NCBI GenBank assembly: GCA_947642555.1
Contig: CANRSX010000001.1
Span: forward strand, 62,001-126,000
Reading direction: 5' to 3'
Source of the DNA: an uncultured Roseburia sp.
GTDB lineage: Bacteria; Bacillota; Clostridia; Lachnospirales; Lachnospiraceae
DNA length: 64,000 nucleotides
Shown: piece by piece, positions 1 to 64,000 of the stretch
Layout of the letters: each line of letters begins with the position of its first letter
Position numbering within the stretch: position 1 is the first letter of the stretch
Program-made: the position numbers and the translations under genes
The notes under the pieces: generated by a model
What the model saw: only the letters and a program-made list of their open reading frames with translations
What the model was told of the DNA's origin: nothing
The model's database searches: none

Positions 1-170
1 CGGGCCGTCTGAAGGATCGTCTCGCCCGGTTCCCGGTGTCCGCCCGGATTTTCCAGCGTATCCCGGTCCCGGTGCTTACAGAAGACATGTTTTCCACCTG
101 TCTTTGCCAGAATCACGGCAAATTTTAAATTCGCGTCATCTGTCCTGTCATAAAATTTTACCTGGATCAT
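1..170 (-). CDS. NUDIX hydrolase, N-terminal part (runs off window start)
   Basis: The minus-strand frame starting at ATG 168-170 encodes 56 residues before the window ends. It contains GGHREPGETILQTA, the first half of the NUDIX box (GX5EX7REUXEEXGU), preceded by a typical beta-strand segment with HVFCKHRDRDT. An AGGA ribosome-binding site lies about six bases upstream of the ATG. NUDIX proteins hydrolyse nucleoside diphosphates linked to another moiety; the substrate cannot be read from this fragment. The gene sits 10 bp downstream of the coiled-coil gene at 180-1199 on the same strand and may be co-transcribed with it. The REUXEE part of the box lies outside the window. Confidence 0.8.
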   Translation of the reverse strand, partial: MIQVKFYDRTDDANLKFAVILAKTGGKHVFCKHRDRDTLENPGGHREPGETILQTA

Positions 171-179
171 CCTGTTTTC

Positions 180-1199
180 CTATCCCTGGCTCACCGACAG
201 GCTCCACTGCCGCTCCTCGCGAAGAACATCAAAATTCTCCGTCCGCTTCGGCGCCTGGATCTGTCTGCGGTTCATCTGCTCCGTCTCCTGCTCTGAGATG
301 ACGACCTTACGCTTTTCCTTCCGGGCCGCATCCTCTTTCCTCAGCTCCTCCAGCTTCGCGCTGCGGGCCTCGTCCTTTCGCTGCGCGTCGTCGATGGCAT
401 CCGAGAGCTTCCGGAGCTTCTCGCCGACCTGCATGGATACCTCGTCGATCCGTCTCTGCAGCTCCACCTTTTCGTCCTGCGTCTCCGCCAGGCGCTGCCG
501 GTTCACCAGCCCGGTGCGCGTCTGCGAGAGCCGCTGTACAAAATCCTTCGTGTGGGAGATCGCGAGATATACGCCCTGTCTGGCAGCCTCGCGGACCGGA
601 TCCTCCTGACGCGGATCCCTCTCCTCTGTCGCGCGCTTTGCGGATGCGCCGCTCCCCGCACCGGCGGTCTCCCCTGCGGCGGACGCCCTGCTTCCTGACG
701 CGGATCCCTCCGTGCCGGACACGGATCCTCCGGCGGCAGATGCGCCGGCCCGCGTCTGTCCGGCCGCTGCCCCGCTTCCTGCTGCCGACGCCTCTCTGCC
801 GACGCTTCCGCCCGCCGCAGAGCGGGCCATGGTGTGTAACTGCTGTTCCGCCGGCGTCTCCCCAGCATACAGTTCCTTCCTTTGCTCAGCATCCTTTGCT
901 GCACGCGTCCCGGGTGCATCTGCGGCATGCGGGTCATTTTCCTTTCTGCGCGCGGCATTCTCCTGACGTCTCGCCGCCTGATGCTGGCGCAGCTCGTCAT
1001 TTAATCCGCGCAGCTGCTTCTCGACCGTCTGCATCTGGGCATGCCTCTGTTCTTCCGTCAGTTTTCTGTCATCGGCAATGCTCTTTCGTTTTCCCTGAAG
1101 CTCTGAAATCTGCTTTTCGATTCTCCGCTCATCGCGATCCTTTGACGGTTCCCTGACAGGCGATGTGCCTGACTGTCCCCGGATAGCTGTAATCGCCAT
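180..1199 (-). CDS. Hypothetical coiled-coil protein with low-complexity Ala/Gly/Ser linker
   Basis: I do not recognise this 339-residue protein. Residues about 20-115 are a charged helical region rich in Glu, Arg, Lys and Gln. About 115-190 are a low-complexity Ala/Gly/Ser/Thr linker, and about 200-310 form a second long charged helix with heptad-like spacing that includes a stretch around LRKLSDAIDDAQRKDEARSAK. There is no signal peptide or membrane segment, so it is probably cytoplasmic. The start ATG follows a GGGGGA-type ribosome-binding site. It lies 27 bp downstream of gerW, so it may belong to the DUF2953-gerW transcript. Its N-terminus resembles small coiled-coil proteins common in Lachnospiraceae, but no function can be assigned. 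Confidence 0.7.
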   Translation of the reverse strand: MAITAIRGQSGTSPVREPSKDRDERRIEKQISELQGKRKSIADDRKLTEEQRHAQMQTVEKQLRGLNDELRQHQAARRQENAARRKENDPHAADAPGTRAAKDAEQRKELYAGETPAEQQLHTMARSAAGGSVGREASAAGSGAAAGQTRAGASAAGGSVSGTEGSASGSRASAAGETAGAGSGASAKRATEERDPRQEDPVREAARQGVYLAISHTKDFVQRLSQTRTGLVNRQRLAETQDEKVELQRRIDEVSMQVGEKLRKLSDAIDDAQRKDEARSAKLEELRKEDAARKEKRKVVISEQETEQMNRRQIQAPKRTENFDVLREERQWSLSVSQG

Positions 1200-1226
1200 A
1201 CGCTGTTCCCCCTGTCTCTGGCTGCC

Positions 1227-1667
1227 TTAAACCTCCTGGCTCACGGAATCCTTTAAGATCTCCTCCATCTCTTTTTCTGCCGCTTCCTTTGCCGCCGGAT
1301 CCGCCTCCGATGTGACGCCGGCCTCCTCCGTCTTTTTCCGCGAGGTAAATTTGTTTACAAAATCCGGCACCATATCGAGAAGCTTCGTCACGCCGTCCTG
1401 ATTCTTGATGTTGACCAGCTTTGTCGTGCCGTTCTGGATGACCAGCACCGCGCTCGGCATGATCTTGCCGCCCATACCGCCGCCGCCGTTATTTTTTTTG
1501 TCCTGAATGAACACGCCCGCTCCCACGCCGAAGGACACATCCACCAGCGGGAGGATGATCGTATCCCCGATGTGAACCGCGTCTCCTACAACCGTCTTCG
1601 TCGTGATAAAGCTGTCCATCCCCTTAAATAAGGATTCCACCGTTGCGTTAAAACTGTTGTCTGCCAT
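1227..1667 (-). CDS. gerW: GerW (YtfJ) family sporulation protein
   Basis: This 146-residue protein matches the GerW/YtfJ family. It has the N-terminal VESLFKGMDSF segment, the VVGDAVHIGDTIILPLVDVSFG block, a Gly-rich stretch (NNGGGGMGGKIMPSAVLVI) and a charged C-terminal tail. In Bacillus subtilis the family is made during sporulation and contributes to spore germination. A good AGGAAGG ribosome-binding site precedes the ATG. It is 20 bp downstream of the DUF2953 gene, the same ytfI-ytfJ pairing found in Bacillus and Clostridia. The family assignment is firm; the role in this organism is inferred from the family. Confidence 0.92.
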   Translation of the reverse strand: MADNSFNATVESLFKGMDSFITTKTVVGDAVHIGDTIILPLVDVSFGVGAGVFIQDKKNNGGGGMGGKIMPSAVLVIQNGTTKLVNIKNQDGVTKLLDMVPDFVNKFTSRKKTEEAGVTSEADPAAKEAAEKEMEEILKDSVSQEV

Positions 1668-1686
1668 AAAAACCTTCCTTTCTGAT

Positions 1687-2892
1687 CTATCTGTTCATGA
1701 TTCGCCGGATAAAAATCCGGAATTCCTTCTGTCGGTAAAGCCGGATCAGGGAGCGCAGCACATGGATCATGCGCGCCCTGCCGCGAATGTCGAATTCCCC
1801 CCGCAGATACAGCTCCTCCGAGAGAAAATCCGGGTAAATGCCGCACCGGTACCGGTAGACAAAGGGCATCACGCTGATGAACCCCAGAGCCTGTCCGGTC
1901 GCCGCCGGATCCCCCAGCGAAAAGGTGAGCTCCGTGTGAACCTTCCGGAAGCGGAAATGCGAAAGTAAAAACTTTAATTCGCCCAGAATCCCGAATACCG
2001 CCGTCCGGTTCGTCTCATCGGCGACCGCCGCCTTTATCCCTGCGGCCCTCTCCGTGAGCTGCCGCAGCGCTGTCAGGGTTCGCCTTACGGCATCCGCCGC
2101 ACCCCGGATTGCGGCGCGGATCCGTCCCGGAAGCTGCTGCAATGTCCGAAACAGCTGTGCCGCCCGATCTGCCCACGGCGGCTTTACACCGTCGTCCGGC
2201 AGCTCTGCAGACGACCCGGACGCTTCGTTCTCCGGATGCCCGGACGGCTCCCGACCGGATGCGTCCGGCGGACGGCCCGACTGCGGCTCTGATGTACCGC
2301 CTTCCTCCCGGCTCTCTGCCGGGTAAACCGCCGGGATATTGCCGCCCGATTTCCCGGATCCCGCCGGGCGGCTCTTCTCCGCCTCCCCGGCCGCTTTTTC
2401 CTGACGCTCTTCCTGCGGCTCTGATGTACCGCCTTCCTCCCGGCTCTCTGCCGGGTAAACCGCCGGAATATTGCCGCCTGATTTCCCGGATCCCGCCGGG
2501 CGGCCTGCCGCGGTTTCCGCCGTGCTCTCTCCCGCTTTCGCCGGCCGTTTTGCTGCGCTCTCTCCCGCTTTCGCCGGCCGTTCTGCCGCAGTCTCCGGCT
2601 CCTCCCAGAAATCCTCATCCTCCCCTGGCGCGCATTTCCTTCTTAAAATCCCGCAGATGCGAAGGCCGGATCCCGTCCCGCCGCCCGGATAGGAGAAGCG
2701 GTACGACACCAGATGAAACAGCCAGGACGCCCGGATCTGCACCTCTGCCGTGTCAAAGCCCGCGGTCTGACGCCCGGTAATCCGGTAGCGCACCGGCACA
2801 AACAGCGCTGCGCCAAGGATCAGCAGGATCAGGCAAAGCAGCACAAGCAGCGCGATACCGATGATTTTTAAAATCAGAATTATGACTGCCAT
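1687..2892 (-). CDS. DUF2953 (YtfI-like) membrane-anchored protein with duplicated linker
   Basis: This 401-residue protein has an N-terminal membrane helix (about residues 3-28, IILILKIIGIALLVLLCLIL) and a short beta-like region. A long Pro/Ser/Gly/Glu-rich linker (about 95-235) follows. The C-terminal part, with SLGDPAATGQALGFISVMPF and YRYRCGIYPDF, is the DUF2953 signature. DUF2953 genes regularly precede gerW/ytfJ, as here, suggesting a role in sporulation or the envelope; the biochemical function is unknown. The linker carries an internal duplication listed separately. The start follows GGGAGGG and overlaps the upstream gene by 13 bp, which implies translational coupling. Confidence 0.85.
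   Translation of the reverse strand: MAVIILILKIIGIALLVLLCLILLILGAALFVPVRYRITGRQTAGFDTAEVQIRASWLFHLVSYRFSYPGGGTGSGLRICGILRRKCAPGEDEDFWEEPETAAERPAKAGESAAKRPAKAGESTAETAAGRPAGSGKSGGNIPAVYPAESREEGGTSEPQEERQEKAAGEAEKSRPAGSGKSGGNIPAVYPAESREEGGTSEPQSGRPPDASGREPSGHPENEASGSSAELPDDGVKPPWADRAAQLFRTLQQLPGRIRAAIRGAADAVRRTLTALRQLTERAAGIKAAVADETNRTAVFGILGELKFLLSHFRFRKVHTELTFSLGDPAATGQALGFISVMPFVYRYRCGIYPDFLSEELYLRGEFDIRGRARMIHVLRSLIRLYRQKEFRIFIRRIMNR
2281..2505. repeat. In-frame ~93-bp duplication, period 132 bp, inside the DUF2953 gene
   Basis: Bases 2281-2372 and 2413-2505 are nearly identical and sit 132 bp (44 codons) apart. They encode two copies of the segment containing GSGKSGGNIPAVYPAESREE. Immediately upstream in the gene (about 2528-2587) a shorter repeat encodes the ERPAKAGES type motif at least twice. 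Both are in frame and confined to the disordered linker, so they change linker length without affecting the predicted domains. Confidence 0.85.
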
Positions 2893-3221
2893 CCGCCCTC
2901 CCTGTCCGCTGCCTGTTCCTCCAGATAAGTACGGATCCCGAATGCCCCGGTATTCCGGTAAACCTCATCGACAATTGACGCTGCCACTTCCACCGCCTCC
3001 TCATAGCCCTTCGCCAGCCCGATGATCCGAAGCCCGCACTTCGGATATGCCTTCTGCAAAAGCTCCTGCGCCGGTATGATATCTAACAGATTATGATCAT
3101 TTGACGCAAGTGCAATCACATAGATATTCAGCTGGCCCGCATTATGGCGGATCTTCCATATAATCTTCTTTGTCTTATGTACGATACTGTCTCCTACGTA
3201 CAATTCGTCATACCAGGTCAT
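2880..3221 (-). CDS. Conserved small Clostridia protein (probably DUF6145)
   Basis: This 113-residue protein has no signal peptide or membrane helix and begins TWYDELYVGDSI. It has an alternating strand-helix pattern with the conserved-looking QLNIYVIALASNDHNLLDI and GLAKGYEEAVEVAASIVDEVY. It resembles the small Lachnospiraceae family DUF6145, which often lies beside NUDIX and DUF2953 genes; this assignment is from memory of the family. The ATG has a GGGAG ribosome-binding site 5 bp upstream. The gene lies 9 bp after the NUDIX gene and overlaps the DUF2953 gene by 13 bp, so the three are likely one transcript. Function unknown. Confidence 0.7.
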   Translation of the reverse strand: MTWYDELYVGDSIVHKTKKIIWKIRHNAGQLNIYVIALASNDHNLLDIIPAQELLQKAYPKCGLRIIGLAKGYEEAVEVAASIVDEVYRNTGAFGIRTYLEEQAADREGGWQS

Positions 3222-3230
3222 TGGGTCTCC

Positions 3231-3683
3231 CTAAAAGTATTTGTGATTTCCCCACAAATTACTCTTTTTTAACTCCAGATATTCATTGTAGGCGCGCTCT
3301 AAAATCTGCTTTTCATTCGGAAACTTCAGCAGATGGTACGCCTCGTGATATTTGTAATACCCGGAATCCACAAAATATTCTTCCCGCTGTGGTTTGCTGT
3401 AATAACTGTCCGCCATCATCAGATACCAGTGGACGTCCTTTTCCACGGTTCCCTCCGGAACGGTAAACGAATACCGGCTCTTCCCGACGTATTTGATAAT
3501 CCCGGCTTTCACGCCGGTCTCCTCAAGCACCTCCCTGGCGGCCGTCTGACTGTACTCCTCGCCCGCTTCTACCGTTCCCTTGGGCAAAACCCACCCCTCG
3601 TATCTGCTCTTATAATTCTTGTATAAAAGCAGGATCTTGCCCCGAAAAATCACCACACCACCACAGCTTGTTGCCTCAATCAT
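3231..3683 (-). CDS. NUDIX hydrolase
   Basis: This 150-residue protein carries a complete NUDIX box around residues 37-59 (GTVEAGEEYSQTAAREVLEE followed by TGV), including the REVLEE metal-binding residues. It is preceded by a strand with EGWVLPK, typical of MutT-like and Ap4A hydrolase-like members. The length suits a single-domain cytosolic hydrolase of nucleoside diphosphate derivatives; the substrate is not predictable. A strong AGGAGG site precedes the ATG, and a sigma-A type promoter (3719-3747) lies just upstream, so this is the first gene of a transcript that probably continues through the DUF6145-like gene, DUF2953 and gerW. Confidence 0.92.
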   Translation of the reverse strand: MIEATSCGGVVIFRGKILLLYKNYKSRYEGWVLPKGTVEAGEEYSQTAAREVLEETGVKAGIIKYVGKSRYSFTVPEGTVEKDVHWYLMMADSYYSKPQREEYFVDSGYYKYHEAYHLLKFPNEKQILERAYNEYLELKKSNLWGNHKYF

Positions 3684-3718
3684 TGCAATACCTCCTGATG
3701 TGGTCTGTACTCCCTTTT

Positions 3719-3747
3719 AGTATAATACTTTTTGCGCATCCACGCAA
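3719..3747 (-). promoter_or_regulatory. Sigma-A type promoter for the NUDIX-DUF2953-gerW transcript
   Basis: On the minus strand TTGCGT (3742-3747) and TATACT (3719-3724) are separated by 17 bp, about 35 bp upstream of the NUDIX start codon. The position fits a start of transcription after the upstream PBP gene ends at 3775. Confidence 0.6.
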
Positions 3748-3774
3748 CCGCCGGATCACGGAAAGTTGGAACTG

Positions 3775-5274
3775 TTACTCTATATAGTATGCATCAAAGA
3801 TCTCCTGTGCAATCGGCACCGCATATTCGCTGCCGACGCCGGAATCCTCCACGATCACCGTCACGACGATATCCGGCTTTCCGTCCTGATGCGCAAACCC
3901 GGTAAACCAGGAATGGCTGGCCTTTGAGCTCGTCGAAAACTCCGCGGAGCCGGTTTTCCCGTACACCTCGTAGCGGTCATTGGAAAGCTGCCGGCCGGTG
4001 CCCGCCTCGATCACGTATCCCATGTACTCTTTTAACACGGCTGCCTCCTCCGATGACATCAGCCTGCCGTACTCTTTTCCCGTATACTGCTCCACCAGCA
4101 CGCCGCGGTCGTCCGAGACGTGATCGATGACATACGGGGACATCAGGACGCCGTCGTTTGCGATGGCGCCTGTGATCAGCGCGACATGAAGCGGCGTCAC
4201 CAGCGTCTGTCCCTGCCCGATCGCGGTCTCCATCACGGCGGAGGTATCCGCGCCTTCCTCTAACACAAAGCTGCTTTTGGACGACTCGATGGCGACCGGC
4301 AGATCCGTGTCAAACAGCATGCTCTCACACATCGCGTGAAACTGCGCCAGATCCAGCTCCAGCCCGATGGACGAGTAGGCGGAATTGCAGGAATTGGCAA
4401 ACGCCTCCTTTAAATCCTCGCTGCCGTGTCTCGCGTTATTATAGCAGTGGATCGTCTTATGGCCTTCCGTGTATTCCCCGCTGCACGAAAACCGGTAATC
4501 CGTATAATCCTCCGGATGCTCCCGCAGGTATTCCAGCGTCGTAAAAATCTTAAACGTCGAACCCGGCGGATAGCGCCCCTGCGTCGCGCGGTTTAACAGC
4601 TCCGAGCGGTCGTTGTCCTCGTCGACAAGCTCCTCCCAGTCCTCCCCGATCGTATTCGGGTCAAAATCCGGCTTTGAGACCATCGCGAGCAGCCGCCCTG
4701 TCTGCGGCTCTAAGACGACCACCGCGCCGTCGTAGTGCCCGAGCGCATCAAACGCCTGCAGCTGCAGCTCATAATTTAACGTGGTGTACACGCTGTCCCC
4801 CGGGCTCTTCTCCCCCTGCAGGTCGCTGACCACCTTTTCCCCGTAAAAAATATTGGAGCGCAGCAGGGAAAAATTGGCCGTCGCCTCAAGTCCCGCCGTG
4901 CCGTGGCCGCTGTAACCCACGATATGGGAAAAAATGCGGGCGCACGGATAGCGCCGCACCTCGTTTTCCTCCGCGTCTACAATCGTCTCCGCCAGCGTCA
5001 CGCCGTCCGCGGAATAGATTTCCCCGCGGATCACCTTCTGGGTAAACAGCTCCTGACGCTTGTTATACGGGTTATTGATAAACTGCTCGCTCAGCGCGAA
5101 CTCAAAATACGTGACATATCCCATCAGGCACAAAAAGACCGCCAGAAACGTGTAGGTGACCACCGCAAACTCGCGGTTTGCACGGTTACGAGATTTTTTC
5201 GACCTGGCTGTCGAAGCCGGTTTTTCCGGACTTCCGTTTTTCTTTTGCACCTGTTTTTTTGTTTTTTGATCCAT
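3775..5274 (-). CDS. Class B penicillin-binding protein (peptidoglycan transpeptidase)
   Basis: This roughly 500-residue protein has a basic cytoplasmic tail, one membrane helix (FAVVTYTFLAVFLCLMGYV, about residues 41-60) and a linker. The transpeptidase domain has all three motifs: STFK (SxxK, around 245), SCNSA (SxN) and KTGSAE (KTG, near 450). It matches the PbpA/FtsI-like PBPs encoded next to FtsW/RodA genes in Clostridia, which cross-link nascent peptidoglycan outside the membrane. The ATG at 5274 has AAGGA seven bases upstream. An upstream ATG at 5289 is possible. Either way the 5' end overlaps the FtsW/RodA gene by about 90-104 bp in another frame. Elongation, division or sporulation cannot be separated from sequence alone. 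Confidence 0.93.
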   Translation of the reverse strand: MDQKTKKQVQKKNGSPEKPASTARSKKSRNRANREFAVVTYTFLAVFLCLMGYVTYFEFALSEQFINNPYNKRQELFTQKVIRGEIYSADGVTLAETIVDAEENEVRRYPCARIFSHIVGYSGHGTAGLEATANFSLLRSNIFYGEKVVSDLQGEKSPGDSVYTTLNYELQLQAFDALGHYDGAVVVLEPQTGRLLAMVSKPDFDPNTIGEDWEELVDEDNDRSELLNRATQGRYPPGSTFKIFTTLEYLREHPEDYTDYRFSCSGEYTEGHKTIHCYNNARHGSEDLKEAFANSCNSAYSSIGLELDLAQFHAMCESMLFDTDLPVAIESSKSSFVLEEGADTSAVMETAIGQGQTLVTPLHVALITGAIANDGVLMSPYVIDHVSDDRGVLVEQYTGKEYGRLMSSEEAAVLKEYMGYVIEAGTGRQLSNDRYEVYGKTGSAEFSTSSKASHSWFTGFAHQDGKPDIVVTVIVEDSGVGSEYAVPIAQEIFDAYYIE

Positions 5275-6586
5275 CCGCATTTCCTTCATCCTGCCTCATC
5301 ACATACAAGCCCTGCACAATCGCAAACATCATCATCGACGCGAGCAGAGAACTCCCTCCGTAGCTGACAAGCGGCAGCGTCACGCCGGTGGAGGGGATAA
5401 ACCGGGTCACGCCGCCCACGGTCAGAAACACCTGAAACCCGTAGACCACGCCGAGCCCCAGCGCGATCAGCTTGTAAAACTGATCCTTCATCTGCATCGC
5501 CATATTCAGAAACAGAAAAAAACAGCACATGCACACCATCAGAAGACAGAGCGCAAAGATTCCCCCGAGCTCTTCCGCGATCGCCGAGAAAATAAAATCC
5601 TCCTTCACGACCGGGATCCGGTTCGGCATCCCCTGATAAAGCCCCATCCCGAACCATCCTCCCGTGCCGATCGCAAACAGCGACTGGCTGATCTGATAGC
5701 CCTCGTTGTCGATCACGGACAGCGGATCCCTCCACGCCAGCACGCGGATCTGTACATGGGAGAACAGGTTGTAGGCGATCACCGCCGCGATGCTGCCCGA
5801 CAAAAGCCCGCCCGCAAAATAAAACAGCTGCTTTGTCGCCACATAAAGCATTACTACGTAAGTAATGAAAAAGATCAGCGCGCCTCCTAAGTCGCGTGAG
5901 AGCACCAGGATCAGCACATGCGCAGCCGCAACGGCGGTCGCCAGGCACACCCGCAGGAAATCCGTTCTCTCATAGAGCATACACGCCACAAAAAAGACAA
6001 AGACCAGCTTGATAAACTCGCTCGGCTGAAACGAAATCCCCGCGATTTTCAGCGAGAGCTTCGCCCCGTGGCTTGTCGCGCCAAACAGCTGCACCGCAAG
6101 CAGCCCGAGCAGCCCCACCGCCGCATAAAGCCAGGTCAGCCGCCGCATAAAGCCCACGCTGCGGACCAGATACGGCACCGGCAGCGTGAGCACGAACGCT
6201 CCCGCCGCGATCACATACTGCCGGACGGCGTCCTCGAAGGACAGCCTGGTTAAGATGATAAAACCGATCAGAAGAAGCATGCACATATGATTGACCAGAA
6301 GTTTCGACCCGTTCTCGTAGAGCAGGTGATAGCAGGACATCACGATCACCGTAAACAGCACCTGAAACAGATAAAACAGCACCATTTTCACATCCTCCGT
6401 CACGGCGTAGACCGCCAGATACGCGGACAGATGGATCAGATACATCAGCAGAAGCTGCCGGTGATAAATCCTGCTTCTCTTTTTTTCGCTCAGCTTCGCG
6501 CGGAATGCCGAAAAGCCCTCATATGTATAGAGCGCAAAGAAAAATATCATCAGATATTTTGTGAGTTCCACGATCAGATTCGTCAT
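5186..6586 (-). CDS. FtsW/RodA/SpoVE family peptidoglycan glycosyltransferase
   Basis: This 466-residue polytopic membrane protein has about ten to twelve hydrophobic segments. It has SEDS-family motifs: SFQPSEFIKLVFVF, LSRDLGGALIFF, the loop with YQISQSLFAIGTGGWFGMGL, and PSTGVTLPLVSYGGSSL near the C-terminus. SEDS proteins polymerise lipid II and work with a class B PBP, here encoded directly downstream. The N-terminus is longer than in classic FtsW, with about four extra hydrophobic segments, as in Clostridia FtsW/RodA relatives of this type. The basic C-terminal tail (about 35 residues) is encoded by DNA that also encodes the start of the PBP. It lies 4 bp after the U32 gene. Confidence 0.93.
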   Translation of the reverse strand: MTNLIVELTKYLMIFFFALYTYEGFSAFRAKLSEKKRSRIYHRQLLLMYLIHLSAYLAVYAVTEDVKMVLFYLFQVLFTVIVMSCYHLLYENGSKLLVNHMCMLLLIGFIILTRLSFEDAVRQYVIAAGAFVLTLPVPYLVRSVGFMRRLTWLYAAVGLLGLLAVQLFGATSHGAKLSLKIAGISFQPSEFIKLVFVFFVACMLYERTDFLRVCLATAVAAAHVLILVLSRDLGGALIFFITYVVMLYVATKQLFYFAGGLLSGSIAAVIAYNLFSHVQIRVLAWRDPLSVIDNEGYQISQSLFAIGTGGWFGMGLYQGMPNRIPVVKEDFIFSAIAEELGGIFALCLLMVCMCCFFLFLNMAMQMKDQFYKLIALGLGVVYGFQVFLTVGGVTRFIPSTGVTLPLVSYGGSSLLASMMMFAIVQGLYVMRQDEGNADGSKNKKTGAKEKRKSGKTGFDSQVEKIS

Positions 6587-6590
6587 ACTG

Positions 6591-9026
6591 CTATTCTACT
6601 CCCCGTCTGTAATGTCCGTATGTAAAGTCTCCTCCGAACAATTCCTTTGCCTTCGCCTTCCCCGTGAGCGCCGAGCGCCGGAAGATCGAGAGAATCCGTT
6701 CCGTCTCCGCCCCATCTTCCACGGTAAAGGACAGGCGGAACCAGGAAACGCCCATTGCCAGAAGCTCCTCCATGCTGTCGAAAAGCAGAAGCGGCGCGGC
6801 GTTGTAAATCGTATTAAAACACTCTGCGCAGTGATTTTTCACCGGGAACCGCTTTCCATACCGGTCTTTTAAAAACAGCACGGTTTCCTTTTGGTCGCAG
6901 CCCGCGGTATTGGCGTGAATACACTGCGCCGAGGTCATCAGCGGCAGCCTGCCGTAGAGCAGCATCTCGCTATTACAATTGTCGCGCATCTTAAGCTCCC
7001 GGCGGTTGAGTTCCAGCGGCACGGTATCCCGCAGGATCCGGCCATGCGGGAGCATCGGCGATAAAGACGACGTCCGCCCGCCCGATCCGGTTTTTTGCAA
7101 TGCCGCATCGGCGTCAGCCGTCCCGGCGTCCCCGGCTGCTCCTGCCGGCGTGTCAAAGAAAGCGCGTTTCGCCTCGCGGTTAAAGCTGTAGAGGCTGTGG
7201 TCTAAGATCAGCGGCAGATTGCAGCCGTCCGGTCCGAGCGCAAACCCGAGCGCGTCGTATCCTTTTACCAGAAGCCCGTCGATCCCGGCCTCCTTCGCTC
7301 CGCGCACGATTGCCCGGTACCGCTCCGCCGTCCGGTCCCGGAATACCGCCGCAAGCGTCATGTATATGCGCTTTCCGGCACGGTGCGCCGCTTCCGTCAC
7401 GCCGGTGATCTCAGGCCCGCCAGACTTTGGCCGCTGCCCCTCCCCGCTGTGACAGATGATCGCATCGCGCAGCGCGCCGTCCACATAAACCGCATCCACA
7501 AACCCGCAGGAAAGGACTGCGGAAAACTGCTCCGCCGTCTCCACGGACACGGAAATATGTCTTCCCGGCACGGAGCCAGACAATGCTGCCGGGGCGGTCT
7601 CCGCAGCCACAGCCATGGATCCGGCGGACGCGGCCTCGGCAGGCAGCTCCCCCGCGGGCGCAGGATTCCTCCGGTATCCGCAAAGCAGCGCTTCATACAG
7701 CCCGTCGAGCGCGTCCCGGCGCAGACGGTTGAGCGACTGCACCGGCAGAAAAATGTCATCCTCCATCCGGACCGTCAGCTCCTCAAAGTCAAACGGCGTA
7801 CCTCCGGTCTTTCGGATGCATTCCTCCACCCGCTCCTTCGTCAGCGGCTGTTTTTTCGCCTGCTGTACCGCGTCGCCCTCCCGCGACACCGTGATCCCCC
7901 GGCAGATTACCTCTATTTTAGCAGGAAATTCTTTGTTTAGTATTAAGATTCCCTTGATTTTTTCTTTTGTATCAGGAGTGGCTGCGGCGGCGTCCGCTTT
8001 CACATGATTCGGTTTCTGGAAGGTGATCATATTCTGACCGTTTTTCTGATAAAAATACCCCTCCGTAAATCCGCTGCGGTTTCCGAGCGAAAGAAGGAGC
8101 TCCATATCCTCATGTCCGACCCGGTAACGCGATGCTGCGTACGCCCGCGCATCCGCCCCGCTCATACCGCGCGAAAGCGCGTCCTCCATGTCCTTCTGAT
8201 ATCCGTCCAGGTAACGCCGGTAAACGGAGACGACGCCCGCGGCATAGGCCGTCTGCTTCATCCGCCCTTCGATTTTAAAGGAAAAGACCCCGCTCTCCGA
8301 AAGCGCCGGCAGATGCTCGATCGTGCACAGATCCTTCGGGCTTAACACAAAGGCTCCCCGGGCCGGGACAACCCTTCCCTTCGGATCCGTCACCTCGTAG
8401 GGCAGACGGCACGGCTGGGCGCATCTGCCGCGGTTTCCGCTCCTGCCGCCGATGATGCTGCTGAACAGGCACTGCCCGGAGTAACAGTAGCAGAGCGCGC
8501 CGTGCACAAAGCATTCGAGCTCCATGCCGGTCTGCTCGTAAATCCGGCGAAGCTCCTTTAAGGAAAGCTCCCTGGCCGCGACCACACGCGCCGCGCCGCG
8601 CTCCTTTAAATACGCCGCGCCAAAGCTCCCCGTCACCGTCATCTGCGTGCTCGCGTGCAGCGGCAGATCCGGAAATTCCCTGCGCAGAAACGAAAACACC
8701 CCCATATCCTGCACGATCACGGCGTCGAGCCCCCTCCTGTAATATGGAAGCAGATAATCGTACAGCCCGCCGGTAAGCTCTTCCTCCTTCAGCAGTGTAT
8801 TGACCGTCAGATATAGTTTCCTTCCATGGAAATGGCAGAAATCGATCGACTCTGACAGCTCCTCCTCTGTCAGGTTCTGCGCATAGGCACGCGCGCCGAA
8901 GCGTCCGCCGCCCACGTAGACCGCGTCCGCCCCCGCCGCGATGACCGCCCGAAGCGTCTCGTAAGAGCCCGCCGGCGCCAAAAGCTCGGTCTTTTTTGCC
9001 TGTTTTGGTGAATTCTGCTTTTCCAT
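6591..9026 (-). CDS. U32 family peptidase (RlhA/YrrO-like) with C-terminal DUF3656-type region
   Basis: This 811-residue protein starts ELLAPAGSYETLRAVIAAGADAVY, the hallmark N-terminus of U32 proteins. It carries the family signature around FVHGALCYCYSGQCL with the following RGRCAQPCRLPY, which supplies conserved cysteines. The long form with a DUF3656-like middle and a second TIM-barrel-like half matches proteins annotated as U32 peptidases or as RlhA, the 23S rRNA C2501 hydroxylase. RNA hydroxylation is therefore as likely as proteolysis. I chose ATG 9026 because AGGAAAGG lies nine bases upstream; an in-frame ATG at 9077 lies in the terminator region after zapA. A Gly/Ala-rich insertion near residue 640 looks like a linker. 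Confidence 0.88.
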   Translation of the reverse strand: MEKQNSPKQAKKTELLAPAGSYETLRAVIAAGADAVYVGGGRFGARAYAQNLTEEELSESIDFCHFHGRKLYLTVNTLLKEEELTGGLYDYLLPYYRRGLDAVIVQDMGVFSFLRREFPDLPLHASTQMTVTGSFGAAYLKERGAARVVAARELSLKELRRIYEQTGMELECFVHGALCYCYSGQCLFSSIIGGRSGNRGRCAQPCRLPYEVTDPKGRVVPARGAFVLSPKDLCTIEHLPALSESGVFSFKIEGRMKQTAYAAGVVSVYRRYLDGYQKDMEDALSRGMSGADARAYAASRYRVGHEDMELLLSLGNRSGFTEGYFYQKNGQNMITFQKPNHVKADAAAATPDTKEKIKGILILNKEFPAKIEVICRGITVSREGDAVQQAKKQPLTKERVEECIRKTGGTPFDFEELTVRMEDDIFLPVQSLNRLRRDALDGLYEALLCGYRRNPAPAGELPAEAASAGSMAVAAETAPAALSGSVPGRHISVSVETAEQFSAVLSCGFVDAVYVDGALRDAIICHSGEGQRPKSGGPEITGVTEAAHRAGKRIYMTLAAVFRDRTAERYRAIVRGAKEAGIDGLLVKGYDALGFALGPDGCNLPLILDHSLYSFNREAKRAFFDTPAGAAGDAGTADADAALQKTGSGGRTSSLSPMLPHGRILRDTVPLELNRRELKMRDNCNSEMLLYGRLPLMTSAQCIHANTAGCDQKETVLFLKDRYGKRFPVKNHCAECFNTIYNAAPLLLFDSMEELLAMGVSWFRLSFTVEDGAETERILSIFRRSALTGKAKAKELFGGDFTYGHYRRGVE

Positions 9027-9100
9027 CCGTTTTTGCCTTTCCTGGAAAAAATGATGTTCAGCCCGCGCCATTCGCAAAACCGTGCATGGCTGAACGCTGC

Positions 9101-9138
9101 AATAAAAACCGGGGACGAAAAAACCCTCTCCGTCCCCG
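9101..9138 (-). terminator. Rho-independent terminator after zapA
   Basis: On the minus strand CGGGGACG (9138-9131) pairs with CGTCCCCG (9117-9110) around a 13-base loop, followed by GTTTTTATT. It lies between the zapA stop and the U32 start. Confidence 0.8.
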
Positions 9139-9151
9139 TATCCGTTACGTG

Positions 9152-9586
9152 TTAAGTTTTCTTCTTTGAGGGTGCTTTTCCGAGAAGCGCATCCTCAAGC
9201 CCCGCCTCAAGCTTCGCCTTATTCAGCTGCAGCTCCCGGTTCTCCCGCTCTAACTCCCGGATCGCTTTCTCGTCGCTCTCCGCCTTGATCTGCTCCGAGA
9301 TCAGATCGTGCTTTAAGTCGTAGAGCTCCTTTTCCTTCTGCTCCAGCTCCTGTTCCAGCTTCTCCGCCCGGGCCTTCGCCTTAAAATAATCGTCCGCGAT
9401 ATTCAGATGGATGAGAATCGACTTCATGTCGGCGGAAAAGCTTCTCAGCTCCTCCATACTGTTAAATTCGCTGATTTTATTGTTGATATAGGCCGCAACC
9501 CTGCGCAGATAATCCTCGCCCTCATAGCCGCCTAAGGTATATACCTTGCCGCCGATCAGCACCTCGACGCTTGTCTTCTCTGACAT
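9152..9586 (-). CDS. zapA: Cell division protein ZapA
   Basis: This 144-residue protein begins MSEKTSVEVLIGGKVYTLGG and then has GEDYLRRVAAYINNKISEF, the ZapA globular head. A long charged coiled coil (about residues 65-130) follows. ZapA binds FtsZ and promotes bundling of protofilaments at mid-cell. The ATG at 9586 follows AGGAGG by eight bases; a GTG six bases further upstream is in frame but poorly placed. It follows ruvB in the same direction and is closed by a clear terminator. Confidence 0.92.
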   Translation of the reverse strand: MSEKTSVEVLIGGKVYTLGGYEGEDYLRRVAAYINNKISEFNSMEELRSFSADMKSILIHLNIADDYFKAKARAEKLEQELEQKEKELYDLKHDLISEQIKAESDEKAIRELERENRELQLNKAKLEAGLEDALLGKAPSKKKT

Positions 9587-9651
9587 AACCACTTCCTCCT
9601 GATGTATGGCGTTTCAGATTGCCCTCTCATCAAGACCGGGCTTTCTTTGTA

Positions 9652-10674
9652 TTATACTGGTACATCCGCGGAAAAGCAACTACTTCTTGAAATTCCGAAA
9701 TGCCGGCAGGCGGTCTCCGTCACCACGCGCCCTTTGGGCGTGCGGTTCAGCAGTCCGTTTTTCACCAGGTACGGCTCGTAGACATCCTCGATCGTCCCGG
9801 AATCCTCTCCGAGCGCCGCCGCGAGCGTCTCGAGCCCGACCGGTCCGCCGCCGAATTTTTCAATGATCGTCATGAGAATATTCCGGTCGTTCTGATCTAA
9901 TCCCAGCTTGTCCACCTCGAGCAGATCCAGCGCAAACGAGGCGACCTCCTTCGTGATTTTCCCGTCGTAGCGGACCTCCGCAAAATCGCGGACGCGCTTT
10001 AAAAGCCGGTTGGCCAGACGCGGCGTCCCGCGGGAGCGGCGTGCCATCTCGTAGGCGCCCTCCGTATCGATTTCAACCCCCAGCGTATCCGCCGAGTGAA
10101 CAATAATCGTCTGCAATTCGTCCACGGTATAAAATTCCAGGTGATGCACCACGCCGAAGCGGTCGCGCAGCGGCGCGGAGAGCAGCCCGGCGCGCGTCGT
10201 CGCTCCTACAAGTGTAAACCTTGGGAGATCCAGACGGATCGAGCGCGCCGTGGCTCCCTTCCCGATCAGAATATCAATCACATAATCCTCCATCGCCGGG
10301 TAGAGCACCTCCTCCACCTGGCGGTTTAACCGGTGAATCTCATCCACGAACAAAACGTCGCCTTCCTGCAGGTTGCTTAAGATCGCCGCCATCTCCCCCG
10401 GCTTGCCGATCGCAGGCCCGGATGTGATCTTGATATGGGTTCCCATCTCATTCGCGATGATCCCGGCCAGCGTCGTCTTTCCAAGGCCGGGCGGCCCGTA
10501 AAACAGCACATGGTCTAAGGACTCGCCGCGTGCCTTTGCCGCCTCGATATAGACTTTTAAATTCTCCTTCGCCTTTTTCTGGCCGATATAGTCATCCAGC
10601 GTCTGCGGGCGGAGGTTTTTTTCGATTTTTATATCCTCCTCCTGCACCTGGGTGGATATCACACGCTTTTCCAT
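9652..10674 (-). CDS. ruvB: Holliday junction branch migration ATPase RuvB
   Basis: This 340-residue AAA+ protein has Walker A ([11 protein letters not shown], about residues 61-71), Walker B ([11 protein letters not shown]), sensor 1 ([11 protein letters not shown]), the arginine finger region (PLRDRFG), and a C-terminal winged helix with [16 protein letters not shown]. RuvB hexamers pump DNA through RuvA-bound Holliday junctions. Length and motifs are those of the complete protein. It starts 18 bp after the ruvA stop, the standard ruvAB operon without ruvC, as is usual in Firmicutes. Confidence 0.98.
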
Positions 10675-10692
10675 GTTCCGTCTAACCTTTCC

Positions 10693-11310
10693 TTATAAAA
10701 ACGCCATCTGCTTTAACGCGGCCTTTAAAATCTCCTCCGTGTCCGTCTCATCCGAAACCTCCACGCCGCTCACCGCCTTTAACGCCTCCGAGGACGAATA
10801 GCCCAGCGCGACCAGCGCCTGCACCGCCTCCTGTTTTGCGCCCTTTACTACGGTATTCCCGGCCTCCTTTGCCGCGGTTTCCGCCAGCCGGTTTTCAAAC
10901 GCATCCTCTAAGGACAGCTTGTCCTTCAGCTCGAGGATCACGCGCTGCGCCGTCTTCGCGCCGATCCCCGGGGCGCGTGAGATCGCCTTTACGTCGTCGC
11001 CGATCACCGCAAACCGCAGATCGTCCGTCGTCATGACGGAAAGAACCCCGAGCGCTCCCTTCGGCCCGATACCGCTGACGCCGATTAATAGTTTAAAGAC
11101 CATAAGCTCATCCTTCGTCAGAAAGCCGTAGAGCACCATCGCGTCTTCCCGCACCTGCAGATACGTGTAAAGCTTTACCGTCTCCCCGGTCTGCGGCAGC
11201 GCATCCAGGGTCTGACCGGTCGTATAGACGCAGTAGCCGACGCCGCCGGCCTCCACCACAACCTGATCCTCCCCGACCTCGGCCAGCGGCCCTCTGATAT
11301 ATGCATACAT
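10693..11310 (-). CDS. ruvA: Holliday junction DNA-binding protein RuvA
   Basis: This 205-residue protein begins MYAYIRGPLAEVGEDQVVVE (OB-fold domain I) and has the helix-hairpin-helix segments LLIGVSGIGPKGALGVLS and AISRAPGIGAKTAQRVILEL (domain II). Domain III at the C-terminus includes QALVALGYSSSEALKAV, which contacts RuvB. The ATG at 11310 has AGGAGG eight bases upstream, so the longer in-frame reading from 11352 is not needed. It tetramerises on four-way junctions and works with RuvB encoded next to it. Confidence 0.97.
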   Translation of the reverse strand: MYAYIRGPLAEVGEDQVVVEAGGVGYCVYTTGQTLDALPQTGETVKLYTYLQVREDAMVLYGFLTKDELMVFKLLIGVSGIGPKGALGVLSVMTTDDLRFAVIGDDVKAISRAPGIGAKTAQRVILELKDKLSLEDAFENRLAETAAKEAGNTVVKGAKQEAVQALVALGYSSSEALKAVSGVEVSDETDTEEILKAALKQMAFL

Positions 11311-11413
11311 GTCTGTCTCCTCCTGTTTTCTTTCGTCCTCCTGCGTTCTCACGGCAGGCTGCGATGCGTTCCGCCGGACTTTTGCAACCGGACCGGCTTT
11401 TTCGCCCCGCGGT

Positions 11414-11938
11414 TCACTCTCCCTTCCGGCGCTTTTCTCCCGAAAGAAACGGCCCGACCCGCCTGATCACGCCCTGCGCCGCCACGCCGATCAGAAGCCC
11501 CGTGAGAAAACCGGCTGCAAGAAGCACCGGCAGATAATAGAAAATATTATAATTTTCCACCACAAGCGCCGCCACGCAGATCTGTCCCACATTGTGAAGG
11601 ATCCCGCCGCTGATGCTGACCGGCAGCACGCCAAACTGCCCGGTGCGCTTTAACAGGACCATCGCCAGAAAGCTGAGCAGGCCGCCCGCAAGGCTGTAGA
11701 GGATGCTGAACATATTTCCGAACAGAAACCCCGCGAGCACGATACGGCAGACCGAGACCGCGAGCGCCTCCTTCGCCCCGACGCAGTAGAGCATCATCAC
11801 GACGACGAGATTGGTCAGACCGAGCTTTACGCCGGGTATCCCGAAGTAAAAGGGGATCAGCGATTCCACATAGCTGCAGATTAAGGCCAGCGCCAGAAAG
11901 ACCCCCAGAAATGCCGCTTTATTTCGCGATGGAATCAT
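11414..11938 (-). CDS. Gx transporter family protein (formerly heptaprenyl diphosphate synthase component I)
   Basis: This 174-residue integral membrane protein has about five hydrophobic segments and the family features GIPGVKLGLTNLVVV and a Gly-rich SISGGILHNVGQI segment. The Gx transporter family is related to ECF-type substrate-binding (S) components; its substrate is not established. It commonly pairs with a NusG-domain-II protein, as here, and with ApbE and Rnf genes, which occur a few kilobases away in this window. A GAGGAGG site precedes the ATG, and the gene overlaps the NusG-II gene by 20 bp. Confidence 0.85.
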   Translation of the reverse strand: MIPSRNKAAFLGVFLALALICSYVESLIPFYFGIPGVKLGLTNLVVVMMLYCVGAKEALAVSVCRIVLAGFLFGNMFSILYSLAGGLLSFLAMVLLKRTGQFGVLPVSISGGILHNVGQICVAALVVENYNIFYYLPVLLAAGFLTGLLIGVAAQGVIRRVGPFLSGEKRRKGE

Positions 11939-12326
11939 ATGCGCCCTCCTCTCCTCCCGTGATCTGCACCACGACGCGGTTCGGCAGACAGACGATCGTC
12001 TCGTTGTTTTTGGAAATCGCCTTCTGGTGCACGCACAGCTGATCCGGGCAGTCCGCCTCCGTCATATCGGCCATCCCGTCCCGGATCACCATGACATTTG
12101 TCGTCTTTCCGTCAATCGTCACGGGCACCTCCTCGTCCTTCGAGAGCGGCCAGCTGCCGTACCGTTCGCCGTCCACCGTCACCACGACAGAAACGCCCGC
12201 CTCTTTTTTTACGGCGGAAAGCACAAGGAACGCAGCCAGCACAGCCGCGAGCACAGCGATAAAAATGAGATCCCTCCGTCCTGTTCCCCGGATCTTCGTT
12301 GTTACATGATTCTCCATACTTGACAT
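11919..12326 (-). CDS. NusG domain II-containing membrane-anchored protein
   Basis: This 135-residue protein has a basic start and one membrane helix (about residues 20-39, LIFIAVLAAVLAAFLVLSAV). The extracytoplasmic domain includes YGSWPLSKDEE, VMVIRDGMADM and CPDQLCVHQKAIS, and ends with a strand containing IVCLPNRVVVQI. These match the NusG domain II (KOW-less) family found beside Gx transporters. Its role is unknown; redox or thin-membrane transport functions have been suggested by context only. A second ATG at 12317 is an alternative start. It lies 11 bp after miaB and overlaps the next gene, indicating one operon. Confidence 0.85.
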   Translation of the reverse strand: MSSMENHVTTKIRGTGRRDLIFIAVLAAVLAAFLVLSAVKKEAGVSVVVTVDGERYGSWPLSKDEEVPVTIDGKTTNVMVIRDGMADMTEADCPDQLCVHQKAISKNNETIVCLPNRVVVQITGGEEGAYDSIAK

Positions 12327-12336
12327 CGCTCCCCCG

Positions 12337-13782
12337 TCAGGGCAGATCTCCCAGATAATAAAATCCCTTACAGGAAACCAGCTTCACATTCCAGATTTTC
12401 CCGATCATCTCCGCGTTCCCCGGGAAATGGACGACCGAATTATTTGACAGCCGTCCGGTCAGAAGCTGCGGATCCTGCCGGTTGATCTCCTCCGCAAGCA
12501 CCGGAAGCGTCTGGCCGGTGAGCGCGCCCGCTTTTTTTGCAGCGATCTGCTGCACCTCCTTTAACAGGCGGTCAAACCTCTCTTTTGCCACATCCTCCGG
12601 CACCTGATTCTCCATCGCGGCAGCCGGCGTGCCCGTGCGCTTTGAATAGAGAAACGTAAACGCACTGTCAAACTGCGCCTGTCTCACGACGTCCATCGTC
12701 TCCTCGAAATCCTCCTCCGTCTCACCGGGAAATCCGACAATAATGTCGGTGGTCAGCGCGAGATCCGACATGGCGGCGCGCAGCTTCTCCACCAGCGCGA
12801 GGTAATGCTCTTTGTCATACCGCCGGTTCATCATTTTTAAAATCCGGCTGCTCCCCGACTGTAAGGGGAGGTGCAGATGCCGGCAGATTTTTTTCGAATC
12901 CCGCATCACGGCGATCAGCTCGTCCGAGAGGTCCTTCGGGTGCGACGTCATAAAGCGGATCCGCTCGATCCCCGGAATCTGTGCTGCCTCGCAAAGAAGC
13001 TGCGCGAACGTGATGGGATGGTCCAGATTCTTTCCATAGGAATTGACGTTCTGTCCGAGCAGCATAATTTCCACAACGCCGTCCGCCGCCAGCTGCCTGA
13101 TCTCCGCGAGAATCTCGTCCTTCTCCCGGCTCCGCTCCCGCCCCCGCACGTAGGGCACGATGCAGTAGCTGCAGAAGTTGTTGCAGCCGTACATGATATT
13201 GACGCCCGACTTAAATGTGTAGTTTCGCTCCACGGGAAGCTCCTCCACGATCTGATCCGTCTCCTCCCAGATATCCACCGTCATGGAATCCGCCGTAAGC
13301 GTTTTTGCCAGAAGCTCCGCGAATTTATAAATGTTGTGCGTCCCGAAGATCAGATCCACAAAGCGGTAGCTCTCCTTTAGCTTCTGCACCACGGAGGGCT
13401 CCTGCATCATGCAGCCGCAGAGCGCGATCTTCATCGCGGGATTTTTCTTTTTGTAGCCATGCAGCGTGCCCAGCCGCCCGTAAACACGGTTGTTGGCGTT
13501 TTCCCGCACGGTGCAGGTGTTGTAGATCACAAAATCCGCTTCCTCCGAGTCCGACATCTGATAACCGGCGCTCATTAAGATTCCGGTCAGCTTCTCGGAA
13601 TCGCGCGCGTTCATCTGGCAGCCGAAGGTCTGAGTAAACGCAGTGGGACGACGGCCGTTTTTCCTCTCAAACTCCCGGACCCACTCCCGGCATTTTGCCA
13701 TAAAATAATATTGACGGGCCGGTTCTTCTGCGGGCGGCTCTGCACTGATCTCTATTTTATCCAAATCAATTTCGTTATGCAT
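12337..13782 (-). CDS. miaB: tRNA-2-methylthio-N6-dimethylallyladenosine synthase MiaB
   Basis: This 481-residue enzyme has the N-terminal UPF0004 domain with FGCQMNARDSE and conserved cysteines (TCTVRENANN, LCGCMMQEP) for the auxiliary 4Fe-4S cluster. It also has the radical SAM motif CNNFCSYCIVPYVRGRERSR, and a C-terminal TRAM domain with LLTGRLSNNSVVHFPG. MiaB adds a methylthio group to i6A37 of tRNAs reading UNN codons. The YVRGRERSR stretch distinguishes MiaB from MtaB and RimO. The ATG follows AGGAG. It is complete and lies upstream of NusG-II in the same direction. Confidence 0.97.
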   Translation of the reverse strand: MHNEIDLDKIEISAEPPAEEPARQYYFMAKCREWVREFERKNGRRPTAFTQTFGCQMNARDSEKLTGILMSAGYQMSDSEEADFVIYNTCTVRENANNRVYGRLGTLHGYKKKNPAMKIALCGCMMQEPSVVQKLKESYRFVDLIFGTHNIYKFAELLAKTLTADSMTVDIWEETDQIVEELPVERNYTFKSGVNIMYGCNNFCSYCIVPYVRGRERSREKDEILAEIRQLAADGVVEIMLLGQNVNSYGKNLDHPITFAQLLCEAAQIPGIERIRFMTSHPKDLSDELIAVMRDSKKICRHLHLPLQSGSSRILKMMNRRYDKEHYLALVEKLRAAMSDLALTTDIIVGFPGETEEDFEETMDVVRQAQFDSAFTFLYSKRTGTPAAAMENQVPEDVAKERFDRLLKEVQQIAAKKAGALTGQTLPVLAEEINRQDPQLLTGRLSNNSVVHFPGNAEMIGKIWNVKLVSCKGFYYLGDLP

Positions 13783-13806
13783 TTCTCCTGACTTTTACCC
13801 TTTCCT

Positions 13807-14304
13807 TCATTTTACCGTATAAAAATCCCCCTCGCGGATGCTCACCTTAAATTCCACCTGCGCGTCGTCGGTCCCGACCAGCTTTAAAAACGTGGTTCCC
13901 TCGCCAAGCAGCATCGTATGGACCTCTTCCCCGTCCGCCGCGGTCTGATTCGTAATTTCGTCAATTGTAATCACTTCAAAATCCGGATCCACGAGGACGA
14001 GCTTTACCCTTCCCTGCTTCACCCTGATCTCATACCGGACGTCAAGCGCTGTCTCCTGCTCAAGATAGTAAGACCAGAACATGACCATCCCGTTAAACTG
14101 TTCAAAGGAACCGCTGGTGCTCTGCCCGTTTATCTGCTGCTCTCCGCCGCTCATCGCATAGCTGCTGTAGGGCGTCGCGATCTTTTCGTCGCTCGCATAA
14201 ATCTGCCGCACCGCATCCGCTTCCGGCGCCCCGCAGGCCGCCGCGGTCAGCGTCAGAATGACAGGCAGCAGGACGGCGGACAGCGCGCTCAAAATTTTTT
14301 TCAT
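13807..14304 (-). CDS. Putative lipoprotein of unknown function
   Basis: This 165-residue protein starts MKKILSALSAVLLPVILTLT and has a lipobox LTAAAC near residue 24, so it is predicted to be exported and lipidated on the outer face of the membrane. The mature part is acidic and beta-rich, with IRVKQGRVKLVLVDPDFEVI and a C-terminal AQVEFKVSIREGDFYTV. I do not recognise the family. The gene begins at or just after the proA stop; ATG 14322 overlaps the proA TGA, but ATG 14304 starts directly at the signal peptide. Co-transcription with proA is likely. Confidence 0.75.
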   Translation of the reverse strand: MKKILSALSAVLLPVILTLTAAACGAPEADAVRQIYASDEKIATPYSSYAMSGGEQQINGQSTSGSFEQFNGMVMFWSYYLEQETALDVRYEIRVKQGRVKLVLVDPDFEVITIDEITNQTAADGEEVHTMLLGEGTTFLKLVGTDDAQVEFKVSIREGDFYTVK

Positions 14305-14318
14305 GATCTCTTTTATCC

Positions 14319-15587
14319 TCATCCGCGTATCTGACCGTTTCCGTAAATCACATATTTTGTGCTGGTGAGTGCCAGAAGCCCCATCGGCCCTCTCGCGTGC
14401 AGCTTCTGAGTACTGATGCCGATCTCCGCGCCGAACCCGAATTCAAATCCGTCGGAAAAACGCGTTGACGCGTTGACGTAGACGCAGGCCGCGTCGACCT
14501 CATCCAGAAACCGCTGCGCATTCGTGTAATTCTGCGTGACAATCGTCTCGGAATGGCCGGTATTATACCGGTTGATGTGCGCGATCGCCTCGTCAGCGGA
14601 GCTTACGGTCTTTGCGGAAATCACATAGTCCAGATATTCCGTCCCCCAGTCCGCTTCCTCTGCGTGGACAAGCAGCTCCTCTGGCAGCTCACCGGCTTTC
14701 TCTGCCGCGGCAAAAACGGTATCGTCCGCGCGCAGCTCCACCCGTTTTTCCGCAAACATCCTGGTCAGCGGCGGGATCAGCCGGTCCGCGATATTTTTAT
14801 GGATCACAAGCGATTCGCAGGCATTGCACACGCCGATGCGCTGCGTCTTTGCATTTTCAATGATCCGCACCGCCATGGCAGGATCCGCGCTCTCATCCAC
14901 GAAGACATGACAGTTCCCGGTCCCCGTCTCGATCACCGGAACCGTCGCGTTTTCTACAACCGTCTGTATCAGGCCCGCGCCGCCTCTCGGGATCAGCACG
15001 TCCACATAACCGTTTAATTTCATAAAAGCGGCGGTCGTCTGACGGCTCGTATCCGTGATCAGCTGCACTGCGTCCGCAGGGATCCCTTCCGCCGCAAGCG
15101 TCTCCCGGATCACGTCCACGATCGCCATATTCGAGTGAAGCGCGTCGCTTCCTCCTTTTAAAATCACCGCATTTCCGGTCTTAAAGCAGAGCGAGAACGC
15201 ATCCGCCGTGACATTCGGACGCGCCTCATAGATCATCCCCACAACGCCGAGCGGAACGCGTTTTTCCCCGATCATAAGGCCGTTTGGACGGCGCTTCATC
15301 GCATTCACCTCACCGATGGGGTCCGAAAGATCCGCAACCTGGCAGATGCCCTCCGCGATCTGTGCGATCCGCGTCTCATTTAACATCAGACGGTCGTAAA
15401 GCCCCATTCGCATCCCGTTTTCCCTGCCCCTTGCAAGATCCTTTTCATTTTCCGTCAGGATCCGGTCCGCCTGTGCGGCAAGCGCCGCCGCCACCGCGCG
15501 CAGCGCGTGATTCTTTTTCTCCGTTCCCAGCATTCCGATCTGTCGGCTCACGTCCTTTGCCCTGCATCCGATCTCCCTTAACTCCAT
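14319..15587 (-). CDS. proA: Gamma-glutamyl phosphate reductase ProA
   Basis: This 422-residue protein is a complete glutamate-5-semialdehyde dehydrogenase of the ALDH superfamily. It has [20 protein letters not shown] near residue 105, [11 protein letters not shown], and the catalytic cysteine in [15 protein letters not shown]. ProA reduces gamma-glutamyl phosphate to glutamate semialdehyde with NADPH in proline synthesis. ATG 15587 follows AGGAG by nine bases; the frame stays open 65 codons further upstream, but that stretch contains a tandem repeat and is not conserved-looking. proB lies about 1 kb upstream in the same direction, separated by the ynzC-like and cyclo-ligase genes. Confidence 0.96.
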
Positions 15588-15665
15588 CCGTCTGTGCTCC
15601 TTTCCCTGCCCGTTCCTCTCTGTCACGCCGCCACTTCCCTGCTCAGGATCTGTCGTCCCGCAACG

Positions 15666-15755
15666 GAATCCTCTCCTCTGACATGGGATCCGCCCTCCCG
15701 ACACAGGATCATCTCCTTTGGCATAGTATCCGCCCTCCCGACACAGGATCATCCT
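15666..15755. repeat. 40-bp tandem repeat between the cyclo-ligase gene and proA
   Basis: Unit A (15666-15705) and unit B (15706-15745) share the 3' half exactly (ATCCGCCCTCCCGACACA) and are about three-quarters identical elsewhere. A partial third copy starts at 15746. The region lies in the 185-bp gap between the cyclo-ligase stop (15773) and proA start (15587). Confidence 0.8.
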
Positions 15756-15772
15756 TCCGCTGCGGGATCCGG

Positions 15773-16357
15773 TCATTCGCAATGATACACCTGCCGCTCC
15801 GTGATCACCTCATGCATCCTCACATCCGTATCCAGCTGCGGCAGATGCGCTTCCATCTGATTCTCATAGGCGATCCCCACCCTAAAAAGCCCGGGGAACC
15901 GCGCAAAATAGCGGTCATAACAGCCCTTTCCGTAGCCATAGCGCCCACCCGCCGGGTCAAAGACCACGCCGGGCACCAGCACTACAGCCGTCTCCTTTCG
16001 CGCCGGCGGGCATGTCAGAAGCGGCTCCATCACATGAAACGCTCCCTCCGCCACCTGATCCGGCGAGGCGACCGCGTAAAAATCCATCTCCGCACTGCCC
16101 GCGCCGCGCATCCTGGGCAGCGCAACCTGCTTTCCGTCCGCGAGCGCCTGCTTTAGGAATGCCAGGCAGTCCGCCTCCCGCCCCAGCGGGTAATAGCCGT
16201 AAATCACCGGGCAGGAAGCGTACCAGACTTCCTGCGTCAGACGTCGGCAGATCATCCTGCTTAACGCCTGGCACTCCTCTGCCGTCATCGCATCGCGAAG
16301 CGCCCTGTGCCGCCTGCGCAGCGCCATCCGCGCCTCATGAATAACGCTTTCCGTCAC
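15773..16357 (-). CDS. 5-formyltetrahydrofolate cyclo-ligase
   Basis: This 194-residue protein has the N-terminal [11 protein letters not shown] helix and an [11 protein letters not shown] strand. The C-terminal family signature is [20 protein letters not shown] followed by CYDRYF, which forms the ATP and substrate site. It converts 5-formyl-THF to 5,10-methenyl-THF with ATP in the cytoplasm. The start is a GTG at 16357 with GGAGG six bases upstream. It overlaps the ynzC-like gene by 23 bp, so the two are translationally coupled within the pro gene cluster; the reason for a folate gene here is not obvious. Confidence 0.94.
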
Positions 16358-16577
16358 GTTTTCCTCCGTTTGCCGCGCGCTTTTCCCCGAGATTCTCCAC
16401 GGTGCCGTCCGCGTTTACCATGTCGATATTGTCAAGCTGTGACGCCAGGTTATTGCGGATATCCGCGATAAACTGTTTGCGCAGCAGCGCCTGTTCTGAT
16501 TTCTCCGCCTCAGTCAGCCCCTCGGCCTTTGATTTATGATAAAGCTCATTGATCCGGTCAATCTGTTCCTGCTTCAT
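16335..16577 (-). CDS. DUF896 / YnzC family small protein
   Basis: This 80-residue protein begins MKQEQIDRINELYHKSKAEG and continues LTEAEKSEQALLRKQFIADI, the highly conserved DUF896 (YnzC/YlaC-type) sequence, followed by NLASQLDNIDMVNADG. The family is a short cytoplasmic helical hairpin of unknown function found throughout Firmicutes. An AGGAGG site precedes the ATG. The C-terminal tail is short and basic. It sits between proB and the folate cyclo-ligase, overlapping the latter. Confidence 0.9.
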   Translation of the reverse strand: MKQEQIDRINELYHKSKAEGLTEAEKSEQALLRKQFIADIRNNLASQLDNIDMVNADGTVENLGEKRAANGGKRDGKRYS

Positions 16578-16592
16578 GACATCCTCCTGTTT

Positions 16593-17444
16593 TCAGCCGA
16601 TCGTCTCCAGAATAAAATTCTCGATCCGGAACGATTCTTTTTTCTGCGCCAGAAACACCGTCCCGCGGAACGAATCGTCAAACATGTGGTGAAGAATGCA
16701 GACATCCTCCCCGTTCGCGATCACCATGTCCGCTCCCGAGAGCGTGGCAATCTTCGCCGCCGTCAGTTTGGTCGCCATGCCGCCGCTCCCGACGTCGCTT
16801 CCGGTCGAGCTCTTCGCCATCCGGTAAATCTCCCCGTCCAGCTGCTCCACCACCCCGATCAGCTCCGCATCCGGGTTCTTATGGGGGTCGTCCGTAAAAA
16901 GCCCGTCGATATCCGAGAGCAGGATCAGAAGATCCGCGCCGACCAGGGAGGTCACGATCGCGGAGAGCGTGTCGTTGTCCCCGAACTGCATCTCATAGGT
17001 TGACACGGTATCGTTCTCGTTGACAATCGGTATCGCGCCCAGCCGGAACAGCTCCTCGAACGTATTCCTGGCATTCTCCCGCGACACAGGGTTTACCATC
17101 GTATTTTTTGTCATCAGCACCTGCGCCGCCACCTGATTGTACTCGGCAAACAGCTTCTGATAAATCATCATCAGCCTTGCCTGCCCGACCGCCGCACAGG
17201 CCTGTCTGGTCGAGATATCCCTCGGGCGCTCCTTCATGCCGAGCGTCTGACGGCCGACCGCGATCGCGCCGGAGCTCACCAGGCAGACGTCCATGCCGCG
17301 GTTTCTTAAGTTGCAGAGCTCCCGCACCAGATGCTCTAATTTGGTAAAGTTCAGATTCCCGGTCTCGCTGTAATTGAGCGACGAGGAACCGATTTTTACA
17401 ATCACACGCCGTTTATGTTCAAATGCCGTTTTCTTCTGTTCCAT
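16593..17444 (-). CDS. proB: Glutamate 5-kinase ProB (short form, no PUA domain)
   Basis: This 283-residue amino acid kinase has RVIVKIGSSSLNY at the N-terminus, VCLVSSGAIAVGR, the FGDNDTLSAIVTSLVGADLL substrate segment, LLSDIDGLFTDDP and GSGGMATKLTAAKIA. It phosphorylates glutamate to gamma-glutamyl phosphate, the first step of proline synthesis, with proA downstream. The C-terminal PUA domain found in E. coli ProB is absent, as in many Clostridia. ATG 17444 is preferred: AAGGAAG lies about nine bases upstream and the protein begins just before the conserved strand. It diverges from apbE, with about 170 bp between. Confidence 0.95.
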   Translation of the reverse strand: MEQKKTAFEHKRRVIVKIGSSSLNYSETGNLNFTKLEHLVRELCNLRNRGMDVCLVSSGAIAVGRQTLGMKERPRDISTRQACAAVGQARLMMIYQKLFAEYNQVAAQVLMTKNTMVNPVSRENARNTFEELFRLGAIPIVNENDTVSTYEMQFGDNDTLSAIVTSLVGADLLILLSDIDGLFTDDPHKNPDAELIGVVEQLDGEIYRMAKSSTGSDVGSGGMATKLTAAKIATLSGADMVIANGEDVCILHHMFDDSFRGTVFLAQKKESFRIENFILETIG

Positions 17445-17549
17445 TATCCCTGTCTTCCTTCTGCTGCACGATATTCTCGTTATTGTCCGCTCCTGACGAG
17501 TGAACTGCAACTATTACTCTATCATATCTCACGGGAAATGGCAATTCTA

Positions 17550-17578
17550 TTGTGGGAATCCCGGATTTGTGGTATACT
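17550..17578 (+). promoter_or_regulatory. Sigma-A type promoter for apbE
   Basis: TTGTGG (17550-17555) and TATACT (17573-17578) are separated by 17 bp, with a TG one base before the -10 box (extended -10). Transcription would start about 35 bp upstream of the apbE ATG. Confidence 0.65.
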
Positions 17579-17617
17579 TCTGCGCGGGAGAGACCAGATT
17601 TTCTCAGGAGGCGTTTC

Positions 17618-18637
17618 ATGAAAAAACTACAGTCGTTACTCATCTGCATCACCCTGATGCTTCCGCTTCTTTCCGGCTGCGGGAACAGCGGGGAGCCGCT
17701 CACAAAAACAGGGTTCTGCTTAAATACCGTGATTGAAGTCACGCTTTACGAAAACGGCTCCGAAGCGCTGTTAGAGGAATGCTTTTCACTCGTAAAAACC
17801 TATGAAGAATATTTTTCCGCCACGATCCCGGACAGCGACATCGCAAAAATCAATGCGTCCGGCGGCGCACCGGTTACCGTACACGACGAGACAGCGGAAC
17901 TCCTTTCCATCGGAATCGCCTACGGGGAGTTAAGCGGCGGCCGCTTCGACATCACGATCGGCAGTCTCTCGGAGCTTTGGGATATCTCCACTAAGGCGCT
18001 GCTGAAGCAGACGGACGCCTCCATGATCCCGGACGAAGCGGCGATTGGCAGGGCGCTCTCCGCGGTGGATTATCACGCGATCCAAATCGACGGCAATGAA
18101 GTCACGCTGTTAAATCCTGACGCCCGCATCGACTTAGGCGGAATCGCCAAGGGATATATCGCGGACCGGATGAAAGAATTTTTAAATGAAAACGGGGTTA
18201 CCAGCGGGTTCATCAATCTGGGCGGCAATGTGCTCGCGCTCGGCCCAAAACCCGACGGCTCCCCCTATAATATCGCCATCCAGCGCCCGTTTTCCGCGGA
18301 AGGCGACGCGATCGCGGTGGTAAAGATCACCGATCAGACCGTCGTCTCCTCCGGCGTCTATGAGCGCTATTTTAAGGCAGACGGGCGGATCCTCCACCAT
18401 ATTCTGGACACGTCGACCGGATACCCCTATGACAACGGCCTTCTCGGCGTGACCGTCATCACAGAGGACTCCGTCGACGGCGACGCGCTCTCCACGATCT
18501 GTTTTTCCCTCGGCCTCACGGACGGCATGGAGCTGATCGAGCGCACGGACGGCGCGGAAGCCGTCTTTATCACAGACGATTACACCATGCACAAAAGCTC
18601 CGGGATCGGGACAGACATCCCCTTTACGGCGCTTTAG
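17618..18637 (+). CDS. apbE: FAD:protein FMN transferase ApbE (lipoprotein)
   Basis: This 339-residue protein has a signal peptide with lipobox LLSGC. The ApbE domain includes GFCLNTVIEVTLYENGSEA, FDITIGSLSELWD, DARIDLGGIAKGYIADRM, a GGNVLALG segment and HILDTSTGYPYDNGLLGVTV. ApbE covalently attaches FMN to Thr/Ser of target proteins outside the membrane; the natural targets are RnfD and RnfG, encoded 4-6 kb away. The ATG at 17618 has AGGAGG nine bases upstream. It is one of only two plus-strand genes and converges on the MATE gene, whose stop codon overlaps its own. Confidence 0.95.
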   Translation: MKKLQSLLICITLMLPLLSGCGNSGEPLTKTGFCLNTVIEVTLYENGSEALLEECFSLVKTYEEYFSATIPDSDIAKINASGGAPVTVHDETAELLSIGIAYGELSGGRFDITIGSLSELWDISTKALLKQTDASMIPDEAAIGRALSAVDYHAIQIDGNEVTLLNPDARIDLGGIAKGYIADRMKEFLNENGVTSGFINLGGNVLALGPKPDGSPYNIAIQRPFSAEGDAIAVVKITDQTVVSSGVYERYFKADGRILHHILDTSTGYPYDNGLLGVTVITEDSVDGDALSTICFSLGLTDGMELIERTDGAEAVFITDDYTMHKSSGIGTDIPFTAL

Positions 18638-20091
18638 ACGTCGTCAACGATATTGTTGATCCACACCCCTTTTTTGATCAGCACAAACCCGATCACTGCT
18701 TTTACAATCTCCACACTCTGACACAGCAGATACATCGGAAGCAGCGGCATCTGCGTCAGACGGCTTACAAGAAACGCGACCGGGATGTTGACCACCCACA
18801 TATAACAGCTGTCAAAGACAAATGTAATCATCGTCTTTCCGCCCGTGCGCAGCGTAAAGTACGCGGCGTGATAAAACGCGTACAGCGGCATGAACACCGA
18901 TGCGATCCGGATCAGTCCGGTCGCAAGCTCCCGGACCTCCGGCGAGGTATTGTAAATCTGCGGAAACAGCGGCGCGAGGACAAAAAGGATTCCTCCCACC
19001 ACGGCGCAGCAGACCTCGCAGAAAAAGATCAGCTTCCGGTCGGTGTCCACGGCCTTCTGCATCTCCCCGGCTCCTAACTGCTGTCCCACGATGATCGAGA
19101 TCGCGCTTCCGATCGCAACAAACACGATGTTAAACAGATTCGAGACAGTTGTAGAAATATTCAGCGCCGCCACTGCGTCAAGGCCCCGCATGGAATAGCA
19201 CTGCACCATGATCGCCACGCCCGCGGACCAGAGCGTCTCGTTCACCAGAAGCGGCATTCCCTTCACAATGATCTGCTTTACGAGCGGCAGCGGAATCCAT
19301 GCCTGCGTATCCGCCCGATCAGCGTTCTCCCCGCCGTCCCCGCCTGCTTTCTGTCCGGTTATCCGCCGGATCCGGTATGCGCCCCGGATAAAACGATTTC
19401 TCTCCGTATGCGCGTGCGTCCAGAACACGACCAGCCCCACCTCGCAGAACCGTGAGATGACGGTCGCGATCGCCGCGCCGGTCACACCGAGCGCCGGACA
19501 CCCGAATTTCCCGAAGATCAGCAGATAATTGAACAGCAGGTTGACAAACACCGCGATAATGCCCGCAATCATCGGAAGCATCGTCTCGCCGGTCTCCCTT
19601 AAGGTGCTCGCATAAATCTGGGTCAGCGTGCAGGGAATAATCCCGATCAGCATCACAAACAGATAATCCATCCCGGCCATGTGCGTCATCTGAATATTTC
19701 CGTCCGCCCCCTCGTGGAGAAACATCCCGATCAGCCCGCTCCCGGCGAACACAAAAACCGCAAGCCAGATCAGCGTGATCAGCCCGCAGCAGACCAGCTT
19801 GAACCGGAAGGTATTGCGCACGCCCGCATGGTTTCCCTGTCCGTAAAACTGCGCGCTGAAAATCGACGCGCCGGAAATCGCGCCGAAAATACAGATGTTA
19901 TACACCGCTATGAGCTGATTGACAATGGCGACCCCGGACATCGGCTCCGTCCCGAGCTGTCCCACCATGATATTGTCCAAAAGGCCCACAAAATTCGTAA
20001 TCCCGTTCTGCACCAGGATCGGGAATGCGATCAGGAGCACCATCCGGTAGAACGCCTTATCCCCGATAAATCGTTTCTTAAATCGTTTCAT
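18634..20091 (-). CDS. MATE family efflux transporter
   Basis: This 485-residue protein has about twelve hydrophobic segments in two halves. It has MATE-type motifs such as FPILVQNGITNFVGLLDNIM and VGQLGTEPMSGVAIVNQL at the N-terminus, with equivalent MPLLVNETLWSAGVAIMVQ and IGSAISIIVGQQLGAGEM in the second half. MATE proteins export cationic drugs or metabolites by Na+ or H+ antiport. A hydrophilic insertion (about residues 235-260) lies between the halves. The stop overlaps the convergent apbE stop by 4 bp. The substrate is not predictable. Confidence 0.93.
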   Translation of the reverse strand: MKRFKKRFIGDKAFYRMVLLIAFPILVQNGITNFVGLLDNIMVGQLGTEPMSGVAIVNQLIAVYNICIFGAISGASIFSAQFYGQGNHAGVRNTFRFKLVCCGLITLIWLAVFVFAGSGLIGMFLHEGADGNIQMTHMAGMDYLFVMLIGIIPCTLTQIYASTLRETGETMLPMIAGIIAVFVNLLFNYLLIFGKFGCPALGVTGAAIATVISRFCEVGLVVFWTHAHTERNRFIRGAYRIRRITGQKAGGDGGENADRADTQAWIPLPLVKQIIVKGMPLLVNETLWSAGVAIMVQCYSMRGLDAVAALNISTTVSNLFNIVFVAIGSAISIIVGQQLGAGEMQKAVDTDRKLIFFCEVCCAVVGGILFVLAPLFPQIYNTSPEVRELATGLIRIASVFMPLYAFYHAAYFTLRTGGKTMITFVFDSCYMWVVNIPVAFLVSRLTQMPLLPMYLLCQSVEIVKAVIGFVLIKKGVWINNIVDDV

Positions 20092-20126
20092 CTTTCCTCA
20101 TTTCCAGGCGGGCTTCCCGCGCCAGT

Positions 20127-20220
20127 CCTTCCGCGGCCCTCCGCAAAAAACACGCCAGCCGATCCGCGGCCTTCCGCGGCCCTCCGCAAAAAACACGCCA
20201 GCCGATCCGCGGCCTTCCGC
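20127..20220. repeat. 43-bp tandem repeat downstream of rnfB
   Basis: Two identical 43-bp units (20127-20169 and 20170-20212), each with a TCCGCAAAAAACACGCCAGC core, are followed by eight bases of a third copy. They lie between rnfB and the MATE gene. Confidence 0.88.
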
Positions 20221-20235
20221 AGCCACAGACGCAGA

Positions 20236-20276
20236 ACAGAGGTTCCGGCCGCCCCATCAGGCGCCGGAACCTCTGT
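20236..20276 (-). terminator. Long stem-loop after rnfB, probable terminator of the rnf operon
   Basis: A perfect 14-bp inverted repeat (ACAGAGGTTCCGGC, 20236-20249, with its complement at 20263-20276) encloses a 13-base loop, 20 bp after the rnfB stop. A clear T-run is missing on either strand, so termination is inferred from the stem and position. Confidence 0.55.
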
Positions 20277-20296
20277 CTGGCAAATAATTCCTTCTG

Positions 20297-21088
20297 TTAC
20301 AGAATGATCTTCTTCGGGCACTTCTGCGCACAGATGCCGCAACCGGTACACTTTGTCTGGTCAATATACGCGATATTGTCCACCACATGCACCGCGTCCG
20401 AAGGACAGTTCTTCTCACACAGATGACAGCCGATACAGCCCACAGAGCAGGCCTTCATCACGTTTTTGCCCATATCCTTTGAGCTGCACTGCACCAGATG
20501 CTTCGCCTCGTAGGGCACCAGCTCGATCAGGTTCTTCGGGCAGGCAGCCACACATTTCCCGCAGGCCTTGCAGGCTTCCTTATCCACCAGCGCGATGCCG
20601 TCCACGATATGGATCGCGTCGAACGGACACGCCTTCACACAGGAGCCGTAACCCAGACAGCCGTAATTACAGGACTTCGGCCCGCCGTTCGGCACGAACG
20701 CCATCGCCGCACAGTCCTCATTTCCCGTATATTCATAGTCGCGGTTCGCCTTCTCACAGGTTCCCGCACATTTGACAAACGCCACCTGGCGCGCGCCCTC
20801 TTCCGCCGCGACGCCCATGATCTCACCGATCTGTGCCGCAATCGGAGCGCCTCCGACCGGACACTGGTTTACCGGAGCCTCGCCCTTTACAATCGCGGCG
20901 GCGAGACCCGAGCAGCCCGCGTAACCGCAGCCGCCGCAGTTATTTCCCGGAAGCACGCCTAAGATCGCTTCCTCTCTCTCGTCCACTTCCACCTTGAACT
21001 TTTCTCCGGAAATACCGAGGAAAAATCCAATCAGAATACCTACACCGCCGACGACGACGGCTGCAACCAGAATTGCCGTAATGTTCAT
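20297..21088 (-). CDS. rnfB: Rnf complex subunit RnfB (polyferredoxin)
   Basis: This 263-residue protein has an N-terminal membrane anchor (about residues 4-26). The Fe-S domain with CGGCGYAGCSGLA follows, then several CxxCxxCxxxCP ferredoxin motifs: SCVKACPFD, CKACGKCVAACP, CIGCHLCEKNCP and CTGCGICAQKCP. The number of clusters matches the long RnfB of Clostridia and Acetobacterium. RnfB is the likely entry point for electrons from reduced ferredoxin on the cytoplasmic face. AGGAGG precedes the ATG. It is the last gene of rnfCDGEAB, 14 bp after rnfA. Confidence 0.97.
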   Translation of the reverse strand: MNITAILVAAVVVGGVGILIGFFLGISGEKFKVEVDEREEAILGVLPGNNCGGCGYAGCSGLAAAIVKGEAPVNQCPVGGAPIAAQIGEIMGVAAEEGARQVAFVKCAGTCEKANRDYEYTGNEDCAAMAFVPNGGPKSCNYGCLGYGSCVKACPFDAIHIVDGIALVDKEACKACGKCVAACPKNLIELVPYEAKHLVQCSSKDMGKNVMKACSVGCIGCHLCEKNCPSDAVHVVDNIAYIDQTKCTGCGICAQKCPKKIIL

Positions 21089-21101
21089 CTTCTTTTTCCT
21101 C

Positions 21102-21698
21102 CTAAATCATTCCCGAAAATCCCATAAATGCTATGGACATCAGAGACGCCGTGATCAGCACGATCGCTGTGCCCTGAAATGGCTTCGGAATATCATTGTA
21201 CTCAATCTTCTCGCGCAGCCCCGCCATGATCACGATCGCGATCAGGAAGCCTACAGCTGTCGCAAATCCGTTTACCACGCCCTCGATGATGTTGTATTCC
21301 TTGGTCACGTTATTTAACGCCACACCGAGCACCGCACAGTTCGTGGTGATCAGCGGAAGGTATACGCCGAGGCTCTGATAAAGGGACGGGATCGCTTTCT
21401 TTAAAAACATCTCCACAAACTGAACCAGTGCGGCGATCACGAGAATGAAAACGATCGTCTGCAGATAGGTCAGGTCAATGCCCTTCTCCATCAGCGCGCT
21501 GTTTGCCAGGATAAATTTATAAATCAGCGACGTCACAAAGGATGCGATCGTGATAACGAACACAACCGCGCCGCCCATGCCGGCCGCAGTCTCCGTCTTT
21601 TTCGAGACGCCTAAGAACGGACAGATACCAAGGAACTGACTCAGCACGACATTATTTACAATCGCGGAAGCAACCGCAATCAGCAGTAATTCTTTCAT
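21102..21698 (-). CDS. rnfA: Rnf complex membrane subunit RnfA
   Basis: This 198-residue protein has six hydrophobic segments and the RnfA/NqrE signatures NNVVLSQFLGICPFLGVSKK and LPLITTNCAVLGVALNN, each with the conserved cysteine that binds the intramembrane 2Fe-2S cluster. It forms a pseudo-symmetrical pair with RnfE in the membrane. ATG 21698 lies ten bases after AGGAGG; the GTG at 21707 is less likely. It directly follows rnfE. Confidence 0.97.
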   Translation of the reverse strand: MKELLLIAVASAIVNNVVLSQFLGICPFLGVSKKTETAAGMGGAVVFVITIASFVTSLIYKFILANSALMEKGIDLTYLQTIVFILVIAALVQFVEMFLKKAIPSLYQSLGVYLPLITTNCAVLGVALNNVTKEYNIIEGVVNGFATAVGFLIAIVIMAGLREKIEYNDIPKPFQGTAIVLITASLMSIAFMGFSGMI

Positions 21699-21712
21699 CT
21701 GTATCACTCCTC

Positions 21713-22495
21713 CTATTCTGTCTTATCCGCAGTTTTCGCGGCTGCTTTAGCCGCGGATGCCTTAGCCGCTGCATCCGCACCGCTGTTCAGGCGGCCGGTG
21801 CACATCGCCGACTGCCCGCAGCTCGCGCAGTCGCCCGTCAGACATCCGGACGGAGCCGCAAGCGGTTTGCCCTTCGCCTCCATCTTCGCCCGCACGATGT
21901 TCATCACCGCCACTAAGCAGGCCAGCACAAGGAACGCGCCCGGCGCCATGACAAAGATCGTGATCGGTGTAAAGCCGGCCTTTCCCGCCGCGCGGTCCGC
22001 AAGCGGAAGCAGCTGGAAACCGAAGATCTGTCCTGCGCCGAGGATCTCACGGATCAGTCCGATGCAGGTTAAGCCGAAGGTGAAGCCAAGTCCCATACCG
22101 ATGCCGTCAAACGCCGACGGAACCACCGGGCTCTTGGACGCATAGCTCTCCGCACGACCTAAGATGATACAGTTTACCACGATCAGCGGAATATACACGC
22201 CGAGCGATTCGGACAGGCTCGGGGTGTACGCGTTCATGATAAACTGAACCATCGTCACCAGCGAAGCCACGATCACGATAAACGCCGGCATACGCACGCC
22301 GTTCGGGATCACCTTGCGGAATGCGGAAATCAGCAGATTGGAGAAAACGAGGACGACAGTTGTCGAAAGTCCCATACCAAGCCCGTTCATCGCGGACGAA
22401 GTGACCGCCAGCGTCGGACACATGCCGAGCATCAGGACGAAGGTCGGATTCTCCTTAATAATACCGTTATATAAACGCTCTACATTCTTATTCAT
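21713..22495 (-). CDS. rnfE: Rnf complex membrane subunit RnfE
   Basis: This 260-residue protein has six hydrophobic segments with the RnfE/NqrD motifs NPTFVLMLGMCPTLAVTSSA and IPLIVVNCIILGRAESYASK. These carry the conserved cysteines of the shared cluster with RnfA. The C-terminal 50 residues are hydrophilic, contain CLTGDCASCGQSAMC and end in an Ala/Lys-rich tail. This Cys-bearing extension is longer than in most RnfE proteins. AGGAGG precedes the ATG, which overlaps the rnfG stop by 8 bp. Confidence 0.96.
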   Translation of the reverse strand: MNKNVERLYNGIIKENPTFVLMLGMCPTLAVTSSAMNGLGMGLSTTVVLVFSNLLISAFRKVIPNGVRMPAFIVIVASLVTMVQFIMNAYTPSLSESLGVYIPLIVVNCIILGRAESYASKSPVVPSAFDGIGMGLGFTFGLTCIGLIREILGAGQIFGFQLLPLADRAAGKAGFTPITIFVMAPGAFLVLACLVAVMNIVRAKMEAKGKPLAAPSGCLTGDCASCGQSAMCTGRLNSGADAAAKASAAKAAAKTADKTE

Positions 22496-23105
22496 TCGTC
22501 ACACCTCCTGCCAGTACATTCTGGAAGTACGCGATACACGCATTCACACCGTTCGCCATCGCTTTTGAGGTGATGGTCGAACCGGAGATCGATTCGATCT
22601 CATTGTCCGCAGCCGGAGCTGATTTTACAACCGTAAACGAGTCCACAAGCTTTCCCTGGAACTGGCTGTAGAACTTCTCCTCCTGCGCCTTCATGCCAAG
22701 GCCCGGCGTCTCCGCGATCGACGTGATGGAATAGCCGTTTACCGTGCCGTCGTTCTGGATCCCCACGGAAAACGTGATCGTGGACTGGCTGGCATCCTTC
22801 GCCGTCACGGTCAGCACATAACCGATCGCGCTGCCGGAGGCGTCCTTCGCCACCTGCGCGTCCAGAAGCTCATCCGCATAGCCTAAGGATGCGATCAGCT
22901 CGTTTGCCGCCGCCTTGTCAAATCCCGCATACGGCTCAAACGACTCCGCGTTCTCAAATACCTGCTTATAGGCCGCCTGCGTCTTCTCGTAATTCACCCG
23001 CTCGATCGGCTCCTTTGTGACGCCGTAGACGATCCCGAGCAGAAGACCTAACACCGCGGTGAAAGCAAATAAAATCAAAGCGTCATGTACAATCTTCTTA
23101 TTCAT
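22488..23105 (-). CDS. rnfG: Rnf complex FMN-binding subunit RnfG
   Basis: This 205-residue protein has an N-terminal membrane helix (ALILFAFTAVLGLLLGIVYG) and an extracytoplasmic FMN-binding domain. It includes TPGLGMKAQEEKFYSQF and the flavinylation site ISGSTITSKA, in which the threonine would receive FMN from ApbE. It passes electrons between RnfD/E and the rest of the complex. It begins directly after rnfD (2 bp) and overlaps rnfE. The domain and motif match RnfG of sodium- or proton-pumping Rnf complexes. Confidence 0.96.
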   Translation of the reverse strand: MNKKIVHDALILFAFTAVLGLLLGIVYGVTKEPIERVNYEKTQAAYKQVFENAESFEPYAGFDKAAANELIASLGYADELLDAQVAKDASGSAIGYVLTVTAKDASQSTITFSVGIQNDGTVNGYSITSIAETPGLGMKAQEEKFYSQFQGKLVDSFTVVKSAPAADNEIESISGSTITSKAMANGVNACIAYFQNVLAGGVTNE

Positions 23106-23106
23106 T

Positions 23107-24057
23107 CTATTTGCCCCCTTCCTGCTTCTTTGCTTCCTTCACCTGGCCGAATGCGCGCGGCACCGTGTACTTCTCGATCATCGGCACAAGCAGGTTGCTT
23201 AAGATAATCGCAAAGGACACGCCCTCCGCGTTCGCGCCGAAGGTGCGGAACAGCCCGGTTAAGATACCGCAGCAGATTCCGAACACGATCTTGCCGCGCG
23301 GCGTGATCGGGGACGTCACGTAGTCCGTCGCCATAAAGAACGCGCCGAGCATCAGACCGCCGCCGCAGAGCTGTGCGGTGATATAGCCGCCGTCAAAGCC
23401 GTGGCCGGAAAACAGCAGCATAAATACCACAAAGGTCACAATGTAGGATGCCGGGATCCGAAGATCGATCACACCCATTAAAATCATAAAGATCGCGCCG
23501 ATTAAGATTGCGATCACGGACGTCTCGCCGATCGTACCCGGAATGCGGCCGATCAGCATATTGATCGTGTCAACCGCCTCGCCGTTGCGCATCGCGGCGA
23601 GCGGCGTCGGGCCTGTGTATGTATCAGTGACAAAATTCGTCATATCCGCCGCAAAGGCGATCAGAAGAAAGCATCGCGCGCCCAGGGCCGGGTTCATGAA
23701 GTTCTGTCCGAGCCCGCCGAATAAGCACTTCACGACTACAATTGCAAACACGCCGCCGATCACGGCCTCCCACCAGGGCAGGGTAACCGGAAGGTTTAAG
23801 GCCAGAAGCAGTCCGGTCACGACGCAGCTCAAATCCGGCACCGTATTTTTCTTATGTACGATCTTGTCAAATACCCACTCGGAAGCCGCGCAGGACGCGA
23901 TGGTCACAGCGATTAAAAGCAGCGCCCTAAGCCCGAAATTGTAAATGCCGAACAGGCTGGCCGGAATCAGTCCGATGATCACATACAGCATGATACGGCT
24001 TGTGGTATCTTTGGAACGCACGTGTGGTGATGATGAAACATGGTATAAATCACTCAC
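23107..24057 (-). CDS. rnfD: Rnf complex membrane subunit RnfD
   Basis: This 316-residue polytopic protein has about nine hydrophobic segments and the RnfD/NqrB motifs PSLFGIYNFG-like N-terminal loop, FGGLGQNFMNPALGARCFLL, and the TGPTPLAAM loop. In that loop the threonine corresponds to the covalently flavinylated residue. GHGFDGGYITAQLCGGGLML and ATDYVTSPITPRGK follow. The start is GTG (GTGAGTGAT) with AGAGGTGG upstream. It lies 55 bp after rnfC and forms the ion-translocating core. Confidence 0.97.
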   Translation of the reverse strand: MSDLYHVSSSPHVRSKDTTSRIMLYVIIGLIPASLFGIYNFGLRALLLIAVTIASCAASEWVFDKIVHKKNTVPDLSCVVTGLLLALNLPVTLPWWEAVIGGVFAIVVVKCLFGGLGQNFMNPALGARCFLLIAFAADMTNFVTDTYTGPTPLAAMRNGEAVDTINMLIGRIPGTIGETSVIAILIGAIFMILMGVIDLRIPASYIVTFVVFMLLFSGHGFDGGYITAQLCGGGLMLGAFFMATDYVTSPITPRGKIVFGICCGILTGLFRTFGANAEGVSFAIILSNLLVPMIEKYTVPRAFGQVKEAKKQEGGK

Positions 24058-24111
24058 GATAATCCACCTCTCTCTATTTGTTTTCTATTTGTAAAAGTTC
24101 AGCCAGTACCC

Positions 24112-25428
24112 TTATTTCCGCTTCGCGGCAAGCACCTGCTTTTTCATCGTCTTGATCGACTGAGCCAGCTGGCGCCTCGCCGGGCAGACAAAGCTGCAGC
24201 TGCCGCACTCGACGCACTCTAACCCGTGCCACTCCTCAAACTCCGCGGCAAGCGCGCGGTCCCCGAACTTCGCGAGCCTTGAAGGAATCAGCTGCTCCGG
24301 ACACGCCTCCACACAGCGCCCGCAGTTGATGCAGGCCGTGGGCTCCATCACGGAAACCTCGTCCTTCGTCAGGCAGAGCAGCGACGATGAGGTCTTCGTC
24401 GTCGGGACGTCAAGCCCGAACATCGCAAAGCCCATCATCGGACCGCCGGAGATGATCTTTTCCGGCTGCGTCTTAAAACCGCCCGCGGCCTCCACGAGCT
24501 CCGCGTAATTCGTGCCGATATTATAGAGGAAATTCCCCGGCTTCGTCACCGCATCCCCGGTGATCGTCGAGACGCGGTTCGTCAGCGGATGACCGAATCT
24601 CACCGCGTGATAGACCGCGATGATCGTCTCCACATTGTCCACGATGCAGCCCGCGTCCGCCGGGAGCATTTTGGAATTGATCGCGCGCTTCGTCACTGCG
24701 TAGATCAGCTGGCGCTCACCGCCCTGCGGGTACTTCGTCTGCAGCGGGCAGACCTCGATCCGCGGCTCATCCTCCACGAGCTTTGTCAGCTTCTCGATGC
24801 AGTCCGGCTTATTGTCCTCAATGCCAAGGATTCCCTTCGCGTGGTCAAACAGCTGAAGAATGATCTTCATACCGCCGATCAGCTCCTCGGGATTCTCAAG
24901 CATTCTTCTGTAGTCCGCCGTCAGATACGGCTCGCACTCCGCACAGTTCGCAATGATGTACTCGATCTTATCCGGTTCCTTCGGAGAGAGCTTTACATGT
25001 GTCGGGAATCCGGCGCCGCCCATACCGACGATACCGGCCTCCTTCACCTTTGCGATGATCTCCTCCTTTGAGAGCGACGCCACATCCTCGCACGGCGTGT
25101 ACTCCGCTTCCTCGAAGGTACCGTCGTTGTCGGTAACGATCGACTTTACCATGTCGCCGGTCGCCACGCGCCGCGGCTCAATCGCCTTCACGGTACCGGA
25201 TGCGGAAGCGTAGATCGGAGACGACACAAATCCGCCTGCTTCCGCGATCTTCTGACCCTTTACCACCCGGTCACCGACCGCGACAATCGGGGTGGCCGGC
25301 GCACCGATATGCTGCGACAGCGGGTAGACCAGATCGCCCTTTGGAAGGACTTCCACGATCGGCTGATCCTTCGCCAGTTCCTTTCCTTCAAAAGGATGGA
25401 CGCCACCTTTAAATGTTTTTGAACCCAT
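24112..25428 (-). CDS. rnfC: Rnf complex subunit RnfC (NADH-oxidising/NAD+-reducing)
   Basis: This 438-residue protein starts with an SLBB-like/biotinyl-like fold (GGVHPFEGKELAKDQPI, with IYASASGTVKAIEPR). It has the GIVGMGGAGFPTHVKL nucleotide/FMN-binding loop shared with complex I NuoF. Two 4Fe-4S motifs, CINCGRCVEACPEQ and CVECGSCSFVCPARRQ, are at the C-terminus. It exchanges electrons with NAD+ on the cytoplasmic side. ATG 25428 is preferred over the GTG at 25443. It is the first gene of rnfCDGEAB, with a TATAAT -10 box upstream. Confidence 0.97.
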   Translation of the reverse strand: MGSKTFKGGVHPFEGKELAKDQPIVEVLPKGDLVYPLSQHIGAPATPIVAVGDRVVKGQKIAEAGGFVSSPIYASASGTVKAIEPRRVATGDMVKSIVTDNDGTFEEAEYTPCEDVASLSKEEIIAKVKEAGIVGMGGAGFPTHVKLSPKEPDKIEYIIANCAECEPYLTADYRRMLENPEELIGGMKIILQLFDHAKGILGIEDNKPDCIEKLTKLVEDEPRIEVCPLQTKYPQGGERQLIYAVTKRAINSKMLPADAGCIVDNVETIIAVYHAVRFGHPLTNRVSTITGDAVTKPGNFLYNIGTNYAELVEAAGGFKTQPEKIISGGPMMGFAMFGLDVPTTKTSSSLLCLTKDEVSVMEPTACINCGRCVEACPEQLIPSRLAKFGDRALAAEFEEWHGLECVECGSCSFVCPARRQLAQSIKTMKKQVLAAKRK

Positions 25429-25499
25429 TTTTTCGTGCCCCACTTTCTCTTATTTGTATTGTATTCCATGTCTTTTAATATAGAATAGCCGTCCTTTCT

Positions 25500-25529
25500 A
25501 TTATAGCATAGATCCACATAAATAGGAAA
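25500..25529 (-). promoter_or_regulatory. Probable promoter of the rnf operon
   Basis: A perfect minus-strand TATAAT lies at 25500-25505, about 70 bp upstream of rnfC. The -35 region (TTTCCT or TTCCTA at 25523-25529) is weak, so only the -10 element is well supported. Confidence 0.5.
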
Positions 25530-25535
25530 AACTTT

Positions 25536-25564
25536 TTGTATTTTTTTCAATACTTTGCTATACT
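25536..25564 (+). promoter_or_regulatory. Sigma-A type promoter for the RNase H-like gene
   Basis: TTGTAT (25536-25541), a 17-bp spacer and TATACT (25559-25564) lie in an AT-rich stretch about 75 bp upstream of the start codon, diverging from the rnf promoter. Confidence 0.65.
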
Positions 25565-25637
25565 ATGTAGGCGGAGAGCTGCAAATAGCACACGCCGACA
25601 ATAACAGAAGATTACTTTCATTCAGAGGACTTACGAT

Positions 25638-26780
25638 ATGCTCACCTGGACAGACACGATTCCCTATGATTTTACAGATCCCCTCGTCTCGCACGCGTTT
25701 ACCGCGCGACCGCTTTTCTTCGACATCGAGACGACCGGATTTTCCCGCTCTGGCAGCACCGTCTACCTGATCGGCTGCGCGGCGAGGAGTGAAGATTCCC
25801 TTCTCATCCGGCAGTTTTTCGCGGAGACGCCGGGAGAGGAGGCGGAGGTGATCACCGCCTTCCTGACGCTGGCAAAGCAGTATGACACCCTCCTGACCTT
25901 CAACGGCAGCACGTTTGACATTCCCTACCTTCAGGCCCGGTGCAAATTTCTTCATATAGAAGAATCCCTTTCCCTGCATCCGTACACGGATCTCTACCGG
26001 GAAGCCGCAAAGCTGCGGCACGTGCTAAGGCTCCCCGATTTAAAGCAGAAATCCATCGAGATCTTTCTCGGCATTGACCGGGCGGATCTGTTTTCAGGCG
26101 GCGAGCTGATCAGAGTTTACCGGGACTATGTGGCAAAACCGACCAGGCAGGCGGAAAAGCTTTTACAGCAGCACAATTATGAGGACGTCCTCTACATGCC
26201 GGCGCTTCTGCCCGTCCTCTCCTACCGGGCGTTTTTTGACGGGGAATTCTCCGTGGACGCCTTAGAGGCAGGCGAATATACCGCGATGGACGGCAGCCGC
26301 GGAAAAGAGCTCTATTTCACGCTCTCCTGCCGCCTTCCCGTCCCCGCTCCCATCTCCTGCCGCTACGGGGACTGCTATCTTTCCGTCTCGAAGCATCACG
26401 CTGTGCTCCGGGTCTGTCTCCTTGACGAGACCCTGCGGCTGTTTTTCGACCGTCCGTCAGACTACTATTATCTGCCCGGCGAGGACTGCGCCGTCTTAAA
26501 GGCCGCCGCCTCTCATGTGGAAAAAAGCAGGCGCGTGCCCGCAAAAAAATCAAGCTGCTACACGAAAAAACATGCGCTTTTCCTCCCGCAGTACAGCGAT
26601 CTGATCACCCCGGCGTTCCGCAGAAACGTCCGGGACCGGCAGTCCTTCTTTGAACTGTCCGCGTCATTTGTCTCCGACCCGGATCTGCAGTACCGGTATG
26701 TCTGCCATCTTCTCCATGTTATCCTGCGTCAGAAACCGCCGGTGCAGAAAAAAGCCGCCTTCACGAAGATAACCTCGTAA
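25638..26780 (+). CDS. Ribonuclease H-like (YprB-type) exonuclease domain protein
   Basis: This 380-residue protein has PLFFDIETTGFSRSGSTVY near residue 30, the ExoI motif (DIETTG) of DEDD exonucleases. LLTFNGSTFDIPYLQARC (ExoII-like NG..FD) and a later YRDYVAK...YEDVLYMPALL (ExoIII region with D) follow. This is the RNase_H_2 family represented by Bacillus YprB. The C-terminal 170 residues are less conserved and have no recognised domain. It is probably a cytosolic metal-dependent nuclease; the substrate is unknown. It stands alone on the plus strand, divergent from rnf, and ends 28 bp before the convergent cheR. Confidence 0.85.
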   Translation: MLTWTDTIPYDFTDPLVSHAFTARPLFFDIETTGFSRSGSTVYLIGCAARSEDSLLIRQFFAETPGEEAEVITAFLTLAKQYDTLLTFNGSTFDIPYLQARCKFLHIEESLSLHPYTDLYREAAKLRHVLRLPDLKQKSIEIFLGIDRADLFSGGELIRVYRDYVAKPTRQAEKLLQQHNYEDVLYMPALLPVLSYRAFFDGEFSVDALEAGEYTAMDGSRGKELYFTLSCRLPVPAPISCRYGDCYLSVSKHHAVLRVCLLDETLRLFFDRPSDYYYLPGEDCAVLKAAASHVEKSRRVPAKKSSCYTKKHALFLPQYSDLITPAFRRNVRDRQSFFELSASFVSDPDLQYRYVCHLLHVILRQKPPVQKKAAFTKITS

Positions 26781-26807
26781 AAGCGGCAGCTTTGTCAGAG
26801 TACGGTT

Positions 26808-27590
26808 CTACTCCTTCTCAAAGAAGAACGATTTGCTGCGGTTAAAGCCGAGCTCACGGTAATTCATGATCTGCTCGGTACTTCCGATAAAGAGAATTCC
26901 TCCCGTCACCAGGGACTTGTGGAACTTCTTGTAAATCTCGTCCTTCGCTTCCTCCGTGAAGTAAATCACGACGTTCCGGCAGACGATCAGATGGCAGCCG
27001 GACGGATACGGATCTTTTAACAGGTCATGGATCTTAAACTCCACTCTCCGCTTGATCTCATCCGAAATCTGATAAGACGATCCCACCTTTGTAAAATACT
27101 TTTTCTTCAGGTCATCCGGCACCGCGGCAATACTCTTCTCGTTATAAAGGCCCATGCGCGCGGTATCAATCACCTGGCGGTCAATATCCGTCGCGATAAT
27201 CTTGATATTGGCCAGCGGCAGATGTCTCGAGAGCGCCATGACAAGCGAATACGGTTCATCCCCGGTCGAGCAGGCCGCGCTCCACACCTTAATATTACGT
27301 CCATACTTCTGAATCAGGCGCGGAAACACTTCCTTGTCAAGGATTTTCCACTGATCCGGATTCCGGTAGAACTCCGAGACGTTGATGGTGAGGAAATTGA
27401 CAAACTGTTCAAACTTATCCTTGTCTTTTTTCAGCAGCACCACATACTCATCGTAAGTGCGGATCCCGTTTTTGGAAATCAGTGTGTTGATTCTGCGCCG
27501 CATCTGCTTTTCCTTATACGCGTTCAGATCGATCTTCGCAAGCGACAGAATGTCCTTTTTAAACTTCTCGTAGTTGTCTGTTTCAAGCAT
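26808..27590 (-). CDS. cheR: CheR-type protein-glutamate methyltransferase
   Basis: This 260-residue protein has the CheR N-terminal helical domain (KEKQMRRRINTLISKNGI) and a linker with TINVSEFYRNPDQW. The SAM-binding fold follows, with VWSAACSTGDEPYSLVM, IIATDIDRQVID and LIVCRNVVIYFT. The spacing is that of chemotaxis receptor methyltransferases. CheR methylates glutamates of chemoreceptors using SAM, but no receptor, cheA, cheB or flagellar gene is nearby. It may serve a distant chemotaxis system or methylate another partner. It lies downstream of rpsA, separated by a terminator-like hairpin. Confidence 0.93.
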   Translation of the reverse strand: MLETDNYEKFKKDILSLAKIDLNAYKEKQMRRRINTLISKNGIRTYDEYVVLLKKDKDKFEQFVNFLTINVSEFYRNPDQWKILDKEVFPRLIQKYGRNIKVWSAACSTGDEPYSLVMALSRHLPLANIKIIATDIDRQVIDTARMGLYNEKSIAAVPDDLKKKYFTKVGSSYQISDEIKRRVEFKIHDLLKDPYPSGCHLIVCRNVVIYFTEEAKDEIYKKFHKSLVTGGILFIGSTEQIMNYRELGFNRSKSFFFEKE

Positions 27591-27676
27591 GATTGTCTCC
27601 TCCGTTAACTATATGTCCGCAGTGCGGGGCGTATGCCAGAAACCGTTCTCTGTGCATCCGTTCCCTGGCATACAAA

Positions 27677-27710
27677 GAATAGGCTCCCACATGATTGTGC
27701 AAGCCTATTC
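27677..27710 (-). terminator. Terminator-like hairpin after rpsA
   Basis: GAATAGGCT (27677-27685) pairs with AGCCTATTC (27702-27710) over a 16-base loop. On the minus strand the stem is followed by TTTGTATG; on the plus strand GAACTTTTTAG follows. It lies 40 bp after the rpsA stop and probably ends the cmk-ispH-rpsA transcript. Confidence 0.6.
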
Positions 27711-27750
27711 GAACTTTTTAGCTCTCTGCGGTATCCGGGATACCTGACAT

Positions 27751-28869
27751 CTAATCCTCCGCGCCCGCAACGGCATCGATATCAACATCCGCGATATCGT
27801 CGTCCGCGCGCTCCGCATCTGCAAGAAGCGCCTTGATGGAAAGGCTGATCTTCTTGTCCTCCTCATTGAAGTCCACGATCTTCGCATCGATCTGCTGTCC
27901 GACCTTCAGCACATCCGAAGGCTTCTCCACATGCTCTCTGGCGATCTGGGATACGTGAAGCAGAGCGTCCACACCCGGCGCAAGCTCAACAAACGCGCCG
28001 AAGTCCGTCATCCTCGCCACACGGCCGGTCACGACGTTGCCGATCGCGAATTTGTCCGCCGCACCGTTCCAGGGGTTATCCGCCGGGAACTTCATGCTCA
28101 GAGCGATCTTCGTCTCGTTGATGTCCTTGATGAAGACGCGCACGTTCTCGCCGACACTGAACACCTTCTTCGGGCTCTCGACTCTGCCCCAGGACATCTC
28201 GGAGATATGCAGCAGCCCGTCCGCGCCGCCAAGGTCGATGAACGCGCCGAAGTCCGTCACATTCTTAACCGTGCCTTCCATGATGTCGCCGATCTTGATC
28301 CGTGCAAACAGCTCTCTCTGCTGCTCTAACTTTCTCGCCACCAGGATCTGCTTTCTGTCGCCGATGATCCTTCTGCGCTTCGGATTGAACTCGCTGATCA
28401 CGAACTCAATCTCCTGATCCTTATACTTCGTCAGATCCTTCTCATAGGAATCCGATACCAGGCTTGCCGGGATAAATACCCTGGTCTCGTCCGCCATCAC
28501 GCACAGTCCGCCGTCTAACACCTGCGTCACCTTCGCGGTCAGCACTTCCTTATTCTCATAAGCCTCCTCTAAGCGCTTGCTGCCTCTCTCCGCCGCAAGG
28601 CGCTTGTAAGTCAGGAGAACCTGTCCCTCTCCGTCATTTACCTTCATCACCTTCGTCTCCATGGTGTCGCCGACGGATACAAGTGTGGTCAGATCGACAT
28701 TGGATTCGTTCGTATATTCATTACGCGTGATGATTCCATCGGATTTGTAGCCGATATTCAGGACGATCTCGTCTGGTTTCACATCGATAACGGTACCCTC
28801 AACAACCTCTCCATTCCTAATTGTTTTAAATGACTCATCCAGCATTTGTTCAAAACTCATTTCTGACAT
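27751..28869 (-). CDS. rpsA: 30S ribosomal protein S1 homologue (four S1 domains)
   Basis: This 372-residue protein has four S1 RNA-binding repeats starting at about residues 20, 105, 190 and 275. The last two are the most canonical (GTVKNVTDFGAFIDLGG and GRVARMTDFGAFVELAPG). The acidic C-terminal tail is typical of low-copy Firmicute S1. It binds mRNA and assists 30S initiation or RNA metabolism. ATG 28869 follows GAGGAGG by nine bases, and that site lies inside the last codons of ispH. In many Clostridia ispH and S1 are fused in one protein; here they are separate but overlapping. Confidence 0.93.
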   Translation of the reverse strand: MSEMSFEQMLDESFKTIRNGEVVEGTVIDVKPDEIVLNIGYKSDGIITRNEYTNESNVDLTTLVSVGDTMETKVMKVNDGEGQVLLTYKRLAAERGSKRLEEAYENKEVLTAKVTQVLDGGLCVMADETRVFIPASLVSDSYEKDLTKYKDQEIEFVISEFNPKRRRIIGDRKQILVARKLEQQRELFARIKIGDIMEGTVKNVTDFGAFIDLGGADGLLHISEMSWGRVESPKKVFSVGENVRVFIKDINETKIALSMKFPADNPWNGAADKFAIGNVVTGRVARMTDFGAFVELAPGVDALLHVSQIAREHVEKPSDVLKVGQQIDAKIVDFNEEDKKISLSIKALLADAERADDDIADVDIDAVAGAED

Positions 28870-29701
28870 TCTTTTGAACCTCCTCAATAATATTGTTTGG
28901 GGTGGATGCCCCTGCGGTAATACCTACGTTATCGACATATCGGAAATCAGCAAGCTTCAGATCCTTTATAGTTTGTATATAGTAAGTATTGTTGCATTTG
29001 TTATGACATATTTCAAACAGTTTCTGCGTGTTGGAACTATTCCTGCCACCAATCACAATCATGGCGTCCACCTGCCCCGCAATCTGCGCGGCTTCTGCCT
29101 GTCGCTCCTCCGTAGCATTGCAGATCGTATTTAAAACAATTATATCATAACCTTTTTTTCTTATAATTTCAACTAATTCTTGAAATTTATTGTAATTAAA
29201 TGTCGTTTGCGCTACGACGCACACCTTTCTGGCCGGATCCGCGGCAAAATCACGGGCATCTTCCGCATCAGAGATGACATATGTCGCCTCCGCAACGGAC
29301 CAGCTCCTTATCCCGCGGACCTCCGGATGCGTCCCGTCGCCCACGATCACAATCTGGTTTCCCTCCCTGCTTTTGCTCTCCACCAGACGGTGGATTTTTT
29401 TTACGAACGGGCAGGTGGCGTCCACCACGGAAAATCCGAGGCGTTCGAGCGCTTCACTGACGCCCCGCTCCACGCCGTGCGCCCGGATCACGACGGTCCC
29501 TTTGGGCAGGTCCGCAAATTCCTCTATGCGTTCCGCCACGCGAACGCCGCGCTCCTCTAAGTCGCGCACCACCTCTTCGTTGTGGATGATCGGGCCGTAG
29601 GTGTAGACCGGCCTGCCCGATCCTGCCTGCTCATACACCATCTCAACCGCCCGTTTTACCCCGAAGCAGAAGCCGGCGCTTTCCGCCAGAATGACATTCA
29701 T
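28850..29701 (-). CDS. ispH: 4-hydroxy-3-methylbut-2-enyl diphosphate reductase IspH
   Basis: This 283-residue protein has ILAESAGFCFGVKRAVE at the start (first Fe-S cysteine), VIRAHGVERGVSE, DATCPFVKKIH (second cysteine and active-site region), VVAQTTFNYNKFQ and TICNATEERQAEA (third cysteine). It also has VIGGRNSSNTQKL and VGITAGASTPNN. It reduces HMBPP to IPP and DMAPP, the last MEP-pathway step. It starts in the cmk stop (ATGA overlap) and its 3' end contains the ribosome-binding site for rpsA, so cmk-ispH-rpsA are translationally linked. Confidence 0.97.
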   Translation of the reverse strand: MNVILAESAGFCFGVKRAVEMVYEQAGSGRPVYTYGPIIHNEEVVRDLEERGVRVAERIEEFADLPKGTVVIRAHGVERGVSEALERLGFSVVDATCPFVKKIHRLVESKSREGNQIVIVGDGTHPEVRGIRSWSVAEATYVISDAEDARDFAADPARKVCVVAQTTFNYNKFQELVEIIRKKGYDIIVLNTICNATEERQAEAAQIAGQVDAMIVIGGRNSSNTQKLFEICHNKCNNTYYIQTIKDLKLADFRYVDNVGITAGASTPNNIIEEVQKNVRNEF

Positions 29702-30384
29702 GCCTTCTCCCCCTGTCCGCCGGACCGCGCGATGATATGGCGGATCGCTTCCACCACCTCGTCGATCCCCATGTCGGAGCTGTCAACGGGAACCGCGTCC
29801 TTCGCCTGGCGAAGCGGTGAGACCTCCCGGTGCATATCCCGGTCATCCCGGTCCGCGATATCGCGCTCCACCTCGTCGAAATCACAGGCGGCGCCCTTTG
29901 CTGCCAGCTCGTCGTACCGGCGCTTTGCGCGGGCTTTTATGCTGGCGGTCAGATAGATTTTTACCTGCGCGTCCGGTAGCACGCAGGTACCGATGTCCCT
30001 GCCGTCCATGATCACGTCCGCTTCCGCGGCCAGCCGGCGCTGCAGATCGGTGAGTTTTTCCCGCACCACCGAATACACGCTGGTTGCGGACGCCATGTTG
30101 CCGACCTCCTCGGTGCGGATCACGCCGTTGACATTCTCGCCGTTTAACACCACCTGCTGTTCGCCGTCCTCGTAGCGGATGGTCACGGAAATGGAAGGAC
30201 AGGCCGCCGCAATCGCCGCCTCGTCCTCCGGCGCGATATCGTGCGTGAGAAAATAGTACGCCATCGCCCGGTACATCGCCCCGGTGTCCACGTAAATATA
30301 TCCCAGCTCTTTTGCCAGGCGCTTTGCGATCGTGCTTTTTCCGGCTCCGGCCGGTCCGTCAATTGCAATGTTCATATGTCTCAT
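29698..30384 (-). CDS. cmk: Cytidylate kinase Cmk
   Basis: This 228-residue P-loop kinase has IAIDGPAGAGKSTIAKRLAK at the N-terminus, YVDTGAMYRAMAYY, and DVIMDGRDIGTCVLPDAQ with SIKARAKRRYDEL. It phosphorylates CMP and dCMP. The 228-residue length is normal. ATG 30384 has AAGG six bases upstream, and a second ATG at 30375 is also possible. It overlaps the BaiN-like gene upstream (ATGA) and ispH downstream by 4 bp each, so translation of the cluster is coupled. Confidence 0.96.
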   Translation of the reverse strand: MRHMNIAIDGPAGAGKSTIAKRLAKELGYIYVDTGAMYRAMAYYFLTHDIAPEDEAAIAAACPSISVTIRYEDGEQQVVLNGENVNGVIRTEEVGNMASATSVYSVVREKLTDLQRRLAAEADVIMDGRDIGTCVLPDAQVKIYLTASIKARAKRRYDELAAKGAACDFDEVERDIADRDDRDMHREVSPLRQAKDAVPVDSSDMGIDEVVEAIRHIIARSGGQGEKA

Positions 30385-31745
30385 CGTTTTCCTTCTTCCC
30401 TTCCTTCCAAAGCATCCGGCGTCCCCGGCACGCTGCTTCCCGCCAGATATCCGGTCGACCAGGCGATCTGTAAGTTAAAGCCTCCGGTCATCGCGTCCAC
30501 ATCCAGAAGCTCCCCGCAGAAGTACAGCCGCCTGATCCGCTTTGACTCCATCGTGGACGGATCGATCTCTCCCGTCTTCACGCCGCCCCGGGTGATAATC
30601 GCCTCGTCAAATCCGCGCAGCCCGGCGAGCGTCAGCGGGAATGCCTTTATCCTGCGCGCAAATTCCCGGCGCTCCTCCCTGGTGACCTCGTTGACCCGCT
30701 TTTCCGGATCCACGCCGCCAAGCGAGAGCATCACCGGCGTCAGCTTCGCCGGAAACAGGGATGCGACCGCATTCTTAAACTGCCGGTTCTTCGCCCCCTC
30801 AAACTCGCGCAGCAGCCTGGCGTCTAACTGTTCCGTGCTCAGGGCCGGCTTTAGGTCGATCTGTGCGGCAAGCGGCTTTTTTACCCGGGCGGACGGAATC
30901 GCCGCGCCTGCGCTTAATACCAGCGGGCCACTCACCCCGAAATGGGTGAACAGCAGTTCTCCGAACCCGTCGAACAGCAGCTTTTTCCCGTCCCGGATCT
31001 GCAGCCGGATGTTTCGGAGGGAGAGGCCCTGGAGCGCGGTCACATACTCCTCCTTCGCATAAAAGGGCGCCAGCGACGGGGACGGCTCCACAATCGTGTG
31101 TCCGGCATCCGCCGCGAACCGGTATCCGTCTCCCGTCGATCCGGTGGACGGATAAGAAAGCCCGCCCGTCGCGAGGATCACCGCGTCCGCGGACAGCTTC
31201 GTGCCGTCTGAGAGAACCACACCGGTCACACGGCCCGGCCGGCCGGCTTTTGCTTTCGCAGTGCGTGTCTTCCCGTGCGCTGCGGCGTCAGCGGTTCCTG
31301 ACAGGGCAGGCTCTTCCTGATCTGCATATGGCTCCGTGAGCAGTCCGGCCACCTCGGTGTGCAGCCGCACCGTGACCCCGCGCTGCGCGAGTACCCGCCG
31401 CAGCGTCGCGATGACATCCGACGAATGATCCGACACCGGAAAGACACGGTTTCCGCGTTCCGTTTTCAGCGGCAGTCCGTTTTTTTCAAAAAAATCCATG
31501 ACGCGGCTGTTGTCATACGCGTAAAACGCGCTGTAAAGGAATTTCGGGTTCTGCGTCACATTCGCGAACAGGCTCTCCATATCGCACGCATTGGTGAGAT
31601 TGCAGCGCCCTTTTCCGGTGATATAAAGCTTTTTCCCGAGCTTTTCGTTTTTTTCGAGCAGGACCGTCTCATGGCCGCACTCCGCCGCGGCGATCGCCGC
31701 AAACATCCCGGCAGGCCCGCCGCCCACCACAATCACTTTACTCAT
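30381..31745 (-). CDS. BaiN/YhiN-like NAD(P)/FAD-dependent oxidoreductase
   Basis: This 454-residue flavoprotein starts SKVIVVGGGPAGMFAAIAAA, a Rossmann FAD-binding motif. YITGKGRCNLTNACD, a hallmark of the HI0933/YhiN family, follows, then VILATGGLSYPSTGSTGDGY, and it ends with YFCGELLDVDAMTGGFNLQI and WSTGYLAG. The family includes BaiN of bile-acid-converting Clostridia, but most members have no proven reaction. A hydrophilic Ala/Lys/Gly insertion near residue 150 is unusual. It overlaps the RpiR-type gene by 8 bp and cmk by 4 bp. Confidence 0.92.
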   Translation of the reverse strand: MSKVIVVGGGPAGMFAAIAAAECGHETVLLEKNEKLGKKLYITGKGRCNLTNACDMESLFANVTQNPKFLYSAFYAYDNSRVMDFFEKNGLPLKTERGNRVFPVSDHSSDVIATLRRVLAQRGVTVRLHTEVAGLLTEPYADQEEPALSGTADAAAHGKTRTAKAKAGRPGRVTGVVLSDGTKLSADAVILATGGLSYPSTGSTGDGYRFAADAGHTIVEPSPSLAPFYAKEEYVTALQGLSLRNIRLQIRDGKKLLFDGFGELLFTHFGVSGPLVLSAGAAIPSARVKKPLAAQIDLKPALSTEQLDARLLREFEGAKNRQFKNAVASLFPAKLTPVMLSLGGVDPEKRVNEVTREERREFARRIKAFPLTLAGLRGFDEAIITRGGVKTGEIDPSTMESKRIRRLYFCGELLDVDAMTGGFNLQIAWSTGYLAGSSVPGTPDALEGREEGKR

Positions 31746-32670
31746 ATGTGCCCGCATCCCCCACTTTTCCATACCGCATACGGATGGAATCATCGATATA
31801 ATTGATCTCGTCGTTTCCGTATACCTGATACTCGTCCCAGATCTGTTCCAGCGTCTCTAACGTCTGCCCGACCTCCCCCTGTTTTTTCATGCAAAGGGCG
31901 ACGATCAGCGCGTTGATCACGCTTAAGGGCGCCACCAGCGAATCGACAATCGACGCCATATCGCTGTCCGCGATCAGGTTGCAGGAGGAATACAGGTTCA
32001 TCGGGGAGTGCACGCTGTCCGTGAGCGTGATCACCTTTGCGCTGCGGTTGTTCGCAAACTCCATGGCTTTTAGGGTGCGCATGGAATAGCGCGGGAAGCT
32101 GATCCCGATGATCACATCCTCCCTGCCGATGCGCACCATCTGTTCAAAGATCTCGCTCGCGCTGTTCGTGGAGAGCAGGCGGACGTTCTCAAACATCAGC
32201 GTAAAGTAAAACGCCAGGAAGGACGCCAAGGGCGCGCAGCTGCGGGTCCCGATGATGTAGATGCTCCTCGCGTTTAAAATCGTGTCCACCGCGAGCTCAA
32301 ACGCGTTGTCGTCGAGCTTTTCTAGCGTGGAGTGAATCTTGTCCGCATCTGAGTTTAAAACCGTCTCCAGAATCTTTGACTGGCTGATCCGCCCGTACGT
32401 AACCTCCATCCGCTGCATTGAGTTGAGCTTGCCGCGCACCAGTTCCTCGAGCGCGCTCTGAAATTCCGGGTAGCCCTTATAGCCCAGATGCATCGCAAAT
32501 CTGACTACAGTCGACTCGCTCACTCCCACCACTTCGCCGAGCTTTGCGGCTGTGAGAAAGGCCGCCTTGTCGTAGTTGTCGGTGATGTAGGAGGCAAGCA
32601 GCTTCTGGCCGCGGCTTAAATGACTGTAGGCGTCATTGATTCGGTTGATCAGGTCGTTTGTATTGCTCAT
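31738..32670 (-). CDS. MurR/RpiR family transcriptional regulator
   Basis: This 310-residue protein has an N-terminal RpiR helix-turn-helix (TAAKLGEVVGVSESTVVRFA with MHLGYKGYPEFQ). A C-terminal SIS sugar-phosphate-binding domain follows, with ARSIYIIGTRSCAPLASFLA, VIIGISFPRYSMRTLKAMEF and KVITLTDSVHSPM. RpiR regulators sense phosphorylated sugars or similar ligands and control catabolic genes. The nearest genes are the BaiN-like flavoprotein and cmk, which are not sugar genes, so the regulon is unclear. The 5' region contains palindromic repeats and a TATAAT promoter at 32901. Confidence 0.93.
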   Translation of the reverse strand: MSNTNDLINRINDAYSHLSRGQKLLASYITDNYDKAAFLTAAKLGEVVGVSESTVVRFAMHLGYKGYPEFQSALEELVRGKLNSMQRMEVTYGRISQSKILETVLNSDADKIHSTLEKLDDNAFELAVDTILNARSIYIIGTRSCAPLASFLAFYFTLMFENVRLLSTNSASEIFEQMVRIGREDVIIGISFPRYSMRTLKAMEFANNRSAKVITLTDSVHSPMNLYSSCNLIADSDMASIVDSLVAPLSVINALIVALCMKKQGEVGQTLETLEQIWDEYQVYGNDEINYIDDSIRMRYGKVGDAGTYE

Positions 32671-32692
32671 AGATTCCTCCGTGGCCGGGCAC

Positions 32693-32878
32693 CGCCCTAT
32701 CAGTCCTCATTCTGACAACTCCGCCTGCCAGCAGGCGATTTGTCAGCTTTCGTCCTGGCCGGCTTCGCAGTGCACGTTCGAAAGCCTTCGGCTTTCTCAC
32801 TCACGGGCATTCGCCCTATCAGTCCTCATTCTGACAACTCCGCCTGCCAGCAGGCGATTTGTCAGCTTTCGTCCTGGC
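32693..32878. repeat. Two identical 67-bp palindromic repeats upstream of the RpiR-type gene
   Basis: Bases 32693-32759 and 32812-32878 are identical. Each contains nested inverted arms: CTGACAA/TTGTCAG outside and CGCCTGC/GCAGGCG inside, around a two-base centre. They lie in the 5' untranslated region of the RpiR-type gene, 119 bp apart. The form is that of a REP/BIME-like or miniature palindromic element. Confidence 0.85.
32780..32796. other. Short GC-rich hairpin between the palindromic repeats
   Basis: GAAAGCC (32780-32786), TTC, GGCTTTC (32790-32796) forms a seven-base-pair hairpin with a three-base loop in the spacer between the two 67-bp repeats. It has no T-run and no assigned role. 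Confidence 0.6.
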
Positions 32879-32900
32879 ACTGCTCATTGCCATCGCGTAC

Positions 32901-32928
32901 ATTATAACAGATCATGATTGATTTGCAA
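32901..32928 (-). promoter_or_regulatory. Sigma-A type promoter for the RpiR-type operon
   Basis: On the minus strand TTGCAA (32923-32928) and TATAAT (32901-32906) are 16 bp apart, just after the APH-like gene ends. It would give a leader of about 225 bases that includes both 67-bp palindromes. Confidence 0.6.
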
Positions 32929-32932
32929 GGAG

Positions 32933-34132
32933 TTATCTGACTTTTCCTTCAATTTCAGAGAGCATGGCGTAAAGCAGTCCCCGGGTCGTATGCCAGTCCG
33001 GCTCGTTCCGGGAAAGCGCGCGTTTGAGGGCGTCCATCCTTTTAAAGTAAAAGGTACGGGCAAGCGTGGTGAGGATCCCGTACAGCCGCCGCTCCGGTTC
33101 GGTGAGTGGCCGGCGGGCGCAGTAGGCTTCGAGGATCTGCCCGGTCCGTTCTTTCCATGTCTGCCCAAAACCGCTGAGCGGCAGCATCCTTTCTTCCGCC
33201 CCCGCGCCGTCCGCCGTAAGAAGATCCGCCAGGTACACGCTCTGCAGCGCCAGATCACTCACAGGCACGCAGTCGCCGGCCTCATCGAAATCCAGCACTC
33301 CCAGCGCATCCTGTGTCCAGAACAGGTTTCCACACGTCAGATCCCCCTGCACCGCACAGGCCGGGAGCACGCGAAGAAGCACGTCCGCCTCTTCCATCAG
33401 CCTGCTTCCGCATCCGTACAGCTGTTCGTACAGCCGGATGCATTCTCCGGACACAGGATCCGCGCCCGCCTCTTTCTGTGCGCAGAGGTATGTCCTGCAT
33501 TGAGAAAAACGGTCAAATCGGATGATCTCGTTTTTCCGGGACGCATTATACCACCGGGAAGGCATTCCAATCCGTGCGCCTTCCCGCTCCGAAACCAGAT
33601 GCAGCTCCGCCATCAGCCGGCCCCAGGCACAGACCGAAGAGGACGTGAGGCGGATACCCGCGCCGGGAATAAATTCCTCCGCACAGACATGCCACTGTCC
33701 TCCGGTACCGTACAGCGGCAGCACGTACGCACCGGCGGCGCGCAGATGCGCCGGCGTCGGGATTTTATTTCGGGACAGGCATTCCGCAAAGGCACACTGC
33801 CGCTCCCGGATGATAAGCGCCTGCGTCCCGTCCGCCGGATAACATTTCAACACATACCGCGCCCCGTCCGCGCACCGCATCAACGCAACTACTTTTACAG
33901 TTGCTCCTGTGTCTGCCGATCCGGGCTGTCCTGGAGCGGGGATGCGAACCGGCTCTCCCGCTGGCCAGGAGTCGGAGCAGGCCAGCCCCGCATCCGCCAG
34001 GTTCAGGCCGAAGCCTGCCACGCCATCACCCGCCAGGTTCAGGCCGAAGCCTGCCACGCCATCACCCGCCAGGTTCAGGCCGAAGCCCGCTGCAGCATCC
34101 CCTGCCAGGCTGCGAAGCTCCTCCGGGCTCAT
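32933..34132 (-). CDS. APH/HSK-like phosphotransferase with tandem-repeat N-terminus
   Basis: This 399-residue protein has an aminoglycoside phosphotransferase/homoserine-kinase fold. VLKCYPADGTQALI supplies the ATP-binding Lys region, ACAVQGDLTCGNLFW the catalytic loop (QGDL..N) and GVLDFDEAGDC the metal-binding Asp. The fold is shared by kinases of antibiotics, choline, homoserine and lanthipeptide-like substrates, so the substrate is open. Residues about 8-47 contain three copies of a 12-residue unit with AGFGLNL, which seems to be an expansion of the normal N-terminus. It starts in the GNAT stop (ATGA overlap) and is the last gene of the peptide-modification operon. A substrate in that pathway is possible but unproven. 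Confidence 0.8.
   Translation of the reverse strand: MSPEELRSLAGDAAAGFGLNLAGDGVAGFGLNLAGDGVAGFGLNLADAGLACSDSWPAGEPVRIPAPGQPGSADTGATVKVVALMRCADGARYVLKCYPADGTQALIIRERQCAFAECLSRNKIPTPAHLRAAGAYVLPLYGTGGQWHVCAEEFIPGAGIRLTSSSVCAWGRLMAELHLVSEREGARIGMPSRWYNASRKNEIIRFDRFSQCRTYLCAQKEAGADPVSGECIRLYEQLYGCGSRLMEEADVLLRVLPACAVQGDLTCGNLFWTQDALGVLDFDEAGDCVPVSDLALQSVYLADLLTADGAGAEERMLPLSGFGQTWKERTGQILEAYCARRPLTEPERRLYGILTTLARTFYFKRMDALKRALSRNEPDWHTTRGLLYAMLSEIEGKVR
33995..34102. repeat. 36-bp tandem repeat, three copies, inside the phosphotransferase gene
   Basis: Units at 33995-34030, 34031-34066 and 34067-34102 each begin CGCCAGGTTCAGGCCGAAGC. The first two are identical and the third diverges at its end. 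Each encodes 12 in-frame residues, so copy-number change would alter the N-terminus without a frameshift. Confidence 0.9.
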
Positions 34133-34692
34133 CTGTCCGGGCAGGCTCTCGCCAAAGCCTCTCCCTGCCGGTGCTCCCCGATGATTTTTTCCATCCAGAT
34201 CATGTGATACCAGCGGCCGAATTTGTACCCGCAGTTGTGAAAGACGCCGACCGTCTCAAATCCCAGATGCGCGTGAAACTCTGCGCTGTTGCTGTTCAGA
34301 TACGCGTCCTCAGTCTCCGGGTATCCGATGCAGGCATACAGGTTCAGGATCCCCAGCTTCCGCAGCCTCTCCTCCAGCGCCTCGTAGAGCATCCGCCCCA
34401 GGCCGGATTTTACCGCCCCATGGTCGAGATAGATCGTCAGCTCGCACGACCAGTCATAGGCGGCCCGGCCGATAAAAGGGCCGGCATATGCGTAACCCAG
34501 CACACGCCCGTCCCGCTCACAGACCAGCCACGGATAGCGCCGCGTCTTATCCCGGATCCGCTCCTTAAATTCCGCCAGTGTGGGCACCTCATATTCGAAA
34601 GAGATCGCTGTCTCCTCCACATAATAGGCATAGATTTCCAGCATACGCTCTGCATCCCGCTCTGATGCATCCCTGATCGTCACGCTGCACAT
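34129..34692 (-). CDS. GNAT family N-acetyltransferase (phosphinothricin-acetyltransferase-like)
   Basis: This 187-residue protein has the phosphinothricin/methionine-sulfoximine acetyltransferase pattern. IRDASERDAERMLEIYAYY begins it, then SFEYEVPTLAEFKERI, GYAYAGPFIGRAAYDWSCEL, a CoA-binding segment KSGLGRMLYEALEERL and HAHLGFETVGVFHNCGYKFG. Such enzymes acetylate small amines; related GNATs modify peptide N-termini. GAGGAGG lies eight bases before the ATG. It follows the Cys-rich peptide gene by about 70 bp with a hairpin in between, and overlaps the APH-like gene by 4 bp. The substrate is unknown. Confidence 0.9.
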   Translation of the reverse strand: MCSVTIRDASERDAERMLEIYAYYVEETAISFEYEVPTLAEFKERIRDKTRRYPWLVCERDGRVLGYAYAGPFIGRAAYDWSCELTIYLDHGAVKSGLGRMLYEALEERLRKLGILNLYACIGYPETEDAYLNSNSAEFHAHLGFETVGVFHNCGYKFGRWYHMIWMEKIIGEHRQGEALARACPDR

Positions 34693-34722
34693 ACGTCATT
34701 CCTCCTCTCCGGACACAGGAAA

Positions 34723-34742
34723 GCAGCCGGACTCCCGGCTGC
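34723..34742 (-). terminator. Stem-loop between the peptide gene and the GNAT gene
   Basis: On the minus strand GCAGCCGG and CCGGCTGC form an eight-base-pair stem with loop GAGT, followed by TTTCCTG. The weak T-run suggests partial termination, which would give more peptide mRNA than downstream enzyme mRNA. Confidence 0.55.
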
Positions 34743-34764
34743 CTTCTGCGTGCATGTCCATACA

Positions 34765-34851
34765 CTAATCGATGTTGCTCGGGCAGGAGCCGGCGGTGCA
34801 GCAGCCGGTCACGTTGCACTCCTCATCTCTTCTCTCGACAAGAATACTCAT
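34765..34851 (-). CDS. Short cysteine-rich peptide, candidate RiPP precursor
   Basis: A 28-codon frame (ATG 34851, TAG 34765) has an excellent AGGAGG ribosome-binding site eight to ten bases upstream. The first ten residues are charged, with two Arg and three Glu/Asp, like a mini-leader. The remainder is ECNVTGCCTAGSCPSNID. Cysteines at 12, 17, 18 and 23 give a symmetrical C-x4-CC-x4-C pattern with small residues (Gly, Ala, Ser, Thr) between them. It sits between three radical SAM genes upstream and a GNAT and kinase gene downstream, the usual place for a precursor of a ribosomally made, modified peptide. No Gly-Gly cleavage site and no similarity to a family I know are visible. Function is inferred from size, start site and context. 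Confidence 0.72.
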   Translation of the reverse strand: MSILVERRDEECNVTGCCTAGSCPSNID

Positions 34852-34882
34852 ATGGGTTCTCCTCCTTTCCCTGTCATGATAC

Positions 34883-34905
34883 GGGGCTCAGAACGATCTG
34901 TCCCC
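34883..34905 (-). promoter_or_regulatory. Stem-loop in the leader of the Cys-rich peptide gene
   Basis: On the minus strand GGGG-A-CAGA-TCGT-TCTG-AG-CCCC folds into a two-part hairpin about 30 bases before the peptide start codon. No convincing promoter was seen in the 88-bp gap, so the peptide is probably transcribed from the upstream operon and this hairpin may mark RNA processing or regulation. Confidence 0.35.
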
Positions 34906-34939
34906 ATGCTGTATCTGTATTAAAAACGCTTTCACGTCC

Positions 34940-36205
34940 TTAACCGTTCCTTAACGCCTCCACCCAGGCCACAAGATCCTTCTCGATCTGTTCACGCTTT
35001 AACGCGCAGTACCGCAGCGGTTTTTCCTTCCGCCGCTCATTCGGGCAGCCGCCAAAGCACACCGGAAGCAGGCTGCAGTCCGCAAGGCACCGCTCCTCAA
35101 GCGGACGGAAATATGCCAGCTCCTCATCCCGGTAAAAGCTTCCCGCATAGATATCCCCCGCCGCGTTCGCCGGATCCCCCATGGTCCGCTGGCAGCGGTA
35201 AAGCTCGCCCTCCGGCCCGATCATGATCTGGGAAATCTTTTCATAGCCGCAGTAATTGCGCCGGATGTCAGGCAGCAGGTCCGCGGCGGTAAAGCTTTGA
35301 TAACGCTTCATGGCGTCCCGGACAAAACGGTTTCTGAATTCTACAAAAGAGATTTGATCCACACAGTCATCCTCCGGGATCCCGCAGCTGTCCAGATCAT
35401 CCACACGGGCTAAGTATACGCGGACCGCCCCGTCCAGCCCCTGGTCCCGGAGAAGCCAGTCCACAAGGGGCCCGATCTCCTCCCGGTTTCGGGCGGAGAC
35501 ATTGACGCGCACCGAGATCCGCGTCTTTCTGGCATTCGCCCGAATATTTTCCACAACCCGGTCAAAGCATGGGATCCCCTTCGCCGCGTCGTGCGTTTCC
35601 CGCATGCCGTCCAGGGTGATCTGAACCTTCGTCAGATTCATGGCGGGAATCAGCGCGTCGGCAAGCTCCGGCGTAAACGCGATGCCGTTCGTGATGACCT
35701 CCGAGTGAAAACGGATCCCCCGCTCCTCACAGAATGCCCGGGTCTCAACGGCAATCCGCTTTATCTGCTCCGCCGAAAGAAGCGGCTCCCCGCCAAAAAA
35801 CAACAGACACAGCTCCTCGCAGGCCGCAAGCTTTACTCTTTTCTGAATAAACGAGACCGTATCCCGACAGATCTGCTCTGTCATCGTCTTTTTCTCCGCG
35901 CACCCGTTTTCAAAACAGTACCAGCACTTCGCCTGGCACTGCATGGTGGGCGCGATCTCGATGTGCAGATACCGGATCCGCGTGGAATAAAGCTCCCGGT
36001 TCCGCTCCATGATCAGGCGGTTTACCTCATGAATCCGTTCATCCACGAGAAACCCCTGTTCGATCATCAAAGCGCGCTCCGGCCCCTGCGCCGCTTCATG
36101 CACCGGGCGGTCGAACAGCGCCAGCGCCCCGGTACAGGTATTGTACAAAAGATACCCCTGCCCAAGCGGGATCTCAAGGTTAAATACAGACTCTTTATAC
36201 CCCAT
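34940..36205 (-). CDS. Radical SAM/SPASM peptide maturase
   Basis: This 421-residue protein starts MGYKESVFNLEIPLGQGYLL with YNTCTGALALFD, an N-terminal segment typical of SPASM peptide maturases, where it acts as a peptide-recognition-like region. The radical SAM motif is CQAKCWYC (CX3CX2C) near residue 108, followed by LLFFGGEPLLS and QITLDGMRETHD. C-terminal SPASM cysteines include YCGYEK, LYRCQRTMG, CLADCSLLPVCFGGCPNE and RYCALK, enough for auxiliary 4Fe-4S clusters. ATG 36205 follows GAGGTG; the upstream extension overlaps the preceding gene. It is the gene immediately upstream of the Cys-rich peptide, so it is the best candidate to install cross-links in it. Confidence 0.88.
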   Translation of the reverse strand: MGYKESVFNLEIPLGQGYLLYNTCTGALALFDRPVHEAAQGPERALMIEQGFLVDERIHEVNRLIMERNRELYSTRIRYLHIEIAPTMQCQAKCWYCFENGCAEKKTMTEQICRDTVSFIQKRVKLAACEELCLLFFGGEPLLSAEQIKRIAVETRAFCEERGIRFHSEVITNGIAFTPELADALIPAMNLTKVQITLDGMRETHDAAKGIPCFDRVVENIRANARKTRISVRVNVSARNREEIGPLVDWLLRDQGLDGAVRVYLARVDDLDSCGIPEDDCVDQISFVEFRNRFVRDAMKRYQSFTAADLLPDIRRNYCGYEKISQIMIGPEGELYRCQRTMGDPANAAGDIYAGSFYRDEELAYFRPLEERCLADCSLLPVCFGGCPNERRKEKPLRYCALKREQIEKDLVAWVEALRNG

Positions 36206-36213
36206 CGCACACC

Positions 36214-36990
36214 TCACAGCATGATTACCTTTGAAAACTGCTCCACCGCCTGCGGGCCGGGAACCAGCGTCACCCTTCCCTTCCACTGCGGATTTTTATC
36301 GACAAATGACGTCAATATTTTCACCAGCTCCGCCGGATCCTTTGGGGAAAGCCCGGGCGTCGGGTGTTCTCTGTTCGGCTGGTAATTGTTGATTTTTAAA
36401 TAAACCTTTGGGTAGCGGGATAAAATCTCCCCGAAGGCTTCCAGCGTCTCTGCCCGAAACGCATCATAACAGACATAGGTGACAATGACGTCGCAGGAGG
36501 GATGCGCCGCGATCTGTCCGATACTGAAAAGCACATTGTCCCAGCAGATTGTTTCGGGCCGTCCCCCGGATCTTCTGACCGCTTCCTCCGCGGAGAGACC
36601 CTTCAGCGAAATGCCGAACAGATCCACCAGCCCCTCCTCCATCAGCGGCAGAATGCGCTCCGGCATCGAGCCGTTCGTATCCAGAAAGGTGATCCCGCCC
36701 AGGCGCTTTACAATCCCAAGATCACGTCTTAAATCCGGGTTTAACGCGGGCTCCCCTCCCGTAAATTTAAACACCTGCCCCTCAGGCAGAAGCCGCCTCA
36801 CCAGCGCCTCAAACGTCTCCGCCGTAAATTCCTCATAGCGGTTGGTGGGCTGATAATATTTGAAAAAACAGAATTCGCAGTCAAAATTACACCTGCAGTA
36901 TGAGATGGAATGCGCATTCTGCGGTTCCTCCCCCGTGACAAAACGGGAGCATTTCATCGCAAAGGAACCGGGTACCACCAGATAGGACAT
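36214..36990 (-). CDS. Radical SAM protein without SPASM domain
   Basis: This 258-residue protein has a CNFDCEFC (CX3CX2C) motif near residue 34 preceded by HSISYCR, then VFKFTGGEPALNPDLRRDLG and ITFLDTNGSMPERI. The layout resembles pyruvate-formate-lyase-activating enzyme-like radical SAM proteins, with a truncated C-terminus lacking SPASM or twitch cysteines. It probably binds a single 4Fe-4S cluster. AAGGAG precedes the ATG. It lies 18 bp after one SPASM gene and 8 bp before the next, so all three are cotranscribed. The substrate, peptide or protein glycyl radical, is not defined. Confidence 0.85.
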   Translation of the reverse strand: MSYLVVPGSFAMKCSRFVTGEEPQNAHSISYCRCNFDCEFCFFKYYQPTNRYEEFTAETFEALVRRLLPEGQVFKFTGGEPALNPDLRRDLGIVKRLGGITFLDTNGSMPERILPLMEEGLVDLFGISLKGLSAEEAVRRSGGRPETICWDNVLFSIGQIAAHPSCDVIVTYVCYDAFRAETLEAFGEILSRYPKVYLKINNYQPNREHPTPGLSPKDPAELVKILTSFVDKNPQWKGRVTLVPGPQAVEQFSKVIML

Positions 36991-37008
36991 CGCTCTTCTC
37001 CTTCTTCG

Positions 37009-38421
37009 CTACGGTCTGCCCGCCGTGCCATACGTCTTTAAAATCCGCTCCGCCAGCAGCTCCACGTAAAATTTTTTCCGGAAGCACGGCGTCGTGTCAA
37101 AGGTCGGCGACAGCCGGTAATGCTTACAGCCGCCCTGGCAGCAGGGCAGGTAAATACAGGTCTCACAGGTTTCTCCCAGATCATCCATCTCCCGATACCA
37201 TTTCGTATAGTTGTAGTTACTTCGCGCCCCGTCGCGGCAGTCCCCGACGGAATTGTCGTCCGCGAGGGAATCCTGCACACACTCAAACAGCTTTCCGTTG
37301 GCGTTGATCACGATCTTGTTCGGCGCGCAGGCGATGCAGTTCGAGCTGTCCCGCACCGGCAGCTGCGCAAGGGGATCCGCGATCAGCCCGTGTGAAAACA
37401 GCTTCGGGATCACGGTCTGATAAAACGCAGGGTACTCCTCCGCCGCGAAATATTTCTCCCTGCTGCCCGGCCGGCTCGTCTTGTTGCGCAGCGTCGTCAC
37501 CTGCACGCCAAACTGCGGATGCCCGGCGAACCGTTCCAGATCCCCCAGAATGTCGTCCAGCTGCGCGAAATTATCCTTATCCAGGTTCACCCGGCAGGTG
37601 GTGTGAATCCCCGCATCCAAAAGCCGTGAGAGGTTCTGAAGCGTCCGCCCATAGGCGTCGGCAGTGCTGTCTACATATGCCTTTCTCCGGTCGTGCTCCT
37701 CCCGGTACCCGTCAATCGTCGTCATCACGTCATTGACACGCCACAGTCCGAGAAACCGTTCCAGGATCTCATCTGTGAGCAGGCTGTTATTTGTCGTGAC
37801 GGAGGATGTATAGGGAAGCTCCCCGTGGAAGCGGTCATTTACCCCGGTCAGGATCCGGTCGATGATCCCGGCTGCCGCGAGGGGTTCCCCGCCAAACCAG
37901 ATAAACCCCACATTCTGCCACGGCTGAATCCGCGTGCCGAGATACCGGATGACCTCCTCTGTCACCGCGTCGTCCATCGTCAGAGTCGCGAACTCCTGTT
38001 CAAAGCAGTAAAAACAGCGGGCGTTGCAGGTCTGCGTGGGAAGGATCTCGACGTCAATATGGCCGTTCTCCGGGTAGGCGTAGGCGTGCCGTTTCCGAAG
38101 GAAATCAATGCGGAACACCTCGTCCAGATCCGCGTCGACATAAAAGCCAAGGTCATACAGCAGCGCGTCAAAATCCGTCTCCGCCAGAAACTCTTTTTTC
38201 TGCTGATAACGCCGAAGCTCCTCCCCGTTTATAATTGCGCAGGCATCCGAGGCCGTGTTCCAGAGCAGGGCTTCCTCCCCGTTCTGATACAGATAATTAT
38301 AATGCGACCGCTTTAACGCGCGACCGCGATGCCGCCCGCTGGGCATCTCGTCCACATTCGTCTGGAACTTCTGTTTTGATATGTCAAAGACCGAAATCGT
38401 CTGATTTCTCAGTATCCGCAT
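37009..38421 (-). CDS. Radical SAM/SPASM peptide maturase (second)
   Basis: This 470-residue protein has an N-terminal region with SHYNYLYQNGEEALLWNTAS, resembling peptide-maturase N-domains. The radical SAM motif CNARCFYCFEQEF (about residue 132), GFIWFGGEPLAAAGIID and TTIDGYREEHDRRK follow. SPASM cysteines include SNCIACAPNKIVINANGKLF with ECVQDS, GETCETCIYLPCCQGGCKHY and TTPCFRKKF. The set suggests auxiliary clusters as in sactipeptide or ranthipeptide synthases. GAGGAGAGG precedes the ATG, inside the 3' end of the upstream GNAT gene (38-bp overlap). The presence of two different SPASM enzymes implies two different modifications or two substrates. Confidence 0.88.
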   Translation of the reverse strand: MRILRNQTISVFDISKQKFQTNVDEMPSGRHRGRALKRSHYNYLYQNGEEALLWNTASDACAIINGEELRRYQQKKEFLAETDFDALLYDLGFYVDADLDEVFRIDFLRKRHAYAYPENGHIDVEILPTQTCNARCFYCFEQEFATLTMDDAVTEEVIRYLGTRIQPWQNVGFIWFGGEPLAAAGIIDRILTGVNDRFHGELPYTSSVTTNNSLLTDEILERFLGLWRVNDVMTTIDGYREEHDRRKAYVDSTADAYGRTLQNLSRLLDAGIHTTCRVNLDKDNFAQLDDILGDLERFAGHPQFGVQVTTLRNKTSRPGSREKYFAAEEYPAFYQTVIPKLFSHGLIADPLAQLPVRDSSNCIACAPNKIVINANGKLFECVQDSLADDNSVGDCRDGARSNYNYTKWYREMDDLGETCETCIYLPCCQGGCKHYRLSPTFDTTPCFRKKFYVELLAERILKTYGTAGRP

Positions 38422-39004
38422 AACCCTCTCCTCTTCTGTGCAGAATCACACGCTCTGACGCCCTGCTGTCAGCATATCCGCCTCCGCCCGGTGCAGCGGC
38501 GCCGTCATGCCGCCCGGCGTACTCCCGCATTATGAAAAACCCTGCTGCCACGCCCGCCATGATCATCGCCCGGTTGGCGGCATACGTCAGCAGGTACAGC
38601 TCCCGCACCCCGCAGCCTGACAGATACTCCGCGTACAGCCGCAGCGCCTCCCTCCCGAAGCCGCTCCCGCGGTATTTCTCTTCCGGGATCACGATCCCCA
38701 CCGCCGCCGAATCGCGCACGTCACTGCCCGCCGGATATGCGTAACAGTTGATAAAACCGATATGTCCTCCCGCCCTGGTATAAATCTCGAGCGCGGTGTG
38801 AATCCCGTGGCGAAACCGCCCGTTTTCCCGGATCTCTTTAATTTTTTTCTCCCGGTAGAGCTCCGGGTCAGATTCCACGGGCACATAATCCGGGTCGTCC
38901 AGCCGCTTCCACTCCGTGCACCCGGTGTTCCACCAGATGCGCTCCGCAATCCCCGCGGCGGAAAGCGGCGACAGCTCCACACGGTCTCCTCTCAGGCAGA
39001 ACAT
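38384..39004 (-). CDS. GNAT family N-acetyltransferase (RimJ/RimL-like)
   Basis: This 206-residue protein from ATG 39004 (GAGAGGAT upstream) has the RimJ/RimL/Ard-type pattern. It has WNTGCTEWKRLDDPDYVP near the N-terminus, IGFINCYAYPAGSDVRDSAA, VGIVIPEEKYRGSGFGREAL (CoA-binding R-x-x-G-x-G/A) and YLLTYAANRAMIMAGVAAGF. The last 45 residues form a poorly conserved Gly/Arg tail overlapping the next gene. It is the first gene after the promoter at 39090 and so may lead the operon of radical SAM genes. The acceptor is unknown. Confidence 0.83.
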   Translation of the reverse strand: MFCLRGDRVELSPLSAAGIAERIWWNTGCTEWKRLDDPDYVPVESDPELYREKKIKEIRENGRFRHGIHTALEIYTRAGGHIGFINCYAYPAGSDVRDSAAVGIVIPEEKYRGSGFGREALRLYAEYLSGCGVRELYLLTYAANRAMIMAGVAAGFFIMREYAGRHDGAAAPGGGGYADSRASERVILHRRGEGYADTEKSDDFGL

Positions 39005-39089
39005 GAATTCACATCCTCTCCGGCTGCCGGCTTTGCAACGGCCATTCCGACGATCCTGCGGCAGGCCGGGCGCGCTCCTTTTGCACTCT

Positions 39090-39118
39090 ATTATACGCGT
39101 ATCCCGGGCGTCGCACAA
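39090..39118 (-). promoter_or_regulatory. Promoter of the GNAT-radical SAM-peptide operon
   Basis: On the minus strand TTGTGC (39113-39118) and a perfect TATAAT (39090-39095) are 17 bp apart, about 85 bp upstream of the GNAT start. The downstream genes are tightly spaced, so this is the likely promoter for 39004 down to the APH-like gene. Confidence 0.6.
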
Positions 39119-39175
39119 GAAAAATCGCAGTCGGCCTCGCAGCAATCCGGCTCACAGCCGGCCAGCAGTACCGCC

Positions 39176-40429
39176 TCACAGCGTCAGCCGTTTCGGGAAC
39201 GCCTCGTTTCGCAGGACGCCCCACATTTTGTCGATGTAGGAGAGCGTGTAAAAGTTTTCATAATAATGGTAGTAATACGCCCCCTTTGGCGTCATGATAT
39301 AACTATCTTTGTCTTTTCTGATAAAACCAAGCCATTCCGCGAGCTTTAACTCCATCCCGTACATTTTTTTCAGCGGAATCCCGAAAAACCGCTCAAACTC
39401 CCCGGCGTCGACCCGCGTGCTGTAGGCCGCCCAGAAGAGATAATACACCATCCGCTGCCGCCGCGAAAACCGGCAGGTCAGCGCAGTGGCGGACTCCCCC
39501 CGCTCCATCCGGCGGCAGTATTCCTCCACGGAAAAGGTGTTGATCTTAAACTGACCGCGAAGCAGCGTGGCCGCAGAACAGCCGAACCCGAGGTATGTCT
39601 CCCTGGTCATGGAGGAATATCCCGCCCCCTTTTCCCGGGCGAATGTCCAGACGGAGGTGCGGATACAGCCCCGTTTCAGGCAGTAAGCGGTGATCCCGTC
39701 TAACAGCCGGCGCTTTTCCCGTTCCGGCATCCGGCGGATCTTCCCGGGCGTAAAGGTAAAATCGATAAAGGGATAAATCGCGATGTGGTTTGCCCCGTGG
39801 GTGAAGGCGGCATCGACGTCCGCCGCGAGGTCCCGGAGGGTCTGTCCCGGCAGGGCAAAAATAAAATCCATGGAAACCGTCTCAAAGGGAACCGCGGCGA
39901 GGGCTTCGGACATGGCGGCAGCGTCCACTGTTTTCCGCCCCAGGACGGTCTGATATTTTTTCTGAAACGACTGGATCCCGATGCTCAGCTTCGTCACGCC
40001 GGCCTCCTTTAACGTCCGAAGCACCGGAACCGTCACATTGTCCGGGTGCAGCTCCACGCCGACGCCCTCCGTGATGATAAAATGCTGCCGGACCGCGTCG
40101 AGGATATCCTTCATGCGGTCCGCTGCCAGCGCCGGGGTTCCGCCGCCGATGTAGAGGCTGGTGACGGTTTTCTTTTTCCCGAGAGAATTTCCCGTCCTGT
40201 GGATCTCCCGGATCAGGGCGTCGATGTAGCGGCTGCACAGCTCCTCCTGGTACAGAACCTTGCAGTACGGGCAGAACCCGCAGATGCTGCTGCAGAAGGG
40301 GATGTGCAGATACAGCCCCAGATTCCGGCAGCCTTTGAAAGAGGTCTGCGGCGCAGGCTCGTCTGTGAACAGAAACGGTTTTACGGAACGGGTCAGCCAC
40401 ATTCTTGTCAGGTTTGTAATTACTCCCAT
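39176..40429 (-). CDS. HemN-like radical SAM protein (coproporphyrinogen III oxidase family)
   Basis: This 417-residue protein has a HemN/HemW-type core. It has LGLYLHIPFCSSICGFCPYC with the CX3CX2C motif plus one cysteine, TSLYIGGGTPALAADRM, VELHPDNVTVPVL, KLSIGIQSFQKKYQTVLGRK and VSMDFIFALPGQTLRDL. A HemN-C-type winged domain (FKINTFSVEEYCRRMERGE onward) ends it. HemN-like proteins include coproporphyrinogen oxidase, HemW and the class C methyltransferases of thiopeptide pathways, so the reaction is open. ATG 40429 has AGGAGG-rich upstream sequence. It pairs with the radical SAM gene at 40483 in a separate operon. Confidence 0.85.
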   Translation of the reverse strand: MGVITNLTRMWLTRSVKPFLFTDEPAPQTSFKGCRNLGLYLHIPFCSSICGFCPYCKVLYQEELCSRYIDALIREIHRTGNSLGKKKTVTSLYIGGGTPALAADRMKDILDAVRQHFIITEGVGVELHPDNVTVPVLRTLKEAGVTKLSIGIQSFQKKYQTVLGRKTVDAAAMSEALAAVPFETVSMDFIFALPGQTLRDLAADVDAAFTHGANHIAIYPFIDFTFTPGKIRRMPEREKRRLLDGITAYCLKRGCIRTSVWTFAREKGAGYSSMTRETYLGFGCSAATLLRGQFKINTFSVEEYCRRMERGESATALTCRFSRRQRMVYYLFWAAYSTRVDAGEFERFFGIPLKKMYGMELKLAEWLGFIRKDKDSYIMTPKGAYYYHYYENFYTLSYIDKMWGVLRNEAFPKRLTL

Positions 40430-40482
40430 GGCTCCTCCTCCTTTTTCGCCGGGTAAATCGGATGCCGGAGCTAAAAGCGGCA

Positions 40483-41385
40483 TCAGATGTATTTCAGATA
40501 GGTGCGCAGCATTTCGAAGATGATTTTCACATTTCCGCGGAATAAAAGCGTGTACTCCGCCACGAAAAAATAGCCGCACTGGTCGCACAGCCCCGGCACG
40601 TCGATGCAGCGGCCGCAGATGCTTAGGTTTCCGTTTTCCATCACCACACACTGCTCACAGGGCGTGGGAAAGGTGCCCCGGATCAGGTACGGGAAGGCGC
40701 TTTTGAGATTAAACACCGGCGCGCCCTCCCGCATCTGCTCTTCGATCACCCCGCAGCACTCCGCCTTCTCCGCAGGGCTTAGCGCAAGCTCCGCCGTGTC
40801 CGGGTAGGGCGTGTGAAAATTAAAGGAGACGGCCCGGACATTTGGCAGCTGCTTTGCCGCGCGACAGACGTCGCGTATCGCATGGCGGTTGATCTGATTG
40901 ATCGCCATATAAAAACAGATGTTGTCCGCCGACGCGTTCTGAATGTTTTCCATGATCGCGTCGTAGGTATCGCCCCGGATCCGGTTGTGCGCCTCCCTGT
41001 CCCCGTCGAGGCTTAACAGGATCAGATCCGCCTCCGGCAAGTCGATGGGAAAGGTGCCGTTCGTCACCACGTTTACGATGAGAAAGCCCATTTCCTTTGC
41101 CTCCACCACCAGGTCGCGCAGGCATTTCCCCGCATCCTCCCACAGAAACGTCTCGCCGCCGCAGAAAAACAGGATGCGAATGCCCATCCCGTAAAGCTGC
41201 CGCATTTCCTCCCGAATCTGCGCATACGGGTAGATGACCGCTGTAATGTTGTTCACCGAACAGTGCCTGCATTTTAAATTGCATTTGTCGGTGAGTATGA
41301 TCGTGCCCAGGATCGGATCCTTTTTGCGGAACAGGATCGTGCGGATGCCGAAGCGGGCGAGGGAAAAGAAGGAAGATGGGGTCAT
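40483..41385 (-). CDS. Radical SAM protein (CNLKCRHC type)
   Basis: This 300-residue protein has ILTDKCNLKCRHCSVNNIT (CX3CX2C) near residue 30, ILFFCGGETFLWEDAGKC, NVVTNGTFPIDLPEADLI and LLSLDGDREAHNRI. The C-terminal cysteine group is TPCEQCVVMENGNLSICGRC with LCDQCGYF, a twitch/SPASM-like auxiliary cluster site. The C-terminal 30 residues are hydrophobic and could contact the membrane. GGAGG precedes the ATG. Proteins of this type often accompany a HemN-like gene in Clostridia, as here (54 bp apart). The substrate is unknown; it may or may not act on the downstream Cys-rich peptide. Confidence 0.83.
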   Translation of the reverse strand: MTPSSFFSLARFGIRTILFRKKDPILGTIILTDKCNLKCRHCSVNNITAVIYPYAQIREEMRQLYGMGIRILFFCGGETFLWEDAGKCLRDLVVEAKEMGFLIVNVVTNGTFPIDLPEADLILLSLDGDREAHNRIRGDTYDAIMENIQNASADNICFYMAINQINRHAIRDVCRAAKQLPNVRAVSFNFHTPYPDTAELALSPAEKAECCGVIEEQMREGAPVFNLKSAFPYLIRGTFPTPCEQCVVMENGNLSICGRCIDVPGLCDQCGYFFVAEYTLLFRGNVKIIFEMLRTYLKYI

Positions 41386-41416
41386 CGGGGTACCTCCGGG
41401 TTAAATAATATGGTTT

Positions 41417-41445
41417 ATCTTATCACAGATCCGGGGGCAGGTAAA
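41417..41445 (-). promoter_or_regulatory. Promoter of the HemN-like/radical SAM pair
   Basis: TTTACC (41440-41445) and TAAGAT (41417-41422) on the minus strand are 17 bp apart, about 35 bp upstream of the radical SAM start codon and directly after the terminator of the preceding gene. Confidence 0.5.
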
Positions 41446-41454
41446 GAAAAACGA

Positions 41455-41490
41455 AACCGGGAGCACAGCTCAGTGTAACTCCCGGTTTTT
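41455..41490 (-). terminator. Terminator after the transglutaminase-like gene
   Basis: AACCGGGAG (41455-41463) pairs with CTCCCGGTT (41479-41487) around a 15-base loop. On the minus strand TTCGTTTTTC follows; on the plus strand TTTTTTATT follows, so it may act in both directions. It lies 23 bp after the stop codon. Confidence 0.82.
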
Positions 41491-41512
41491 TATTAGCAGA
41501 TCTTATATTCTG

Positions 41513-42271
41513 TTAAAAATATGGGTGCGCATATGGAGCCGGCTCCGGTCCGCAGTAAAGCCCGTATGCATCACAGATCCAGTAGGTTCCGTTCACTTCC
41601 ACGCGGCACCACTGATGTGAATACTGATTTGCATTGACATGCTCGTACGGGATTCCCAGCATATTCAGGCACAGTCCCGTGGTGCGTGCGCATCCGGCAC
41701 AGGATGCATTTCCCAGGATCAGATACCCGTACGGATCATTGTAATGCGGCGCGGACATGGAATATGCGACGCCTGTATCCGCACGATAACGCAGAGAGGT
41801 CGCGATTCCCATAAGCTGCTCTTCCCGCGAGAGACCGATATACGGCGTCACGATCTCCAGTGCAGCATTGTAAGCCTGATTCAGCTGATCGTTTGTCATA
41901 TTTTTGCGCAGGCTGGAAAGATTTGCGAGCTGATTGACCGGGACCACTCCGGCAGCTGCTGTCCCGGCGGTACCTGCTTCGTTTGTACCCGTCGGAGCGG
42001 CCGCGATTACCACCGGAACATTCTGAATCCCTTTTACCGGCTCTCCGGGCTGTGCGCCCTCATAGGGAATACGGCCTTCTTTCATTCCGAAGGTGATGTA
42101 GTGGTTGTAGAGCGCCTTATAGCTCGTCCCAAGCTCCGCCACCACATCCGGATTGTTCGCGGCATAGTATTCGGCATCGAACTTTGACGCGGCGCTTACC
42201 GGGACTGCCGGGATTGCGGTGACAAGCAGCATCATGCAGATTGCGGTTACGATCCGTTTCTTAAATTTCAT
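41513..42271 (-). CDS. Secreted transglutaminase-like protein
   Basis: This 252-residue protein has a signal peptide (MKFKKRIVTAICMMLLVTAI to about VSAAS). The repeat FDAEYYAANNPDVVAELG with NHYITFGMKEGR, known from secreted surface proteins, follows, then an Ala/Gly/Thr linker. A C-terminal transglutaminase-like fold carries a plausible Cys-His-Asp triad: GCARTTGLCLNML, SHQWCRVEVNG and WICDAYG. It is probably exported; such domains act as proteases or peptide cross-linkers in the envelope. ATG 42271 follows AGGAGG by eight bases. It lies at the end of the TPR-protein series and has its own terminator. Confidence 0.78.
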   Translation of the reverse strand: MKFKKRIVTAICMMLLVTAIPAVPVSAASKFDAEYYAANNPDVVAELGTSYKALYNHYITFGMKEGRIPYEGAQPGEPVKGIQNVPVVIAAAPTGTNEAGTAGTAAAGVVPVNQLANLSSLRKNMTNDQLNQAYNAALEIVTPYIGLSREEQLMGIATSLRYRADTGVAYSMSAPHYNDPYGYLILGNASCAGCARTTGLCLNMLGIPYEHVNANQYSHQWCRVEVNGTYWICDAYGLYCGPEPAPYAHPYF

Positions 42272-42370
42272 GTGATTCACCTCCTGGTGTGTTTCGTTGT
42301 AAGGTTGCAGGTTTCAGGTTACATTTTCAGACTACAGTCATATGCATCCCTCCCGTCTAGCTTTTGGAGA

Positions 42371-43807
42371 TCAGTTCGCCACTACTGTAAGCGGAATTCT
42401 TACACTTCGTCCCTGATAAAACGCAACAATATAGGTGCTTCCTTCTTTTACCGCACGATATTCTGTACCACTTACATATTCCATACAGGAATCCGAATAC
42501 AGATCAGCAATATAAATATACAGCAACGGCTGTTGAGAAATATCTTCCTCTATACCGCCCGTATCCTCATAGAGAACGGTGAGGGTACTCAGATCAACAA
42601 TATCGCCTGTTTTTATTGTATATCCTGACGGCTGGATCTTAAGCCTCCCATCTGTTGCCGGACACGTCACCAAAATTTCATCCTCATACTGACTGTGATT
42701 ATCCTGCCAGCTATTCCCGTCTCCATAATCCTCATAAAGACATTTCACAATCATTCCCGAATACATGTCCATACTCTCGTCATACTTATAAAGTGTCACT
42801 GTTTCAGTGGAATCATATGCATTTACAAAATAATTCCCATCCGGCAATTCGTATGTGATTCTGATATACTGATAATCCGAATCACCGTTGGAAGCAAAAT
42901 TCAGCTTCTCACCATTTGTACTTCCAAGCAGAACCGGTTCGGCTGATTCATCATTTTTCTCACACAATTCCGCCTTTATCACAGCTCCCGGGATTGTACA
43001 TTCTCCATAAGTACTCATACTATGAATATCACTGCCGTATGACACAAGATAGAAATTCATTTCAATTGGTCTTATATTCGTCCCCCGCGGTGGCAGTCCC
43101 GGCACTTCCGGCTCAGGTGTCGGTTCGGGCTTAGGTGTCGGTATCGGCTGCGGCTCCGGCTGCGGAATATATGGCTGTGGCTGCGGGATATACGGTGCAG
43201 GCTCTACAACCGTCTGGGAAGGTTCCAGCTCCGGCTCAGGCTCAGGTTCCGGCTGTGGTTCCGGTTTCTTCACCGGCTTTACCGCTGCCACTTCCTCTTC
43301 CGGCGCTTCGCTCTCTTCCTCTGTCTCTGTCACTTCCGACTCCGGCGTTTCTTCTTCCTGCCCCTCACTGTCTTCCTCTCCTTCGGTCTCTTCCTCCTGC
43401 TCTGCCAGCTCCAGCTGTTCCTTTATAGCCCGGACTTCTCCCAGCCTGATTCCCAGTTCCTCCGAGCCGGTCCGTTCCATTCCAAGCTCTAAGTATTCGA
43501 TGGCCATATCCAGATCGCCCAGCTGTATGTACGCCTCCGCAATGCCGGTATATGCCTCGACACATTTATCATCCAGCCGCAGTGCTTCCTCGTAGGCGGC
43601 AATCGCACGCTCATAATCCATATCCGCCAGATACTGATCGCCGAGTGCCAGCTGACGCTCCAGCCTGTTATTTTTATTGTGATACACGCAGATCCCGATG
43701 ATGCCTGTCACGATAAACAATAGTATCAGAAAAACAAAAATCATTTTGGGCAGCTTCTTTTCTTTCTGCCATTGTTTCATCCTGTTTTTTATTTCTTCCA
43801 TATCCAT
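42371..43807 (-). CDS. TPR membrane protein with Pro/Glu stalk (paralogue 1)
   Basis: This 478-residue protein has a basic N-terminus and one membrane helix (MIFVFLILLFIVTGIIGICV, about 22-42). Two to three TPR-like repeats (DQYLADMDYERAIAAYEEAL and YTGIAEAYIQLGDLDMAIEY) follow, then an acidic stretch and a Pro/Glu/Gln-rich stalk with PYIPQPQP repeats. The C-terminal 230 residues are beta-rich, including CTIPGAVIKAEL and PLLYIYIADLYS. The topology suggests an inside N-terminus with TPRs and stalk outside. The start may be 43807 or the ATG at 43801. The TPR part is almost identical to paralogue 3. Function unknown; perhaps envelope assembly linked to the kinase. Confidence 0.75.
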   Translation of the reverse strand: MDMEEIKNRMKQWQKEKKLPKMIFVFLILLFIVTGIIGICVYHNKNNRLERQLALGDQYLADMDYERAIAAYEEALRLDDKCVEAYTGIAEAYIQLGDLDMAIEYLELGMERTGSEELGIRLGEVRAIKEQLELAEQEEETEGEEDSEGQEEETPESEVTETEEESEAPEEEVAAVKPVKKPEPQPEPEPEPELEPSQTVVEPAPYIPQPQPYIPQPEPQPIPTPKPEPTPEPEVPGLPPRGTNIRPIEMNFYLVSYGSDIHSMSTYGECTIPGAVIKAELCEKNDESAEPVLLGSTNGEKLNFASNGDSDYQYIRITYELPDGNYFVNAYDSTETVTLYKYDESMDMYSGMIVKCLYEDYGDGNSWQDNHSQYEDEILVTCPATDGRLKIQPSGYTIKTGDIVDLSTLTVLYEDTGGIEEDISQQPLLYIYIADLYSDSCMEYVSGTEYRAVKEGSTYIVAFYQGRSVRIPLTVVAN

Positions 43808-43825
43808 CCTCTTTTTTACACTTCA

Positions 43826-44806
43826 TCAGGTGTGCCAGATGCTGCAGACGTCGCCCTCCGGGATCTCATTTTCTGCCCCGTCTGAATCGTGAAATGTACT
43901 GCCGTCAAACCACCAGTAGTATCCGTCCATTCTGCCTCCCACCTCATGGTCTCCTCCTGTCGTACATTCAAATCCGCTGTCATCTGCCGGGTGTTCACAG
44001 TAAAATACCGCTGTCAGGCTGTTATGGTATACACCTACGGTCTTCCCGTCGCTTGTGATCAGACGGTATCCGGTTTCACCGTTAGTTCCTCCCCATCCTT
44101 CATATCGGTATGGCTCACATTTGGTGAGAAAATCAGGAGCATTGATAATAGAAAGCACCGCCTGATAATCATTACTGATCAGTTTCGAATATAGTTCATC
44201 TATCCATGGCAGCTCCTGACTGACAGGCGGCTGCGGCTGCGGAATATACGGAATCGGTTCCTCAGCCTCTTCTGTGACCTCTTCCGTTTCTTCTTCCGGT
44301 TCTTTTTTCACCGGTTTCTTTTTGGGCGGCTCCTCTTCCTCCGTTTCTTCTTCCGGTTCCTCCTCTTCGGTTTCCTCGATCATCTCTGTTACCTGTGTCT
44401 CTTCCTCCAGCTCTTCTTCCGGTTCTTCCTGTGGCGCATTCATCAGACGAAGAACTGCCAGGTTTGCAATCAGTACTGGCGACTCTGTTTTTTCAACTCC
44501 GATCTCCAGATATTGGATCGCCATATCCAGATCACCCATGCACACATATGCTTTCGCAATACCGACATATGCTTCGACACACTTATCATCGATCCGCAAT
44601 GCTTCCTCATAGGCCGCAATCGCCTGCTCATAATCCAGATCTTCCAGATACCGGTCTCCGAGTTCCAGCTGGCGCTCTAATCTGCTGGTCTCATTATTAT
44701 TCGCATACACCACTCCGATTCCGGTCATCCCTGCTAATAGCAAAAGCAGAATCATCATCAGTTTTGGTAATTTCCATTTTTGTAATTTTGACTTTATTGA
44801 TGTCAT
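43826..44806 (-). CDS. TPR membrane protein with acidic linker (paralogue 2)
   Basis: This 326-residue protein shares the N-terminal plan of its neighbours: a membrane helix (LMMILLLLLAGMTGIGVVYA) and TPR-like repeats (DRYLEDLDYEQAIAAYEEAL, YVGIAKAYVCMGDLDMAIQY). A very acidic linker (EEPEEELEEETQ and similar) and a short PYIPQPQP stalk follow. The C-terminal 150 residues differ from the paralogues and contain SIINAPDFLTKCEPYRYEGW and a cluster of aromatic residues (GYYWWFDGS). No known family is recognised for that domain. It lies 49 bp after paralogue 3 in the same direction. Confidence 0.72.
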   Translation of the reverse strand: MTSIKSKLQKWKLPKLMMILLLLLAGMTGIGVVYANNNETSRLERQLELGDRYLEDLDYEQAIAAYEEALRIDDKCVEAYVGIAKAYVCMGDLDMAIQYLEIGVEKTESPVLIANLAVLRLMNAPQEEPEEELEEETQVTEMIEETEEEEPEEETEEEEPPKKKPVKKEPEEETEEVTEEAEEPIPYIPQPQPPVSQELPWIDELYSKLISNDYQAVLSIINAPDFLTKCEPYRYEGWGGTNGETGYRLITSDGKTVGVYHNSLTAVFYCEHPADDSGFECTTGGDHEVGGRMDGYYWWFDGSTFHDSDGAENEIPEGDVCSIWHT

Positions 44807-44855
44807 TTATTTTCCTCTGTCCTTTCCCACCGGATACATGCATTTTTATCAGTAC

Positions 44856-46235
44856 CTAATTTTCCTCTATCGTGACAGGAATTTTCACCCAGCACTTCTG
44901 TGCTGCAATTGCAAGATAGGAATCGCCGGCTTGTACTACCTGTAGTTTTAATCCATTTCCTGTAGTTACAAAATAACCTGAGCCATATGTATGTCCCTCG
45001 ATCAAAACCTCTTCTGTACTTCCGTCAGGCTTCGTGTGTGTCAGTATAATCGTCTCCAAATCTATAATATCCCCGGTCTTTACCGTGAAAGAGGCTGGCT
45101 GCGCCGTCAGTATCCCGTCCAGCGAAGGATTGATCACCATTGGCGCAGCCGGATAATCATTTTCCCATCGTGAAAACGGAATTTCCCCTTCTATATACTC
45201 ATACGATTCCAAAAATGAGCAGCCGTAAAACATCCCCGCAACCTCATTATATTCCCACTCATTCGTATCCGCCGGCTCTTCTGTCAGAAAAAAATAATAA
45301 CCTTCTGGAAGTATTGTTTTAATCCTCACCGCCTGGTAATCCGAGTCCCCTGTTGCGGAAAGATCAAGTGTCCCGTCATTCGTGCTTCCGAGAAGAACCG
45401 GCGTGGCAGAGGGATTGTACAGATCAACCAGCTCTGCCTGTATCACTGCCCCCGGAATTCCCACCAGCGCATTGCCATACTGAATCCGTATTTTCCTCTC
45501 GATCGGCTTCATATTCGTCCCACGCGGCGGCAGTCCCGGCACTTCCGGCTCCGGTTCTGGTTCCGGCTCTGGTGTCGGTTCCGGCTCTGGCGTCGGTTCC
45601 GGCTGCGGGATGTATGGCTGTGGCTGCGGGATATACGGCGCAGGCTCTACAACCGTCTCCACAGGTTCTGGTTCGGGCTCAGGTTCCGGCTGTGGTTCCG
45701 GTTTCTTCACCGGCTTTACCGCTGCCACCTGCTCCTCCGGCTCTTCGCTCTCTTCCTCTGTTTCTGTCACCTCCGGCTCCGGTTCTTCTTCCGGCTCCTC
45801 ACTGTCTTCCTCTTCTTCGGTCTCTTTCTCCTGCTCTGCCAGCTCCAGCTGTTCCTTTATGGCCCGGACTTCCCCCAGCCTGGTTCCCAGCTCCTCCGAG
45901 CCGGTCCGTTCCATTCCGAGCTCTAAGTATTCGATCGCCATATCCAGATCGCCCAGCTGTACATATGCCTCCGCAATACCGGTATACGCCTCGACACATT
46001 TGTCATCCAGCCGCAGTGCTTCCTCATAGGCGGCAATGGCGCGCTCATAATCCATATCCGACAGATACTGATCGCCGAGTGCCAGCTGACGCTCCAGCCT
46101 GCTGTCTGTATTGTTATATGCACAGACGATGCCGATCCCGGTCACGCCCACAAGAAGCAGCAGTATGATGAGCAGCAGTATGGGCAGTTTCTTTTCTTCA
46201 CGCCACTTATTCCATTTATTTTTTAATGTTTCCAT
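44856..46235 (-). CDS. TPR membrane protein with Pro/Glu stalk (paralogue 3)
   Basis: This 459-residue protein has the same architecture as paralogue 1: a membrane helix (LPILLLIILLLLVGVTGIGI), TPR-like repeats (DQYLSDMDYERAIAAYEEAL, YTGIAEAYVQLGDLDMAIEY), an acidic region, and a PEPEPEPEP and PYIPQPQP stalk. The beta-rich C-terminal domain contains IPGAVIQAELVDLYNP and SFTVKTGDIIDLETIILT. The N-terminal halves of 1 and 3 are nearly identical while the C-terminal domains have diverged. The gene follows a 45-residue membrane protein by 12 bp. Whether the C-terminal domain is extracellular rests on the single membrane helix and basic N-terminus. Confidence 0.75.
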   Translation of the reverse strand: METLKNKWNKWREEKKLPILLLIILLLLVGVTGIGIVCAYNNTDSRLERQLALGDQYLSDMDYERAIAAYEEALRLDDKCVEAYTGIAEAYVQLGDLDMAIEYLELGMERTGSEELGTRLGEVRAIKEQLELAEQEKETEEEEDSEEPEEEPEPEVTETEEESEEPEEQVAAVKPVKKPEPQPEPEPEPEPVETVVEPAPYIPQPQPYIPQPEPTPEPEPTPEPEPEPEPEVPGLPPRGTNMKPIERKIRIQYGNALVGIPGAVIQAELVDLYNPSATPVLLGSTNDGTLDLSATGDSDYQAVRIKTILPEGYYFFLTEEPADTNEWEYNEVAGMFYGCSFLESYEYIEGEIPFSRWENDYPAAPMVINPSLDGILTAQPASFTVKTGDIIDLETIILTHTKPDGSTEEVLIEGHTYGSGYFVTTGNGLKLQVVQAGDSYLAIAAQKCWVKIPVTIEEN

Positions 46236-46246
46236 CTTCTCTCATC

Positions 46247-46384
46247 CTATAATTTTTCCAGAAACTCAATCATCTTTTTCCTCTGTATCTCAAAAATTTT
46301 CCAGGAAGCCAGAAGCAGTATCACACAGACTGCCGCCCCGGCAATTCCTCCCCAGAATAGCAGACTTCCCATCGTGATCCCCAT
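46247..46384 (-). CDS. Small membrane protein (45 residues)
   Basis: A frame of 46 codons starts at ATG 46384 after GAGGTGG and stops at TAG 46247. It has one hydrophobic segment (LLFWGGIAGAAVCVILLLAS) and a basic C-terminal tail ending KKMIEFLEKL. It lies between the kinase gene (stop 46460) and the first TPR membrane protein (start 46235), all on the minus strand, so it probably belongs to the same operon. No family is recognised. Confidence 0.6.
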   Translation of the reverse strand: MGITMGSLLFWGGIAGAAVCVILLLASWKIFEIQRKKMIEFLEKL

Positions 46385-46459
46385 GCAGATCCACCTCACT
46401 TTTCTTCTCTGTTTTACACACATTTCCCTGATCTTTTCCGACTGACGATCCGATCGGTA

Positions 46460-48628
46460 TCAGAGCCATCCTCCGTCGATCATATCCTGATAGAGCTGTG
46501 CGAGCGCCTGCATCTGTGCATCCGACTGATTTTCCTTTTTCTGTTCCTGATACAGTTCTTCCGCCCGCAGATAATATTCCCGGAACGTCTCATAGGAACG
46601 TTCCGAATTGTCCTTTTCATTCTGAATCGCTACCTCCATCAGGGACCGATATTTGTAGATCCGATAATCTTCTCCATACAGATCCTGCATGACATCCAGC
46701 TGCGCCTGTTCCTCCGCAAACATCTGATGCTTCTGATACAGGATGACGAGATTCTGATGCGTCAGATAGGATCCCCATCCTTTTTCAATGATTTTTTGCA
46801 GCGTACTGACTGCAAGCAGATCCGGTTCCTTCTCGCCGGTAATATTCGCAAGATCGATGTATGCCTGCGCCAGCTCTTCCAGTATCACATTTTCATACTG
46901 CTCCGGAAGTTCCTCATCCGCCGCAAGGAGCAGCTCCACACGTTCCATGCAGCCCTCTTTTGTCTGCTCTCCTTCCGCGCGGATCCGTACCCGCATCAGG
47001 CAGGCCCGCATCCGAAGATAGTCATCATCCGCAAGCTCTAAAGCTTTTTCAAAACACTGATCCGCTTCCACGACATCCCCTCTGGCATAAGCGATCTCTC
47101 CGTTTATGTATGCGATCCCGTCATCCGCAAGCCCGGCTGTCTCCGCTTCCGCCACCGCCTTCTCCGCTTCCGCAAGCTTTCCCGCCCGTGCACGCGCCGC
47201 GGCCAGATCACGATAGACGGCTTCGTTTGTACTGTCATAATTTTTTGCAAGCAGGAGCGTCTCTTCCGCCTGCTCATACTGCTCCATCTCAAAATAACAG
47301 TCTCCCATCAGAAGGTAGAGATTGGCCAGTCCCGGCCCTTCTTCCACGTACGGGATCGCAAGCTCTGTCAGAAACCGAATCGCTTCCTCATATTCACCTG
47401 CCTGATAATAAGATTCCGCACGGATCTGATACGCCTCTGCACGCTCCGGATATAGCAGGATGGCCTGCTCATATGCCGTGGCCAGTCCGTCTTCTTCCCC
47501 TGTCTGGATGGATTGCCGCTCCGCCGCAACCAGTTCCAGATATCTGGCATCTTTCTCATACTGCAGACGGATTCTTCCATAAAAGGCCATCCCGAGGAAA
47601 CCAGACACCGCCACACATAATGCAATCCTTATCACTCTCTGCTGCATTAACAGTCTCTGATACTGCCTGTCTGATTTATAAACATTCTGCAACGCCTGAT
47701 ACAGTTCTGCCGTGTTCTGATACCGGCCATTTGCGTCATGCGCCATACATTTTGCAATTATTCTGGCAAGCGGTTCGCTGACTTTTGGAGCTGCATTTCT
47801 GATATCCGCGTCGGTTATATCTTTTGCCTGTTCCTGATACTTTGCACCGGTAAGCAGATGGTATACGGTTGCACCCAGACTGTAAAGATCAGATCTTTCA
47901 TCCATCTTCTCCGACAGGATTCCTGTTATTTCTGTCTTTTTCTCTTCTCCGTTCTCCTCAGACAGAATCTCTGTGTCTTCTCCCTGTAAAACCTCTGTCG
48001 ATTCCGTTAAAACTTCTGTTTTTTCCGATTCATGCCGTACTTCCGCCACATGAGATCTGTTCTGCTGTAGTTCCACCGCCTGCTGATAGCAGCGTATCTG
48101 CTCCGGAGATGCATATCCCGGTGTATATCCGGAAACAACTGCGTCTTCCCCCTCGAAAATACCCGAAATATTAAAGTCAATCAGACAGATATTTCCGTCC
48201 GGCGTCAGCATAATATTGGCAGGCTTGACGTCCCCATGAATAATCGGCGGCTTTTGTTCGTGCAGCAGCTGCAGCGCCTCACAGAGCTGTTTAAACCACC
48301 TGATGATTTCTTCCTGCGTAAATGCACGTCCCTCGTCCAGACATTCCTTTAGAGATTTGCCCTGGATATAATCCATAACCGTATAGATATTTCCGTCCTC
48401 TTCAAAGAAATCCAGCACCTGCGGCAGATATGCATGTTTGAGGTTTTTAAGAATATCCGTCTCCGCCCTGGCGTTCCTGTTTTTCAGACTGCTGTGTATT
48501 TTTTTTAACACGACCTCTTTCTGAAGCCGTTTGTGATACGCTTTTAATACGGTGCCTCCGCCGCCTTTTCCTATTTCACCTAAAATCGTATATGTATTCT
48601 GAAATTCACCGGTTCCCTGGTTTATCAT
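46460..48628 (-). CDS. Membrane Ser/Thr protein kinase with C-terminal TPRs
   Basis: This 722-residue protein has a kinase domain at residues about 12-320. It has GEIGKGGGGTVLKAY (glycine loop), VVLKKIH (ATP-binding Lys), HGDVKPANIMLTPDG (catalytic loop, HGD in place of HRD) and CLIDFNISG (DFN in place of DFG). The activation segment ends SGYTPGYASPEQ. A Glu/Thr-rich insertion (about 200-235) interrupts the lobe. One membrane helix (VIRIALCVAVSGFLGMAFYG, about 335) is followed by about 370 residues of TPR-like repeats (EEAIRFLTELAIPY, EQAEETLLLAKNYDS). It overlaps the phosphatase gene by 4 bp, so kinase and phosphatase are translationally coupled. The targets are likely the FHA protein or TPR proteins encoded nearby. 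Confidence 0.9.
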   Translation of the reverse strand: MINQGTGEFQNTYTILGEIGKGGGGTVLKAYHKRLQKEVVLKKIHSSLKNRNARAETDILKNLKHAYLPQVLDFFEEDGNIYTVMDYIQGKSLKECLDEGRAFTQEEIIRWFKQLCEALQLLHEQKPPIIHGDVKPANIMLTPDGNICLIDFNISGIFEGEDAVVSGYTPGYASPEQIRCYQQAVELQQNRSHVAEVRHESEKTEVLTESTEVLQGEDTEILSEENGEEKKTEITGILSEKMDERSDLYSLGATVYHLLTGAKYQEQAKDITDADIRNAAPKVSEPLARIIAKCMAHDANGRYQNTAELYQALQNVYKSDRQYQRLLMQQRVIRIALCVAVSGFLGMAFYGRIRLQYEKDARYLELVAAERQSIQTGEEDGLATAYEQAILLYPERAEAYQIRAESYYQAGEYEEAIRFLTELAIPYVEEGPGLANLYLLMGDCYFEMEQYEQAEETLLLAKNYDSTNEAVYRDLAAARARAGKLAEAEKAVAEAETAGLADDGIAYINGEIAYARGDVVEADQCFEKALELADDDYLRMRACLMRVRIRAEGEQTKEGCMERVELLLAADEELPEQYENVILEELAQAYIDLANITGEKEPDLLAVSTLQKIIEKGWGSYLTHQNLVILYQKHQMFAEEQAQLDVMQDLYGEDYRIYKYRSLMEVAIQNEKDNSERSYETFREYYLRAEELYQEQKKENQSDAQMQALAQLYQDMIDGGWL

Positions 48629-49431
48629 ATGATCTCCTGCATGCCCTCATTGTTGATTTTTATAATTACAACCGTAATATTGTCTTTTTCGCCCCTCTGT
48701 TTCGCCAACTCTGTCAGCGCAATCTGACTTTGCTTGATCTGCTCCGGCGTATTCAGATGTTGAGAAGAAAATGTATGTTTTAATTCTTCTTCCGTAATTT
48801 TATGTCGAAACCCATCAGAGCAGAGCAGATAAACCGCATTCTCCTGTATCTTTCCGATCAGCAGATCCGGTGTAACATGTTTCATTGCCCCGATACAGCG
48901 CAGAATCACATTTTTCCTGTAATCTTTTTCCGCGTCTTCCCTTGTCAGCCGCCCTGCATTAATTTCCTGCTCAATGAGCGAATGATCGCTGGTGAGCTGT
49001 TCCAGCCGATGTCCGATCACATAAAACCTGCAGTCTCCGACGTGACAGACATAATAATTTCCCCATGCAAAAAGAACGACTGTCGCTGTTGTCGCCAGAC
49101 GGATCTTTTTCCGCCTTCCATATACTGCCAGCTTTCGGTTCAGGCTCTCTGTCATCTGCTTCCACCTCTGCAGAATCACCGCGTCGCGCGTTTCCCAATC
49201 CGACGCAATCTGCGGCAGTTCATACGCAAACCAGTCGGAAAAAGCAGAAATTACTTCTCCGCTCGCACGTTCTCCACAGGAAAGACCGCCGACTCCGTCG
49301 CACACGGCTGCGAGCAGCTGTACGGATCCGTTGTTTCGGGCCGTTCTGACAATATATGCATCCTGATTTACCTTTTTCCTGACCCCTGGATCCGTATGGC
49401 AGGAATATAGAAACTGCATCTCTCCGCTCAT
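48625..49431 (-). CDS. PP2C-family Ser/Thr protein phosphatase
   Basis: This 268-residue protein has the PPM motifs: NQDAYIV near residue 22, AAVCDGVGGLSCGERAS (metal-binding Asp/Gly), ATTATVVLFAWGNYYVCHVG with DCRFYVIG, LTSDHSLI, ILRCIGAMK, LLCSDGFRHKI, and a final GEKDNITVVII. All metal-binding Asp residues of bacterial PrpC/Stp-type phosphatases seem present. It would dephosphorylate kinase targets in the cytoplasm. It overlaps both the FHA gene (upstream) and the kinase gene (downstream) by 4 bp, a typical kinase-phosphatase-reader operon. Confidence 0.93.
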   Translation of the reverse strand: MSGEMQFLYSCHTDPGVRKKVNQDAYIVRTARNNGSVQLLAAVCDGVGGLSCGERASGEVISAFSDWFAYELPQIASDWETRDAVILQRWKQMTESLNRKLAVYGRRKKIRLATTATVVLFAWGNYYVCHVGDCRFYVIGHRLEQLTSDHSLIEQEINAGRLTREDAEKDYRKNVILRCIGAMKHVTPDLLIGKIQENAVYLLCSDGFRHKITEEELKHTFSSQHLNTPEQIKQSQIALTELAKQRGEKDNITVVIIKINNEGMQEII

Positions 49432-50786
49432 CCATGTTTCACCGCAATCACAAATTCTTCATTCGACAGGCGGATTTTATCTCCATCTGATAGCGGGATC
49501 TGTTCGCCCGCCCGAACCATCTCTCCGTTTACATAAGTATGATTCAGCGAATTATTATCTCTGATAAAAACGCCACCATTCTGCATCAGAATATCTGCAT
49601 GGCTTCGGCTGACCGTACCGTTATCGCCGATATAAAAATCCACGTACCCGCCTGACTTTCCAAGTCGGAAAACTTCCTGCTCAATCACCATTGTCTGCCC
49701 GTTTTTCACCCTTGTAATCGTGACAATGCGCTCTCCTTCCGTCGCGGCAATCCCGCTTCCGGCAATGACTGTGACGTCTTCGGTCTCTCCTCCCATAATT
49801 ACCGTCGATCCAAAATCCATCTGCTCCATTCGTCCGTGCTGAGGCGGCGCTGTATGGAATGCAATACTCTGCGCCTGCTGCACCGCTTCCTCTTCCTGCG
49901 AAGGTTCGTCCTGCTGCACCGCTTCTGTCCGGACAGGCATACCGGGAATCTGGAATGCCATTCCACGCCTTACATTCCCTTTCCTTTTTTCAGTCTTTTT
50001 TGCCTCTTTTTTCTCTGTTTTCTCTTTCTTCTCTGTTTTTTCTGCGTCGGATTTTTTCCCAAACAGAGAATACAGCGGACTCTTTTTTTCTTTTTCAGCA
50101 ACACTCACAGACACAGGTTCTGTCGCCTCAGTCTTTTCTGATGGTGTCAGCTCTTCTGTCAAAGGCGGCGCTGCCTGCGTCAGGGGGCGCTGCATTTCTG
50201 GTCTGCTCTCAGCCGGACTCTGTATACCGTTTTCACGTTCCAGCCGCTTTACCGTCTCCAGAAATCCTTTGAGCGAAAAAGTTTCTTTTCGATTTACATA
50301 GTTCATCAATGCCGCAACATACGCACAGTCTTCTGTCTCATCAAAGTTCAGCCCGAACATCAGCCGTCTCACAAAATCATAATATTCTCTCTGATCTTCC
50401 TTTTCTCGCTCCACAGGAAACGCCAGCAGATACCCTGCCTTCTGTCCGACATCCACAAAAATATAATCTTCCTCCAAAAGAAACGATTCGTCTGACAAAA
50501 GATATCCCTCCGCAGCAAGCAGGGCGGCAGTCATGCTTTCCAGAATCCCAAACAGCTGTTTTTTCTGGACACTTCCGGAAAAATACTGTCTCAGACTGAT
50601 TTTCGACGAAATATTATATTTTAAACGACGTTCCATATTGCTCTGTACGAACCCGGGCACCAGCACGCCTGAAATCGTATTATCTGACATCATTCCCCTG
50701 GTCAGCGTATCTGTCTGTTCCGTCTGATTCATCACATACACCAGAAATGTATGCGAGCCCTGATTCTCATAGGTAAATGTTCCCAT
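49428..50786 (-). CDS. DUF6382/FHA domain protein (phosphothreonine reader)
   Basis: This 452-residue protein has an N-terminal DUF6382-like domain (about 1-190; SSKISLRQYFSGSVQKKQLF, GILESMTAALLAAEGYLL). A Lys/Glu-rich linker (about 230-275) and a short PGMPV-containing region follow. A C-terminal FHA domain has FRLGKSGGYVDFYIGDNGTV, SRSHADILMQNGGVFIRDNN, SLNHTYVNGEMV and DGDKIRLSNEEFVI. The S-R-S-H and N-xx-T-Y-V-N-G residues that bind phosphothreonine are present. This architecture is found next to Tad pilus loci in Clostridia. It probably binds the phosphorylated kinase. It lies 18 bp after the WG-repeat gene. Confidence 0.87.
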   Translation of the reverse strand: MGTFTYENQGSHTFLVYVMNQTEQTDTLTRGMMSDNTISGVLVPGFVQSNMERRLKYNISSKISLRQYFSGSVQKKQLFGILESMTAALLAAEGYLLSDESFLLEEDYIFVDVGQKAGYLLAFPVEREKEDQREYYDFVRRLMFGLNFDETEDCAYVAALMNYVNRKETFSLKGFLETVKRLERENGIQSPAESRPEMQRPLTQAAPPLTEELTPSEKTEATEPVSVSVAEKEKKSPLYSLFGKKSDAEKTEKKEKTEKKEAKKTEKRKGNVRRGMAFQIPGMPVRTEAVQQDEPSQEEEAVQQAQSIAFHTAPPQHGRMEQMDFGSTVIMGGETEDVTVIAGSGIAATEGERIVTITRVKNGQTMVIEQEVFRLGKSGGYVDFYIGDNGTVSRSHADILMQNGGVFIRDNNSLNHTYVNGEMVRAGEQIPLSDGDKIRLSNEEFVIAVKHG

Positions 50787-50804
50787 CTGTTTCCTCCCGC
50801 TGTT

Positions 50805-52103
50805 TCATCTGCTATCAAGTGCGTACAGATGGATCAGAAACCAGTTTCCATCTTTCACAGGTGCGGTCCCGGCTTCACAAAACGGACGCGCCTCCTCAAA
50901 AACCGGTTCAATCACCATCTCATTTTCCATATTGATATATCCCCACATTCCATTCCGCTTTACCGGTGCGAGCCCTTCCTGAAAGGTTCCCGCATCCTCA
51001 TACTGGCAGGCGATCACAGGCTCTCCCGCTTCATTGAGATATCCCCATACTCCGTCCTGGCATACTGCGGCAACCCCTTCCCTGCTAAATGGCCTCGCGT
51101 CTTCATATACTGCAGATGTCACCGCTTCGCCGTCCGTATTCAGCAGATGCCATCCATCCGTCTGCTTTACAAAGATTCTGCTGCTCTCTGAACAGAATCC
51201 CATTTCATCCGTCGCTACCGCTTCATAGATATAGTCCGTCAGGAATTCAAATTCACGATTGATAATCGCCCATTTTCCGTTTTCAGACACGGCCGCGGCT
51301 CCGTGGTACATATTGGTAACTGCATCCCAGGACTGATCGGTCAGCGGCTGAAACTGCATATCCGTATAAGAGTATACGCCCCCTTTTCCGGTCACCACAC
51401 AATCTTCTGAAATCATCCCGACATACTCATAATCCGTATCCGGAACCAGTTTTTTGTGTTCTCTTTCATTCACGTAATACCATATCCCGTCCTTTTTCAC
51501 CGGGAACACATGGGTCTGGGCAGAACAAAATCCAATCTCTTCATACACGTCTGAAAAGATCCTCTCTCCGCCTGAATCAATCACAACAAATCCATACTCA
51601 TTTCCCGCAATCGCATAATTCTGATAAAAAGAGGAAATGTAATCATAACTGCTATACAGATTCTCATAGCTTCCGCGATATGTCTTCCACAACTCACTTA
51701 CAACCGCATTTTCGGGATTACGCTCACGCAGCCCCTCTAACAGTTCAACAATCTGGCCTGCCTTACCATCCGACGCATAAAAGCCGACAAGCTCCGTCAG
51801 CGCCTCTTCCTGCATGGGTTCCGCAAAAATCATTGCCTCACAGTCACCAATAAACGACGTCTTATCCCCAAGTGCAAGCTTTGTCCGCGCAATGGAAAGC
51901 TTTAAATCTGCGTCATCCGGACGCAGGGCAAGCGCAAGCTCATATTCCTCCAGCGCATCCTCATAAATTTCCTTTTCCGCAAAGGCTTCTGCCTTCTGTA
52001 TATGCTCCTGATACTCTGCCGGCAGGGCAAGCGCAGCGCCGATTGTCTGATACCATGCCAGTCCCAGCAGCACAATCAATAATACCATTCCCTTTTTTCT
52101 CAT
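50805..52103 (-). CDS. WG-repeat protein with N-terminal membrane helix and TPRs
   Basis: This 432-residue protein starts MRKKGMVLLIVLLGLAWYQT, a signal anchor or signal peptide. TPR-like repeats (KEIYEDALEEYELALALRPD, DADLKLSIARTKLALGDKTS) follow. Several WG repeats then come, ending with DGVWGYLNEAGEPVIACQYE, NGMWGYINMENEMVIEP and PVKDGNWFLIHL. WG repeats form beta-rich surfaces and are common in secreted bacterial proteins of unknown function. The start at 52103 is inferred because the upstream extension overlaps the prepilin peptidase gene and lacks a signal. It probably belongs to the Tad/signalling transcript. Confidence 0.78.
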   Translation of the reverse strand: MRKKGMVLLIVLLGLAWYQTIGAALALPAEYQEHIQKAEAFAEKEIYEDALEEYELALALRPDDADLKLSIARTKLALGDKTSFIGDCEAMIFAEPMQEEALTELVGFYASDGKAGQIVELLEGLRERNPENAVVSELWKTYRGSYENLYSSYDYISSFYQNYAIAGNEYGFVVIDSGGERIFSDVYEEIGFCSAQTHVFPVKKDGIWYYVNEREHKKLVPDTDYEYVGMISEDCVVTGKGGVYSYTDMQFQPLTDQSWDAVTNMYHGAAAVSENGKWAIINREFEFLTDYIYEAVATDEMGFCSESSRIFVKQTDGWHLLNTDGEAVTSAVYEDARPFSREGVAAVCQDGVWGYLNEAGEPVIACQYEDAGTFQEGLAPVKRNGMWGYINMENEMVIEPVFEEARPFCEAGTAPVKDGNWFLIHLYALDSR

Positions 52104-52131
52104 ACCACCACACCCGTTCTGTCTGTTCTTT

Positions 52132-52692
52132 TTATACACCCAGCAAAGCTCCTGCAACCGCGCCTGCAAGTACAAAGGGCACAAACGGAATCTCATCTTC
52201 TTTTTTCAGCTTTTTCCGCAATAACTGAATGATGCCGTAAACCGCCGCAAAGCACAGGGACAAAAACATCATCGCCATAACCGGCATCGGTCCGACATAC
52301 CATCCCATCACACCGAATAGCTTGATATCTCCCATTCCGATTCCCTTTTTACCAATGAAATAACCGGCGAACAGAACCGCCATGGCAAGCAGTGCCCCAA
52401 AGAGCGATGTCAGGACAAAATCAAGAATATATCCTGGATATAACAGCCACTCCGGCAAAAACAAAACAGCTCTTACCGCCAGCAGAATCAGCAGGATCCG
52501 GTTCGACACAATCCGCTGTTTAAAATCCATCCAGGCGAGGTAACACAGGCTGTACGCCAGAATATAATATCGCATGATCTTTACCGGACCGTACTCCAGC
52601 AGATACGCTACATAGCCAAAGCCGGTTGTAAAAAGAATCAGAAGCATAATCAGGACAGTCTGCCCTCTCACGTATTTTTTACTATTCTCCAT
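52132..52692 (-). CDS. A24-family prepilin peptidase (TadV/CpaA-like)
   Basis: This roughly 186-residue polytopic protein has about six hydrophobic segments and the two catalytic aspartates of A24 peptidases: LAWMDFKQRIVSNR and GKKGIGMGDIKLFG. It cleaves and may methylate type IVb prepilins such as the Flp-like protein encoded downstream in the map at 56840. ATG 52692 follows GGAG by seven bases; the in-frame ATG at 52713 overlaps the TadE-like stop region. It lies 15 bp after the TadE-like gene in the Tad cluster. Confidence 0.87.
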   Translation of the reverse strand: MENSKKYVRGQTVLIMLLILFTTGFGYVAYLLEYGPVKIMRYYILAYSLCYLAWMDFKQRIVSNRILLILLAVRAVLFLPEWLLYPGYILDFVLTSLFGALLAMAVLFAGYFIGKKGIGMGDIKLFGVMGWYVGPMPVMAMMFLSLCFAAVYGIIQLLRKKLKKEDEIPFVPFVLAGAVAGALLGV

Positions 52693-52706
52693 CTGTCCGC
52701 TCCATC

Positions 52707-53438
52707 CTACCATATCCGTGTGGAAGCGCTTAACGTCATCTGCCGCCGCCCAAACGAAAACATGGGAAACATCTGATTTTCCACCGTAAACTGCACCACG
52801 ATCTTAATGTCCTTTGACCCTCCCGCAGCATAAGTCGATTTGCTGTAGTCAAGCCCGTCGAGACCGCCGACAATTCCGATGTGTTCCAGCCAGGCATCCG
52901 GCTGATCTGTCATTGCCTCAAAATGAGCTTCCACCTGTCCTTCCGTCACCCGCCCGAGAATCGCAGTCGCCACACGCTGTTCCACATGTTCTTTTCCCAT
53001 CGCCAGAAGACCGGTCAGCAGCCCTTTGGGATTTTTAAAATAGCCGGCCGCAATATCAACAGCTCCCTCTGCATTCGATACCGCGTCAATGATTCCCTCC
53101 ACATCCTCTGCCGTCACATCCCCTCCCGCGACGCCGTCGATCGCATTCGACAGCTCTGATACGGCTCCGAACACCTCGTCTGCGTCTGACCGGATCTTTT
53201 TTGCCTGCCCCGCAGTCTCCTCCATTGCGGCATTCACTCCTGTTTTGGTCAGAATATAGCTGTACTGGGAAATCTGCATTGCGCTGTCATTGATGGCATG
53301 CTGCATCACAATCTGCGCCATTGTCATCTGTCCAAAGCTGATCATCGTAAGAAATGCCATCAGAAAAATTGTTACGAACAGCGCTGCCTCAACCGTCATG
53401 GAGCCTGTTTCCCGTCTGTATCCCGTCATCCGCTTCAT
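52707..53438 (-). CDS. TadE-like pseudopilin
   Basis: This 243-residue protein has a short positive N-terminus, GSMTVEAALFVTIFLMAFLT (TadE-type GxMTVEAAL followed by one membrane helix), then a soluble domain. Residues such as SAMQISQYSYILTKTGVNAA and a Gly-rich middle (GAVDIAAGYFK) lie outside the membrane. The motif matches pseudopilins of Tad systems. The mature domain contains no recognised catalytic motif. It lies 75 bp after the DUF5702 gene, in a gap with a short direct repeat (CGCCTGCCGTCAG, twice). Confidence 0.85.
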   Translation of the reverse strand: MKRMTGYRRETGSMTVEAALFVTIFLMAFLTMISFGQMTMAQIVMQHAINDSAMQISQYSYILTKTGVNAAMEETAGQAKKIRSDADEVFGAVSELSNAIDGVAGGDVTAEDVEGIIDAVSNAEGAVDIAAGYFKNPKGLLTGLLAMGKEHVEQRVATAILGRVTEGQVEAHFEAMTDQPDAWLEHIGIVGGLDGLDYSKSTYAAGGSKDIKIVVQFTVENQMFPMFSFGRRQMTLSASTRIW

Positions 53439-53512
53439 CTCTGCGCCGCAAATCCTTTCTTTTATCGTATTTTGCCGCCTGACCGCCTGCCGTCAGCAGA
53501 TCACGCCTGCCG

Positions 53513-56119
53513 TCAGTAACCGAGCACGCTTTTGTATGTTATGTGATACCGGTCGCTGACTGTTCCGCCGCCCCCATCCGGAAGCGCTGCCGCTTTCTTT
53601 AAGAAGGTCGTCCCTGCTTCCACATCAGCATGCACCGCCAGCATCGTATACCCGTTGATAATGTCCATATCCGTATTCAGCTGAATACAGTCCGCAATCC
53701 TGGCCAGCGTCGTCTTTTCCATCGGTCCGAAAGTTTTTACAAGCAGAAAGACCGAGAGATAATCCTGATACCCAAATGTGATATCCGCCTCCTGTCTGCC
53801 TCCGGTTCCAAATCCCAGCTGCTTCATCACCTGGCAGTTCGATGATTTTTTTATAAACGGAACGTCCTTTCCCAGCATCAGATCTTCCACGTCATATACG
53901 GTTTCCGCCCCGGCTATCGCAATTTTGACCAGTACAGAAAAAACCGGAACCAGGAATGGAACCCCGCAGGACATCGCCGCTGCCATTGACCTGCTTAAGA
54001 GCGCGACGTCGCTGTCGCTGAACGCATATACCATATTAAAAAGCATACGGATTCCGTACAGCAGGAGCCTGGTATTATTTACATTCTGCTTCGCACTCTG
54101 ATTCCCCCAGAGAATATATTCCACTTCCGACCTGTACTGCGCGTGCTTTGTCAGATCATCGTCGCTCAGAGAAGTAATCGGGCCTTCGATCTTCGCTCCA
54201 TTAGAATCTTTATCCACCGTATAATAAGAAAACATCTGCATTCCATATTCCATAATGTAGATATTCTCCAGTCCGTCCTGCAAAAGCGTCTCCAGGGTAT
54301 CCAGGAAGCCGGAGATTCCATCCATCGTTTTTTTCGCATTCGAAATCGCTTCTTTTCGCCCGTTTCTGTCGGTTCCGCCGCCCGCCATCACATACTGGTC
54401 ATTCTCATTTCCGGACGGACTGTTCTGCGCCAGCACCACGCTTGGAAGCGTGACGCTGCCCCAGTCGGCATCTTCCAATGAGGCAATTTCCACACTGTTT
54501 TCCACGAGCGCGCACTGGCCAAACAGCGCATCTGTCGTCGCCTTATCCTGTCGGCTTTTCTCTGTCTCAGGCTGCGCCTGACAGTGCTTTTGCAGCTCCT
54601 TATAAAAAGGATCGGACGAAATATCTGCCTGAAATGACACAGAATCCGGCATAAACTGCTTCTGGTAGTTCTGGTCTGTAAACGCGTGCGCCGTCTCCCT
54701 GATCTTTGTGCTGTCCGTAAAAAAACAGTCCGCTGCAGAAACCGCGTCCTGAAACGGCGACATGGAAGAAATCGGGTTATACAGCTTTTCTCCGCAGTAT
54801 GTGACTTCCGGCAGAATCACAAGCGCCTTTAAAAGCCAGTCCCTGTTTTTTTCCATTTTTCCCACAAGCGCATTCAGATTTTCCTCATTCATAAAATCCG
54901 AATACTGCTTCGCCTCATTTCCCATACTTTTCTTCACTTCTTCATCCGACAGCTTTCCGATCGCAGTATTCCATTTCTCATACTCTGACCGGCTTGTTCC
55001 AAGCTGCTGCCTGAGCGCCTCCAGTTTCTGCAGAACCTCGCCGGCATCCAGTTCCGCCTGATGGATTGTCTCATACCACACCTGAATCTGTGCCTGTGCC
55101 TGATTCAGATGTGACGCCGCCTTTTTATCGATTGCGAGGATGTACTGATCCAGAATCTTCTTATTGTCTGTATAAGCTTTATAAATCTTTTCTATCTCTG
55201 CTTTCGCCTCATCCGATTCCGCACCGTCAATCCGTTCCTGCATCGTCTGCGCCAGATTTGCAGCCGGAATGTTTTTCTGCTCATACAGACAGCCCAGGCA
55301 GCGGTCAAAATAATTAAACAGCGTGTCTTCCGTATACGTCTGCAATTCCGGTACTTTCTCATTGAAATGCTTCATGGAATCCAGAAAATCCTCCGACGTA
55401 TCCTGCGCGCCGTACAGTTCATAGTGACGGATGGTATCCGCCATAAACAGATATACCGTGCCTTCCTCCAGCTCCGCCTTTACGCTCTCCATCGTCAGAT
55501 TCAGATTATCATTGCTGAATATCAGTCCCAATTCCGCAGACTGGCAGTACTTTGCCAGCGCCTGGTTTGCCTCCTCACAGGTTTTCTGTAAATCTTCCAT
55601 GGAATCGGCAAAATCCAGCTGGGCATTGGTTGCCTCCACCGTTTTTTTCGCATCACGGATCTGGTCCAGCTTTTTCCAAAGCGCCTCGCCCATGCAGACC
55701 GGCGCCCGGTATTTCATGTACTCTAAGATCTGCTGTTTTTCCGCCTCGGTCTGATAAATCTGCGATCCGTCCACATTATAAGCCTGAAAGCTGTCACACC
55801 TCAGATCGATCAGCGAGGATACTTCATCCGATCCTTCCAGCCCGGATGCCCGCAGCGTATTGACAAAATACTGTTCCAGTTCAGAAGACAGCTCTTCCGG
55901 TGATTCCGACATCACCATCAGCCCGTACGCGTCCTTTAACCGGACATCATAATGTGACAGGCCCGCGTTCATCGCAAGCTCTCCCGCCCCGGAAACAAGG
56001 CTTCTCGATCCATAGATGCGCGCGGCGTCTGTCACAAGCCCGGCGAAGAGCAGCGTCGGCAGCAGAATCAGCGACAGAAAAACGGAGATCGCGCCTTTTC
56101 GGCGATAAAACACCTTCAT
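53513..56119 (-). CDS. DUF5702 domain protein (TadG-like)
   Basis: This 868-residue protein begins with RRKGAISVFLSLILLPTLLF and GLVTDAARIYGS, the TadG-type start with a membrane helix just after a processing-like site, followed by a long helical extracytoplasmic part. It continues with LRASGLEGSDEVSSLIDLRC, DSFQAYNVDGSQIYQT, and a C-terminal YGIRMLFNMVYAFSDSDVAL and ITFGYQDYLSVFLLVKT. The family is found in Tad loci of Firmicutes and is thought to be part of the pilus assembly or cap. It lies 14 bp after a TadE-like gene. No catalytic motif was identified. Confidence 0.84.
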   Translation of the reverse strand: MKVFYRRKGAISVFLSLILLPTLLFAGLVTDAARIYGSRSLVSGAGELAMNAGLSHYDVRLKDAYGLMVMSESPEELSSELEQYFVNTLRASGLEGSDEVSSLIDLRCDSFQAYNVDGSQIYQTEAEKQQILEYMKYRAPVCMGEALWKKLDQIRDAKKTVEATNAQLDFADSMEDLQKTCEEANQALAKYCQSAELGLIFSNDNLNLTMESVKAELEEGTVYLFMADTIRHYELYGAQDTSEDFLDSMKHFNEKVPELQTYTEDTLFNYFDRCLGCLYEQKNIPAANLAQTMQERIDGAESDEAKAEIEKIYKAYTDNKKILDQYILAIDKKAASHLNQAQAQIQVWYETIHQAELDAGEVLQKLEALRQQLGTSRSEYEKWNTAIGKLSDEEVKKSMGNEAKQYSDFMNEENLNALVGKMEKNRDWLLKALVILPEVTYCGEKLYNPISSMSPFQDAVSAADCFFTDSTKIRETAHAFTDQNYQKQFMPDSVSFQADISSDPFYKELQKHCQAQPETEKSRQDKATTDALFGQCALVENSVEIASLEDADWGSVTLPSVVLAQNSPSGNENDQYVMAGGGTDRNGRKEAISNAKKTMDGISGFLDTLETLLQDGLENIYIMEYGMQMFSYYTVDKDSNGAKIEGPITSLSDDDLTKHAQYRSEVEYILWGNQSAKQNVNNTRLLLYGIRMLFNMVYAFSDSDVALLSRSMAAAMSCGVPFLVPVFSVLVKIAIAGAETVYDVEDLMLGKDVPFIKKSSNCQVMKQLGFGTGGRQEADITFGYQDYLSVFLLVKTFGPMEKTTLARIADCIQLNTDMDIINGYTMLAVHADVEAGTTFLKKAAALPDGGGGTVSDRYHITYKSVLGY

Positions 56120-56132
56120 ATCTTTCCTCCTG

Positions 56133-56828
56133 CTACAGTATTTTCTGAATCAGCTCCTGCGTCTTCTGTAAATATCCGGAAATCGTCCCGCCCGGATCCA
56201 GCTTTTCCAGCAGATATTCGGTAAGATCCACAGCGAGATCCGTATTCCGCACAAATTCGGACGGATTCACAATCTGTTTTGTCCGCACTGTGCGGATTGT
56301 CAGACTGCTCTCCATGCCGAAAAAACGCAGTACGCCGGGCAGCGGGATGCGGTGCTCGATCGTCACTGTAACCGACGAGCCAAGAAGGCTCTTTCTGATC
56401 CTCACCTCCGGCGCGCCGATCACACCCACACTGATCATCGTCACCGCATCCGCAGCGCCTGCATATGCCGACTCATAATATTCTTCACTTCTGCCGGTAT
56501 TCTGAAACATCCCGAATATTTCCCGGTACAGCTCGCCGAACTTCTCAGAGTGTGAGATAAAATAATCTTCCACCTCACTTCTGGACGGCGTGCTGCCGCC
56601 CCAGGTAAAATCAACCTCCTGCCCCTTGTTCATCCCGAATACCCTGTACCCCGGAAATGCTTCCTCGCGCGCCGCCACCGCGGCGATGCGGTCAGCCTGG
56701 GACATCAGCGCATTCTGCTGCATGATAAAAAGGCCGTAGTAAATCATCGCCATCACTGTACAGATTACCAGGGGAAAATAGATCGTCGCCTCCACCATGA
56801 CGGCGCCTTTTTGTGAATCGTGTTTCAC
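56133..56828 (-). CDS. TadE-like pseudopilin (second)
   Basis: This 231-residue protein has QKGAVMVEATIYFPLVICTV near the start, matching the TadE processing and membrane segment, with a following FIMQQNALMSQADRIAAVAA helix. The rest includes VRIRKSLLGSSVTVTIEHRI and PLPGVLRFFGMESSLTIRTV. It is probably a minor pilin or pseudopilin. It lies between the Flp-like pilin (12 bp) and the DUF5702 gene (14 bp) in a tight operon. Confidence 0.86.
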   Translation of the reverse strand: MKHDSQKGAVMVEATIYFPLVICTVMAMIYYGLFIMQQNALMSQADRIAAVAAREEAFPGYRVFGMNKGQEVDFTWGGSTPSRSEVEDYFISHSEKFGELYREIFGMFQNTGRSEEYYESAYAGAADAVTMISVGVIGAPEVRIRKSLLGSSVTVTIEHRIPLPGVLRFFGMESSLTIRTVRTKQIVNPSEFVRNTDLAVDLTEYLLEKLDPGGTISGYLQKTQELIQKIL

Positions 56829-56839
56829 GGTTTTTCTCC

Positions 56840-57058
56840 TTAGAAATTAAGTAAATCTTCCATTACTTTTGTCACAAATTCGGTGAGCTGCGCGCGGAAA
56901 ATCGCTGCAATCCCTATGACAATAATAATGACCACAATAATCTCCACCAGATGCGTCGCGCCTCTCTCCTCTTCCCGGAATCTTTTTCCGGCATTCTGAA
57001 GTTTCATGCATCCCTTTACAAACAATCTGTTTCCCGCGTTTCTTACTCTCTGTACCAT
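56840..57058 (-). CDS. Flp-like type IVb pilin
   Basis: This 72-residue protein has a positively charged leader ending in ERGATHLVEII and then a hydrophobic segment (VVIIIVIGIAAIFRAQL), the Flp1-type pilin pattern. The E of LVEII corresponds to Glu5 of the processed pilin. The C-terminal part is short. The prepilin peptidase at 52132 would cleave it. GGAGG precedes the ATG, and a TATAAT box on the minus strand at 57085-57090 could give extra pilin transcription, although no good -35 box was found. Confidence 0.86.
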   Translation of the reverse strand: MVQRVRNAGNRLFVKGCMKLQNAGKRFREEERGATHLVEIIVVIIIVIGIAAIFRAQLTEFVTKVMEDLLNF

Positions 57059-57112
57059 AACCGTACCTCCATAAAAAATTTTTTATTATAATCATTTGCA
57101 TGAATATAACCG

Positions 57113-57967
57113 CTACATGCCGGCAAATGCCGGTACCATAATCATCACAAGGATTCCGATAAAGATTATCGCCGTCGGCAGCATCAGCTTCGAATTCGCC
57201 GCTTCACCCTTCCTCTTTGCGAGATGCTTTTTCTCCTCCCACATCTCATCCGCCATCTCCCGCAGGAAAAAAGCAATCTCTGCGTTTCCCTTCTGCAGAT
57301 TCTGGATCATCGTCGAGGAAAACCGGCGGATCTCCTTGATCGCGCACCGGTCCGCAAAATTCCGGTATGCTTCCAGCTCCGATACGCCGTTCCGAAATTC
57401 CTCGGTCGTCAGCTGCATCTCCTGATAAATCACACTGTTTCCGGTCGACGCCACCTTATTCCAGGCGTCGCGCATAACCATTCCCGAATTGACGAGCAGC
57501 GTCAGCTTTGACAGCACCTGCGGGAAATCCGCAATCAGCTCGTCCCTTCGATCAGATAATTTATTTTCCAGCGTCTGCTCCTCATAGAGCACCACCAGCA
57601 CCGCCAGGGCCACTCCCAGCGCCGCCAGCATCAGTGTCTGCGCCGCCAGCGCGAACAAAAGCATCAGTGTCAGAAGCGTGTACCCGTATGTAAACTCCGC
57701 CCCTGTCGTCACATAAAAATAGTACTCCGCGTACTTCTTTCCATTGACCTCCGCGATTTCCCGGATCCGCTTTCTTGCACGGTCGGATCTCATGTTAAAA
57801 TGAATCAGCTCCATCAGCCCGAATCCGATAAAAAACAATTCCGGCAGCTGATACAGTTCGCCGTCAATCGTTGCAATGATTTCCTCAAACGCATTTTTAT
57901 ACCGCACTGCAAGAAACAGCCAGCCCACTGTCAGAACAGTCGCGATTCCAAGTACGATAAACTGCAT
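57113..57967 (-). CDS. tadC: TadC-like type II/IV secretion F-domain protein
   Basis: This 284-residue membrane protein has a T2SSF domain. The N-terminal helix is MQFIVLGIATVLTVGWLFLA, with central helices and the conserved-looking FPQVLSKLTLLVNSGMVMRD and FSSTMIQNLQKGNAEIAFFL. Hydrophobic segments near LMLLFALAAQTLMLAALGVA and the C-terminus (IIFIGILVMIMVPAF) anchor it. It forms the inner-membrane platform with TadB. ATG 57967 has GGAGG nine bases upstream; the frame upstream overlaps the tadB 3' end. It lies 24 bp after tadB. Confidence 0.88.
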   Translation of the reverse strand: MQFIVLGIATVLTVGWLFLAVRYKNAFEEIIATIDGELYQLPELFFIGFGLMELIHFNMRSDRARKRIREIAEVNGKKYAEYYFYVTTGAEFTYGYTLLTLMLLFALAAQTLMLAALGVALAVLVVLYEEQTLENKLSDRRDELIADFPQVLSKLTLLVNSGMVMRDAWNKVASTGNSVIYQEMQLTTEEFRNGVSELEAYRNFADRCAIKEIRRFSSTMIQNLQKGNAEIAFFLREMADEMWEEKKHLAKRKGEAANSKLMLPTAIIFIGILVMIMVPAFAGM

Positions 57968-57990
57968 CCGTCTTCCTCCTTCCTCCCCCG

Positions 57991-58824
57991 TCACAGTCTG
58001 ATGTCCGTAATCTTCTTCCCCATCAGATAAGCTGCCGCGAACACGCCGAGACACACGATCTTTACCAGCACATTTACCGGCGTATTGCTGTTGATCGTCA
58101 TGGTACCCATACTGTTTAAGCTGAGCACAATGACAAATGGCATCAGAATCATCACATTCAGCTCGTTTTTATTCCCTGTGAGCATGGTCCCGATCTCCAT
58201 CTCGATCTCAATCTTATCGTTGATAATCTCCCTGCTGTCCGCGATCACCTGCTTTAAATTACTTCCCTGACGGTTCGCCACCTCGAATACATTCGCGAAG
58301 CTTTCCACGTCATCCAGCCCGCTGCGACTGGAAAAATTTTCCAGTAGCTTCTCCACCGTGATATTATTTGCAATCCCATTACTGATCAGCTCCGTCTCCT
58401 TTACGATATCCGCCTGTTCCCCATAGATCGAGGCCATATCTGACCTTGCGTCCCGAAACGCAGCCTGCGTATTTTCTCCCGCAGAATAAGAGGAAGACAG
58501 TGATTCTAACAGATCCTTAAACTGAATCAGGAGATCTTTCTGCCGCTTTTTCTTCCGGTAATCCCTGTAAATATTCTGCGCCAGCACCGCCATCACCACA
58601 CCGGCGGCAACGGACAGCAGAGGAACCGCAAAAAACACCTGAATCATCAGACCTGCCACGACAAACCCGATCACAGCCGCTGCCATGCGATCGCCAAATG
58701 TCATATGGTAGATATGATAATCCGCCGCGTCTCCCAGAATCCCCTCAACCGGCACATAGACTTCTTTTTTGGTTTTTTTCTCTTTTACCTTTTTTTCTTT
58801 TACCTTTTTCTCTTTTCTGCTCAT
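57991..58824 (-). CDS. tadB: TadB-like type II/IV secretion F-domain protein
   Basis: This 277-residue protein has a very basic N-terminus (KEKKVKEKKVKEKKTKK), then membrane helices (AAVIGFVVAGLMIQVFFAV). A T2SSF domain includes LLESLSSSYSAGENTQAAFR, DIVKETELISNGIANNITVE and SFANVFEVANRQGSNLKQVI. A C-terminal pair of helices (VNVLVKIVCLGVFAAAYLMG) ends it. It forms the Tad pilus inner-membrane base with TadC and works with the TadA ATPase, whose truncated gene lies 10 bp upstream. Confidence 0.88.
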   Translation of the reverse strand: MSRKEKKVKEKKVKEKKTKKEVYVPVEGILGDAADYHIYHMTFGDRMAAAVIGFVVAGLMIQVFFAVPLLSVAAGVVMAVLAQNIYRDYRKKKRQKDLLIQFKDLLESLSSSYSAGENTQAAFRDARSDMASIYGEQADIVKETELISNGIANNITVEKLLENFSSRSGLDDVESFANVFEVANRQGSNLKQVIADSREIINDKIEIEMEIGTMLTGNKNELNVMILMPFVIVLSLNSMGTMTINSNTPVNVLVKIVCLGVFAAAYLMGKKITDIRL

Positions 58825-58833
58825 CGCACCCTC

Positions 58834-59268
58834 TTATAAATCGCCTGTATAGCCGGAAGCGCGCAATTTGAACTCTCTCGCAAGAGGATTCTTCGTTCGT
58901 TCGAGCCTTCCGGAAACCTTATGCAGTGTACTGTTTTCATCTTCACGGAAGACATACAGCGGATTCAGCCGGATTTTCCCATCCTCATATCCGACTACTT
59001 CCGTAATCTCCATTGTTTTTCTGCTTTTATCGCGCAGTCTGGACAGATGAATGATGATATCCACCGCAGATGCAATCTGCTGACGGACCGCCTCCAGCGG
59101 AAGTCCTTCCGCTCCCTGAAGCACCATGGTCTCCAGCCTGCTCAGCATATCCTGTGTGGAATTCGCGTGCCCGGTACTAAGTGAACCGTCATGTCCCGTA
59201 TTCATCGCCTGCAGCATATCCAGCGCCTCCGCCCCGCGTACCTCTCCCACCACAATCCGTTCACCCCT
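58834..59268 (-). pseudogene. tadA: Tad pilus ATPase TadA/CpaF, C-terminal remnant
   Basis: Only about 145 codons of the secretion ATPase remain, from RIVVGEVRGAEALDMLQAMN (Walker B/Asp-box region) with GHDGSLSTGHANS (His box), through VDIIIHLSRLRDKSRKTMEI to the C-terminus. The Walker A motif and N-terminal two-thirds are missing. The frame stays open upstream for about 15 codons but reads into unrelated terminator sequence, and no start codon with a ribosome-binding site is seen. The remainder of the gene presumably lies on the other side of the inserted element, beyond 64 kb. The gene cannot make a working ATPase in this arrangement. Confidence 0.82.
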
Positions 59269-59288
59269 CAGAACGAAAAAGAGAAAAC

Positions 59289-59315
59289 AGAGGAGAGCCG
59301 GGCAGGCCCTCCTCT
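59289..59315 (-). terminator. Terminator at the left edge of the prophage element
   Basis: AGAGGAG (59289-59295) and CTCCTCT (59309-59315) pair with additional CC/GG pairs inside. On the minus strand the stem is followed by GTTTTCTCTTTTTCG, a strong T-rich tract. It lies 7 bp after the stop of the last phage gene and directly before the tadA remnant. Confidence 0.75.
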
Positions 59316-59321
59316 TTCCCT

Positions 59322-59570
59322 TTACATTGACAGCCGGATCTTTTTGGCCGCCGCCTGCTCAATGAGCTGCTTTGCCTCTTCCCTGCTGCCACGCTCAGCA
59401 GATACCATGATATAACCGGGCATATCTTTGGCCGGTTCCACCTTAAAATCCTTCATTTCTGCCGCTTCCAGGCGCTCCTTCAGCTTTTTTGCATAATCTC
59501 CACATGCTGCCGGAAACGTGCCCGCAATCACCCGGATCGGGGCCTCCTTCGTGCTTTTTGTTTCTGCCAT
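59322..59570 (-). CDS. SPOR-like small phage protein
   Basis: This 82-residue protein has a charged N-terminus and then IRVIAGTFPAACGDYAKKLK, ERLEAAEMKDF and YIMVSAERGSREEAKQLIEQ, the alternating strand-helix pattern of SPOR (peptidoglycan-binding) domains. SPOR domains bind denuded glycan strands. GGAGGG lies upstream of the ATG. It is the last gene of the element, 13 bp after the endolysin, so it may help lysis by targeting the cell wall. Confidence 0.65.
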   Translation of the reverse strand: MAETKSTKEAPIRVIAGTFPAACGDYAKKLKERLEAAEMKDFKVEPAKDMPGYIMVSAERGSREEAKQLIEQAAAKKIRLSM

Positions 59571-59583
59571 TGTGTTTCCCTCC

Positions 59584-61224
59584 TTATGATTTCTTTAAAT
59601 ATTCACTACTGGAAAAGCCTTCTTTACCGTCATAGGCAATATAAAGCCATTTCACACCTTCCACCATGGTATAGTAACCATAGTTCCGCACCGTTGCCCC
59701 TTTGGGGATCTCCGTGATAATATTCTCACTCTTCAGCACTCCCGGATGGGTTCTCATGTTCAAGTTGGTTGTGGTCTTATAGGCTCCGGCAATTCCCTTG
59801 GCAAAACTCTTTGCCCCCACCGGCTTCAGGGAAGCATTGCCCGCCGTGGCCCCGTTGGCCACATAGGTATAATATTGGCCGCCTGCATTGCTTGTGTAGG
59901 CATACCCACATGAAGCGCCCGGCCACACGATTTTATACCAACCGTTGGCCAGGATCTCCAATACCTCCACAGAGGCTCCCTTGGTCACTCCTCCAATGGA
60001 TCCGGATGCGGTACTGCTGCCGGTTCTCACATTCATATTGCTTTTGGCCGTTGCGCTGCCTATTCCCTTGCCTACATAGTTTTTATTACCTGAGGCCGTT
60101 GCTGTGCTCTGAGAGGCTCCTGAAGCCGTTCCTGAGGCCTTTGAGCCTTTACTCAATGCCATAACTACATGAGAGCTTTCCTTCAGGTAAATGCCGCCCC
60201 TCTTTGCGTATGCACTGGATCCGGTGTGGGCAGCATCCGTGTATGCCTTAAATTTGCCGGTTGCCAGGAGAATGCTTTTCATATTACCGGTGTAGCCACT
60301 GGCGGCAATGCTCAGGCCTGCCAATATGTAACACGCAAGCACCAGGGAGCTGCAATCAAAATCCCCCTTGCCTCCGGCCACCTTCCGGCCATTGTTAATG
60401 ATCGCATTATATCCCGCCCATCTGTTAGGCTGAGAATAGCCATAATTATCATTTTTGCATATCTCCTCCATGATTGCGGCAGCCTTGTCTGCCAGGGTAT
60501 CATCCAGGCATTCCAGGTAAACATTCCACGGCTTACTGTACCATTCCCGGATACAGATCTCTTTTGCGGTCTGATCCCCCGGTGTTTTCCCCTGAATTGT
60601 TCCGTTTTCGTCAATACTTGCATGGCCAATCAATACAGCCATCTGATCACTCCTTTCCTCATAGCCCTTTACTGCTGCATATACCGCATCCCTCCGGGCC
60701 ATATACTTACTGAAAACTTTGTCACTTTTCGCTGAAGCATAAAGCGCATCCAACGTCTTTCCACTGGCCGCCTTGATAATCCGGGCAGAGGCACCGGCCC
60801 CGCCCTGGTTCTCAATATCGGCCATGAAAATAATAGCTGCCGGATCTGTTACTCCTAAATTTTTAATATGGGTACAGTATCCGGTAATATCTTTTAAGGC
60901 AAGCGCATCCTGGGCCCGCTTCCCTTCCGTGGTACTGAGGGCAGCAGATAACCGGCCCGCCTCTTCCTCTGTGGCCTTCCTGCTGCCCCATGAGGTGCCC
61001 TTTGCTGTAATTTCCGTATAAAGGGCCGCCCCCAATATTTCCTTGCCCTTTTTGGCTCCCAGGGCCTCACAAATCTCTTTCATAAGGCCCAGGGCCCTGC
61101 TGCCATGCCACTGGACTCTCCCAACCGATAAAGCCCCGTTATCGTTCTTATTTACCGATCCATAACCCCCTTCATGGGAAAAAATGATCGGAGCCGCCCT
61201 CTCAGCAATTTCCTTCAGATTCAT
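59584..61224 (-). CDS. Multidomain phage endolysin
   Basis: This 546-residue protein has an N-terminal lysozyme-like or transglycosylase-like region (about 1-190; IIFSHEGGYGSVNKNDNGAL and SVGRVQWHGSRALGLMKEI). A second peptidase-like domain (about 195-360) has GGKGDFDCSSLVLACYILAG, which is NlpC/P60-like with a catalytic Cys, and a later HVVMALSKG. Two SH3-type cell-wall-binding domains follow a Ser/Thr/Gly linker, with SNMNVRTGSSTASGSI and TTNLNMRTHPGVLKSE. It would hydrolyse peptidoglycan during phage lysis. AGGAGG precedes the ATG. Domain boundaries are estimated. Confidence 0.8.
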   Translation of the reverse strand: MNLKEIAERAAPIIFSHEGGYGSVNKNDNGALSVGRVQWHGSRALGLMKEICEALGAKKGKEILGAALYTEITAKGTSWGSRKATEEEAGRLSAALSTTEGKRAQDALALKDITGYCTHIKNLGVTDPAAIIFMADIENQGGAGASARIIKAASGKTLDALYASAKSDKVFSKYMARRDAVYAAVKGYEERSDQMAVLIGHASIDENGTIQGKTPGDQTAKEICIREWYSKPWNVYLECLDDTLADKAAAIMEEICKNDNYGYSQPNRWAGYNAIINNGRKVAGGKGDFDCSSLVLACYILAGLSIAASGYTGNMKSILLATGKFKAYTDAAHTGSSAYAKRGGIYLKESSHVVMALSKGSKASGTASGASQSTATASGNKNYVGKGIGSATAKSNMNVRTGSSTASGSIGGVTKGASVEVLEILANGWYKIVWPGASCGYAYTSNAGGQYYTYVANGATAGNASLKPVGAKSFAKGIAGAYKTTTNLNMRTHPGVLKSENIITEIPKGATVRNYGYYTMVEGVKWLYIAYDGKEGFSSSEYLKKS

Positions 61225-61513
61225 CCTCTTCCTCCTCTCCCGTTTTGCACAAATCCGGGTATTTCTCCGCTATCTTCCCATATACCCACACCCCGATCAG
61301 CACCAGGGGGAGAAACGGCCACAGCACCGCCGCCAATAAGGAAATAGCGAAAAAGGAGCAGATGGCGATCAAGCCTTCTCCTGCTCCTTCCGGGTATTCC
61401 ATGTATTTCTCTTCCTCACTCAACTCATTCCATGAGCTGCAAAACAGATATAATAAGGCCATGGCCAATATTACAGCCACAGCCACATAAACAATAAGCA
61501 GCGCCTTCCACAC
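61202..61513 (-). CDS. Small phage membrane protein (holin-associated candidate)
   Basis: This 103-residue protein has two hydrophobic segments (LLIVYVAVAVILAMALLYLF and GLIAICSFFAISLLAAVLWPFL) and an acidic C-terminal tail. It starts with GTG after AAGGGGG. It overlaps the endolysin start by 23 bp and directly follows the LLH-type holin gene, which is the position of a second holin or antiholin. No family is recognised. Confidence 0.6.
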   Translation of the reverse strand: MWKALLIVYVAVAVILAMALLYLFCSSWNELSEEEKYMEYPEGAGEGLIAICSFFAISLLAAVLWPFLPLVLIGVWVYGKIAEKYPDLCKTGEEEEDESEGNC

Positions 61514-61515
61514 TT

Positions 61516-61833
61516 TTATGCCCCCTTACTGTTATTCATAGCAAACACAGCCGCCTCTATCAGGGTTTCAAGCTGAGCATCCGAAATAGAAATATTTTTA
61601 GCTGCAAGAATCTCTTTCAAAAACTCCGTAACAATGGCCTTTTTCTCGGCGCCGGATCCTGCCTCCTTATTCATCTGCTCTGCCGCCTCCACGGCCTTGG
61701 CCACCCACTTCATAACTCCGGTGAGCTTCATTTCCTCTGCCCACGTTTTGAGCAGCGGGATCCCGTACCTCATAATGAGTGTTACTGCAATAATCACCAC
61801 AAGCTCAATAACCTTTAATAAAATATTATCCAT
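61516..61833 (-). CDS. Phage holin, LL-H-like
   Basis: This 105-residue protein has one N-terminal membrane helix (VIELVVIIAVTLIMRYGIPL), then an amphipathic helical region (VMKWVAKAVEAAEQMNKEAG) and an ISDAQLETLIEAAVFAMNN tail. The form matches LL-H-type phage holins, with VKAAEQ-like and LIEAAV segments. Holins permit endolysin access to the cell wall. AAGGAGG precedes the ATG. It is followed by the small membrane protein and the endolysin, a typical lysis cassette. Confidence 0.78.
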   Translation of the reverse strand: MDNILLKVIELVVIIAVTLIMRYGIPLLKTWAEEMKLTGVMKWVAKAVEAAEQMNKEAGSGAEKKAIVTEFLKEILAAKNISISDAQLETLIEAAVFAMNNSKGA

Positions 61834-61847
61834 AGAAATATGCCTCC

Positions 61848-62270
61848 TTATCCTTTTGCCGCCTCAGAGGGCCCTTCCTGGCTCTCTGAGCATGTTTCAG
61901 GGCCTCTCATTGCCATATCATGCACAATGCCGCCCTCCGTGTTTTCTTTGGTTGCTTTTGCCGCATAGGCACAGTATGAGATCGCTTCTCCTACCGTGGC
62001 CCCGATCAGGCTGTACAGCGCTGAGAGATCCGCAAAGTGCCACATTGCGGCCATAGAGTAAAGCTGCACCGCCGTACATGATAGGAAGATATAAGCCAGG
62101 GCCACCTTGGAAGCGTTTGGCGGCTTCTTTTTCGGCCAGTATTCCTCCCGCTTCTGTTTCAGCTCTTCCTCCAATAGCTTCCGCTCTCCCTGGATCTCAA
62201 TCCTCCTCAGCTTCCGCTCATGCTCCCTGAGCTCTTCCCTGCTTAGCCTCACCCGGCTCACCTCCCACAT
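61848..62270 (-). CDS. Phage protein with coiled coil and membrane helix
   Basis: This 140-residue protein begins with a charged helix (LREHERKLRRIEIQGERKLL) and has a hydrophobic segment around ALAYIFLSCTAVQLYSMAAM and a second around SALYSLIGATVGEAISYCAY. It ends in a hydrophilic tail. It overlaps the upstream gene by 53 bp. A GTG at 62252 with GGAGG upstream is an alternative start that gives a shorter overlap. Similar proteins occur near phage lysis genes, but its role is unknown. Confidence 0.6.
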   Translation of the reverse strand: MWEVSRVRLSREELREHERKLRRIEIQGERKLLEEELKQKREEYWPKKKPPNASKVALAYIFLSCTAVQLYSMAAMWHFADLSALYSLIGATVGEAISYCAYAAKATKENTEGGIVHDMAMRGPETCSESQEGPSEAAKG

Positions 62271-62706
62271 AAAAATCCTTTTCTTCCTGGCACTTATGGT
62301 AAATCTTCAGAATATACTCATATTCTGCTTCATATACACCGTTGGGATCATTCGTCACCTTCAGCAGCTCCTCATATTTCTCATTCTGCTGTATGATATA
62401 ATTAAATTCACCCTCAGAGTGCCTCTGCCCTCTTTGGCATTCGTTGTAAAAATTGAAAATCTCTGCTTTGATATTGTCGGCGGCATCTATCGCCCTTTGT
62501 ATTGCAAGCTCTTCCTGCCTTTTGGCAATTTCCTCCTGCTCCTTCCTCAGTTCCTTCATTTCTTCCTTCACACTGGCCATCATTTTGTTGCCGATCCACC
62601 CAAAAAGGCTGCTCCATGGATTGATCTTGATCTTGGATACCTCTATGAAGGTGCCCAGGAAGAGAGCCCCGCCTGAAATAGCCGCCACTATTTCTCCTAT
62701 GCTCAC
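62218..62706 (-). CDS. Phage hypothetical protein with N-terminal membrane segment and coiled coil
   Basis: This 162-residue protein has an N-terminal hydrophobic segment (IGEIVAAISGGALFLGTFIE), then KINPWSSLFGWIGNKMMASV, a charged coiled coil (ELRKEQEEIAKRQEELAIQR) and a C-terminal part with FNYIIQQNEKYEELLKVTND. It resembles hypothetical proteins encoded near phage holins, but no function is assigned. AGGAG elements precede the ATG, which overlaps the stop of the Cys-rich gene by 4 bp. Confidence 0.65.
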   Translation of the reverse strand: MSIGEIVAAISGGALFLGTFIEVSKIKINPWSSLFGWIGNKMMASVKEEMKELRKEQEEIAKRQEELAIQRAIDAADNIKAEIFNFYNECQRGQRHSEGEFNYIIQQNEKYEELLKVTNDPNGVYEAEYEYILKIYHKCQEEKDFYVGGEPGEAKQGRAQGA

Positions 62707-62918
62707 TCCTGCTCCTCTCCTTCCTCTTCATTTTCCGGCCCCTGCACTTTGCAGAAAACGCACCGGGAGCATGGCTCTTGGCTGTATGGTATGTAATAAC
62801 TTTTACATTCCCCACAATTTCCATATTCCCTGCACTCCCGGCTGCACTCTTCCAGTGTCCTTTTGCAATATCCCAGGGCCCTATGAGAGCATTTAAAATT
62901 ATTTCTCCTCTGCTTCAT
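62703..62918 (-). CDS. Small cysteine-rich phage protein
   Basis: This 71-residue protein has nine cysteines in CSHRALGYCKRTLEECSREC and a following GNCGEC, EPCSRCVFC pattern, then an acidic tail. The paired CxxC motifs suggest metal (Zn) binding. No family is recognised. It overlaps the gene below by 4 bp and the one above by 20 bp, so translation is coupled. The role may be regulatory or structural. Confidence 0.6.
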   Translation of the reverse strand: MKQRRNNFKCSHRALGYCKRTLEECSRECREYGNCGECKSYYIPYSQEPCSRCVFCKVQGPENEEEGEEQE

Positions 62919-63111
62919 CCATTTCCTTCAGCATGGCATTGAGCTCATTCTTCCTGGCGGCCATTCTGTCAGATTCGGCGATCTCTTCAGCGTATTCCTC
63001 TATCGTAGCCCGCCCCATTGCGATCTTGGTGCCTATGTAGTCCTTTTCCCTCATAAGCTGATCCAATCCTCTGATTTCTGCCTCGATCTGTTCTCTTGTC
63101 ATTTCTTCCAT
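62899..63111 (-). CDS. Small acidic helical phage protein
   Basis: This 70-residue protein is almost entirely helical and charged: MTREQIEAEIRGLDQLMREK, TIEEYAEEIAESDRMAARKN and LNAMLKEMDEAEEK. It has the look of a small coiled-coil accessory protein. GAAAGGAG precedes the ATG, and it lies 13 bp after the reverse transcriptase stop. In diversity-generating retroelements a small helical accessory protein (Avd) binds the reverse transcriptase, but this one is shorter and no similarity was verified. Confidence 0.58.
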   Translation of the reverse strand: MEEMTREQIEAEIRGLDQLMREKDYIGTKIAMGRATIEEYAEEIAESDRMAARKNELNAMLKEMDEAEEK

Positions 63112-63124
63112 GTTTTTCTCCTTT

Positions 63125-64000
63125 CTATGCTGTTTTTGGGATATATGGGATGTATTCCCATTCTTCTATAAATAGCCGGTTGAAAAGGGCATCCATTCTC
63201 CTGATCGTGTGATATGCGTCCTTTTTCTCGGCAAATCCCCGCCATGATTGATATGCCGCCCTGATCTGCTCATAGCTCATGTGGCCCTCAGCATTCAGCT
63301 TGGCAAATTTCTTCAGCTTCCTTCTTTCCCTTGTCACAGATTCCCGGCATATTCTTTTCACTACCTTCCCGGTATCCGTGAGCAGGAAATGTGTTTTTAA
63401 GAATGTGAAGCCATGTGAGAGCTTCACAATTTTGGTTTTCTTATCGTTGATCCTTATGCCCAACGATCCATAGATTTCCCTGATCCGTTCCAGTACCTCC
63501 TTCAGGTATTCCTTATCAATGTGAATGATGTATGAATCATCCATATACCTGGCATATGGCCGGATTCCCTCAACCTCTTTCACATAATGATCCACTTTAT
63601 CAGGATAGGAAACGGCGCACATCTGGCAGACTTCACTCCCTAATCCCAGGCCACTGGCATACTCTTCACCGTACTCCATGGCCGCCTCTTTAAATTGTGC
63701 CATTTCCTTCATTTTCTCCTCAGCAAAGGCATCAATAAATTGCTCTGCAAGGTGAATGATCCTCTGATCCGTGAATTTGCTCCGGATCTGCTCCTTCATT
63801 TTGTCATGTGGGATACTTGCAAAATAATCTTTCAGATCTATTTGCAGGATATAGCCCTCATTTCCATATTTTGCATAATGCTCCTGCAAATGAAGCGTGA
63901 TCCGGTCAATGGCATGGCTGATTCCCATACCCTTCCTGGATGCTCCGTTGTCATATATCAGACTATTGGAGAGCACCGGCATGAGTGCATTTTGTGAGAG
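63125..64000 (-). CDS. Phage reverse transcriptase (5' end outside window)
   Basis: The frame is open from the window edge (LSQNALMPVLSNSLIYDN continues upstream), so the N-terminus is missing; 291 residues are visible. They include the reverse transcriptase core: GYILQIDLKDYFASIPHDKM (motif A-type Asp), GLGLGSEVCQMCAVSYPDKV (motif around B), RPYARYMDDSYIIHIDKEYL (YMDD catalytic motif) and LGIRINDKKTKIVKLSHGFT. The C-terminal thumb region follows, with no maturase or endonuclease domain seen. Phage-borne enzymes of this kind occur in diversity-generating retroelements and in defence systems; the context here is a lysis module. A template or variable repeat was not identified in the window. 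Confidence 0.88.
   Translation of the reverse strand, partial: LSQNALMPVLSNSLIYDNGASRKGMGISHAIDRITLHLQEHYAKYGNEGYILQIDLKDYFASIPHDKMKEQIRSKFTDQRIIHLAEQFIDAFAEEKMKEMAQFKEAAMEYGEEYASGLGLGSEVCQMCAVSYPDKVDHYVKEVEGIRPYARYMDDSYIIHIDKEYLKEVLERIREIYGSLGIRINDKKTKIVKLSHGFTFLKTHFLLTDTGKVVKRICRESVTRERRKLKKFAKLNAEGHMSYEQIRAAYQSWRGFAEKKDAYHTIRRMDALFNRLFIEEWEYIPYIPKTA

Follow-up and report, generated by a model that had tools for sequence, protein, structure and literature searches.

The window, by which we mean the whole stretch of 64,000 nucleotides that was analyzed, carries on its minus strand a run of genes in the order rSAM5, HemN-like, GNAT, SPASM2, rSAM2, SPASM1, peptide, hairpin, GNAT and APH-type kinase (Table 1). 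The conserved block consists of SPASM2, rSAM2, SPASM1 and, last, a 28-codon peptide gene, which is separated from the end of SPASM1 by 88 nt. The block has a GC content of 0.56, little different from the 0.54 of the window, and no protease or transporter was recognized within the block. An earlier note, made from the letters alone, had proposed an unlisted 28-codon gene at 34765..34851 with a textbook AGGAGG site. The position was correct, but it is the minus strand that codes for the peptide; the reading of the plus strand is unrelated. The ribosome binding site is indeed perfect. The neighbors named in that note are there as well, with a radical SAM/SPASM gene upstream and, downstream, first a GNAT acetyltransferase and next an APH-type kinase.

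Table 1. Features of the window and of the related locus L057.
Locus	Feature	Coordinates	Strand	Remarks
Window	APH-type kinase, downstream	32933..34132	(-)	not in L057
Window	GNAT acetyltransferase, beyond hairpin	34129..34692	(-)	not in L057
Window	Strong hairpin 3' of peptide gene	34715..34749	(-)	z -3.6; terminator-like, poor U tract (UUUCC)
Window	Precursor peptide gene (probable), 28 aa	34765..34851	(-)	ATG at 34851, TAG ends at 34765; product MSILVERRDEECNVTGCCTAGSCPSNID
Window	Ribosome binding site AGGAGG	34861..34866	(-)	perfect; ATG 9 nt further on
Window	Hairpin with U-rich arm	34919..34944	(-)	from SPASM1 end into 88-nt gap
Window	SPASM1, radical SAM/SPASM maturase, 421 aa	34940..36205	(-)	CxxxCxxC and all seven SPASM cysteines
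Window	rSAM2, radical SAM protein, 258 aa	36214..36990	(-)	pyruvate formate-lyase activating enzyme fold
Window	SPASM2, radical SAM/SPASM maturase, 470 aa	37009..38421	(-)	all seven SPASM cysteines
Window	GNAT acetyltransferase	38384..39145	(-)	longest ORF, start provisional; overlaps SPASM2
Window	HemN-like radical SAM protein	39176..40429	(-)	start set by its GGAGGAGG site
Window	rSAM5, fifth radical SAM protein, 300 aa	40483..41385	(-)	first gene of the run
L057	SPASM2	1345-2805
L057	rSAM2	2806-3582
L057	SPASM1	3573-4856
L057	Peptide gene, 28 codons	4907-4993		product MSVLVERRDVDCETSGCCSNDGCPSNID

The longest open reading frame of SPASM1, starting at 36286 and overlapping rSAM2, begins too early, since a Met at 36205 is common to 26 of 26 aligned SPASM1 sequences. 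Behind the peptide gene stands a strong hairpin, which was not among the calls of a terminator scan (34749-34715); the peptide gene of L057 also has a hairpin behind it, with a z score of -4.9. A second hairpin, at the end of SPASM1, and a weak promoter-like match at 34904-34876, in the gap 5' of the peptide gene, possibly provide separate control of peptide dosage.

Membership in the cassette is doubtful for rSAM5, for the HemN-like gene and for the GNAT gene at 38384..39145. The last was not found in L057; the genes for the HemN-like and the 300-aa radical SAM proteins were not found there either, on a contig that reaches 1.3 kb upstream of the cassette. No cut-off was reached by rSAM5 among 25 listed NCBIfam models. 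The locus had been described as a radical SAM island with acetyltransferase and kinase genes; three of its radical SAM enzymes are common to L057, whereas the acetyltransferase and kinase lie outside the shared block. Five radical SAM genes fall within 6.4 kb, the HemN-like gene and that for the 300-aa protein (39176-41385) leading the run together with a GNAT gene. In its N-terminal part, the ORF for the APH-type kinase holds a perfect 36-nt tandem repeat (2.6 copies, 33994-34087) with repeated GFGLNLAGDGVA segments, and at 42371-46235 there are three similar consecutive ORFs, tetratricopeptide-like by eye, with long Pro/Glu linkers and differing C-terminal parts.

A second copy of the cassette and its distribution

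We searched genomes with a profile built from 26 SPASM1 sequences. The closest SPASM1 locus among the best 80 of 117 relatives was L057 (JAILMJ010000105.1, a Clostridia MAG, genome G836), where SPASM1 is 57% identical to that of the window; at the remaining 79 loci the identity was 33% or less, and more close loci may exist beyond these 80. The gene order of L057 is that of the window, SPASM2, rSAM2, SPASM1, peptide and hairpin. Between the two peptides 18 of 28 residues are identical, with all four Cys in register, and the codons divide into 10 synonymous changes, 10 non-synonymous changes and 8 unchanged. With the stop codon left out, the genes differ at 31 nucleotides, 17 of them at third positions. 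When 31 substitutions were placed randomly in 20,000 trials, a mean of 9.8 residues was kept, 18 or more were kept in none, and all four Cys were kept in 0.39%. The earlier note had made its proposal depend on the frame and its cysteines persisting beside the same radical SAM genes, and in L057, one relative, the frame and the four Cys are kept. Conservation of a precursor beside its modifying enzymes, as expected of a RiPP, is likewise seen in this one relative, in the gene order and the 18/28-identical 28-mer.

The window contains 22 sites of the form AGGAGG-N4..10-ATG. Two of them open an ORF of 15-60 aa, the peptide gene with 4 Cys and another with 0 Cys. Over all six frames the pattern C-x4-CC-x4-C is found a single time. 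Sixty random windows drawn from an order-2 model contained on average 0.017 AGGAGG-led ORFs of 20-40 aa with at least 4 Cys and 0.083 occurrences of C-x4-CC-x4-C. What places the gene beyond chance decisively is the 18/28-identical 28-mer in the same place in L057, behind the same enzymes; the unlisted 28-codon gene is a real gene. Gene callers such as Prodigal have a minimum near 30 codons. Peptides this small tend to escape them, and their enzymes remain unnamed in databases. The 28-mer matched no model in NCBIfam, Pfam, PHROGs or PADLOC, in agreement with the earlier remark that no family with this pattern was known.

The distribution of the cassette is rare and patchy. The genome sets behind the following counts overlap, and all are samples. 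Within its own genus, SPASM1 had a match at 1e-10 in 19 of 62 genomes, the best after its own having an E value of 6e-33 and 29% identity. The SPASM1 profile passed 1e-40 in 17 of 397 genomes of the family, with 331 bits for the best locus other than its own (644 bits), and that locus has a different Cys peptide. Neither the 62 genus genomes nor the 397 family genomes held a close SPASM1 orthologue besides its own. At 1e-25 the rSAM2 profile found one of 391 genomes of the class and one of 329 relatives, each time the window's own genome. At 1e-10 it matched 2 genomes in a chosen set of 8 and 4 in a chosen set of 9, strongly in G836 only (1e-118; next 3e-17). Around G836, the rSAM2 profile matched 2 of 349 family genomes (1e-20) and 3 of 45 genus genomes (1e-15), the best outside G836 being 3e-21.

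We also compared contig sizes among the listed homologues, comprising the best 120 of 610 for SPASM1, the best 120 of 174 for SPASM2 and 63 of 63 for rSAM2. Among the matches listed, seven sizes occurred in all three lists (12216, 24924, 11035, 24667, 13440, 19144 and 5348 bases), six with SPASM2 and rSAM2 only (13386, 18773, 27716, 6093, 5032 and 6456), two with SPASM1 and rSAM2 only (7390 and 5568) and two with SPASM1 and SPASM2 only (2704 and 2627). Equal size is indirect evidence of linkage and may be coincidence; the size 11035 is that of L057, where linkage was seen directly. P0302 from the rSAM2 list and L073 share a size of 9340 bases, yet neither L073 nor the genome it comes from showed an rSAM2.

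A direct search with the 28-mer matched 71 of 397 family genomes at E <= 1. The window's own gene had an E value of 2e-15. All others stood at 0.0022 or higher, which we judged to be noise for so short a query. When 156 loci were scanned with a strict DNA pattern for the core, only the window's own locus (in three overlapping copies) and L057 matched, and viral contigs gave 0 matches. In viral contigs the SPASM1 profile found 1 remote relative and the rSAM2 profile 2; remote rSAM2 matches included 3 plasmid and 2 phage records.

The peptide and other Cys peptides beside SPASM1 relatives

Conservation between the two peptides is concentrated at the ends, with MSxLVERRD at the N-terminus (8 of 9 residues) and CPSNID at the C-terminus (6 of 6). 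Gly16-Cys17-Cys18 is kept, positions 15 and 19 carry a hydroxyl residue (Thr or Ser) in both, and position 11 is acidic in both; otherwise the middle residues vary. The Gly, Ala, Ser and Thr residues between the cysteines had been put forward as acceptors of cross-links. Of the residues so proposed, the hydroxyl residues at 15 and 19, Ser25 and Gly16 are kept, and Ala20, Gly21 and Ser22 are changed in L057.

To place the peptide among its relatives we surveyed the neighborhoods of 111 loci with SPASM1 relatives of at least 70 bits, leaving out four own loci and L057. Small ORFs were collected if they had a ribosome site, an ATG and at least 3 Cys and lay on the strand of the enzyme within 700 nt. 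Out of the 50 such ORFs, among them MEIIIETANVEVGDFELCSYDGCGCDSNCYDCYDRHNCDDCWSD (L058) and MIVLVEADNLYEGASCQCGCYDHCSCDTESCMCDGQCHEG (L138), 22 begin M-x-[IVLM][IVLM], compared with 10 of 131 Cys-containing ORFs taken as controls from other parts of the loci and, among nearby ORFs poorer in Cys, 7 of 68. The p value of 8e-8 for this start is overstated, as the motif was picked after the data had been viewed and the loci are mutually related. Some of the 50 are surely chance ORFs, and several resemble SCIFF peptides. Because the start of the window peptide, MSILVERRD, resembles the starts of these peptides, we propose that residues 1-11 form a recognition leader of about 11 residues and residues 12-28 the C-x4-CC-x4-C core. 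A precursor with such a short leader would help to set the lower limit of what an RRE-type enzyme needs.

Where SPASM1-like proteins occur without the trio (L138, L139, L141 and others), the Cys peptides are different ones, and we did not include such proteins among the orthologues. Beside the SPASM1 relatives of L058, L059, L061, L062, L064, L070, L083, L138 and L141 there are small Cys-rich ORFs, unclassified and often more than one to a locus; one ORF each from L058, L059, L061, L064, L070, L138 and L141 had no match in NCBIfam.

The three radical SAM enzymes and known systems

SPASM1 and SPASM2 are full-length paralogues. Radical SAM enzymes with a SPASM domain are marked by CxxxCxxC and seven SPASM cysteines, all of which are invariant in 26 of 26 SPASM1 and 33 of 33 SPASM2 rows. 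Over almost its full length, the structure model of SPASM1 matches CteB, a peptide maturase that forms thioethers. In whole-model comparison the N-terminal part of SPASM1 aligns with those of CteB and TigE, and the N-terminal domain of the predicted model is placed like the RRE of CteB. The best families for both paralogues are maturases of Cys-rich peptides, all scoring well below their cut-offs. SPASM1 scored 164.6, 162.1 and 128.2 bits and SPASM2 146.9, 129.6 and 125 bits against TIGR04463 (cut-off 525), CefB (NF038107, 600) and Clo7bot (TIGR04334, 600), and SPASM1 163.3 bits against the geopeptide model (400). Scores were also below the cut-offs for the SCIFF maturase TIGR03974 (SPASM1 61.1 and SPASM2 43.3 bits, 425) and PapB (NF047865; 103.9 and 97.1 bits, 340), and the RumMC model gave 32.5 bits for SPASM2 (720) and was absent from the best 25 families of SPASM1. 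PADLOC reported 'viperin' matches for SPASM1, SPASM2, rSAM2 and rSAM5 alike; we rejected these as reflecting the shared radical SAM core.

The model of rSAM2 folds like pyruvate formate-lyase activating enzyme. In the ten closest rows, its own included, Cys149 and Cys174 are both retained. EpeE carries a second cluster, according to passages of PMC8326336, whereas the only invariant Cys of rSAM2 are those of the CxxxCxxC triad. Against the YydG epimerase family TIGR04078 it scored 18.2 bits, with a cut-off of 300. An epimerase is one option among others for rSAM2.

In the SCIFF system a small Cys-rich peptide adjoins a single RRE + radical SAM + SPASM enzyme, as passages of PMC8326336 describe it. 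The SCIFF ranthipeptides (CteA/CteB, thermocellin) are alike in joining a small Cys-rich peptide to a SPASM enzyme, and the SPASM1 model resembles CteB. However, the window peptide has four Cys in 28 residues, where SCIFF peptides carry six in about 45, and the window cassette differs further in its Cys-Cys pair and its three radical SAM enzymes. Maturases of the TIGR04463, CefB, Clo7bot and geopeptide types were among the best families, with the scores given above. For freyrasin (PapA/PapB), passages of PMC9413430 describe a SPASM-type enzyme that makes Cys-to-Asp/Glu thioethers on a peptide with a Cys-x3-Asp/Glu motif. The window peptide has no such motif and the L057 peptide has one (Cys17-Asp21), which is thus not shared. 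The sactipeptides ruminococcin C and thuricin CD have Cys-bearing peptides and two radical SAM maturases, according to PMC8188230 and PMC12093266. Two such maturases for a Cys peptide are also what the window cassette offers. The RumC precursor differs from the window peptide in size and Cys spacing, and we know of no third, PFL-AE-like enzyme for ruminococcin C or thuricin CD. The mode of working appears to resemble that of ranthipeptides and sactipeptides, but the family models tested stayed below their cut-offs. Ranthipeptides have thioethers from Cys to a non-alpha carbon and sactipeptides from Cys to the alpha carbon, a distinction that sequence does not reveal. Among the matches listed from open-access literature, we found no report of the peptide or of the three-enzyme cassette. 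The sole match to the core string, the Cys motif or the L057 accession was a spider-venom paper in which CX4CCX4C is written once (PMC7471975).

Interpretation of the peptide gene

The peptide probably serves as precursor to a radical-SAM RiPP rich in Cys. That it is a substrate of the radical SAM enzymes, as the earlier note had supposed, is most likely, as the conserved small gene travels with them. For thioether cross-links in the core we consider the chances even or slightly better. In the mechanism that we propose, the leader start MSxLVER would, as the fold suggests, form a strand that binds the N-terminal, RRE-like domain of SPASM1 and possibly also that of SPASM2. SPASM1 and SPASM2 would then link the cysteines of C-x4-CC-x4-C to acceptors through thioether bridges, each bridge removing 2 Da; Cys12/Cys17 may be the task of one enzyme and Cys18/Cys23 that of the other. 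Acceptors could be, for example, the conserved hydroxyl residues 15, 19 or 25 or the conserved Asn26 or Asp28. Because rSAM2 is built like an enzyme that takes hydrogen from a peptide glycine, it might make a further backbone or side-chain change, such as epimerization, around the conserved Gly16-Cys-Cys. As no gene for leader removal or export was recognized in the cassette, the product may do its work within the cell, or an exporter encoded elsewhere may carry it out.

The earlier suggestion of a new RiPP class fared less well, since radical SAM/SPASM maturases that act on Cys-rich peptides form a broad set already known (TIGR04463, geopeptide, CefB, Clo7bot and SCIFF types), to which the nearest enzymes belong. 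It seems to us rather unlikely that the locus represents a new class in which three radical SAM enzymes make a compact symmetrical double-ring peptide, each SPASM paralogue being responsible for one half and rSAM2 modifying the Gly-Cys-Cys hinge of a 28-residue precursor with an 11-residue leader. The four-gene cassette is small enough for whole synthesis and could be used to test the division of labor between two SPASM enzymes and a PFL-AE-like enzyme on one peptide.

PqqA and the mycofactocin peptide are consumed to make small redox cofactors. The window peptide might similarly be consumed into a small redox cofactor or metallophore and not become a cyclic peptide natural product, as the very short precursor, the several radical SAM enzymes, the conserved C-terminal CPSNID and the lack of a recognized exporter in the cassette would allow. 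We consider this improbable, because PQQ and mycofactocin maturases are absent from the best 25 of 62 families for SPASM1 and of 54 for SPASM2, both enzymes match maturases of Cys-rich peptides best, and a rare, patchy spread fits a secondary metabolite better.

The four Cys codons lie just 5' of a strong hairpin that is followed by the GNAT and kinase genes, an arrangement that would suit a regulatory leader peptide, in which ribosomes stalling at Cys codons would control the hairpin and, through it, the acetyltransferase and kinase genes further on. Such cysteine attenuation is very unlikely, because L057 keeps the peptide and hairpin without the downstream acetyltransferase and kinase; in addition, the non-Cys ends MSxLVERRD and CPSNID are kept, which attenuation does not need, and the hairpin has no good U tract. 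Slightly less probable still is an independent small protein, metal-binding or toxin-like, that stands behind the radical SAM genes by accident. Four Cys could bind metal and no direct evidence links the peptide to the enzymes, but two distant genomes (SPASM1 57% identical) have it in the same place after the same three enzymes, and this, like the Cys-rich peptides beside many other SPASM1 relatives, argues against accident. A chance ORF, which a length of only 28 codons might suggest, is practically negligible given the conserved L057 copy, the random-substitution trials and the random-window counts.
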